From positions 1 to 26,939 of IMG/VR virus record IMGVR_UViG_3300006805_000129: a stretch of DNA of 26,939 bases, one strand, 5' to 3'. The position numbers were made by a program, and so were the translations under genes. A model generated the notes under the pieces. The model ran no database searches. It was not told the DNA's origin and saw only the letters and a program-made list of their open reading frames with translations. Numbering within the stretch: position 1 is the stretch's first letter; each line of letters opens with the position of its first letter. Shown in pieces: positions 1 through 26,939 of this stretch. The stretch comes from a virus.

Positions 1-2
1 GG

Positions 3-785
3 GTGCATTTTGATGCCTACGCCTCCTGGCTTCGCGCCGGAGGTGTCAGCCCTGGCACTCTCAGTCTGCGCCTCAACCACCTAAACAATTTCGCCCGTCA
101 CGTTGAGGACGTTGTTAGCGCCGAAACAGCGGACCTCGTGGCATGGCTAGAAAATCCACGATGGAAACCGGCGACGCGGTTGGCGGCACGGTCGTCACTG
201 CGGTCGTATTACCGATGGGCGGTCGAGTCGGGTCTGCGGACTGACGACCCGTCCGCTCGGACGAAGGCAGTGAAGGTGCCGCCTCGCACCATCAAGGAAG
301 CACCCCAGGGCGCGCTTTTGGAGGCCCTAGAGCGGGTCGGGGAGCGGGACCGTCTGGCGATCCTGCTGGCCGCCTACGCGGGGCTGAGACGCGCTGAAAT
401 CGCCACGCTGCACGCCGACAATATCGGTGAGCGGATGCTAACCGTTACCGGCAAAGGCTCCAAGACTCGACGGGTGCCGATTCACCCGATGTTGGAGGCA
501 CCGCTGCGGGCAGCCAAGGAGCGAGGGGGCTACGTCTTTCGTGGCGCGGACGGCTGGTCACCCGTGACGCCAGACGCGATGGGGCGTCGTATTGCTCGGG
601 CGCTGCCGGATAAGTGGTCGGCGCACTCGCTCAGGCACTACTACGCGGGGCACGTCTACCGGGCAAGCCACGATATTCGGGCGGTGCAGCAACTATTAGG
701 GCACTCGTCGGTGGCAACGACCCAGATTTACACGATGGTCGACGACGATGACCTTCATCGCGCGGTGGGTGCCTGGGCCGTGTGA
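3..785 (+). CDS. int: Tyrosine recombinase / phage integrase
   Basis: Site-specific recombinase expected to integrate the phage between attP and attB through a 3'-phosphotyrosine intermediate. An N-terminal SAM-like core-binding domain spans residues 1-90. The catalytic domain shows all expected residues: Arg129 in AGLRRAEI, Lys151 in GKGSK, His208 and Arg211 in HSLRH, His234 in LLGHSS, and the nucleophile Tyr243 in QIYT. The 260-aa frame opens with GTG at position 3, at the window edge, so no ribosome binding site can be seen and the true start may lie a few codons upstream outside the window. It is convergent with the late genes and ends 9 nt before a strong terminator hairpin. No excisionase, repressor or tRNA-derived att site is visible, so the lysogeny module presumably continues to the left. 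Function is confident; start is uncertain. Confidence 0.93.
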   Translation: MHFDAYASWLRAGGVSPGTLSLRLNHLNNFARHVEDVVSAETADLVAWLENPRWKPATRLAARSSLRSYYRWAVESGLRTDDPSARTKAVKVPPRTIKEAPQGALLEALERVGERDRLAILLAAYAGLRRAEIATLHADNIGERMLTVTGKGSKTRRVPIHPMLEAPLRAAKERGGYVFRGADGWSPVTPDAMGRRIARALPDKWSAHSLRHYYAGHVYRASHDIRAVQQLLGHSSVATTQIYTMVDDDDLHRAVGAWAV

Positions 786-794
786 CAAAGCAAG

Positions 795-837
795 GCGGCC
801 CCCCTTTCCCTTGTGGGGATCGGGGGGCCGCTCTTTT
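795..837 (+). terminator. Intrinsic terminator of the integrase gene
   Basis: A perfect 10-bp stem (GCGGCCCCCC at 795-804, GGGGGGCCGC at 822-831) is followed by TCTTTT. A small CCC/GGGG hairpin lies inside the loop. It begins 10 nt after the integrase stop and also faces the 3' end of the convergent minus-strand operon. The minus-strand side lacks a good T-tract, so it should act mainly on plus-strand transcripts. Confidence 0.85.
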
Positions 838-857
838 GTGCCCTGCTGGGGCCGTTT

Positions 858-1100
858 TTAGCCGTCGTCGTCGGAGTCGTCGTCCTCTGGGGGGTCCTCG
901 GTGTCGTCATCGTCGTCGGGGGGGATGCCGATGACGCCGTGGCCGCGCAGTTCGGCGATGCCTTCGGAGAAGGCGCGGATGAGGTGGACGGTCATGTCGG
1001 CGGCGACGTCGGGGGCGTAGTGGCTGAGGTCGTCGGTGGACATATTTACTTCGAGCTGGCCGAAGCGCAGCGAGAGCCAAAGGTTGACGGGCTTGCTCAC
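858..1100 (-). CDS. Small acidic phage protein, unknown function
   Basis: Predicted 80-aa protein, the last gene of the leftward operon. The first 55 residues resemble a small folded domain with mixed hydrophobic and charged residues. The last 20 are almost entirely Asp, Glu and Pro. The GTG start at 1100 overlaps the TGA of the upstream gene (GTGA) and has a strong AGGAGG four bases upstream, which supports this frame over the antisense plus-strand frame that covers the same bases. I do not recognise a family. The acidic tail might mimic DNA or bind a basic partner, but that is speculation. It ends about 20 nt from the integrase terminator. Confidence 0.6.
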   Translation of the reverse strand: MSKPVNLWLSLRFGQLEVNMSTDDLSHYAPDVAADMTVHLIRAFSEGIAELRGHGVIGIPPDDDDDTEDPPEDDDSDDDG

Positions 1101-1366
1101 GAGTCCTCCTGCACGGCGTCAAGGGTGAGGGCGTAGCCGATGAGGTCGACGAGGTTGTCCCGCTTGTGCAGGTTTATCTCGCGGCTGACTTTCACTTGGA
1201 TCATGCAGAGGGCGACCTGGGCGGGGCTGACGAGGCAGCCCAGGATGGGGGACCACAGGTCGGCGATGCGTTGGAAGTTGACTTTGGGGTGGGCGTAGGC
1301 GCGGTTGCGGTCACCGCCGACGAGCTGCACGGCTTCGGCTGCGAGCGACGGGTCAATGGGCTTCAC
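1097..1366 (-). CDS. DUF6378-like phage protein
   Basis: Predicted 89-aa protein with GTG start overlapping the stop of the metallophosphoesterase gene (GTGA) and a GGAAATCCT-like ribosome binding site. The layout AEAVQLVGGDRNRAYAHP, then NFQRIADLWSPILG, then a conserved Asn-Leu-Val-Asp-Leu-Ile-Gly-Tyr-Ala near residues 71-79 matches the small phage family DUF6378 as I remember it. That family is widespread in phages of many hosts and has no firmly established biochemical role. The aligned GDR and D-x-I-GYA motifs suggest a compact helical fold, possibly a nucleotide-handling or accessory enzyme, which is inference. It is translated in a chain with the phosphoesterase and the acidic protein downstream. 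Confidence 0.65.
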   Translation of the reverse strand: MKPIDPSLAAEAVQLVGGDRNRAYAHPKVNFQRIADLWSPILGCLVSPAQVALCMIQVKVSREINLHKRDNLVDLIGYALTLDAVQEDS

Positions 1367-2556
1367 AGGATTTCCAATCCGGTCCAGGCGCCGTCGCGCG
1401 TGAGCAGGGTGAGGACGCCGTGGCGGGGGCCGCCGCCGTTGCGTTGGTCGAACCAGGGGGAGCCGGGGTCGACGGTGGGGGCGGTGATGGCGGTGCGGCC
1501 GGAGTCGTCGACGACTCGCAAATGGTGGAAGTGCCCGGAGAGGAGCAGGTGGGCCTGGCCGATGCGGTGGCGGGCGTGGCCCATCTTCGCCCACCACTGA
1601 TGGACGCGGTCGGGGGAGCGCCATTGGTGGCCGTGGGCGCAGCCGATGATGGTGCCGGCTGCCTCAATGGTGACGGTGAGGTCGTCGGGGTCGGGGGTGA
1701 CGAACTCGACGTGGTCGTAGCCGCCTGCGAGGTCAAGGGCGTCAGCGACTTGCATGGATGCCTCGACGGCGAAGGAGTCGTGGGCGCGGGGTTTCATGCC
1801 CATAACGCGGTGGGGTTCGTCGTGGTTGCCGGGGGCGGTGGGGACGACGATGCGTTGAGCGAGGGGCGCGAAGGCTTTGACGTGTTCCAGCAGGAGGCGT
1901 CGGACCACGCGCAGCTGCTCGGTGACGGTGAGGTCGGAGGCCAGGAGGACGGCGCCGTTTTGGCTGGCCACGCCTTCGCAGAGGTCGCCGAGACTGGCGA
2001 GGACGACGGTGCCGATCGGGCGCCGCTTCGCCTCCCGCTTGAACCGGGACACCGAGGCGTCGAGGCTGTCGAGGATGCGGTGGACGGTTTGGTCGGTGCC
2101 CGCGTCGTAGGCGGTCTTGCCGACTTGCCAGTCGGCGATGCAGTGGATGTAGCCCCATCCGCCCAGGGCGACGGGTGGCGCGGCCTTGGGTCTTTTGTTG
2201 CCGATGGCGGCGACGAGTTCGTCTAGGTCAAGGGTGGTGGTGGTGGGTTCGACGACGTAGCGCCGGCGGGTGACGGCCTCGGTCGTGGCGTCGTCGCCCT
2301 GGTGATGCCGTACCCACGCTTTTGGGTCGTGGCGTACCTCGACTAGCCGGGCCGACCAGCCGGGCGGAATATCGACCCCCAAGGCGCGGACCTCATCGGT
2401 CCAGGTCGATTCGTCGCCCGGCTGGCCGACGCCGAGTGTGACCACTTCCGCCCTACCGGAAGGGTCGTAGACGACCGACGGCGCCCAACCACTGGGGAGT
2501 GAGGCGGGCGCCACTTGGCCGTCGGGGGATGCGGCTGCGAGGTCTTCGAGGTTCAC
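1363..2556 (-). CDS. Calcineurin-like metallophosphoesterase
   Basis: Predicted 397-aa dimetal phosphoesterase of the calcineurin/Mre11-like superfamily. The metal-binding signatures appear in order: ADWQVGK near residue 141 (the usual DxH is DWQ), GDLCEG near 190, GNHDE at 243-247, HGHQW near 308 and SGHFHH at 340-345. The first 125 residues are an N-terminal extension with no recognised domain. Actinophages often carry such enzymes; substrates are mostly untested, with DNA ends or cyclic nucleotides possible. I chose the GTG at 2556 because its GTGA overlaps the stop of the upstream gene, as at the other junctions here, and AGGTG lies six bases upstream. A GTG at 2565 in the same frame is the alternative (400 aa). 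The Gln replacing the second metal ligand is seen in other phage members. Confidence 0.88.
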   Translation of the reverse strand: MNLEDLAAASPDGQVAPASLPSGWAPSVVYDPSGRAEVVTLGVGQPGDESTWTDEVRALGVDIPPGWSARLVEVRHDPKAWVRHHQGDDATTEAVTRRRYVVEPTTTTLDLDELVAAIGNKRPKAAPPVALGGWGYIHCIADWQVGKTAYDAGTDQTVHRILDSLDASVSRFKREAKRRPIGTVVLASLGDLCEGVASQNGAVLLASDLTVTEQLRVVRRLLLEHVKAFAPLAQRIVVPTAPGNHDEPHRVMGMKPRAHDSFAVEASMQVADALDLAGGYDHVEFVTPDPDDLTVTIEAAGTIIGCAHGHQWRSPDRVHQWWAKMGHARHRIGQAHLLLSGHFHHLRVVDDSGRTAITAPTVDPGSPWFDQRNGGGPRHGVLTLLTRDGAWTGLEIL

Positions 2557-2795
2557 CCGTGGCACCTACATTCGCCGCGCCGATGGCGCTGAACGACGTG
2601 GACGCTGGTGCGGTGGCCGAGTTCAGCGAGCGCCTGGGCGATCTTGGTGCTGGGGGCGTAGGGGTTATCTAGCGCCGCGAGGAGGGTCTTGCGTGTTTTG
2701 TCGTCGACTGCGGCGAGCACGAGGGCCATGCCGCACTCGGGGCCACGCGGGGGTCGGTAGTCAGGGCTAGCGAGGTTGTCCAGCAGGGAAGACAT
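2553..2795 (-). CDS. Small phage protein, probable DNA-binding (HTH-like)
   Basis: Predicted 80-aa protein with ATG start and AGGAGTTGC just upstream. Residues 35-72 read as helices separated by short turns (PSTKIAQALAELGHR, then VHVVQRHRRGEC), the pattern of a helix-turn-helix in which the last helix and the RHRRGECRC tail are basic. Similar small proteins ending in RHRRGEC-like tails occur in other actinophages, usually near lysis or terminase genes. The Cys-rich end (CRC plus an internal Cys near residue 21) could bind a metal, but only three cysteines are present. It is 13 nt downstream of the endolysin stop and overlaps the phosphoesterase start. A regulatory role is inference. Confidence 0.6.
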   Translation of the reverse strand: MSSLLDNLASPDYRPPRGPECGMALVLAAVDDKTRKTLLAALDNPYAPSTKIAQALAELGHRTSVHVVQRHRRGECRCHG

Positions 2796-2808
2796 GCAAC
2801 TCCTAGGG

Positions 2809-3444
2809 TCAGGCGCCCGGAATGAGCGCCTTGGCTTTGTTCAGCAGCAGGCGCCGCTTGACTCGCTTACGCCAGAACTCCTTGTCCAGCAGGGTGTCGT
2901 TCTTGCGGCCGGGTGCCCAGTCTTTGTGGTTGATGACGGCCTTGTGGTCAACGCCCATGAGCTCGCAAATGGCGGCGGCGAGGTGTGTGGCGGCGCGGAC
3001 CTGGGCTCGGGTGTAGCCATCGGTCGAGGTCACCGGGGCGTCAATGGTGGGGTCGGTGCCCTTGGACTCAATCTCAATGCCAAAGAGGGCGCGGTTGCCT
3101 TGTAGGTCTGGCACCCATTGACTGCCGACCTGCATCCCATTTCCGGGGAGTGTGCAGGCGCCCGCATGGTAGGCGCCGCGTGCCGCGATCACCGTGACCA
3201 ATCCGTCGCGCCCGATGTTGACGTGAGCGGCGCGGACTGGTGCGTACTCGTTGTGCATCTGCCAATACAGGGACGGGTTATTGCCCTTGGCCCCACCGTT
3301 CGCGGTGTGGTGCATGACGACGCCGGCGTAGGGGGAGATTCCGAAGGGGTCAATTTCGCGGGAGTCCCAGCCCTGGGCGTAGGCGACGTTGAGGCCAGCC
3401 TTGGCGAGCTTGTGCTTGAGTTGCTGTGGCGTGTAGGAGGTCAC
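2809..3444 (-). CDS. Endolysin, N-acetylmuramoyl-L-alanine amidase (Amidase_2)
   Basis: Peptidoglycan amidase that should cut the bond between N-acetylmuramic acid and L-Ala to release progeny. It resembles T7-lysozyme/PGRP-type zinc amidases: MHHTANG supplies the first Zn-binding His (45 or 46), INHKDW the second (His173), and GRKND gives catalytic-type Lys181 and Asp183 as third ligand. The GIEIE strand at 122-126 is also typical. The 211-aa protein has the catalytic domain and a short basic C-terminal segment (190-211) but no recognisable separate cell-wall-binding repeat. There is no signal peptide, so export should depend on the holin. Its GTG start overlaps the holin stop (GTGA), with GAGGA directly next to the start, so translational coupling is likely. 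Confidence 0.9.
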   Translation of the reverse strand: MTSYTPQQLKHKLAKAGLNVAYAQGWDSREIDPFGISPYAGVVMHHTANGGAKGNNPSLYWQMHNEYAPVRAAHVNIGRDGLVTVIAARGAYHAGACTLPGNGMQVGSQWVPDLQGNRALFGIEIESKGTDPTIDAPVTSTDGYTRAQVRAATHLAAAICELMGVDHKAVINHKDWAPGRKNDTLLDKEFWRKRVKRRLLLNKAKALIPGA

Positions 3445-3698
3445 TCCTCACCCCACACGTCGAAGGGGTCGGCGACGCCGGAGCCCTTGCCGAACTCGAC
3501 GTCGGCCGGGTTCAGCCAGCGGACGATGGTGGGCAGGCAGCTGCTCAGGGCGGCGATCACCCACACCTGCCAGGCCCCGAAGTCGATGCTGCCGGCGGCG
3601 ACCCATTGGGCGACCGCCATGGACAGGACGACCGCGACGAAGACGCGGAGCGCGGAGGCCAGCGGGGATCGCGCGAGCCAGATTTGCAGGTTCTCCAT
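3441..3698 (-). CDS. Holin, two transmembrane segments
   Basis: Predicted 85-aa membrane protein expected to permeabilise the inner membrane and release the endolysin. Two hydrophobic segments are visible, about residues 15-36 (ending VLSMAVAQWVAAG) and 42-60 (WQVWVIAALSSCLPTIVRWL), joined by a short loop. A short polar C-tail ends DPFDVWGEE. Size, two-TM topology and position immediately before the amidase match the small two-TM holins of Gram-positive phages. The ATG overlaps the stop of the upstream membrane protein (TAATG), and GGAGAGG provides a ribosome binding site. A longer upstream reading frame exists but has no good start and overlaps the DUF2746-like gene. Confidence 0.85.
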   Translation of the reverse strand: MENLQIWLARSPLASALRVFVAVVLSMAVAQWVAAGSIDFGAWQVWVIAALSSCLPTIVRWLNPADVEFGKGSGVADPFDVWGEE

Positions 3699-3979
3699 TA
3701 GTCCCTCTCCAAATGCCAGGTGATGTGGTCGTCGAGGCGCTGGCGCACCTCGCGGACGTCGCGTTGGATTTCGGTTTGTTTTTCGGCGATGCGGTCGATG
3801 GCGTCGCGAACTGACGCGCCGCCGTTGGGTTTGAGTTCTTTGCGGACGTCGTCTAGGTCTTTGTGGACTTGGCCCAGGAGGAGGCGTTTGCCGAGGGCGA
3901 GGGCGCCGACGATGGCGGTGAGGGCTACTGCGACGCCGCCGAGCCAAATGAGCAGGTCGTCGACCTGGGGGGTGTCCAC
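3698..3979 (-). CDS. Membrane-anchored coiled-coil protein (DUF2746-like)
   Basis: Predicted 93-aa protein. One hydrophobic segment spans residues 9-32 (LIWLGGVAVALTAIVGALAL). A charged heptad-rich region follows to the end (roughly 38-88), containing ELKPNGG and SVRDAIDRI. That arrangement and the PNGG-xSxRDA motif are typical of DUF2746 phage proteins found next to holins in actinophages. The GTG start has an excellent AGGAGGAAGAAA upstream. Position suggests a role in lysis, for example a second holin-like or spanin-like component or a regulator of lysis timing; none of these is shown by sequence alone. It is the first gene of the lysis cassette and lies downstream of a terminator-like hairpin. 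Confidence 0.75.
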   Translation of the reverse strand: MDTPQVDDLLIWLGGVAVALTAIVGALALGKRLLLGQVHKDLDDVRKELKPNGGASVRDAIDRIAEKQTEIQRDVREVRQRLDDHITWHLERD

Positions 3980-4056
3980 TTTCTTCCTCCTAGTGAGGGG
4001 CGCCCCGTGGCAGGCCGGGTATGAGGTGTGTTCGGAATTGCTGGATTAGTGACATG

Positions 4057-4082
4057 CCAAAGCCCCGCCCAATGGACGGGGC
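4057..4082 (-). terminator. Terminator-like hairpin upstream of the lysis cassette
   Basis: On the minus strand GCCCCGTCC (4082-4074), loop ATT and GGGCGGGGC (4070-4062) form a 9-bp stem with one G-T wobble, followed by TTTGG. The T-tract is short. It would stop leftward transcripts coming from the methyltransferase, or act as an attenuator, because the lysis genes start about 80 nt further on. Confidence 0.6.
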
Positions 4083-4172
4083 CTAGTCGGTGGTTACTTG
4101 CTGATTCCGGACATGGGCGGTCTGTCCGTTTTGGATTGTCGGGAAACTTTTATCGGACTTTGTGGCGTTTTC

Positions 4173-4211
4173 TGTAGACACCTCTACACATAGCCTGTAG
4201 AGTGCTCTACA
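4173..4211 (+). promoter_or_regulatory. Tandem 16-bp palindromes, probable operators
   Basis: Two perfect inverted repeats of the form TGTAGA-N4-TCTACA lie at 4173-4188 (spacer CACC) and 4196-4211 (spacer GTGC). Their centres are 23 bp apart, close to two helical turns, which suits cooperative binding of two dimers on one face of DNA. They overlap the promoter of the plus-strand two-gene operon. I found no further complete copy by eye. The binding protein is unknown; the HTH protein at 4545-4727 is the nearest candidate. Confidence 0.75.
4175..4203 (+). promoter_or_regulatory. Predicted promoter of the plus-strand two-gene operon
   Basis: TAGACA at 4175-4180 matches five of six bases of the -35 consensus TTGACA. 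TAGAGT at 4198-4203 fits the actinobacterial -10 pattern TANNNT. The spacer is 17 bp. Each element falls inside one palindrome, so bound protein would cover both. The start codon follows at 4241. Confidence 0.55.
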
Positions 4212-4240
4212 TAAGGACACGCCAACCGGGGAGGCACCAA

Positions 4241-4543
4241 ATGAACGCAAGCACCGCAGTCGAGGCCATCAAGAGCAACGCAGCCACCGCCCGGCGCTTC
4301 GCCGCTGATTCTGCCGCCGCCGAGGGCCGGATGGCTGCCCTGGCACATGTGGCCGCCTTGTCAGAGGGCAACATGTCCGACGAGGAGTTCTCGGAGCTCT
4401 ACGCCAACGCTAAGCGGATTGGCGGCAAGTTTGGCCCCGCGTATCTCGCCACCGTCGCGGCTCTCGTAGACGTCATCAAGCCCAAGAAGTCGCGCGCGGA
4501 GCTTCTCGCCGCCGTGCGCGCCAGCGGTGGACTGGTGGACTGA
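4241..4543 (+). CDS. Unknown small helical protein, first gene of reverse operon
   Basis: Predicted 100-aa protein rich in Ala and charged residues and apparently all helical, with no transmembrane segment or recognised domain. It runs opposite to the surrounding late genes. I chose the ATG at 4241 because GGGGAGG lies seven bases upstream; an in-frame GTG at 4202 falls inside the operator and has no ribosome binding site. The C-terminal part (DVIKPKKSRAELLAAVRASGG) is basic and amphipathic. It is followed one base later by a 60-aa HTH protein, so the two probably form a unit. It could be a partner or antagonist of that protein, or an effector under its control; I do not recognise a family. 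Confidence 0.65.
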   Translation: MNASTAVEAIKSNAATARRFAADSAAAEGRMAALAHVAALSEGNMSDEEFSELYANAKRIGGKFGPAYLATVAALVDVIKPKKSRAELLAAVRASGGLVD

Positions 4544-4544
4544 C

Positions 4545-4727
4545 ATGGATCAGCTTTTGGCAGCAGGGCAAGCCTGGCGCAAAGCCAAAGAAGCAGAGCG
4601 GCGAGCAGCGGAAGACTGCTACGCGGCACTCGTCGCCGCTGTAGCGGCCGGCGTGTCCGAGGTCGAGGCCGCTAAGCTGGCCGGCGTCGACCGCATGACA
4701 GTGAGGCGAGCCCTAGGCAAGCTCTAG
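4545..4727 (+). CDS. Small helix-turn-helix DNA-binding protein
   Basis: Predicted 60-aa protein. The first 35 residues form a charged Ala-rich helix that could dimerise. Residues 38-58 (SEVEAAKLAGVDRMTVRRA) are a clear helix-turn-helix: a short helix, the turn AGVDR, then a recognition helix with Thr, Val and two Arg, as in the HTH of resolvases and small phage regulators. The ATG lies just after the TGA of the preceding gene. Because the operon promoter carries two matching palindromes, an autoregulatory role is a reasonable inference, but a lone small HTH of this kind could bind elsewhere. Its TAG stop abuts the methyltransferase stop on the other strand. Confidence 0.7.
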   Translation: MDQLLAAGQAWRKAKEAERRAAEDCYAALVAAVAAGVSEVEAAKLAGVDRMTVRRALGKL

Positions 4728-4734
4728 CTAGAGC
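4721..4734. repeat. 14-bp palindrome holding both stop codons
   Basis: GCTCTAGCTAGAGC is a perfect palindrome. It contains the plus-strand TAG (4725-4727) of the HTH gene and the minus-strand TAG (4730-4728) of the methyltransferase. The two genes meet end to end with no base between them. There is no T-tract, so it is not a standard terminator. Confidence 0.7.
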
Positions 4735-5501
4735 AGGGCGGCCTGAAGCGGGTTGGCTCGTTGGACGCCGGTCTCGACGTTGGCGATCCTGCCCTCGGCT
4801 ACCTCGGCATAGTGCGCCGACATCTCGACGCCGATGAAGTGACGGCCCTCAGACAGTGCGGCAACTCCCGTGGAGCCTGACCCCATAAAGGGGTCCAAGA
4901 TGACGCCGCCAGGTGGGCAAATCTTGACGAGCTCCCGCATGACGTCTAGCGGCTTCTGCGTTATGTGCTCCCGCTCGCGCGGTGGACTGGCTTGGAAGAA
5001 GCCCGGCAGGCAGGGGTCTTCGTAGTCGATGCCCATGCTGCCGGCGCTACCCCATACGACGTACTCGCACTGGGCAGCGAACCGGCCCGCCTGTGGGCGG
5101 TATTGAGTCTTAGCCCACGGCACAACTCCACGCCATACAAAGCCGCCCGCTTGGAAAGCATCGGTGGTCGCAGGGAGCTGGCGCCAGTCAGTAAAGACAC
5201 ACCCCACGCCGCCCGGCTTGAGAACCCGCAGGGCCTCTCCGATCCACAGGGCAGACCAGTAGGCGTAGGCCCGCTGGTCACGATTGTCGCCTGTGAAGTC
5301 CTCAAGGGCTTGACTGCCGCTGTCGCTGTTGACGTACTTGGCCTTGGTATTGCCCATGCGGTCGCCGCGGACCATGCCGCCCGAGCTGTACGGCGGGTCA
5401 GTGATCAGGCAGTCGACAGATTGGCTGGGCAGCTCTTTGAGGACAGCGAGGCTGTCGCCACGGTAAAGGGTGGCGACGTTGGTCATGTAGTAAGGCTCCA
5501 C
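4728..5501 (-). CDS. DNA methyltransferase, beta class (probable N6-adenine)
   Basis: S-adenosylmethionine-dependent DNA methyltransferase of 257 aa. Catalytic motif IV DPPY is at residues 35-38, near the N-terminus. The AdoMet-binding motif FMGSGSTG is at 205-212, near the C-terminus, preceded by TQKP (181-184). This permuted order defines the beta class, and DPPY favours adenine N6 methylation although cytosine N4 is possible. The region between (about 100-180) should hold the target-recognition part. No restriction endonuclease is adjacent, so it is an orphan, probably protecting phage DNA from host restriction or marking it. I chose GTG at 5501 because GGGGAG lies upstream; ATG at 5486 is a fair alternative. 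A terminator sits just upstream, so expression must come from readthrough or a promoter I cannot identify. Confidence 0.92.
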   Translation of the reverse strand: MEPYYMTNVATLYRGDSLAVLKELPSQSVDCLITDPPYSSGGMVRGDRMGNTKAKYVNSDSGSQALEDFTGDNRDQRAYAYWSALWIGEALRVLKPGGVGCVFTDWRQLPATTDAFQAGGFVWRGVVPWAKTQYRPQAGRFAAQCEYVVWGSAGSMGIDYEDPCLPGFFQASPPREREHITQKPLDVMRELVKICPPGGVILDPFMGSGSTGVAALSEGRHFIGVEMSAHYAEVAEGRIANVETGVQRANPLQAALL

Positions 5502-5515
5502 ATTGTCTCCCCAAT

Positions 5516-5543
5516 AGAAAAGCCCCCGACAACGTCGAGGGCT
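5516..5543 (-). terminator. Intrinsic terminator after the tail operon
   Basis: On the minus strand AGCCCTCGAC (5543-5534) and GTCGGGGGCT (5530-5521) pair with one mismatch around a 3-nt loop and are followed by TTTTCT. It lies about 55 nt past the last tail gene and just before the methyltransferase ribosome binding site. It is the best leftward terminator in the window. Confidence 0.85.
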
Positions 5544-5596
5544 CGCAGGTGTTCCTATTCAGTTATGGGGTGTGTCCGTAATGGTTCCGTTAGTGC

Positions 5597-5833
5597 CTAC
5601 TGCCCGACGAGGGCAGCGGCCTCCTCCTCGGTCAGCCCGAGGGCTGCCAGTTTCGCAATAGCGGACGCCTTGGCTGCGGCCTTGGCTTCCTCGGCTGCGA
5701 TGCGCTCGGCCTCGGCTGCTGCCGCAGCGGCGGCGTCGGCCTCCCGCTGCGCGATCTCCTCCGCAGTCAGGGGTCGCTCTACGACCTCGCCTGTCTCGCA
5801 GTTGACCTCGATAGCGATGGGTGTTTCAGACAT
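5597..5833 (-). CDS. Small Ala/Glu-rich protein at end of tail operon
   Basis: Predicted 78-aa protein. The N-terminus reads MSETPIAIEVNCETGEVVER, followed by LTAEEIAQREAD, a long Ala/Glu helix (about 30-62) that is probably a coiled coil, and a C-terminal LTEEEAAALVG helix. The pattern 'ETGEV-xxRPLTxEEIAQ' followed by a long helix is common in small proteins placed after phage tail fibres, some annotated as XkdW-like or fibre-associated. The start has TAGGAG upstream. Position suggests a virion tip component or fibre assembly helper. Low sequence complexity prevents a firm assignment. Confidence 0.7.
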   Translation of the reverse strand: MSETPIAIEVNCETGEVVERPLTAEEIAQREADAAAAAAAEAERIAAEEAKAAAKASAIAKLAALGLTEEEAAALVGQ

Positions 5834-5846
5834 GGTTCTCCTAAGG

Positions 5847-6362
5847 TCAGGCGCGGGTGAGGCCGTAGAGGAAAAAGGCCGAGTGCTGGACATAGTTTCC
5901 AGAAGTCGGCGTAAATCGGATTGAGGTGATTGCGGAAGTGTCAGACCATAACCCTGCGTAACAGCCGATGGAGTTATTCGTGGCGTCATTCGTTTCAACC
6001 ACATGCGTCGACGAGTATGACTTATTGGTGCTGCCCGCGTAGTTGGGAATGTAGACCTCAACGCTGTTGAATGAATTGGCGGTAGCCGACGATCCAGTCG
6101 TTATGTCGGAATACATGGCACTAGCGAAAGTGCTGGACGCTGCTGATGAGCCGATACCTTCAAGTCTTCGTGAGGATCGGTTGGAGGTGCTTCCATTGAA
6201 CGAAACCGCACTAGCCTGATTGTTGTACCCGGCAGCATCTACTCGGCAGGAGTACGTCACCAATAGATCGGTGTAGGTGCCGGGGATTGAGGTGAACTCT
6301 GCGTAGGCTGCGCCACCGCTACCCACCGTAACTTTGCCGATCAACTTCATGGTCTTTGCCAT
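5847..6362 (-). CDS. Tail-tip / receptor-binding paralogue C
   Basis: Predicted 171-aa protein, one of three neighbouring paralogues. Shared marks are a VTVGSGGA strand near residue 11, the motif SIPGTYTDLLV at 25-35, and near the C-terminus LWSDTSAITSIRF (138-150) followed by FFLYGL just before the end. The middle is Ser, Thr, Asn and Tyr rich and differs between copies. Such beta-rich, C-terminally conserved proteins after fibre genes are likely exposed virion tip proteins that touch the host surface or its glycans; this is inferred from position and composition. The ATG follows a GGGGGG-rich ribosome binding site and sits in CTAATG, a start context seen repeatedly in this operon. Confidence 0.72.
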   Translation of the reverse strand: MAKTMKLIGKVTVGSGGAAYAEFTSIPGTYTDLLVTYSCRVDAAGYNNQASAVSFNGSTSNRSSRRLEGIGSSAASSTFASAMYSDITTGSSATANSFNSVEVYIPNYAGSTNKSYSSTHVVETNDATNNSIGCYAGLWSDTSAITSIRFTPTSGNYVQHSAFFLYGLTRA

Positions 6363-6396
6363 TAGCGGCCCCCCGTTCCTAATTCACAGGTTACGA

Positions 6397-6918
6397 TCAT
6401 GCGGCCCTCACCCCATACAGGCTGAGAACGGACCCCGCCATGATCGACGTTGCATCCGTGCCAATAGTGATGTTCGTGATGGCAGATGTGGACCGCCAAA
6501 GACCGACGGTTCTGTAGAGCCGTGCTGCGGAAACGTCACCTGATGCCAGAATGGTCTTATTGACATTCGTATTGGAATAGGACATGAAATGAAAGGCGAA
6601 GGGATAGAAGGTTGAAGTGGTGCTTGCTGTCGTGGTGTAGGTAGGAGCGGCCTCAATGTACGTTGTAGAACTTCCGCGAGAACTGGAAGCAGTTGACCCA
6701 GTGCCCACTAGGTAGGTGTACGAATAGTTGCTTCCTGTGTCTACCGATCCGTTTCCCACGCGAATCCAGAGGATGGCGTTACCCGCAGACGTAAACTTAG
6801 TGTGCGCCGCGCCGATCATAATGAGATCGGTGAAACCTGACGGGATGCTACTCCAAGTGACCGTGGCGGCATCTGTGCCCAACGTCTGCGAGGCAATCGG
6901 CTCGTAGGTCACAGCCAT
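6397..6918 (-). CDS. Tail-tip / receptor-binding paralogue B
   Basis: Predicted 173-aa protein, the most divergent of the three tandem paralogues. It keeps SSIPSGFTDLIM (about 23-34) and the C-terminal LWRSTSAITNITIG with LSLYGV near the end, but lacks the VTVGSGGA strand. The central part is dominated by Ser, Thr and Tyr, typical of beta-sheet surface proteins. The DNA here looks less G+C-rich than the tail genes upstream, which fits a horizontally exchanged receptor-binding region. The start is ATG with AGGGGGTCGTC upstream. No enzymatic motif was seen. It could trimerise like other tail-tip proteins. Confidence 0.7.
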   Translation of the reverse strand: MAVTYEPIASQTLGTDAATVTWSSIPSGFTDLIMIGAAHTKFTSAGNAILWIRVGNGSVDTGSNYSYTYLVGTGSTASSSRGSSTTYIEAAPTYTTTASTTSTFYPFAFHFMSYSNTNVNKTILASGDVSAARLYRTVGLWRSTSAITNITIGTDATSIMAGSVLSLYGVRAA

Positions 6919-6958
6919 GACGACCCCCTGTCGTGAACTATCGAATTAGTGTCAGGCA

Positions 6959-7531
6959 TCACGGGGCCTTGATTCCGTAGAGCGCAGCGGTCGTGTGCTG
7001 AGAGAAGTTGGTGCTTCCCGTGTGAGACAACTTGATCTTGGTGATAGCAGACGTTGACATCCAAAGCGCCGACCGTAGGTCAATCCAGCCCGTCCCATTG
7101 AAGTCACCGCCAGTCATAGACCGCAGCGTCTTGTATTTGGACGTGGATGCGTAATCAAGAATGTCAATGACAAAGCCGGAGAATACGCTTGCGGTCTGCC
7201 CGCCACCAGCGGACGAGATTGAGAACGCGCCGCTTTGGGATGCGCTGCCGTCTGCGCTTGCAGCCGACCCGTCTCCGCGCAGGGTATGACAGGCGTAGTT
7301 GCTGGCGGTGTCGTCATTGAACTGTGCCCACACGGTCGGCAGCGTCCCAGCGGCGAGGCGGGAGACGCCCCGAATCTGCAAATGCTGATACGTCCCCGGT
7401 ATCGACGTGAACTCAATCGACGATGCCCCACCGCTGCCCACCGTCACCGTAGCGATTGACTCAAAAGCGCCACCCGGCAGGATCAGCGACCCCAACCCGG
7501 CAAGCGAACCAAACTGACCGACGATAGGCAT
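6959..7531 (-). CDS. Tail-tip / receptor-binding paralogue A
   Basis: Predicted 190-aa protein, the longest of the three tandem paralogues. An extra N-terminal segment, PIVGQFGSLAGLGSLILPGG, may anchor it to the preceding fibre. The shared strand is VTVGSGGA with SSIEFTSIPGTYQHLQI, and the C-terminal motif is LWMSTSAITKIKL with AALYGI near the end. It begins eight bases after the collagen-like fibre gene and its ATG lies in a TAATG context. The ribosome binding site is weak (GGTGAT), so coupling to the upstream gene is likely. Function as virion tip protein is inferred from neighbours and composition. Confidence 0.72.
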   Translation of the reverse strand: MPIVGQFGSLAGLGSLILPGGAFESIATVTVGSGGASSIEFTSIPGTYQHLQIRGVSRLAAGTLPTVWAQFNDDTASNYACHTLRGDGSAASADGSASQSGAFSISSAGGGQTASVFSGFVIDILDYASTSKYKTLRSMTGGDFNGTGWIDLRSALWMSTSAITKIKLSHTGSTNFSQHTTAALYGIKAP

Positions 7532-7538
7532 TAGCGCA

Positions 7539-9542
7539 TCACCGGTACTGGGCCCAAGAGGCCAAAACGGTGTAGGTGGGCGTCGCAGCCGTCTTGATGA
7601 TCGTCAGCGTGAAGGCGTCAATGCCTGCCGTCTGGTTAGCCTGCGACGCCGTAGGCGGTGCCGAATTGTTCAGCCATTTCGGCGTCACCGCAGTACCGTC
7701 CACCTGAATCGTCGTCGGGTAGTAAGCCGTCGTGCCGTTGTTGATGACCCAGCCCACCGTGTAGGCATCCTCCACAGCCAACAGGCTCGACAAGGTAGTG
7801 GACGAATCCCCGCGGAAGTTGACCGTGTGATTCGCTGTCGCGTTGGTCGTGTAATGCCAGACAGCGGCAGTCTTGACGTCCACGTTCACGGTGCCCGTAG
7901 CCGCAGAGGCGACCACGTTGAACCGCTCAATCGGAGCCAGTTGGATGATCGTGGACAGCAGATTCGTCCACGACGCATTAGACCCGTCCGTCGTCAGCAA
8001 CTTGTTAGCGTTGCCCGTCTGAGTCGGCAGGCTGACAGGGGCGGCAGCCCACTTCACCCCCAAGGTCTGAGCAGAGTCAGCGGTCAGGATGTGCCCGTCT
8101 GTCCCCACGCCCAGGCGTGCCGGGGCTGAGGTGTCCCTGACGATCAGGTCGCCCTTGGTCGTGACGAGCGCGTTACCGATCGCCCCAATATCGGCCGCCG
8201 TGGGCAGGACGTGGACGTGGTCACTCCTGGCGACGCTGGCCGTCGCCGTGCCCGGTGAGGCAGCCGTCCCCAGGGCAGCGGGGTTCGTGGAGGCCAGGAC
8301 GACGTTCAGCGTCCTCGACGCCGACAGGTCGCCACCCCCGGCGAGGCCGGTGCCGGCCGTGATCGCCGTGGCCGTGCCGACGGCACCGATGTCGGCCGGT
8401 GTTGGCCGGGCGTGGACGTGGTCGCCCCGAGACAATTCCACCGATGTCCCGGCTGCGCCCGCGGCGCCGAGCGCCTGTGGCGTCGCGTCGGAGAAGTCGG
8501 CGACCAGGGTGCCACCGGACGCGGTGCCGAGCCCCGCCCCGTACATGAGGCTGAAGGTGTTGGACGTGTAGTCGATGGGGTCGTTAGCCGACAGTCCCGC
8601 TAGGTCGCCTTGGGGTCCGGTGACGAGGACGAAGTCAAAGGTGCCGGCGGCTGAGTTGCCGACGTTGGTGACCGCTGCGGTGCCGCCGTAAGGGACGGAG
8701 GTGACCGAGCCAACCGCGATGGTGGCGGCTGATCCTGTCGCACCCTGCGGCCCCGTGGCTCCCTGCTGACCTGTCACGAGGATGAAGTCAAGGACGGCGG
8801 CCGACGAGCTGCCCGAGTTGGTGACGGTGCCGGGTCCGGGGTAGGCGACGGCGCCGACTGTCCCGACGGTCACGCTTGCGGCTGACCCTGCCGCGCCCTG
8901 CGGCCCAGTCGCGCCAGTGGCTCCCTGCTGTCCGGTGACGAGCGTGAAGTTGAGGACGGCGGCGGAGCTGCTGCCAGAGTTCGTGACCGTGCCCGGACCT
9001 GGGTAGGCCGTGGCGCCGATGGTGCCGACGGTGACGGTGGCGGCTGACCCGGCTGGCCCTGTGGGGATGCCAAGGTTGAGGGTCTGCGAGGGGGCGAGGC
9101 CGGTGATGGTGGCGGTCGCGGCCGAACCTGCCGCGAGGGTCGTGACGGTGCCGATGCTCAACGAAGAAGCGAGCGAATAATACTCGGGCCCGGCTGCGGC
9201 GACAGGCGCTAGGTCGGCGAGGTAGACGGTGCCACCCGAGGCGACAGTGCCAGGGATCGAAATGTTGTACGACTGCGACACCCCGTCAATGACTTCGGTG
9301 ACCGTGTAGATGAACGGGTTGGGGGACAGGTCCGCGTCGTCTGTGATGGGCAGGGTGACGGAGAAGTTGCCCGCCGTCCCGAGGGTCTTGGAGACCGCCG
9401 AGTTGGGGATGGCGATATTGGCGCCCGAGTTGAGCAGCCACGCCGAGGGCGTAAAGGTGATGGTGCCCGTCGAGGGGTTGCCTTCAGGAGTGTTGAAGGT
9501 GCCGAGGACGACCACGGTCGTCGTGTTGGCAGGCAGCGGCAT
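7539..9542 (-). CDS. Tail fibre with collagen-like repeats
   Basis: Predicted 667-aa fibre. Residues 1-115 form a beta-rich head (TFNTPEGNPSTGTITFTP and following). From about 125 come repeats of 'SIGTVTTL..GSAATATITG' type joined by collagen-like Gly-x-Y runs (GPAGSAA, GATGATGPQGAAG, GATGPQGATG). Two copies of a segment containing DHVH and PT-x-ADIGA follow (SRGDHVHARPTPADIGAVG near 371-389 and ARSDHVHVLPTAADIGAIG near 438-456). The end (530-667) is a beta-rich C-terminal domain. Collagen-like triplets suggest a trimeric shaft; DHVH segments recur in phage fibres. The ATG overlaps the stop of the upstream fibre (TAATG) with GGAGG seven bases away. It probably carries or supports the three small tip proteins downstream. 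Confidence 0.85.
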   Translation of the reverse strand: MPLPANTTTVVVLGTFNTPEGNPSTGTITFTPSAWLLNSGANIAIPNSAVSKTLGTAGNFSVTLPITDDADLSPNPFIYTVTEVIDGVSQSYNISIPGTVASGGTVYLADLAPVAAAGPEYYSLASSLSIGTVTTLAAGSAATATITGLAPSQTLNLGIPTGPAGSAATVTVGTIGATAYPGPGTVTNSGSSSAAVLNFTLVTGQQGATGATGPQGAAGSAASVTVGTVGAVAYPGPGTVTNSGSSSAAVLDFILVTGQQGATGPQGATGSAATIAVGSVTSVPYGGTAAVTNVGNSAAGTFDFVLVTGPQGDLAGLSANDPIDYTSNTFSLMYGAGLGTASGGTLVADFSDATPQALGAAGAAGTSVELSRGDHVHARPTPADIGAVGTATAITAGTGLAGGGDLSASRTLNVVLASTNPAALGTAASPGTATASVARSDHVHVLPTAADIGAIGNALVTTKGDLIVRDTSAPARLGVGTDGHILTADSAQTLGVKWAAAPVSLPTQTGNANKLLTTDGSNASWTNLLSTIIQLAPIERFNVVASAATGTVNVDVKTAAVWHYTTNATANHTVNFRGDSSTTLSSLLAVEDAYTVGWVINNGTTAYYPTTIQVDGTAVTPKWLNNSAPPTASQANQTAGIDAFTLTIIKTAATPTYTVLASWAQYR
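8607..9050 (-). repeat. Three tandem repeats of about 51-54 codons in the fibre gene
   Basis: Residues 165-312 of the fibre contain three units, each starting GSAA-[TS]-[VI]-[TA]-VG and ending LVTG plus a collagen-like run. The first two are nearly identical over PGPGTVTNSGSSSAAVL; the third is diverged. The DNA repeats likewise, so recombination could change shaft length. Confidence 0.8.
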
Positions 9543-10960
9543 TAGTTACCCTCCAAGGCTTCAATGCGGGCGGTGAGGTTGTCGACCTTGTCGGCGAGCG
9601 ACTGGACGGCGGTGAGCAGCATGGGGACGAACACCGAGTAGCGAACAGAGAGAGTCCCGTCGTCATCTTCGGCGACCATGCTGGGGAAGATTGACTGGAT
9701 TTGCTGCGCAGTGACGCCGAGAAGTTTCTGGTCTGAACCTTGCCAGTGATAGGTGACGACCTCGACCTGGCGCAAGTCGTCTAGGTAGTTGCGGGCTGGC
9801 GCGATGTTCTCTTTGAGCCGGGCGTCGGAATATCCGGCGTAGGAGTTGGTGCGGGACAGGACGTCGCCGTCTGCCTCAACTTGGAACTTGGCTTGATTTG
9901 TGGTGGTGACGTTGGAGTTGAGGCGAAGCATGACGTCGCCCGCCGTGGCCGTTGTGCGGTAGCCCTGAAAGACAATGTTGTCCGCTTCAGTAATGGCTCG
10001 GTCTGCCGTCAGGTTTCCGGCGGTGTCTATGTTCCCAGTCGCGTCAATGGCACCGCCGACGGTCAGTTTGCCACCGACGTAGGCGGTGCCCGAGTTGCTG
10101 ATGCTGGTGTTTGTGATGATCCCGCCCGTAACAAATGACAGGTCGCCTTGGATTTGTGTGTCGGTACCGATAACGAGGCGAGATGACGGCGACAGCACTA
10201 GGTCGCCTAGGTTGCCGTAGAGGCTGTGAAGGGCGTTGTTGCCGCTGTAGATGTTCACATAGCCAACGGGACCGGAGTCGTTCATGGTAACGCGGGCTCC
10301 GCTTGTGCCGGTGCGAAACTCTGCACCGCTGATCGTGCCTCCGCTGACGAGTCCGCCTGAAATCGTGCCCCCGGACAGGTAGGCGGCGTTGATTGACCAG
10401 CCGGTGATGGTGCCCGCGACGATGCTGTTGGCGGTGATGGCGTTGGCTGCGATGTCGGGGGCGTTGATCTGACCGGGCTGCGCGCTGGCAGCCGAGCCTG
10501 CTGCGGTGACGTTGCCTGCGGGGTCGGCGCCGCGTAGGCGGAAGTAATAGGTGGTGCCGCGTGACAGGCCGACAACCGACAGCCCGCCAGGCCGCGCCAG
10601 GCGGCCCTTGAGGGTGGCGGTGCCCACCGTGAACGTCGGCCCCGACGTGTCCATGTGGACCTCGACGTATGACGTGTCCGAGGGCCACAGGTCACCGGCT
10701 GAATTGAGGCCGTTCCAGACCACGTTGATGCCCTGCACGGAACTAATCAGGGTGGGGGTTGACGGGGCGATGAACGCGCCGGGTGGGGGCAGGACGGGGG
10801 CGGGTTCGGTGCCGCCGCCAGTGCCAGGAGTGGGGGTGGGGGCGACGCCGCTGGTCCCGTCGCCGCTGGACTTCACCCCGGCGCCGCCGATGATTGACGT
10901 GAGCCTGGCAAGCTTGGATTCCCACGGCTGCGGAGGTCGGCGCATTTCTCCGCTAGGCAT
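9542..10960 (-). CDS. Tail fibre/spike with C-terminal S74 intramolecular chaperone
   Basis: Predicted 472-aa virion protein. After a Pro/Gly linker (38-62), residues 65-160 look like a fibronectin type III domain (PTLISSVQGINVVWNG, later TYYFRLRGADPAGN). A repetitive beta-helical stalk (165-340) follows, with GGTISGG-type repeats. The end, about 375-472, is an S74 peptidase/intramolecular chaperone domain: SDARLKENI (Ser378, Lys383), LGVTAQQ, FPSMV, and a closing coiled coil with LADKVDNLTARIEALE. Such domains trimerise the fibre and then cut themselves off N-terminal to the Ser using the Ser/Lys pair. Release of the last ~95 residues is therefore predicted. The ATG overlaps the upstream stop by eight bases with GGAGG nine bases away. 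Confidence 0.9.
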   Translation of the reverse strand: MPSGEMRRPPQPWESKLARLTSIIGGAGVKSSGDGTSGVAPTPTPGTGGGTEPAPVLPPPGAFIAPSTPTLISSVQGINVVWNGLNSAGDLWPSDTSYVEVHMDTSGPTFTVGTATLKGRLARPGGLSVVGLSRGTTYYFRLRGADPAGNVTAAGSAASAQPGQINAPDIAANAITANSIVAGTITGWSINAAYLSGGTISGGLVSGGTISGAEFRTGTSGARVTMNDSGPVGYVNIYSGNNALHSLYGNLGDLVLSPSSRLVIGTDTQIQGDLSFVTGGIITNTSISNSGTAYVGGKLTVGGAIDATGNIDTAGNLTADRAITEADNIVFQGYRTTATAGDVMLRLNSNVTTTNQAKFQVEADGDVLSRTNSYAGYSDARLKENIAPARNYLDDLRQVEVVTYHWQGSDQKLLGVTAQQIQSIFPSMVAEDDDGTLSVRYSVFVPMLLTAVQSLADKVDNLTARIEALEGN

Positions 10961-12770
10961 TAGTGATGACCTCCAGCTCGGGCGAGAACCGCACGCCGCC
11001 GCCCTCTTCCTTCAACGAAATGGACAACACTCGGGCTTGCCCAAGGCCGCCCGAGCCTGCCGGGTCGGGGATGGAGACCGTGTCCCCGACGTCGAAGTTG
11101 ACGTAGGGGACGGCGCCGTCGGTCACGGCAACGTCAACCGAATTGGCGACGACCTGGCTCTTGCCCGTGCGCGCCAAGACCCTGAGCGCCTGGGCCTTGG
11201 CGACGTCCTCGGACTCCGTTGACCCGTACTCAAGGAAAGTCTCGCGGCGACCATTAGTCGATCGCAGAGTCTCCTGGGCGGCCTGCAACCAGCCGTCCTG
11301 GGAGCGCACGAGAGCGACGGTCTTGATGGGCCGCTCGACCGTGCTGCTGAAGCGCATGATGTTGACGCCCGTGTCCAGTAGGACGGTGGCGGTGCGGTCG
11401 GTGCCTCGGGACTCCCAGGCGTCGATGCGGTTGGCGCTGGGATCAAACCAAAAGTCGTGGCCCAGGTCAACCATGTCGTCAAGGACGGTGAGCAGGTCAG
11501 AGCCCACCTTGAGGGTGAGGTCGGTCGTCGTCGTCCACGAGCCCGCGGTAGGGGCCGAGTTGGTGAAGCCGAAGGTGATGCCGCCGGTGCGGTAGACGCC
11601 TCGGGTGGCGGCTTCCTCAATGAGTCCGCGCAGGATCATGGCGGGCTTGAACTGCGGCTCAGTGCTGGACACCTGCCAGTCGGTATTGGTGCGCACGACG
11701 ACGGTGGATTCCTTGCCGTCCTCGTCAACCTCAAGGCCAGTCAGGATGAAGCCGGCGGTGTTGTCCGCGACGAGCTGGAGGTCGATGCGGCCGTTGCTGG
11801 TGACGTTGACGATCGTGGAGTCAGAGTTGGTCGTGGCCAACTTGAAGTCGTTGTCGGTTTTCTGCCGGATGTAGTAGGCCGTGTTATTGGCGAGGCCGGC
11901 GGCGTTGGTCTTGGCAGTGACTTTGACCTGTGTGCCGTTGGCGAGGCCGTGCCCTGAGCAGGAGACCTTGTCGTCGGAGGCGGTGACTTCGAGGTCGTAC
12001 CGCGACCAGGCGACACCGTTGCGGACTCTGGCGGCGAGGGTGTGGGTGCCGATGCCCAGCCGCACCGTGTACCGGGCCATTTGGGTGAAAGAGGCGGCGT
12101 CTTGGTCAAAGTCTGCCGAGGCCATGATCTCGGTGCCGTCAAGGTAGACGGTCATGGAGTTATCGCAGCTGGCGTAGAACTTGATGCGGGTGGACGCGGC
12201 AAGGGTGAAGTCGCGATAGAACCAGTTGACGGTGCCGCGCTGAACGGCGGTCGACGGGCTGGTCTTCCAAATCCATTGAGCCGAGGCGTCTTTCCAGCGC
12301 ACCGGCAGGCCAGCCCGAGCGGTCGCGTCGTTCTTCCACTGCACGCCGAGGGCGGCGGTGTAGTTGCCGCTGGCGCGCATGTTCGTGTCGCGGGCCGCGT
12401 AGTTGAAGGGCCGGTCGGGGGCGTTGTAGTCAGCGAGCCCGTCTTGCGGATAGATGACGGCGTCCTGTAACCAACAGCCAAGCGGGCCGCGACCAGAGAC
12501 AGTGAGCGTGTAGCGGTTGCCCGAGTCGGCAATTGTGCGCTCACGGGTCTCAACCACCCATGCGTACCGGACGGCGTCGCGGTAGATGACCCTCACGACA
12601 TTGTCTTTGACGAGAAGGTTGGCGTCGGCTGACAGCAAGGGCACGACGGCCTGCCCGAAGCCGGGCCCGTTGTATTCGTCGACGAACTCCGTGGACAGGG
12701 TTTGGCTGAGGGTGCCCTGGTACGTCGTGTTGGTGGCGTCAAAGACGTCCAGGCGCAGGTGCCCGGTCAC
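10953..12770 (-). CDS. Tail hub / Tal-like minor tail protein with inserted beta-sandwich
   Basis: Predicted 605-aa baseplate hub protein of the Gp37-like type common in actinophage tails. The N-terminal part (1-110) and the C-terminal half (about 370-605, with LLTVLDDMVDLGHDFWF and ending in a beta barrel with VGDTVSIPDP) form the conserved hub. Between them, about residues 140-255, is an apparent galactose-binding-like beta-sandwich (FYRDFTLAASTRIKFYASC, MTVYLDGTEIM, GTHTLAARVRN). A second small insert containing GHGLANGTQVKV and AYYIRQKTDNDFKLA follows. The insertion suggests cell-surface sugar binding at the tail tip. The GTG start overlaps the Dit-like stop (GTGA). Order after Dit and before fibres supports the call. 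Confidence 0.82.
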   Translation of the reverse strand: MTGHLRLDVFDATNTTYQGTLSQTLSTEFVDEYNGPGFGQAVVPLLSADANLLVKDNVVRVIYRDAVRYAWVVETRERTIADSGNRYTLTVSGRGPLGCWLQDAVIYPQDGLADYNAPDRPFNYAARDTNMRASGNYTAALGVQWKNDATARAGLPVRWKDASAQWIWKTSPSTAVQRGTVNWFYRDFTLAASTRIKFYASCDNSMTVYLDGTEIMASADFDQDAASFTQMARYTVRLGIGTHTLAARVRNGVAWSRYDLEVTASDDKVSCSGHGLANGTQVKVTAKTNAAGLANNTAYYIRQKTDNDFKLATTNSDSTIVNVTSNGRIDLQLVADNTAGFILTGLEVDEDGKESTVVVRTNTDWQVSSTEPQFKPAMILRGLIEEAATRGVYRTGGITFGFTNSAPTAGSWTTTTDLTLKVGSDLLTVLDDMVDLGHDFWFDPSANRIDAWESRGTDRTATVLLDTGVNIMRFSSTVERPIKTVALVRSQDGWLQAAQETLRSTNGRRETFLEYGSTESEDVAKAQALRVLARTGKSQVVANSVDVAVTDGAVPYVNFDVGDTVSIPDPAGSGGLGQARVLSISLKEEGGGVRFSPELEVITNA

Positions 12771-13411
12771 AGCCAGGCGGCCTTGTAACTGAGGACGACG
12801 TTGCCGCCGCCCGTGACGGTCAGGACATTGGAGCCGGGCACGAGGGTCAGGCGGCCCAGGCCGGGAAAGGCTGCGTTAGTGACGCGCTGAGTGCCGGCGC
12901 CGATGGAGTAGGTGACGGTGATGTCCTGGGTGGGTGCCTCGCCGAGAGCGGTCACCGTGCCAGTCGTCGTCACCGTTCCCAACGTCGTGTAGGTCTGGTC
13001 GTAGAAGTACCCATCCATGAGCTGCACGTCGAAGGCGACGCGGCCGACCCGGTTGGACAGGGCCTCGACCTGCTCAAGTCCACCGAGGTAGCGGGCGGTC
13101 GCCGTGTGAGTGGGGGTGCCGGTCGTGGCTAGCGTCCGAGACAGGGTGAACGTCTGCCCGCCGTTGAGGACAAGTTTGCCCAAGTCCTTGAGCGCCTGGT
13201 GGTAGGCCACTCGGGTAGCGCCCGCGACGATGCCGCCGAATGTGATGACGCGGGGCCCATTCCAGGGGGTAGCGGCGATGGCGCCCGTGCGGCCCGGCAC
13301 CAAGTAGTCGTCCTGCAATTGCGGGGCGACGGCGATGTTGCCGTCAATCCGCTGCACATGGGTGATGACCGAGGTGAGGTCGGTTGACCCGATCTTGTAC
13401 GCCTCGGACAT
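12767..13411 (-). CDS. Distal tail protein (Dit-like)
   Basis: Predicted 214-aa protein directly after the tape measure, where siphoviruses encode the distal tail protein that caps the tube and starts the baseplate. The N-terminal region (ITHVQRIDGNIAVAPQLQDD, then VPGRTGAI and PRVITFGGIV) fits the Dit/phage tail-component fold. The C-terminal part (about 140-214), with VTYSIGAGTQRVTNAAF and repeated VTG strands, looks like a jelly-roll-type domain. Its ATG overlaps the tape-measure stop as TAATG with AGG upstream. Confidence rests mostly on position and N-terminal pattern. Confidence 0.8.
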   Translation of the reverse strand: MSEAYKIGSTDLTSVITHVQRIDGNIAVAPQLQDDYLVPGRTGAIAATPWNGPRVITFGGIVAGATRVAYHQALKDLGKLVLNGGQTFTLSRTLATTGTPTHTATARYLGGLEQVEALSNRVGRVAFDVQLMDGYFYDQTYTTLGTVTTTGTVTALGEAPTQDITVTYSIGAGTQRVTNAAFPGLGRLTLVPGSNVLTVTGGGNVVLSYKAAWL

Positions 13412-15243
13412 TAGATGCCTGCCAGGAAGGACATGCGCCGTAGGGCGCGGGGGAGGGACTGGTCGGCCTTTTCGCCGGGAGCGGCGGTGACGTTGATGGT
13501 GCCGACGTTGAACCCGCCGCCTCGACCGCCAGCGGTCGGAGTCATGCCGGCTAGGGGGTTGATGCCAGCGTTCAGCTGCGAGAAGAAGGCGCGGCCCATC
13601 TTGTTCACCATGGGCCGGGAGATAACGATTTCGCCTGGCGTGAGACCAGTCAGGACCGTGTCGGAGCCGCGTGGAGTGCCAAAACCCAGGCCGGCGATGT
13701 CACCGCCACCAGCCCGATACAGGTCGGCCTTATCGGCGCCAATGATTTGCACGTTGTAGGTGAACGTCTTGGTCCCGGTGGGCAGTTCTTCCATGCGCTG
13801 CTTGAGGTTGGCGGCGAGCGTGTTGTTGTCGCGGAACTTGGCAATCAAAGAGTCGAAAGGCTCCAACAGTTGCAGTCGGACGTCCGGCGGAATACCCAAG
13901 CCCTTGAGCACCTCGTTGGCGTCACGCGACGCCTGCTCCATTGTTCCGATCTTTTCAGCCGCGGTCTGCTGACCTTCGGCGACCTTTTGCGCAGCCTCAA
14001 AGATTGAGTCAAGGGCTTCAGCGTTGTCTCGGCCCGCGTTGGTCGTGTCTTTGAATGTTTTGCCGTTGTCCTTGACCGTCTTGCGCAACTCGTCCAAGGC
14101 TTCCTGATACCCGCGAACGGCGTCCCGCTTGCCAGTCAACTCGGCGAAAACCTTGAGTTCGTCGTTCAAGCCCTTGAAGTATTGCTCGGTCTGCTCTGCC
14201 TCGCGCGACAACTTGCCCATGTCGTCGGTTGCCTGCTGGATGCCTGAAGACACTGTGCCAGATAGTTGATCTGACATGCGTCGACCAGCAGCCGAGAAGG
14301 TGTTGGTCTCGTCCGCACCCATGCCAATCGCGTCGGCCAAAGCCTGGAAGGGTCCGACTTGAATCTGGACGTAAAGGCTGGTGAGCTTGGCAAAGAGCTC
14401 AATGGCGCCCGACATTTTGCCGATCGCGCCCGCCAGGCTGCCAAAGGTGCGACCGATTGACTCCAATTGCGGCTGAAGGTCTTGCAGCGTCATCATAAAG
14501 TCGTCAACGCCGCCCAGGCCATCTTGGAAGGCACTGAGGAACCCTTTGCCAAAGGACTCCATGAGCTCGTCGGCTGCCACCGAAAGGCGGTCCATTGTGC
14601 CGGCGAAAGTGTTGGCTCGCGCTTCTGCCTGACCACCAAATAGACGGGTTAGTTCGCCGGTGATGGCGGTGAGGTCGCCGGTCTTGAGGACGGCGCTGTC
14701 AATGCTTGGAGCCAAACGGCGTAGCGATGTGGTCTGGCCGTTGGCTGCTTTGGCAAGTGCGGTGGTGACGCTACCCAGGTCGCGACCAGTGCCAGCACTG
14801 ACGTCTAGGGCGACGTTGAGGAGTTTTTGAGCGTCGTACAGATTGCCCGTGGCCTGAGCCAAGGAAGCCAGACTTGGCCTGAGTTCCTGGTCTGCAACGC
14901 CCGACGCGCGCTGAGTGCGATCAATAAAGTCCTCGACGACCGGCATGGCAAAGCCGAGGGCTAAGTTGTCTAGTGACGTCTTGAGGCGAGCTACTGACTT
15001 TTCTTCCTCAATGGCGGCTTGTACGGCCTCAACGCCAAGTTTGATGGCAAAGCCAGCGGCAGCAGCACCCGCCAGTGCAAACGCTGGTCCCAGAAACCCG
15101 CGCAGCGTACCGCCAAGTTGGCGCATAGGACCCTGGCTTGCGGCCGCCTGTGCCTTTAGTCTGTTGAGGTCGGCTTGGGCGCGCTTGAGGTCGCGGTCGT
15201 TGTAGTCGGTGCCGACAATGATTTGGATGCCTTTGCCAGCCAT
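13411..15243 (-). CDS. Tape measure protein
   Basis: Predicted 610-aa protein that should set tail length and line the tube. It starts with a charged helix (14-35), has one hydrophobic stretch at 49-70 (GFLGPAFALAGAAAAGFAIK), then long helical regions rich in Ala, Gln and Asp through about 470. The Gly-rich C-terminus includes RGSDTVLTGLTPGEIVI near residue 540, a motif common at the end of such proteins. By the usual ruler of about 0.15 nm per residue the tail would be near 90 nm, short for a siphovirus. ATG directly abuts the upstream stop (TAGATG) and has AGGAGG nine bases upstream. Largest ORF of the tail tube region, as expected. Confidence 0.92.
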   Translation of the reverse strand: MAGKGIQIIVGTDYNDRDLKRAQADLNRLKAQAAASQGPMRQLGGTLRGFLGPAFALAGAAAAGFAIKLGVEAVQAAIEEEKSVARLKTSLDNLALGFAMPVVEDFIDRTQRASGVADQELRPSLASLAQATGNLYDAQKLLNVALDVSAGTGRDLGSVTTALAKAANGQTTSLRRLAPSIDSAVLKTGDLTAITGELTRLFGGQAEARANTFAGTMDRLSVAADELMESFGKGFLSAFQDGLGGVDDFMMTLQDLQPQLESIGRTFGSLAGAIGKMSGAIELFAKLTSLYVQIQVGPFQALADAIGMGADETNTFSAAGRRMSDQLSGTVSSGIQQATDDMGKLSREAEQTEQYFKGLNDELKVFAELTGKRDAVRGYQEALDELRKTVKDNGKTFKDTTNAGRDNAEALDSIFEAAQKVAEGQQTAAEKIGTMEQASRDANEVLKGLGIPPDVRLQLLEPFDSLIAKFRDNNTLAANLKQRMEELPTGTKTFTYNVQIIGADKADLYRAGGGDIAGLGFGTPRGSDTVLTGLTPGEIVISRPMVNKMGRAFFSQLNAGINPLAGMTPTAGGRGGGFNVGTINVTAAPGEKADQSLPRALRRMSFLAGI

Positions 15244-15801
15244 CTAGGGCATCCTCCTATTCACTGCTTGCGTGGCGCGGTCACAGGCCGCCTCAACGTC
15301 CTTGAGTGCTTGTGGGTACAACTGCTTGATGGCAGCCCTTGCCAGACGGCCCTTCTTCTTGCCCGACTGCACAAGAGCACCCTCGCGGCTCAGGTTTCTA
15401 ATGAACTGGGCCCCGTCTGGGTGCGGTGCGGATACGCCATTGGGGTTCTTGGCGCCCGCCGATTCATAGATTGCCGCCGACGCGCCAGTGCTGGTGACAA
15501 TTACACTGGTTCCTCGACGGCTGATACTTGCTCCAATCGGGGCCCAGGCCGGCCAGCCAGCCCCGCCACGAGTTCGCCCCTTTGTGGCCGCAGTATCGCG
15601 CCAGCCGCTCATGGGCGGGCCTTTCGGAGCATTGGCGCGGATGTACGCCGCGATCCCGTCACCGGCCTTCTTGATGTCCCGACCAACCTGCTTCGCAGTT
15701 TCCGGCTCAAGAGTGCGCAACGCGCGCAACGCAGCATCCGCGCCGGTCAGGCGAATCATCATGCCGACTAGCTCCTCTTTGTTGACTCGCTCACGCGCCA
15801 T
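15244..15801 (-). CDS. Basic gp10-like minor tail / tail completion protein
   Basis: Predicted 185-aa basic protein. Helical N-terminus (IRLTGADAALRALRTLEPETAKQ) is followed by a Gly/Arg/Trp-rich stretch (SGWRDTAATKGRTRGG, WPAWAPIGASI), a strand-turn VIVTSTGASAAIYESAG, and a positively charged end. The pattern resembles HK97-gp10-type proteins, which join or complete tails, and the residues ASAAIYESAGAKN and HPDGAQFIRNL are typical of related actinophage proteins. In most phages such a gene precedes the major tail protein; here it sits between the frameshifted chaperone and the tape measure. Its first 34 nt overlap the end of the frameshift product. The ribosome binding site is weak, so expression may depend on that upstream translation. 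Confidence 0.72.
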   Translation of the reverse strand: MARERVNKEELVGMMIRLTGADAALRALRTLEPETAKQVGRDIKKAGDGIAAYIRANAPKGPPMSGWRDTAATKGRTRGGAGWPAWAPIGASISRRGTSVIVTSTGASAAIYESAGAKNPNGVSAPHPDGAQFIRNLSREGALVQSGKKKGRLARAAIKQLYPQALKDVEAACDRATQAVNRRMP

Positions 15802-16174
15802 GACAGGTACTTCGACATGGTGAACAACATGCGGTCGGACTGAGCTGCCACGACGTCAGGCGCTAGGCCGTACTCGTAGGCCAGGTGGACGATCAGCCAG
15901 TGGGCCGAGTCGGTTCCTCCAAAGGGACGACGGGAGCCGCCCCGAACTCAACCGAGTCCACGGTTTCAAGCCACGACTCAAAGTCGAGGGCAGTCTTGCC
16001 CGTGCGATGCTGGGCGTGCCAGGCCAGCCAGCAGGCGTCGGTAAGTCTGAAGTCGTCGGCGAGCCGGGCGATGGAGCGGTCGTTCGCGTCTTCGAAGGCG
16101 ACTTGGTCGGCGACCGAGGCGACCGCTTCGGCCGCCGACCCGTCGTTGAAGGTGATGGTGAAGGCGATGCGCAA
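15768..16174 (-). CDS. Tail assembly chaperone GT fusion (programmed -1 frameshift)
   Basis: Predicted 135-aa fusion made when ribosomes slip back one base at CCCTTTG (15926-15920) near the end of the shorter chaperone. Residues 1-85 come from the zero frame and 50 residues from the -1 frame, starting GGTDSAHWLIVHLAYEYGLA and ending at TAG 15768. The -1 frame is open across the whole stretch and codes a typical T extension: WLIVHLAYEYGLAPDV and a closing YLSWRV. This product binds the tape measure and recruits the tube protein during tail assembly, as in lambda GT and many actinophages. The extension overlaps the next gene's start by 34 nt. Seen: slip site and open frame. Inferred: that slippage happens and how often. 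Confidence 0.82.
15893..16174 (-). CDS. Tail assembly chaperone G (short product)
   Basis: Predicted 93-aa short form of the tail assembly chaperone pair. Sequence includes TITFNDGSAAEAVASVAD, then DDFRLTDACWLAWHAQHR and LDFESWLETVDSVEF, the usual pattern for actinophage G proteins. The start is TTG at 16174, chosen because AGGAG lies seven bases upstream. It follows the major tail protein stop by 14 nt and precedes the tape measure, as expected. Ribosomes that do not slip stop at TGA 15893. The zero-frame tail after the slip site (GAG GAA and on) is only eight residues long. Confidence 0.85.
   Translation of the reverse strand: MRIAFTITFNDGSAAEAVASVADQVAFEDANDRSIARLADDFRLTDACWLAWHAQHRTGKTALDFESWLETVDSVEFGAAPVVPLEEPTRPTG
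15920..15926 (-). promoter_or_regulatory. -1 frameshift slippery heptamer CCCTTTG
   Basis: The minus strand reads C CCT TTG in the zero frame of the chaperone, an exact X-XXY-YYZ site. After slippage the codons are CCC and TTT. It lies 8 codons before the zero-frame stop, with a full open T-type extension in the -1 frame. No strong hairpin is evident immediately downstream. Confidence 0.85.
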
Positions 16175-16188
16175 GGTGGGCTCCTGAC

Positions 16189-16617
16189 TTAGAAGGTGCC
16201 GGTGGTGGACTTCGTGATTTCGCCGACGGCCGGCCACGTCACGTCGAATGTGGTGAGGTCGCCGACCTGGCCGCTCACGGGCGTCTGCTGCGAGCACAGC
16301 ACCGGGATCGTGTAGAGCGGCGCGGTTGAGGTCGCCGTGCCCTGGCTGGTGCTGGTGCCAGCGAGGATGACCACGCTGCTCGTGCCACCGAAGATGCCAG
16401 CGAGCGTGGCGTTGACGCTTGAGGCGTCGTAATCTTGGTGCAGCGAGATCGTGACCGAGGCGTCCTTGAGCCCCGCAATACGGCTGCGAGCCGCCTGACC
16501 GAACGCGGTGGTCTCAATCTCGTCGACGGTCTCGGTGACCTCAACGGACGCGATGTTGGTCGTCAGCTCCGTGCCGCCGACCTTCACGCGAAGGTTCTTA
16601 CCGATGAACTTGGCCAC
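16189..16617 (-). CDS. Major tail protein (tube)
   Basis: Predicted 142-aa tube protein that should stack in hexameric rings around the tape measure. It is beta-rich: FIGKNLRVKVGGTELTTNI, then VEVTETVDEIETTAFGQAA, RIAGLKDASVTISLHQDYD and late TTFDVTWPAVGE are the usual siphovirus tube pattern. The TETVDEIETTAFG stretch with the later 'asvti' strand closely matches actinophage tube proteins. Size is at the short end for the family. GTG start with AGGAGG six bases upstream. Immediately followed by the chaperone pair. If the sugar cassette modifies virion proteins, this Ser/Thr-rich protein is a plausible target. Confidence 0.87.
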   Translation of the reverse strand: MAKFIGKNLRVKVGGTELTTNIASVEVTETVDEIETTAFGQAARSRIAGLKDASVTISLHQDYDASSVNATLAGIFGGTSSVVILAGTSTSQGTATSTAPLYTIPVLCSQQTPVSGQVGDLTTFDVTWPAVGEITKSTTGTF

Positions 16618-16636
16618 GGGGGCCCTCCTTTTCGAA

Positions 16637-17047
16637 TTAGCCGGCGGCTATTACGGTCACCGCGAATGTCGCGGTGAGGTACGTGACGTCACCGATGGCG
16701 AGCGGTGCCTGGTCTCGCATTTCGGTGACGCGGGTGTCTAGGGCGGAACCGCCTAAATAGCGGTCACCCTCAATGGCGGCTTTGATGCTGGCGCTACCAC
16801 TGGAAGCGCAGTAGGCGTCAAGGTTGTTTTGGCTGGCCCGGTCGGCGACTCGGCCGACGATGAGCATGACGTCGAAGGTGTATTCGTCGGAGCCACGCCC
16901 GAAGGCGGTGTCGTATGTGATGCGGCCCGGCATGACGACGGCGATGGGCGGCGACGGGTTGTCGGGGATCGTGGCTGAGGCGCGCAGGCCGGAGATTGTG
17001 GCGAGGCGGGTGGCGAGCCCCGCGCGCAGCGCGGTCAGGGAAGCCAC
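16637..17047 (-). CDS. Tail terminator / head-tail joining protein
   Basis: Predicted 136-aa protein. The first segment LTALRAGLATRLATISGLRA is a helix. The strands with PIAVVMPGRITYDTAFGRG and DEYTFDVMLIVGRVADRAS are typical of the tail terminator/neck family that closes the tube at its upper end. DPD-like and RYLGGSALDTRV segments near residue 100 also fit. The GTG start overlaps the stop of the upstream connector (TAGTG), and the gene lies just upstream of the major tail protein, the normal place for a terminator. A second neck protein is not separately visible. Confidence 0.78.
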   Translation of the reverse strand: MASLTALRAGLATRLATISGLRASATIPDNPSPPIAVVMPGRITYDTAFGRGSDEYTFDVMLIVGRVADRASQNNLDAYCASSGSASIKAAIEGDRYLGGSALDTRVTEMRDQAPLAIGDVTYLTATFAVTVIAAG

Positions 17048-17670
17048 TACGCGACCCCGGTGACCTTGCGGTAGCCCTCGATGAGCTGGGCGACGTCCGG
17101 GTCCAACTTGGACGAGACCCGCATGATGCCCATGTCGCCGAATCCGGCGACCCCCAGTGGAGACTGCAAGCGGGCAAAGAGGCGGCTGGCTTGGATGACG
17201 GCCGCTTGGGCGACGACGGTCGGGACGCTGGGCCAGCCGTACACGGCCGTGACCTTGACGACGGCTTCGGGGCCGGTGGGGAAGACGTAGTCGCCGACGG
17301 CGCGGATGCGGGTGTAGGGCCAGGTGATGCCGCCGATGTAGTCGTTCAATGGCTCGGGCTGGGCGTCCACGTCGCTGCCCGGCGTGCCGACGGTCCACGT
17401 CGTATCAAAGACCCCGTCCTCGCTGGTGGAGGTCTGGACGACTGAGATGGAGCGGGCGTCGTCAATGTTGACGACGTAGGGGTTCTCAGTTGAGTAGTAG
17501 CGGGTGGTCGGGGCGGTGCCCGCGCTAATGAAGTTTCGGCCGCAGTAGGCGTCAATGAGGCGGGACGCCGACTCGGTCGCCATTTCGATCAGGGCGTCGT
17601 CGGTGGCGTCCGCAATCCGCAAAGCGGCCTTGACCTGATTCAAGGTCGCGTACCCGTTGGCGATGGCCAC
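17047..17670 (-). CDS. Head-tail connector (gp6-like)
   Basis: Predicted 207-aa connector. The N-terminal region, ATLNQVKAALRIADATDDAL followed by IEMATESASRLIDAYCGRNF, is the helical pattern of HK97 gp6/SPP1 gp15-type adaptor proteins that dock beneath the portal. A beta-rich insert (about 55-135) follows, then helix VPTVVAQAAVIQASRLFARL and a late MRVSSKLDPDVAQLIEGYR near the end, also standard. GTG start with GGAGG upstream. Immediately after the epimerase gene and before the tail terminator, so the sugar cassette splits it from the capsid gene. Confidence 0.85.
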   Translation of the reverse strand: MAIANGYATLNQVKAALRIADATDDALIEMATESASRLIDAYCGRNFISAGTAPTTRYYSTENPYVVNIDDARSISVVQTSTSEDGVFDTTWTVGTPGSDVDAQPEPLNDYIGGITWPYTRIRAVGDYVFPTGPEAVVKVTAVYGWPSVPTVVAQAAVIQASRLFARLQSPLGVAGFGDMGIMRVSSKLDPDVAQLIEGYRKVTGVA

Positions 17671-17672
17671 GG

Positions 17673-18599
17673 TCAGCCTCCGATTTCGTAGTGCTTGCGC
17701 ATCCAGTCGACGGTGAGCGGCAAGCCTTGGGCCAGCCGGGTGCGCGGGTTGTGGTGCAAGAGAGACTTGGCCTTGGAGATATCCGGCCGCTTGCTGGTGA
17801 CGTTGTGCTTGTCTAGGGGAAGCCGGGTGACCAGGGACGGGTGGGCGCCGGTGATGTCAACGAGCATGTTGGCCATGTCCTCAACGCTGACGTATTCGTC
17901 GCCGCCGATATTGACGGTCTCGCCAGCCACGAAATTGTCAGCAGCATTTCCGAGGGTGCCGATGAAGTCGCCCTGGTAGAGAAAGACTCGGTGATAGTTC
18001 TCGTACACCGTGATCGGCTTACCCGTCAGCAGGCGGTAAGCGAACAGGCAGACGACCGAGCGATAGTCGTGATATCGCTCACCGGGGCCGTAGGCGTTGA
18101 AGAACCGCAGCGTCATGGTCTTCGTGCCATAACGATCAGCGAAATTCCTGACCTGCTCCTCGTTGACCCGCTTGCTAATCGCGTAGTCGTTGGTCAGGCG
18201 CGGCTGGGCGTTGTCCAGCAGATACCGCTCGTCAATCGCCTCAGCATCAGCCTCGCCGTACACCTCCGAGGAGGAGGCGAAAACGTGCCGGAAACCGCGC
18301 TCACGCTGGAGCTCAAGCACGTTGCGGGTGCCGATGGCGTTGGTCTTCCAAACGGCTTCGTAAAATTCTTCCCCGTTGATTCTTCCGAACTCAGCGGCTA
18401 GGTGATAGACGAGGTCAAAGTCGCCGATGCGGTCGAAGGCGGCCCGCAGCTGCCGGAAGTCGGCGACGTCGGCGCGGATGGTCTGCCGCTGCCCGGTGTG
18501 CTGAAGTTCAATGCCCCAGACTTCGTGGCCACGTTCGCGCAGCTCAGCGACCAGGGGGGCGCCCAGGGTGCCGGCCGATCCGGTCACGACGATCTTCAT
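17673..18599 (-). CDS. NAD-dependent epimerase/dehydratase (extended SDR)
   Basis: Predicted 308-aa nucleotide-sugar enzyme of the extended short-chain dehydrogenase family, cytoplasmic. The Rossmann signature TGSAGTLG gives Gly7, Gly10 and Gly13. LVYHLAAE is at 63-70, the active-site region FASSSEVYG at 107-115, and the catalytic pair YAISK at Tyr139/Lys143. RFFNAYGPGE (165-174) and VNIGG (229-233) are standard in sugar epimerases such as UDP-glucose/GDP-mannose epimerases or dehydratases. The exact sugar cannot be told from sequence. It is last of a three-gene cassette with two glycosyltransferases, with an ATGA overlap to the gene before it and GAGGAG upstream. Likely job: make the donor sugar for virion or host-surface glycosylation. 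Confidence 0.9.
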   Translation of the reverse strand: MKIVVTGSAGTLGAPLVAELRERGHEVWGIELQHTGQRQTIRADVADFRQLRAAFDRIGDFDLVYHLAAEFGRINGEEFYEAVWKTNAIGTRNVLELQRERGFRHVFASSSEVYGEADAEAIDERYLLDNAQPRLTNDYAISKRVNEEQVRNFADRYGTKTMTLRFFNAYGPGERYHDYRSVVCLFAYRLLTGKPITVYENYHRVFLYQGDFIGTLGNAADNFVAGETVNIGGDEYVSVEDMANMLVDITGAHPSLVTRLPLDKHNVTSKRPDISKAKSLLHHNPRTRLAQGLPLTVDWMRKHYEIGG

Positions 18600-19360
18600 G
18601 CTGTCTCCTCAACGATCTGCCAGAACTTCTTGGGTTGCTCTGACAAGACCTGCGCGGGGTCGCCGGGCTCTAGCCGCCCGACGAGGGAGTTGGTGACGAT
18701 CTCGCAACCAGCGAGGGTGGCTTCGATGACGACCAGGGGGCAGGCGTCGCGTTCTTTGGGCAAGTGAACGAAATACTGGGCTCGGGCCATGTGGTCGAGG
18801 ACGACGTCGTGGTCGGCGTTCTCAAGCTCGACCAGGGCAACGCCGTGACGGGCGGCCCATATGCGGGCTTGGACTTTGCCTTTGGCTGGGTGGCGCCTAC
18901 CAGCGAACAGGGCGAAGGGCTCCTTGGTCGCGGGCTGCACGCACTCGGGCGGCACGGGGGAGTGGACGAAGTCGTCGGCTCGGCCGGTCCATTCGGCTTC
19001 CCAAGCCATGTGCAAACGAGACATGGTCAGGAAGCGCGATGCCTGCCGGAACAGGTTGGCCTTGGCTGGGGTGCGGTGCTGGGCGTGCTGGACCCACACG
19101 ATGGGCCTGCACGCCGCTAGGAAATTCATAGCGGCTTCGGAAAGTTTGTCGGTGCCTCCGACCACTACCCGGTCAAATGAGCCGTCTACGGCGCTCTGGA
19201 AATTGTCGGGTTCGATGTAGTGAACCTCAACGTCAGGCGGTGCGGCCTGGATCATGTAGTCGGTATTCCGCTCCGCGCCGCCGGCATATTTGCCGGGCAG
19301 CAGGGCGCCGTGCCTTTCCTCCACCCGTGGAATGTGGTGAGTGACCCAGGCGACCCTCAT
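18596..19360 (-). CDS. Glycosyltransferase, GT4-like
   Basis: Predicted 254-aa protein. The N-terminal half starts with strand RVAWVTHHIP and a Gly-rich loop GKYAGGAERN. The C-terminal half has FALFAGRRHPAKG (149-161) and then ERDACPLVVIEATLAGCEIV (203-222). There Asp205-x7-Glu213 matches the E-x7-E donor-binding motif of GT4 enzymes with Asp in place of the first Glu. It is shorter than the usual 350-400 aa, so it may be a compact or reduced version. The ATG lies in an ATGA overlap with the preceding glycosyltransferase and has no ribosome binding site of its own, implying coupled translation. Acceptor and donor are unknown. Confidence 0.82.
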   Translation of the reverse strand: MRVAWVTHHIPRVEERHGALLPGKYAGGAERNTDYMIQAAPPDVEVHYIEPDNFQSAVDGSFDRVVVGGTDKLSEAAMNFLAACRPIVWVQHAQHRTPAKANLFRQASRFLTMSRLHMAWEAEWTGRADDFVHSPVPPECVQPATKEPFALFAGRRHPAKGKVQARIWAARHGVALVELENADHDVVLDHMARAQYFVHLPKERDACPLVVIEATLAGCEIVTNSLVGRLEPGDPAQVLSEQPKKFWQIVEETA

Positions 19361-20622
19361 GGCGCGAGCAGCACGTCCAGGGCGGGCCGCCAGTATTCGT
19401 CGAATACGCGGTCGGCGTCGTACTGCGCGGCAAAGTCAATGGCCTTTTGCGATCGGCCTCGGCCTCGCGCGTAGGCAGCCTCAAGGGAGTCCACGATCGA
19501 CGGGACCAGGGGGTTGAAGAACCAGGCGCCCTGCGGTGAGTCCCAGGCAGGCTGCACGTCCACGAGCCAGCCGTCGCCGCACAGTTCGGCTTGGGCGGTG
19601 GCGTTGGACACGACGACCGGGGTGCCCGTTGCCAAGCTTTCGATAGCGGGTATGCCGAAGCCCTCGCCGCGACTGGGCTGCAACAGGACGTCGCTGGCCG
19701 TGTAAATCGCCGCGAGCGCCTCCTTGGGCACGCCCAAGCGGTACGGGTAGGCGTCCACGAACTTGACCCGCTCCTGTGGGACACCCGTCGCCGTCAGTAG
19801 TGCGCGCAAGTCAAGACCCGTCATGGCAGGGCTGGGCTCGGTGTGCAGGTAGAGCCAGACGTCGTCGTGGTTCTGCATGACCATCGCGGCGGCCAGGAAG
19901 GACTCGGCGAAGGACTTGCGGTCGATGCCGCCCTTGTTGGCGCTGACCATGGTGATGAGGTAGGCATCCTCGGGGATGCCCATCCACGTCCGCGCCGGGA
20001 CCGAGCCCTCGGTGCCGACGATCTCAGCCGTCGGCTTGAACACCTTTGTGTCAATCGCGTGCGGAACGTAAAGCGTTTCGATGTCCAGGCGCTCAATGGC
20101 GTCGCGCCCGAACTTGCTCATGGCGATGGGCGTGACGTTGGGCTTGACCAGCCACTCGGCCACCGCAGGCGGCACCGGGAAATGGTCAATCGGCACCCAG
20201 GAGGCGATGCGGTCAATGACGTCCCAGCCGGCGCCCCGGAACACCCAGCAGTCGAACAGGGTAATCATGAGCGGCTGGTGCCCGAGTTCCTGCCCGAAGT
20301 GCATGAGGTGAGCAGGCATGACGTCGTTTGAGTAGGCGTCAAAGCCGCGGGGATAAACCCGCACGCCTTCCCACTCCATGATGGAGGCTTCGAGGCCGTA
20401 GTTGGACGCTACGGCGACGGGGTGCCCGGCTTGCTTGAGCCGCCGGACGACTTGCGCGGTTTGCTCGCCGTAGCCTGTCGAGGCCCACGGGGCGTTGGAC
20501 CCCCAGACGATTCCTCGCGCAGCAGTCCCAGGCGAAGCAGCTGCTCCGCTTCTGGCGGCGGCACGTCGAGCGGGGTTCCCAGAACGTGAATGAGCCTTGG
20601 CAGTTTTCGTGGCATTGGCCAC
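19357..20622 (-). CDS. Glycosyltransferase family 4
   Basis: Predicted 421-aa GT-B fold enzyme. After a basic, Ala-rich N-terminal tail (1-36) the acceptor domain begins at GIVWGSNAPWASTGYG. The donor domain includes ITMVSANKGGIDRK and ends with QPSRGEGFGIPAIESLATGT, where Glu320-x7-Glu328 is the retaining GT4 E-x7-E motif. I chose the GTG at 20622, six bases after AAGGAG; the frame stays open further upstream into the capsid gene but those starts lack a ribosome binding site. It is the first cistron of the sugar cassette, behind a long hairpin region that follows the capsid gene. The basic tail may contact the virion or nucleic acid; this is a guess. Confidence 0.9.
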   Translation of the reverse strand: MANATKTAKAHSRSGNPARRAAARSGAAASPGTAARGIVWGSNAPWASTGYGEQTAQVVRRLKQAGHPVAVASNYGLEASIMEWEGVRVYPRGFDAYSNDVMPAHLMHFGQELGHQPLMITLFDCWVFRGAGWDVIDRIASWVPIDHFPVPPAVAEWLVKPNVTPIAMSKFGRDAIERLDIETLYVPHAIDTKVFKPTAEIVGTEGSVPARTWMGIPEDAYLITMVSANKGGIDRKSFAESFLAAAMVMQNHDDVWLYLHTEPSPAMTGLDLRALLTATGVPQERVKFVDAYPYRLGVPKEALAAIYTASDVLLQPSRGEGFGIPAIESLATGTPVVVSNATAQAELCGDGWLVDVQPAWDSPQGAWFFNPLVPSIVDSLEAAYARGRGRSQKAIDFAAQYDADRVFDEYWRPALDVLLAP

Positions 20623-20632
20623 CCTTATCTCC

Positions 20633-20686
20633 TTTGCGCAGGGTGTGGACGGCCCCGGCCCCCTGCGCAAAGCCGGGACCGTCCAC
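20633..20686 (-). promoter_or_regulatory. Mutually exclusive hairpins between capsid and glycosyltransferase genes
   Basis: On minus-strand RNA, bases 20686-20672 pair with 20659-20645 in a 15-bp stem with one G-U. The loop and the segment just after it are also perfect 11-bp complements: TTTGCGCAGGG (20671-20661) with CCCTGCGCAAA (20643-20633). The second helix cannot coexist fully with the first because the linkers are 0-1 nt. Its 3' arm ends in the AAA of AAAGGAG, the glycosyltransferase ribosome binding site. No T-tract follows. Confidence 0.7.
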
Positions 20687-20701
20687 GATTTGGTGCCTTG
20701 G

Positions 20702-21907
20702 TTACGACGCGCCACCCACGAAGTGCTTGATGTGGCTGGTCTGCGGCAGGTTGCCATCGACGCGAATCTGGAAACGGAGAGTGACCTGACCCGTGTTGAA
20801 GGCGAAGTCATCGCTGCGAGCCACGTCGATCCCGCCGACCTGGCGGACGTAGTACGACGGGAAGTGCCCGGCGATGACGGACTTGTTGGCGGTGCCGGTT
20901 GACGCCATCGCGGGGTTCTCAATGAGCGGAACGCCCAGGACGGTATCAGGTGTCTGCGCCTGAATAGTCGGCAAGAACACATAGTCGCCGCCCGACGTCT
21001 TCAGCTTGCGCATCGCACCAATGCTCGCGCCGTTAGCCATCACGCCGAAACCGGGCAGCCGACGAGCGGCCCCGTCCAGCGAGTAGACCAACGAAATGAG
21101 GTCATCGGCAGTGAAGGCGCCAGCGACACCCGTGCCGCCCGTGCCGCCAGCCGCCGAAGCGGTAACGATGCCGTTCGGCTGAACGGTGCCCGTGCCCGTG
21201 GTGAGCACGGTGTTCACGGCGTAGCCGATCGCGTTGCCAGCCTGCTGACCGAGGAACCCGATGACGTCGATATTGCTGTCGGCAAGGAACTCCTGCGAGA
21301 CCTGCACGATGAAGGCGTACTTGTACGCCTTGAGCGTGGTCTTGGCGAACGCCGGGTCCGACTCGTCAATCGTGGCAGCCTCGGCCTCAAGGCCAGCGGT
21401 CGACCAAGACGACAGAGAAGGCAGCACGAGGTCTTCGCCGCTGGCCGTGTTGAGCACGGTCACGACGGACGGGTCCAGCATGGGGCCGACGAGGCGTGCC
21501 TGGTCGATGACCGCGTTTGAGAACGAGGTCGGGACCGGGGCGTTGCTCGTGGTCTTGGCCAGGTCGCGCTTCTCGAACTGGAACGAGTAGGCGCGGCGCT
21601 CGCCGGTCAGCAGCTCGCGCAGAATGTCGGCGTCGGACTTCTCCGCAGCCATGCGCGACTCAACCGGGCGGGCAACATTCTCAAGGCCGGACATGGCCTC
21701 GGCGATCTCGCGCTCACGCTTCTCAGCGTCAACGAGAGTGGTGATGAGGTCGCGCTTGGCGTCGAGCTCCGCGAACGTGCGGTCGACGAACTCGCGCTCC
21801 TCAGCGGACAGGTCACGGCCCTCGGCGGCGACCTCGTCCATCTTGGCCTTCGCTGCATGGTAGGCCGACTGGCGGTCCTCCACGAGCTTCTGAAGGTACT
21901 GAGACAA
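20702..21907 (-). CDS. Major capsid protein, HK97 fold
   Basis: Predicted 401-aa capsid subunit. Residues 1-85 are a charged coiled-coil delta domain that guides prohead assembly and should be removed by the protease. The mature HK97-fold part likely begins near residue 90-120. Typical marks are QVSQEFLADSNIDVIGFLGQ, a Gly-rich Ala/Thr loop near 245-255, LISLVYSLDGAARRL, GVPLIENPAM, and the P-domain end VTLRFQIRVDGN. The TTG start has GGAAAGGGG upstream. The gene is flanked on both sides by RNA hairpins, unlike its tightly overlapping neighbours. The glycosylation cassette that follows makes this surface protein a candidate acceptor. Confidence 0.92.
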   Translation of the reverse strand: MSQYLQKLVEDRQSAYHAAKAKMDEVAAEGRDLSAEEREFVDRTFAELDAKRDLITTLVDAEKREREIAEAMSGLENVARPVESRMAAEKSDADILRELLTGERRAYSFQFEKRDLAKTTSNAPVPTSFSNAVIDQARLVGPMLDPSVVTVLNTASGEDLVLPSLSSWSTAGLEAEAATIDESDPAFAKTTLKAYKYAFIVQVSQEFLADSNIDVIGFLGQQAGNAIGYAVNTVLTTGTGTVQPNGIVTASAAGGTGGTGVAGAFTADDLISLVYSLDGAARRLPGFGVMANGASIGAMRKLKTSGGDYVFLPTIQAQTPDTVLGVPLIENPAMASTGTANKSVIAGHFPSYYVRQVGGIDVARSDDFAFNTGQVTLRFQIRVDGNLPQTSHIKHFVGGAS

Positions 21908-21956
21908 GGTTGTTCACCCCTTTCCAGGGTGTAGTAGGACGCGCAGGTGATGACGT

Positions 21957-22009
21957 CCCGCCGAGGCTCCTCGGAGCGGGTAAACCCGGCTGCGGCTCCG
22001 CAGACCGGG
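21957..22009 (-). promoter_or_regulatory. Twin hairpins between protease and capsid genes
   Basis: On minus-strand RNA, 22009-21985 (CCCGG, bulged T, CTGCG, loop GAGC, CGCAG, CCGGG) and 21980-21957 (CCCGC, bulge, CGAG, loop, CTCG, GCGGG) are two hairpins of the same shape and near-identical loop, separated by TTTA. They lie between the protease stop and the capsid TTG start. They may stabilise or process the capsid mRNA or act as a partial terminator; no long T-tract follows. Confidence 0.65.
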
Positions 22010-22014
22010 AAGAA

Positions 22015-23079
22015 TTAGAGCGACTTGAAGTGCAAGTCGAGTTTCGTGCGCAGGATGTCCAGCTTGGCCTTGACGTCGTCGTCGACGGCGGGCTCGGGCT
22101 CCGGGGTCGGCGCCAGCGACGCGACCACCGTGGACAGCAGGTCGGCCTGGTCAACGGTCAAGGTCTCGCCACGCTCAAGGGCGTCGAGCGCACCGTTGAG
22201 GGCGTCGGCGTCGGCGCCCGTCTTATCGGCGAGGGCGTCAATCGACCGCACGCTGGCCGACGTCTTGGTGTACGCCGGGAACGCAACCACGCTCACCTCA
22301 TGCAAACGGACCTGGCGCAGTTCGCGCTGAGAACCGTCCTCAGACCACGAGTCGCCACCGGGCGGCACCGTGAAACCGAAGGACATGGAGTCGACGACCT
22401 GAGCGCGCAACAGTTCAGCGGCGTCCCGGCCCTGCGAGGTATTGGGAAGGTCAGCGTCCACCAGCAGGCCCTTGGAGTCTTCCGACAGCCGAAGCGTCTT
22501 CGACCGGGTAGAGGCCAGCGGCATCGACGTGTCGTGCGACCACAAGAGGAAGACGTTATTGCGGGACTTCAGCGACCGGGTGAAGGCCCCCGGTGCGATG
22601 ACCTCCCTGAAAGGCAAGGGCTCGCTGGGCGAGTTGAAGACGGCCGCGTAGCCGGCGAAGCTCATACCATCGCCGGAGTCGCGGAACTCCCACTCGTTGA
22701 CTGTGACGTGACGGGTCTCAACGTCAGTGCTGCTCATGCGTCCTTCTTCCTCGCGGATGCGCTCGGCCTCGCGCTCAAGCCAACGACGGGCCGGTCCAGG
22801 GTTCGTGGGGTCAATGCCCCACAAGTAATGAGCCACGGCGCCAGCGCCGGGAAAGTCCCCATTGTCGGGGTCGGAGTTCTGCGGAGCGTCAAGGTCAACC
22901 TCGTGGCGAGCACCCCAAGCGTTCGCCCGAATGACTTTGTCGTTGCTCATAGTGCCGTCGGCGATCTGCCGTGCCTCGCGGATCGTGCCGTCAGTGAGGC
23001 CGTCGCCGCCGTAGCCGTCAGCCCTGTACGCCAAGCCCTTACGGGCGGCCTCGCTCATGTAGCCAGGAACGTCGGGCAT
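22015..23079 (-). CDS. Prohead protease with extra N-terminal domain
   Basis: Predicted 354-aa protein. Residues 116-280 are a HK97-type (U35) prohead protease: VNEWEFR near 127, FAGYAAVFNSPSE (141-153), FREVIAPGAF (157-166), catalytic LLWSHD with His182, SMSFGF with Ser231/Ser233, and LHEVSVVAFPAY (259-270). The C-terminus is acidic. Residues 1-113 form a second domain with KGLAYRADGYGGDGL, REARQIADG, DLDAPQNSDPDN and AVAHYLWGID. A similar small domain is found near head genes in many phages, sometimes fused and sometimes free. A possible internal start is ATG 22737 (Met115), with GAGGAAGAAGG just upstream; it would make a 240-aa protease alone. ATG 23079 overlaps the portal stop (TAATG). 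Confidence 0.88.
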   Translation of the reverse strand: MPDVPGYMSEAARKGLAYRADGYGGDGLTDGTIREARQIADGTMSNDKVIRANAWGARHEVDLDAPQNSDPDNGDFPGAGAVAHYLWGIDPTNPGPARRWLEREAERIREEEGRMSSTDVETRHVTVNEWEFRDSGDGMSFAGYAAVFNSPSEPLPFREVIAPGAFTRSLKSRNNVFLLWSHDTSMPLASTRSKTLRLSEDSKGLLVDADLPNTSQGRDAAELLRAQVVDSMSFGFTVPPGGDSWSEDGSQRELRQVRLHEVSVVAFPAYTKTSASVRSIDALADKTGADADALNGALDALERGETLTVDQADLLSTVVASLAPTPEPEPAVDDDVKAKLDILRTKLDLHFKSL

Positions 23080-24413
23080 TAGACCTGGGCGTTCTCGGCC
23101 GGCTGCAACTGGTTCGACGCCAGGCCGGTGTGCGGCATGGACGGCAGCCCCATGGCGGCCAGCACTGCCTCGGGGGAGTAGCCGGACTGGACGAGTTTTG
23201 CGGCCATTTCGACGCGCTCGCGCTGCTCCACGATTCCAGCAGCGGTGAGGTCAATGTTGGCGAGCGGCACGCGCACCTGCTCGCCGCCCTCAACGGGACG
23301 AAGGTCGAGGATGCGGCGAATGTCGTTGACGCTCATGTAGCCAGCCTGCAAGGCCGTGGAGAAAATCTGAGCCTGAGTGGCCGAGTCTCCGCGAAGTAGG
23401 CCGTCCATGTTCATGCGGAGGAAGACATCACCAGGCAGCAGGCGCGAGTGCGCCTCCTCAATCTTGGCGACTAGGGGCAGCAGCGAATACCGCACGAACT
23501 GGATGGCGTTGTGTTCGACGCTGGCGTAGGACATGGCGCCGGGTGTGTTCAAGCCAATCATGGAAGGCGGAACGCGGAAGATACGCGCGATCTCCTCCAC
23601 CGCGAACTGGCGAGACTCAAGCATTTGCGCCTGCTCGCCATCCGAGCCAGTCTTCATGAACTTGGCGCCGCCTGCCAGCACGCCTGGACGGTGCGCCTTC
23701 TTGAGCCCCTTGTGCCCAGCCTCAAAGGCGTCGACCAAGTCTTTCGCCTGCTCCTGGGTGAGATTGCCAGGGAACTCAATGATCCCCGACGTATTGGCGC
23801 CGTTGGAGAAGTACCGGGCAGCGAACTCGTCCAGGGCCTTCGCCAGACCGAGGGTCTGCTTGACCTCGTCCACGCGGGACACGCCCTTCAACTGCCCAGG
23901 GCGACGCATTTCGGTGATGTAGAGAACGTCCGACTGGGGCAGAACCGCCGAGCCGCCGTCAATGACGAACTCGCGCTGACGGCTGCCAGGGTTACGGCGA
24001 ACCTCTACCCGCGTCGGGTCCAGCGGCACCAGGGCCACGACCTCGCCGTTACCGCCCCGAAGAATCTGCACCACCGCGCCATGCGACAGGAGCATGGACG
24101 TCACGACCTGCTGCATGTAGTCAATGCGCGACGAGCCAGGCCCATCGGGCTCGGTGACCCACGCCGGCCGAGGACGATACGGCTGACGGTCACCATTGAC
24201 GCGGACGAACGTATCGGTCGGCAGGGCCGAAATCGTGTCGCCCAGCAGGCGAACGCAAGCGTACACCGCGCCGAGCTGCAACGAGTTCGCCTGATTGACG
24301 AAGGCGCCCGACCACGTCGTCATGGTCGAAACGTCAAGACCCGAACCCCAGACCTGCTGGTAGGAAAGGTCACGCTCCTCAACCTGCGGCGCAGCGAACA
24401 AGCGACCAAGCAT
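23079..24413 (-). CDS. Portal protein, HK97 type
   Basis: Predicted 444-aa portal that forms the dodecameric DNA gateway and docks the terminase and head-tail connector. Characteristic segments are QLGAVYACVRLLGDTISALP near 46-65, LVPLDPTRVEV near 128, KGVSRVDEVKQTLGLAKALD near 176-195, the crown-type SGIIEFPGNLTQEQA near 209, and FRVPPSMIGL near 280 followed by NAIQFVRYSLLPL. The length is normal for the family. The ATG directly follows the stop of a 46-aa membrane-protein gene (TAAATG) with GAGAGGGG as ribosome binding site. Confidence 0.93.
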   Translation of the reverse strand: MLGRLFAAPQVEERDLSYQQVWGSGLDVSTMTTWSGAFVNQANSLQLGAVYACVRLLGDTISALPTDTFVRVNGDRQPYRPRPAWVTEPDGPGSSRIDYMQQVVTSMLLSHGAVVQILRGGNGEVVALVPLDPTRVEVRRNPGSRQREFVIDGGSAVLPQSDVLYITEMRRPGQLKGVSRVDEVKQTLGLAKALDEFAARYFSNGANTSGIIEFPGNLTQEQAKDLVDAFEAGHKGLKKAHRPGVLAGGAKFMKTGSDGEQAQMLESRQFAVEEIARIFRVPPSMIGLNTPGAMSYASVEHNAIQFVRYSLLPLVAKIEEAHSRLLPGDVFLRMNMDGLLRGDSATQAQIFSTALQAGYMSVNDIRRILDLRPVEGGEQVRVPLANIDLTAAGIVEQRERVEMAAKLVQSGYSPEAVLAAMGLPSMPHTGLASNQLQPAENAQV

Positions 24414-24554
24414 TTACAGACCCCTCTCAAGGGCTATGCCAAAGGCCAGGCCGCAGACACCCGCCACAACGAAACCAAGCCACGGCGCCACCAGAGCGCA
24501 GCCCACAATCAGAGCGGCCGACCCGGCAACCTGCAAGGCGAGGGCAACCTTCAC
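24414..24554 (-). CDS. 46-aa small membrane protein
   Basis: An overlooked short gene between terminase and portal. GTG start at 24554 has AGGAG five bases upstream, and that AGGAG overlaps the terminase TAG. It ends at TAA 24414, next to the portal ATG. The protein is almost entirely hydrophobic: MKVALALQVAGSAALIVGCA, then LVAPWLGFVVAGVCGLAFGI and a short LERGL end. Two transmembrane helices separated by APW are likely. Small membrane proteins at this spot occur in several actinophages with unknown function. The long plus-strand frame on the same bases is a high-G+C shadow. Confidence 0.72.
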   Translation of the reverse strand: MKVALALQVAGSAALIVGCALVAPWLGFVVAGVCGLAFGIALERGL

Positions 24555-24562
24555 GGCGACTC

Positions 24563-26083
24563 CTAGACTGAGAAGAAAGCGGGCACGGCCGCCTCGGGCT
24601 CGGCCTCGCGGGCGTGCGTCGCCCGGTCAAAGGCGATGATCGCGGCTACCGCCGCGTCAATCTTGCGCGGCGAACCCCGATGCTCCTTGACCACCCGAGG
24701 GCCCCGAGCGTCAACCTTGATGACGCAGTTGTCCAAATGTCGGGCGAGAACGGGATGATGGTCGTGCGAGACCGCGCCGCTAGTAACCGCGTCATAAAAC
24801 TTGGCCGTCGAGGGAACCATTCGAGCCGGGCTGGACGACGGATACTCCACGACCGGAACACCGGCCTCGGCCAAAGCCTCCATGGACCGCGCCCAACGGT
24901 AGGGGTCACAAGCAACCTCGACCACGTTGAACTCGCCGCACGTCCGCAGGATCGTCGCCTCAACCTCACCGATATCCACCCGCCAGTCATCGCGGTCGGT
25001 GGGTTGCTTCTCCCAAATATCGACCAGCCAAATGCGCGGGTGTTCCTCAACCGTGACGCCGACAATGGCGGTGGTGTCGTTGGAGAACGAGCCGTCAAAG
25101 CCCAGCACGACCGGGACGTCGCGGCCCACCGAATCCAGCTGCGGCAGCGCATCCCATTCGCCGTGAGGCAACCACGCCTGCTGGGCCGAGACCCACTGAT
25201 TCAGGCGCTTGGTGCGGAACTCGTTTTCGGGAGTCCGCTTGACGGCGGACTCAAAGTCCTCGGGGTCCTGCAAGTCAGCGAAGCCAGGGTTGGCCTGCTG
25301 CCAAACCTTCGGCTCCTTGTGATCGGAGGACTCCGGTGCGCCCCACCAAGCCATGAAAAACGATGGGTCGTCAACCTCGCCGGCAGCCACCCGCTTGCCG
25401 TACTGCCAGAGCGAGTAGCAAGTCGAGTCCTGGCCCGTGGAGTCAGCCTTCACGCCAGCCGTCGATAGGGCGACGATCATGGAGTCCAAGCGCGCGGCCT
25501 GGGCCAGCGACATGACATCCCACAGTTCGCGGTTTGGGGCGGCGTGCAACTCGTCGTAAAAGACGGCCGTGGGGGACAGGCCCTCCTTAGTGAACGCCTC
25601 GGAGGAAAGCACCCGATACACCGAGCCAGTTGAGGGAATTTCAATGGCGTCCCGGTAGAGCTTGGCCAACTCCATGAGTTCGGGCGACTGCTCGACCATG
25701 GCCTTAGCGGACCCGAAAACGATGCGGGCCTGCTCCCGGTCAGCGGCACAGGAATAAACCTCGCCGCCACGCGGACCCAGATAGAGCGAATACAGGGCCA
25801 TGCCCGAACCCAGCGCGGACTTCCCCGACTTACGCGGCAGCATCACCAGCGACGTTCGATGCCTCAGTCGGCCATCGGGCCGTCGGGCGTAAACGGCTTC
25901 TAGGAGTTTCTTCTGCCAGGGCCGCAGCAGCAGCGGCTCACCAGCCTTGCCCCCGATGGAGTCCTTGACCTGGGGGCACAGTTGCTCAATGAACTCAACG
26001 ACGTCTTTCCCTGACCCGCGTTTGATATCAGCGGGTGGGACGGGTGTCAGTAATGCAGGGGGCCAGCCCTTAATTTTGCCCAT
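24563..26083 (-). CDS. terL: Terminase large subunit
   Basis: Predicted 506-aa DNA-packaging motor. Numbering from the ATG at 26083, the ATPase has Walker A PRKSGKS (83-89) and Walker B VFYDELH (174-180, with Asp177 and Glu178); the coupling-motif LSTAG near 206 is also present. The C-terminal nuclease has metal-binding Asp330 in VLGFDGS, Asp393 in VEVACDP, and Asp476 in KIDAAVAAI. I chose the ATG at 26083 because GGAG lies nine bases upstream; a TTG at 26098 would give 511 aa but has no ribosome binding site. It follows a plus-strand gene rather than the small terminase directly. Confidence 0.94.
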   Translation of the reverse strand: MGKIKGWPPALLTPVPPADIKRGSGKDVVEFIEQLCPQVKDSIGGKAGEPLLLRPWQKKLLEAVYARRPDGRLRHRTSLVMLPRKSGKSALGSGMALYSLYLGPRGGEVYSCAADREQARIVFGSAKAMVEQSPELMELAKLYRDAIEIPSTGSVYRVLSSEAFTKEGLSPTAVFYDELHAAPNRELWDVMSLAQAARLDSMIVALSTAGVKADSTGQDSTCYSLWQYGKRVAAGEVDDPSFFMAWWGAPESSDHKEPKVWQQANPGFADLQDPEDFESAVKRTPENEFRTKRLNQWVSAQQAWLPHGEWDALPQLDSVGRDVPVVLGFDGSFSNDTTAIVGVTVEEHPRIWLVDIWEKQPTDRDDWRVDIGEVEATILRTCGEFNVVEVACDPYRWARSMEALAEAGVPVVEYPSSSPARMVPSTAKFYDAVTSGAVSHDHHPVLARHLDNCVIKVDARGPRVVKEHRGSPRKIDAAVAAIIAFDRATHAREAEPEAAVPAFFSV

Positions 26084-26128
26084 GCGCAGGGGCTCCAAGG
26101 TAAAGTCGGCAGCGAATGAGGGGGGACA

Positions 26129-26470
26129 ATGTCAGTCTGGAACAAATACGGAACCATGACCGAAGGCCGAGTCACCGCAAATCTGCGCATGACCGGACCG
26201 GACATCTACTACGACGCCTGCCGATGGCTCTACAACCAAGAGCCCGTAGGCAATAAGGAATACCGACCCGCACAAGCGGCCATCGTCAACGGCGTGCCCA
26301 TGGTCGTTATTGACGGCGCAGCCTGCGGATACCTACCTACCGACTGGACACAGTTCGTCGGAGCGATAAAGCAGCGCGGACCGCTGCATGGCACCGGAAC
26401 ACTTCTTTGGCGTCAGCAGCCAAACGGCCAATGGGAGTTCGCCGTCTTCATTGACCTGAAGGACGCCTAG
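26129..26470 (+). CDS. Plus-strand gene between the terminase genes, HIRAN-like?
   Basis: Predicted 113-aa protein on the strand opposite to all surrounding late genes. GAGGGGGG stands three bases upstream of the ATG. The pattern AQAAIVNGVPMVVIDGAACG (48-67), then YLPTDWTQFVGAI, and the end LLWRQQPNGQWEFAVFIDL resembles the small HIRAN-like domain of actinobacterial proteins (strand, 'VVxDGxxxGYL', helix, final 'V-x-IDL'), which in larger proteins binds DNA ends. That match is from memory and weak. The stop TAG and the small terminase stop share CTAG at 26467-26470. It is 45 nt from the large terminase start, so the two are divergent. Possibly a moron gene expressed on its own. Confidence 0.62.
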   Translation: MSVWNKYGTMTEGRVTANLRMTGPDIYYDACRWLYNQEPVGNKEYRPAQAAIVNGVPMVVIDGAACGYLPTDWTQFVGAIKQRGPLHGTGTLLWRQQPNGQWEFAVFIDLKDA

Positions 26471-26889
26471 CGCTTATCCGCCTTCGCCCTCATCCGGTCA
26501 ATGGTCGAGGCCGCCTTCACCTCAGCCAGCCCAAGCCGGGCACGAGCCGTCGGATTGAAACCCAGCGCCGTCAGCCAGTCCGCGATCTCACGGTTCAACT
26601 CGCGCAACTGCTTACGGGCCTCAGTTGACGACTCAGCCACCGGGACCAGGCGCGCCCGCTCCTCAAGCGACTCCCGCAACATGGACAACTGGACGCCGTC
26701 AGTCTGAGCGAACCACGCCGACCCGGCCGCCATGATCTCGGCAAACAGGTCGGCCGGCGGACGCTCATGCGGCGCGGAGTCAATGGCAGGCACCGCAGCA
26801 AGAGGCCCTCGATTGTGACGCGATGCGTCAAACGTGCCCGTGCGCTTGTGCTGCTCAATCGGCTTCGGCGGTCGGCCGCGAGGGGCCAC
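26467..26889 (-). CDS. terS: Terminase small subunit
   Basis: Predicted 140-aa DNA-recognition subunit of the packaging motor. The N-terminus GRPPKPIEQHKRTGTFDASR is the usual start of actinophage P27-like small terminases. A helical middle (LFAEIMAAGSAWFAQTDGVQ, then LSMLRESLEERARLV) follows, and the end, LTALGFNPTARARLGLAEVK, is the family's normal C-terminal motif. GTG start with GGAGG seven bases upstream. The gene is separated from the large terminase by a plus-strand gene. Confidence 0.9.
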   Translation of the reverse strand: MAPRGRPPKPIEQHKRTGTFDASRHNRGPLAAVPAIDSAPHERPPADLFAEIMAAGSAWFAQTDGVQLSMLRESLEERARLVPVAESSTEARKQLRELNREIADWLTALGFNPTARARLGLAEVKAASTIDRMRAKADKR

Positions 26890-26915
26890 GGCTAAACCTC
26901 CAAAATCAGGTCTGA

Positions 26916-26921
26916 ATTATG
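26916..26921 (-). promoter_or_regulatory. Possible -10 element of the late operon
   Basis: The minus strand reads CATAAT 27 bases before the small terminase start, five of six matches to TATAAT. The -35 region would lie beyond the right edge of the window, so the promoter cannot be confirmed. Confidence 0.3.
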
Positions 26922-26939
26922 CGGCGATTTGCGTGTGCA

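Follow-up and report, generated by a model that had tools for sequence, protein, structure and literature searches.

Putative virion glycosylation genes behind the capsid gene of a mostly uncultured actinophage lineage: a fixed glycosyltransferase and an exchangeable sugar module

Organization of the locus

The stretch of DNA analysed here (the window) comes from IMG/VR, as a virus record of 26,939 bases; its head and tail genes lie on the minus strand. From upstream to downstream these comprise TerL (24563–26098), a portal (23079–24413), an S78 protease (22015–23079) and the HK97-fold major capsid protein (MCP; 20702–21907; PF05065, 1.8e-49), which is the proposed acceptor. On the same strand follow a 421 aa core glycosyltransferase of the GT4 family with a GTG start (GT1; 19357–20622; PF00534/PF13692, phrog_2170), a compact second glycosyltransferase of 254 aa with a GT-B fold in its AlphaFold model (GTb; 18596–19360), and a 308 aa extended SDR of the NDP-sugar dehydratase/decarboxylase/epimerase class (SDR-A; 17673–18599; PF01370). 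A gp6-like head–tail connector (17047–17670; PF05135, phrog_442) forms the downstream border of the slot, and the major tail protein is encoded at 16189–16617, again on the minus strand. A sequence-only reading of this DNA had placed three sugar genes, chained by ATGA, between the capsid gene and the connector, and both the coordinates and the overlaps were confirmed: ATGA overlaps join GT1 to GTb and GTb to SDR-A, and the connector starts 2 nt past the SDR-A stop. No sigma-70 promoter or intrinsic terminator pattern was found inside the region, and a nucleotide search against phage genomes gave no match. The arrangement is not a product of chance, since the same three genes occupy the same slot in dozens of viral contigs and SDR-A shows far fewer amino acid changes than the neighbouring genes.

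Elsewhere in the window, a tyrosine recombinase (PF00589) is encoded on the plus strand, opposite to the head genes, at the edge of the contig (3–785), which hints at a temperate life style. The minus strand also encodes an N4/N6 DNA methylase (4728–5501; PF01555), possibly protective against host restriction, and a tail protein (9542–10960) that carries a Peptidase_S74 (endosialidase chaperone) domain at its C-terminus.

Predicted activities of the three enzymes

GT1 matches Pfam Glycos_transf_1 (1.7e-11; 44.4 bits against a curated cut-off of 26.4) and a PHROG glycosyltransferase family (phrog_2170; 5.9e-36). It contains an E-x7-E donor motif, GEGFGIPxIE, of which E320 and E328 are invariant in 10 divergent members. 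GTb, by comparison with Pfam, PHROG and NCBIfam profiles, gave zero matches, and a protein search amongst cultured phages likewise found none. Its AlphaFold model is confident (pLDDT 89.7) and superposes full-length on the GT4 enzymes tll1591, GlgM and BshA (Z about 19–20; for the GT4-type tll1591, Z 19.8 over 235 of 254 residues). On this predicted structure, GTb is a putative GT-B/GT4-like transferase. The donor-motif position is occupied by D205-x7-E213 in the window and by E-x7-E in contig L079. A glycosyltransferase of phage HY126 (9iqz; target not stated) is also amongst the structure matches.

SDR-A matches Pfam Epimerase (PF01370; 1.2e-41, 143 bits) and carries the motifs TGSAGTLG (TGxxGxxG) and Y139–K143 (YxxxK). 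Its nearest solved relatives are PDB 8w3u/9ar1 (E about 4e-72), followed by human UXS1 (3e-29). These are likewise extended SDRs with S/T-S-E, YxxxK and a retained Arg, and relative to them SDR-A keeps S-S-E, Y139, K143 and R204, although it has clearly diverged and lies below every NCBIfam equivalog cut-off, including those for UDP-glucuronate decarboxylase and other named NDP-sugar enzymes. The nearest solved relatives and the retained Ser-Ser-Glu, Tyr, Lys and Arg residues suggest that dehydratase/decarboxylase chemistry is more likely than GalE-type 4-epimerization. The earlier suggestion that the cassette makes its own nucleotide sugar goes too far: a single SDR converts an NDP-sugar that has to come from the host. 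SDR-A differs by 0.084 at the amino acid level, against 0.17–0.24 for GT1, MCP, portal and TerL, while divergence at 4-fold sites is similar. This pattern indicates strong purifying selection on SDR-A; recent spread as the cause of the similarity is ruled out, because synonymous divergence resembles that of the neighbouring genes.

GT1 is a fixed companion of the capsid gene

Searches with the GT1 query returned 80 close viral contigs, and the GT1 profile gave the best 80 of several hundred candidates. Among the matches listed, an HK97 capsid gene lies upstream in 122 of the 126 GT1 loci that have 1.5 kb or more of upstream sequence, and in 119 of them it is no more than 400 bp away from GT1; of the 96 loci with 3 kb or more on the other side, 90 have the connector downstream, a few contigs entering these two sets twice via different searches. 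Capsid relatives were therefore also fetched independently of GT1, which avoids the bias of starting from it. Amongst the 63 MCP relatives whose sequence continues for 1 kb or more past the gene, GT1 adjoins the capsid gene on its downstream side in 62, and the remaining one has a GT1-like ORF about 0.9 kb from the capsid gene. The cassette is thus no insertion in a standard head operon, as the sequence-only reading had it: GT1 is fixed, and variation is confined to the GTb and SDR part. The adjacency of MCP and GT1 may partly reflect vertical descent, because MCP, GT1 and the connector usually travel together as a syntenic block.

WhiB is a regulator of Actinobacteria that serves to mark actinophages (PMC10202952). 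It is encoded in all 13 actinophage-type records of at least 25 kb that were searched, and is absent from the Microcystis phage discussed below. The hosts of the lineage are therefore most likely Actinomycetota, and GT1 is a fixed gene of a large, mostly uncultured actinophage lineage. One short contig (L086, 1–4621), which binning had assigned to a gammaproteobacterial MAG, carries the full cassette and is probably mis-binned phage DNA.

The slot between GT1 and the connector is exchangeable

In the GT1 loci listed, the gap between GT1 and the connector may be absent or reach about 3 kb. The commonest payload is the window's own set, GTb with SDR-A. Others are SDR-B with a GT2, a GT2 with a cytidylyltransferase (CTP_transf_like), GTb and another GT2 with a different SDR, methyltransferases, and MptE-like proteins, and the slot is empty in nine loci. 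The content is almost wholly of sugar-type or methyltransferase genes, together with some ORFs lacking a profile match. In one contig (L275, 2656–4019), two non-enzyme ORFs stand behind GTb and SDR, one glycine-rich and one of 90 aa that appears decoration-like by eye.

GTb and SDR-A are exchanged together as a single module. The exchange is directly visible in contigs L209 and L210, where GTb is 70% and the SDR 80–82% identical to that of the window, while identity is only 46–52% for MCP and 48–49% for GT1. That the SDR-B module was gained several times independently is supported by the MCP tree of the close family, in which a single clade of SDR-B carriers was rejected (p-AU 0.003), but not by the GT1 tree, in which one such clade was not rejected (p-AU 0.31).

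An overlapping frame and an RNA hairpin at the start of GT1

A 68-codon ORF, o68 (20409–20615, minus strand), overlaps the beginning of GT1 in its +1 frame, with an ATG 7 nt after the GT1 GTG. Across 52 distinct sequences, codons 25–37 have a pN/pS of 3.37 when read in the frame of GT1, against 0.24 in that of o68; past these codons the pattern reverses (GT1 frame 0.13, o68 frame 2.43). Homologues of o68 occupy the same position in phages whose GT1 is only 45–56% identical. o68 is conserved across much of the lineage, and the substitution pattern indicates that in codons 25–37 its frame, and not that of GT1, is constrained at the protein level, so that the N-terminus of GT1 is probably dual-coding. 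The openness of the o68 frame was discarded as evidence, because GC-rich synonymous shuffles open equally often, and only the substitution pattern is counted. The predicted o68 structure is poor (pLDDT 61.6). o68 resembles DUF7302 (PF23976) weakly, the best-matching members having E 0.0044 to 0.023 and none passing the cut-off, and its membership of that family was rejected.

The GT1 start is preceded by a Shine–Dalgarno sequence, AAAGGAG (20629–20635, minus strand), conserved in relatives, with a spacer of 6 nt to GT1; it possibly also serves o68, with a spacer of 13 nt. Between the MCP stop and the GT1 start lies a hairpin of 15–18 bp (20645–20686, minus strand), the loop of which is complementary to 20633–20642 beside the GT1 Shine–Dalgarno sequence. 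The hairpin is very stable (MFE z −3.9) and shows covariation, with six pairs changed on both sides and a score reached by none of 500 shuffles; an Rfam search with it gave no family. Hairpins are found behind the capsid gene in most relatives, including the Pontimonas phage phiPsal1. The complement between loop and Shine–Dalgarno sequence is strong in the close family and absent in many distant members, and a lineage-wide pseudoknot is thus unsupported. The hairpin may keep expression of the enzymes low beside the very abundant capsid protein. In a separate phage contig (L219, 871–950), an Rfam tmRNA match covers just 80 nt, an odd length for the model.

Similar arrangements in other phages

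A similar known arrangement is that of phiPsal1 (MG835450), a phage described in PMC6106888 and since lost, with no further study. It shares the order MCP, GT1 (46% identity), sugar genes and gp6-like neck, and has WhiB and a Microbacteriaceae host; its payload differs, a methyltransferase annotated on the other strand and a GT2 standing in place of GTb and SDR. Capsid genes from different families also have a relative of GT1 behind them, in Microcystis phage Mae-JY09 and in contigs L092 and L095, and in L098 such a relative follows a scaffold-type head module. In Mae-JY09 (PP395641), GT1 (39%) and an extended SDR lie a short distance past MCP, but the head module is unrelated (phrog_267 MCP), the host is cyanobacterial and GTb is absent. 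In contig L332, which is 69 kb long and has a capsid of the DUF6260 type, an SDR 54% identical to SDR-A lies between the capsid and head–tail genes, within a six-gene cassette (2110–6323) of a sialyltransferase-like protein, a glycosyltransferase, a methyltransferase-like protein, the SDR-A relative, a GT2 and a weakly sulfotransferase-like protein. That unrelated phages have used the same place repeatedly points to a role connected with the particle more than to simple descent.

Glycosyltransferases are also encoded by F1 mycobacteriophages such as Che8 and Rita, which likewise have actinobacterial hosts and in which glycans are reported on MCP (Freeman et al., 2023, as cited in PMC11256854). 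In those phages, according to the same source, the glycans are proven, whereas those of the window lineage are predicted. As described in PMC11256854, the transferases of Maravista, a relative of these F1 phages, lie near the 3′ end of the genome, unlike those of the window lineage, which has a transferase fixed behind MCP and a swappable module that includes donor chemistry.

Proposed function

The cassette is most readily understood as a cytoplasmic system for glycosylation of virion proteins, in which the fixed GT1 would add a first sugar, with MCP the likeliest acceptor, and the exchangeable GTb and SDR-A a second; we place the probability of this reading at about 0.62. In the scheme that we infer, which extends to the acceptor, the order of addition, the identity of the sugars and the benefit (an altered particle surface), soluble transferases co-expressed with the head genes would act in the cytoplasm before or during assembly. 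GT1 would make the protein–sugar link on a virion protein, most likely MCP; SDR-A would make an NDP-donor from a host nucleotide sugar; and GTb would attach a second sugar using that donor. In related phages, GTb and SDR-A would be replaced in this role by SDR-B and GT2, by GT2 and a cytidylyltransferase, by methyltransferases, or by nothing. A fixed GT1 and an exchangeable module imply a glycan coat with a constant base and a variable cap. The sequence-only reading had proposed a glycosylation unit in the head operon, and this is strengthened by the placement and by the comparison with phage genomes, in which homologous cassettes sit beside structural genes, the opposite of a consistent location in host surface-polysaccharide loci.

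Phage glycosyltransferases often modify the host surface, and the enzymes could instead alter a precursor of the host cell-wall polysaccharide, thereby preventing superinfection or the re-adsorption of progeny phages to debris. Such a role has been proposed for the Planktophila phages E7 and F5 (PMC10202952), the genome of Pontimonas salivibrio is rich in cell-wall glycosyltransferases (PMC6106888), and lipid-linked precursors are in principle within reach of cytoplasmic enzymes. However, the slots hold no flippase or clearly membrane-anchored transferase: a check of the slot protein families for membrane segments found no clear one, hydropathy over 19 residues peaks at 1.59 in the three enzymes of the window, and the flippase and membrane-bound transferase of Gtr-type serotype conversion were not found amongst the cassette proteins. 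The placement is, moreover, fixed inside the head operon, and full-length GT1 relatives in bacterial assemblies are mostly on phage-like contigs, the remaining matches covering the generic C-terminal GT4 part only. Superinfection exclusion, which the sequence-only reading had offered as a second option, is less likely because the enzymes are without membrane segments and are placed in a late head operon, and we consider host-surface modification as a whole unlikely.

Somewhat less probable again is an acceptor in the tail, either the tube or a fibre protein, in place of the capsid; another late protein would fit as well. The major tail protein, encoded about 1 kb downstream, is rich in Ser and Thr (27% S+T), the connector and tail genes come after the slot, and in one contig (L093) a tail-terminator-like gene is immediately upstream of GT1; against this, the neighbour of GT1 in almost every background is MCP, not the tail protein. 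A role in glycosylating phage DNA to protect it from host nucleases, on the model of T4-like phages and their modified cytosines, is very improbable: 9iqz is amongst the GTb structure matches and DNA protection has been suggested for glycosyltransferases of freshwater actinophages (PMC10202952), but the cassette is placed with head genes, the window encodes an ordinary N4/N6 DNA methylase, and PF00303 (the thymidylate synthase/dCMP-hydroxymethylase family) was found in none of 41 related records, 12 of them longer than 25 kb and many of them fragments, the control for the same search matching in 9 of 14 genomes.

Returning to glycosylation of the virion, the slot could, more tentatively, be regarded as a phage 'glycotype' locus, in which a fixed capsid glycosyltransferase is combined with swappable second-sugar modules, so that a widespread actinophage lineage would change the coat of its particles much as bacteria do with their O-antigens; unrelated phages would have set such modules in the same place. 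To our knowledge, virion glycosylation in phages is known from just a few cultured isolates. In the large environmental lineage described here it would probably belong to the core functions, the variable cap module being under strong selection. The role of capsid glycans in adsorption, protection or evasion would be testable through near-identical phages that differ solely in the module, and the rule of looking behind the capsid gene should reveal such systems elsewhere.

What the first reader, a model, noticed from the sequence alone, without database searches (positions are those of the whole stretch)
26129..26470. Opposite-strand gene wedged between small and large terminase
Seen: a gene with a strong Gly-rich ribosome binding site runs against the late operon and shares its CTAG stop with the small terminase. 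It forces the large terminase to be read across an antisense gene. Known: terminase pairs are usually adjacent on one strand. Inference: a moron expressed in the prophage, with a possible HIRAN-like DNA-end-binding fold that would be notable next to packaging or defence functions.
Basis: partly seen in the sequence, partly recalled or inferred. Interest (0 to 1): 0.6.

Follow-up and report, generated by a model that had tools for sequence, protein, structure and literature searches.

The report
Antisense moron between phage terminase genes
An aquatic actinobacterial phage carries a small, selectively maintained accessory gene, probably with a HIRAN-type fold, wedged backwards between its two DNA-packaging genes, in the same kind of slot where a Pseudomonas phage keeps a known defence gene (Tab); it is a new variant of a known arrangement, not a new kind of system.

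Summary
ORF 26129-26470(+), 113 aa, lies antisense between terS and terL and shares its CTAG stop with terS. It is a real gene: homologues (35-57% identity) sit at the same junction and strand in nine other viral contigs, with intact frame and purifying selection (dN/dS about 0.1-0.35 in close pairs). It is an accessory cassette: most relatives have an empty junction, and gains or losses recur on the TerL tree. Cassettes share a 4-nt stop overlap with terS (12 of 13) and a leader with a TANNNT box 24-28 nt before the ATG. Three relatives carry a canonical HIRAN protein (Pfam E=1e-8) in the same slot, strand and leader; others carry a sense-strand HNH gene. The window protein itself fails the Pfam HIRAN test and seems to lack the NPxD loop, but its confident AlphaFold model matches HIRAN structures best (weak Z), and its profile aligns to HIRAN above 300 of 300 decoys. 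The arrangement matches Tab, the prophage defence gene of P. aeruginosa phage JBD26, an unrelated protein with an antidote gene absent here. Best reading: a moron expressed from its own promoter in lysogens, probably for defence. Expression and function are inferred. New variant of a known kind.

The parts
26129..26470 (+). Antisense accessory gene (113 aa), HIRAN-like fold predicted
   Evidence: homologues; selection; model
26118..26125 (+). G-rich Shine-Dalgarno-like stretch (GAGGGGGG), 3 nt before the ATG
   Evidence: G-run conserved in all 13 occupied loci
26101..26106 (+). Candidate -10 box TAAAGT (TANNNT; TAGGGT or TAGGCT in relatives), 28 nt before the ATG
   Evidence: no sigma-70 consensus promoter found by the scan
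26084..26128 (.). 45-nt divergent leader between the terL ATG and the ORF ATG; also holds the terL RBS (GGAG, minus strand, 26093-26096)
26467..26470 (.). CTAG shared by both stop codons; 4-nt stop overlap in 12 of 13 occupied loci
26467..26889 (-). Small terminase (terS)
24563..26098 (-). Large terminase (terL); likely start ATG at 26083

Best explanation
A moron cassette. A small gene with its own promoter-like leader and RBS sits flush, antisense, between the terS stop and the terL RBS of a probably temperate siphovirus of an aquatic actinobacterium. It encodes a small beta-barrel protein, most likely a divergent HIRAN-fold protein. Proposed working (inferred): the late operon is silent in the lysogen, the cassette is transcribed from its own promoter, and the protein protects the lysogen from other phages, as Tab does from the same position in JBD26, probably through a nucleic-acid or protein target. 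On induction, late transcription runs through the cassette in antisense and would shut it down. Shown: real gene, site, recurrent presence/absence, shared leader, allelic replacement by canonical HIRAN. Inferred: promoter activity, expression in lysogens, defence function.
For: Homologues at the same junction and strand, none elsewhere in the 19 relative records searched. Most junctions are empty: of 171 oriented loci with both genes, duplicates included, 143 are empty, 12 carry this family, 3 canonical HIRAN and 5 HNH; the TerL tree needs at least 7 changes for this family. dN/dS about 0.1-0.35 in close pairs. TANNNT box 24-28 nt before the ATG in 13 of 13 and 4-nt stop overlap in 12 of 13. 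Canonical HIRAN gene in the same slot and leader in L057, L063 and L089. Model pLDDT 90; the five best chains by Z are HIRAN domains, 3k2y being recognised as HIRAN by sequence. Profile score 27.3 against a decoy maximum of 23.5 in 300 shuffles. Integrase in the window and in two relatives of 33-35 kb. ORF G+C 0.582 against 0.640 for the window. Precedent: Tab (PMC10884400). In a pneumococcal temperate phage a HIRAN gene lies between repressor and integrase.
Against: No transcript or protein data. The consensus promoter scan found nothing, and the TANNNT box lies in a leader inherited together with the terL start. No PADLOC, PHROGs, NCBIfam or Pfam family hit for the window protein. No repressor seen in the 27-kb record, which is incomplete; the nearest named phage, phiPsal1, was described as lytic. 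No antidote gene as in the Tab system.
Confidence: 0.55

Rival explanations
1. Early counter-defence gene: transcribed from its own promoter right after DNA entry, it binds or masks phage DNA ends or inhibits a host nuclease or restriction system; its effect on lysogens is secondary.
For: Own leader and RBS; HIRAN relatives bind DNA ends (literature summarised in PMC8262856); patchy distribution also fits counter-defence.
Against: The NPxD end-binding loop seems absent in this subfamily; the closest architectural precedent is a lysogen defence gene.
Confidence: 0.25
2. Packaging regulator: the protein acts on cohesive ends or on the terminase next to which it is encoded.
For: Position between terS and terL; contig ends mark a cos-like site 50 bp upstream of terS; HIRAN proteins bind DNA ends.
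Against: Most close relatives have the terminase pair without it; antisense to the late operon, so not co-expressed with terminase; slot also taken by unrelated HNH genes.
Confidence: 0.08
3. On the fold only (compatible with any of the functions above): it is a generic small OB-like or SmpB-like barrel unrelated to HIRAN, and the canonical HIRAN gene reached the slot independently.
For: Z values of 4-6 are modest; SmpB chains score 2.7-3.3 in the same list; Foldseek finds nothing significant; no Pfam HIRAN hit for the window protein.
Against: The five best chains are all HIRAN; profile score above all 300 decoys; shared leader with the canonical HIRAN cassette.
Confidence: 0.3
4. Spurious antisense ORF, no gene.
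For: No database family; short; antisense.
Against: Conserved frame, length and site across 35-57% identical homologues and purifying selection.
Confidence: 0.01

Closest known systems
Tab / anti-Tab of Pseudomonas aeruginosa phage JBD26 (PMC10884400)
   Same: Small gene antisense between terS and terL, starting about 30 bp from the terL start; published own promoter; present in only some close relatives; called a moron.
   Different: No sequence similarity; Tab is 83 aa and looks helical by its sequence (not modelled); Tab has a sense-strand antidote gene after terS, for which there is no room here; Tab blocks tail assembly, target here unknown.
HIRAN domain (PF08797; HLTF, Rad5, bacterial lp_0118, phage HIRAN proteins)
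   Same: Order of predicted strands and helices, conserved Tyr before the first helix, GYLP segment, Trp and RGP after it; best structural matches; canonical HIRAN in the same slot in L057, L063, L089.
   Different: No Pfam hit for the window protein; NPxD loop not recognisable; only weak structural Z.
Free-standing HNH endonucleases in the terS/terL gap (L104, L108, L111)
   Same: Same insertion site in related phages.
   Different: Sense strand, nuclease motifs, different leader.

Membership tests
HIRAN (PF08797) | Pfam profile match above the curated cut-off | tested here: not met
   Window protein: no hit; best homologue L105 E=0.063, 13.6 bits against 24.7.
HIRAN (PF08797) | HEPDNPHD / NPxD loop | tested here: not met
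   Invariant in the phage HIRAN set; not recognisable in A1. By element order the loop is reduced; no superposition was available.
HIRAN (PF08797) | HIRAN fold | tested here: inconclusive
   pLDDT 90 model; best five chains are HIRAN, Z 3.8-5.7 over 84-90 residues; Foldseek not significant.
HIRAN (PF08797) | Profile-profile similarity | tested here: inconclusive
   Score 27.3, probability 41%, 0 of 300 shuffles as high, reversed 8.7; a first, smaller profile gave probability 4.5%.
HIRAN (PF08797) | Binding of 3' DNA ends | not testable with these tools
   Needs a binding assay.
Tab | Antisense gene between terS and terL | tested here: met
Tab | Sequence homology to Tab | tested here: not met
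   BLASTP E=0.59, hhalign probability 0.1.
Tab | Antidote gene directly after terS | tested here: not met
   Stops of terS and ORF overlap by 4 nt.
Tab | Own promoter active in the lysogen; blocks tail assembly | not testable with these tools
   Only a conserved TANNNT box seen.
Moron | Extra gene present in some and absent from other close relatives | tested here: met
Moron | Independent transcription signals | tested here: inconclusive
   Conserved leader and box; consensus scan negative.
Moron | Temperate phage, expressed in lysogen | tested here: inconclusive
   Integrase present; expression not testable.

The most novel reading that the evidence does not exclude
The terS/terL gap is a recurrent slot for antisense prophage defence genes in unrelated phages, and in this clade the antisense orientation itself takes the place of an antidote: late transcription through the cassette silences it during the phage's own lytic cycle.
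Probability: 0.2. Interest if true: 0.75.

Novelty: new variant of a known kind. Interest (0 to 1): 0.5.

Why it matters
It gives a second, unrelated example of an antisense accessory gene at the terminase junction, in aquatic actinophages whose defence genes are hardly known. It suggests that this junction is a place to look for prophage defence genes, links HIRAN-fold proteins to it, and offers a test of whether antisense late transcription can replace an antidote.

Tried and rejected
Direct protein search for relatives in viral and genome contigs and phage records found none, because the homologues are too divergent for exact peptide patterns; they came to light through terS and terL. Single-sequence AlphaFold was poor (pLDDT 47); nine sequences raised it to 90. 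Foldseek against PDB and BFVD gave no significant match; LOV domains topped the PDB list with TM about 0.2 and were dismissed. PDB sequence search with A1 gave nothing. Homology with Tab was rejected. A sense-strand antidote gene was looked for: terS and ORF stops overlap, so there is no room. PADLOC gave nothing for the window protein and weak hits (E=0.002) to candidate system PDC-M03B for the canonical HIRAN. No Rfam or tRNA match in the window. HTH_3 search for a repressor in the record gave nothing.

Full report
Observation. The ORF at 26129-26470(+) is present as described: 113 codons, ATG start, G-rich stretch GAGGGGGG before it, stop TAG inside CTAG 26467-26470, which also holds the terS stop on the other strand. 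Its neighbours are terL (24563-26098, minus) and terS (26467-26889, minus), by Pfam and PHROGs. The late operon runs on the minus strand: portal, protease, major head protein, connector, tail genes. The window is a whole IMG/VR virus record of 26939 bases, probably a fragment.

Is it a gene? Direct searches found no relative. Relatives found through terL and terS show homologues in nine other contigs (eight distinct proteins; L088 and L092 encode the same one) in the same gap and on the same antisense strand, 35-57% identical to the window protein, 109-111 aa against 113. A profile of the family finds no further member elsewhere in the fetched loci or in 19 whole relative records. Nei-Gojobori counts give dN/dS of 0.09-0.18 among the closest pairs and 0.20-0.34 between the window and its six nearest homologues; L092 and L088 differ at 15% of synonymous sites and at no amino acid. 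Distant pairs are near saturation and their ratios mean little.

What kind of element? In most relatives terS and terL are almost contiguous. Of 171 oriented loci with both genes (some contigs counted twice) 143 are empty, 12 carry this family, 3 carry a 144-aa protein that Pfam recognises as HIRAN (E=1.1e-8), 5 carry a sense-strand HNH gene (L214 was assigned to HNH by eye) and 8 have other spacings. On a TerL tree this family needs at least 7 gains or losses and all labels together 13, fewer than shuffled labels; recombination of terL would weaken this, but the patchiness stands. The empty junction reads terS stop, GGAGCC, terL start; the occupied one has the cassette between the stop and GGAGCC, the terL RBS. 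The stop overlap is 4 nt in 12 of 13 occupied loci and 14 nt in L107.

Leader. Between the terL start and the ORF start, all 13 occupied loci, including the three canonical HIRAN ones, share a leader with a G-run and a TANNNT hexamer 24-28 nt before the ATG: TAGGGT in most, TAGGCT in L002 and L107, TAAAGT in the window. This fits an actinobacterial -10 element (established knowledge), but a sigma-70 consensus scan found no promoter, and common descent explains part of the conservation. Promoter activity is inferred.

Fold. AlphaFold with the nine-row alignment gives pLDDT 90, pTM 0.83, against 47 without it. Among 996 PDB chains re-aligned, the five best are 3k2y (Z 5.7), Rad5 (4.2) and three HLTF HIRAN structures (3.8-4.0), over 84-90 residues. 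A profile of phage HIRAN proteins recognises 3k2y (E=2.5e-4) and HLTF (E=1e-6) by sequence, so these are HIRAN. These Z values are modest, and Foldseek itself reports nothing significant, though BFVD entries named HIRAN are among its few high-probability rows. A profile comparison with twelve phage HIRAN sequences scores 27.3, probability 41%, against at most 23.5 in 300 column shuffles and 8.7 reversed; an earlier, smaller profile gave only 4.5%. The window protein has no Pfam HIRAN hit, and NPxD, invariant in the phage HIRAN set, is not recognisable; by the order of predicted elements the loop is shortened, which I could not check by superposition. Loss of DNA-contact motifs is reported for actinobacterial HipN HIRAN domains (PMC8262856). 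I therefore call it HIRAN-like and do not file it as a HIRAN member.

How it most likely works. The closest published case is Tab of P. aeruginosa phage JBD26: 83 aa, antisense between terS and terL, own promoter, expressed from the prophage, blocking tail assembly of invading phages, with an antidote gene on the sense strand just after terS (PMC10884400; positions checked in JN811560). Tab and the window protein are unrelated in sequence. The window phage has a tyrosine integrase, as do two relatives of 33-35 kb, so it is probably temperate, although phiPsal1, the nearest named phage, was called lytic and no repressor was seen in this incomplete record. HIRAN genes also lie in lysogeny modules: in Streptococcus phage 23782 one sits between repressor and integrase. 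Hence the leading model, marked as inference: a prophage-expressed moron, probably defensive, switched off by antisense late transcription in the lytic cycle. Rivals are early counter-defence and, less likely, a role in packaging.

Host. No host is given by the record. The assignment to an aquatic actinobacterium is an inference from the nearest named TerL (Pontimonas phage phiPsal1, 54.8% identity), the G+C content of 64% and the TANNNT-type leader.

Novelty. The arrangement is known from Tab; the protein family, the host group and the replacement by canonical HIRAN in the same slot are new as far as the searches here go. I rate it a new variant of a known kind.

Noticed in passing
window 26939 (right end): The record ends 50 bases upstream of terS, as do more than a dozen related contigs at the equivalent base, while permuted contigs read ACCCGCCCCGTA|TGCATAC across it: a likely cos end.
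   Followed up: partly
window 17673-20982 (-): NAD-dependent epimerase, an unassigned 254-aa protein and a group 1 glycosyltransferase lie between the major head protein and the head-tail connector, which suggests virion glycosylation.
   Followed up: no
window 4728-5501 (-): N6/N4 DNA methyltransferase gene (E=3.6e-31).
   Followed up: no
L104, L108, L111 at the terS/terL junction: Sense-strand HNH endonuclease genes occupy the same junction in other relatives; L214 probably too, judged only by its sequence end.
   Followed up: partly
window 9542-10960 (-): Tail fibre-like protein whose C-terminal part matches many tail fibre families.
   Followed up: no
L235 2881-3330 (Nostoc phage Nsp-JY10): A lone HIRAN gene of similar build to the 144-aa L057 protein lies next to an XRE-type regulator.
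   Followed up: no
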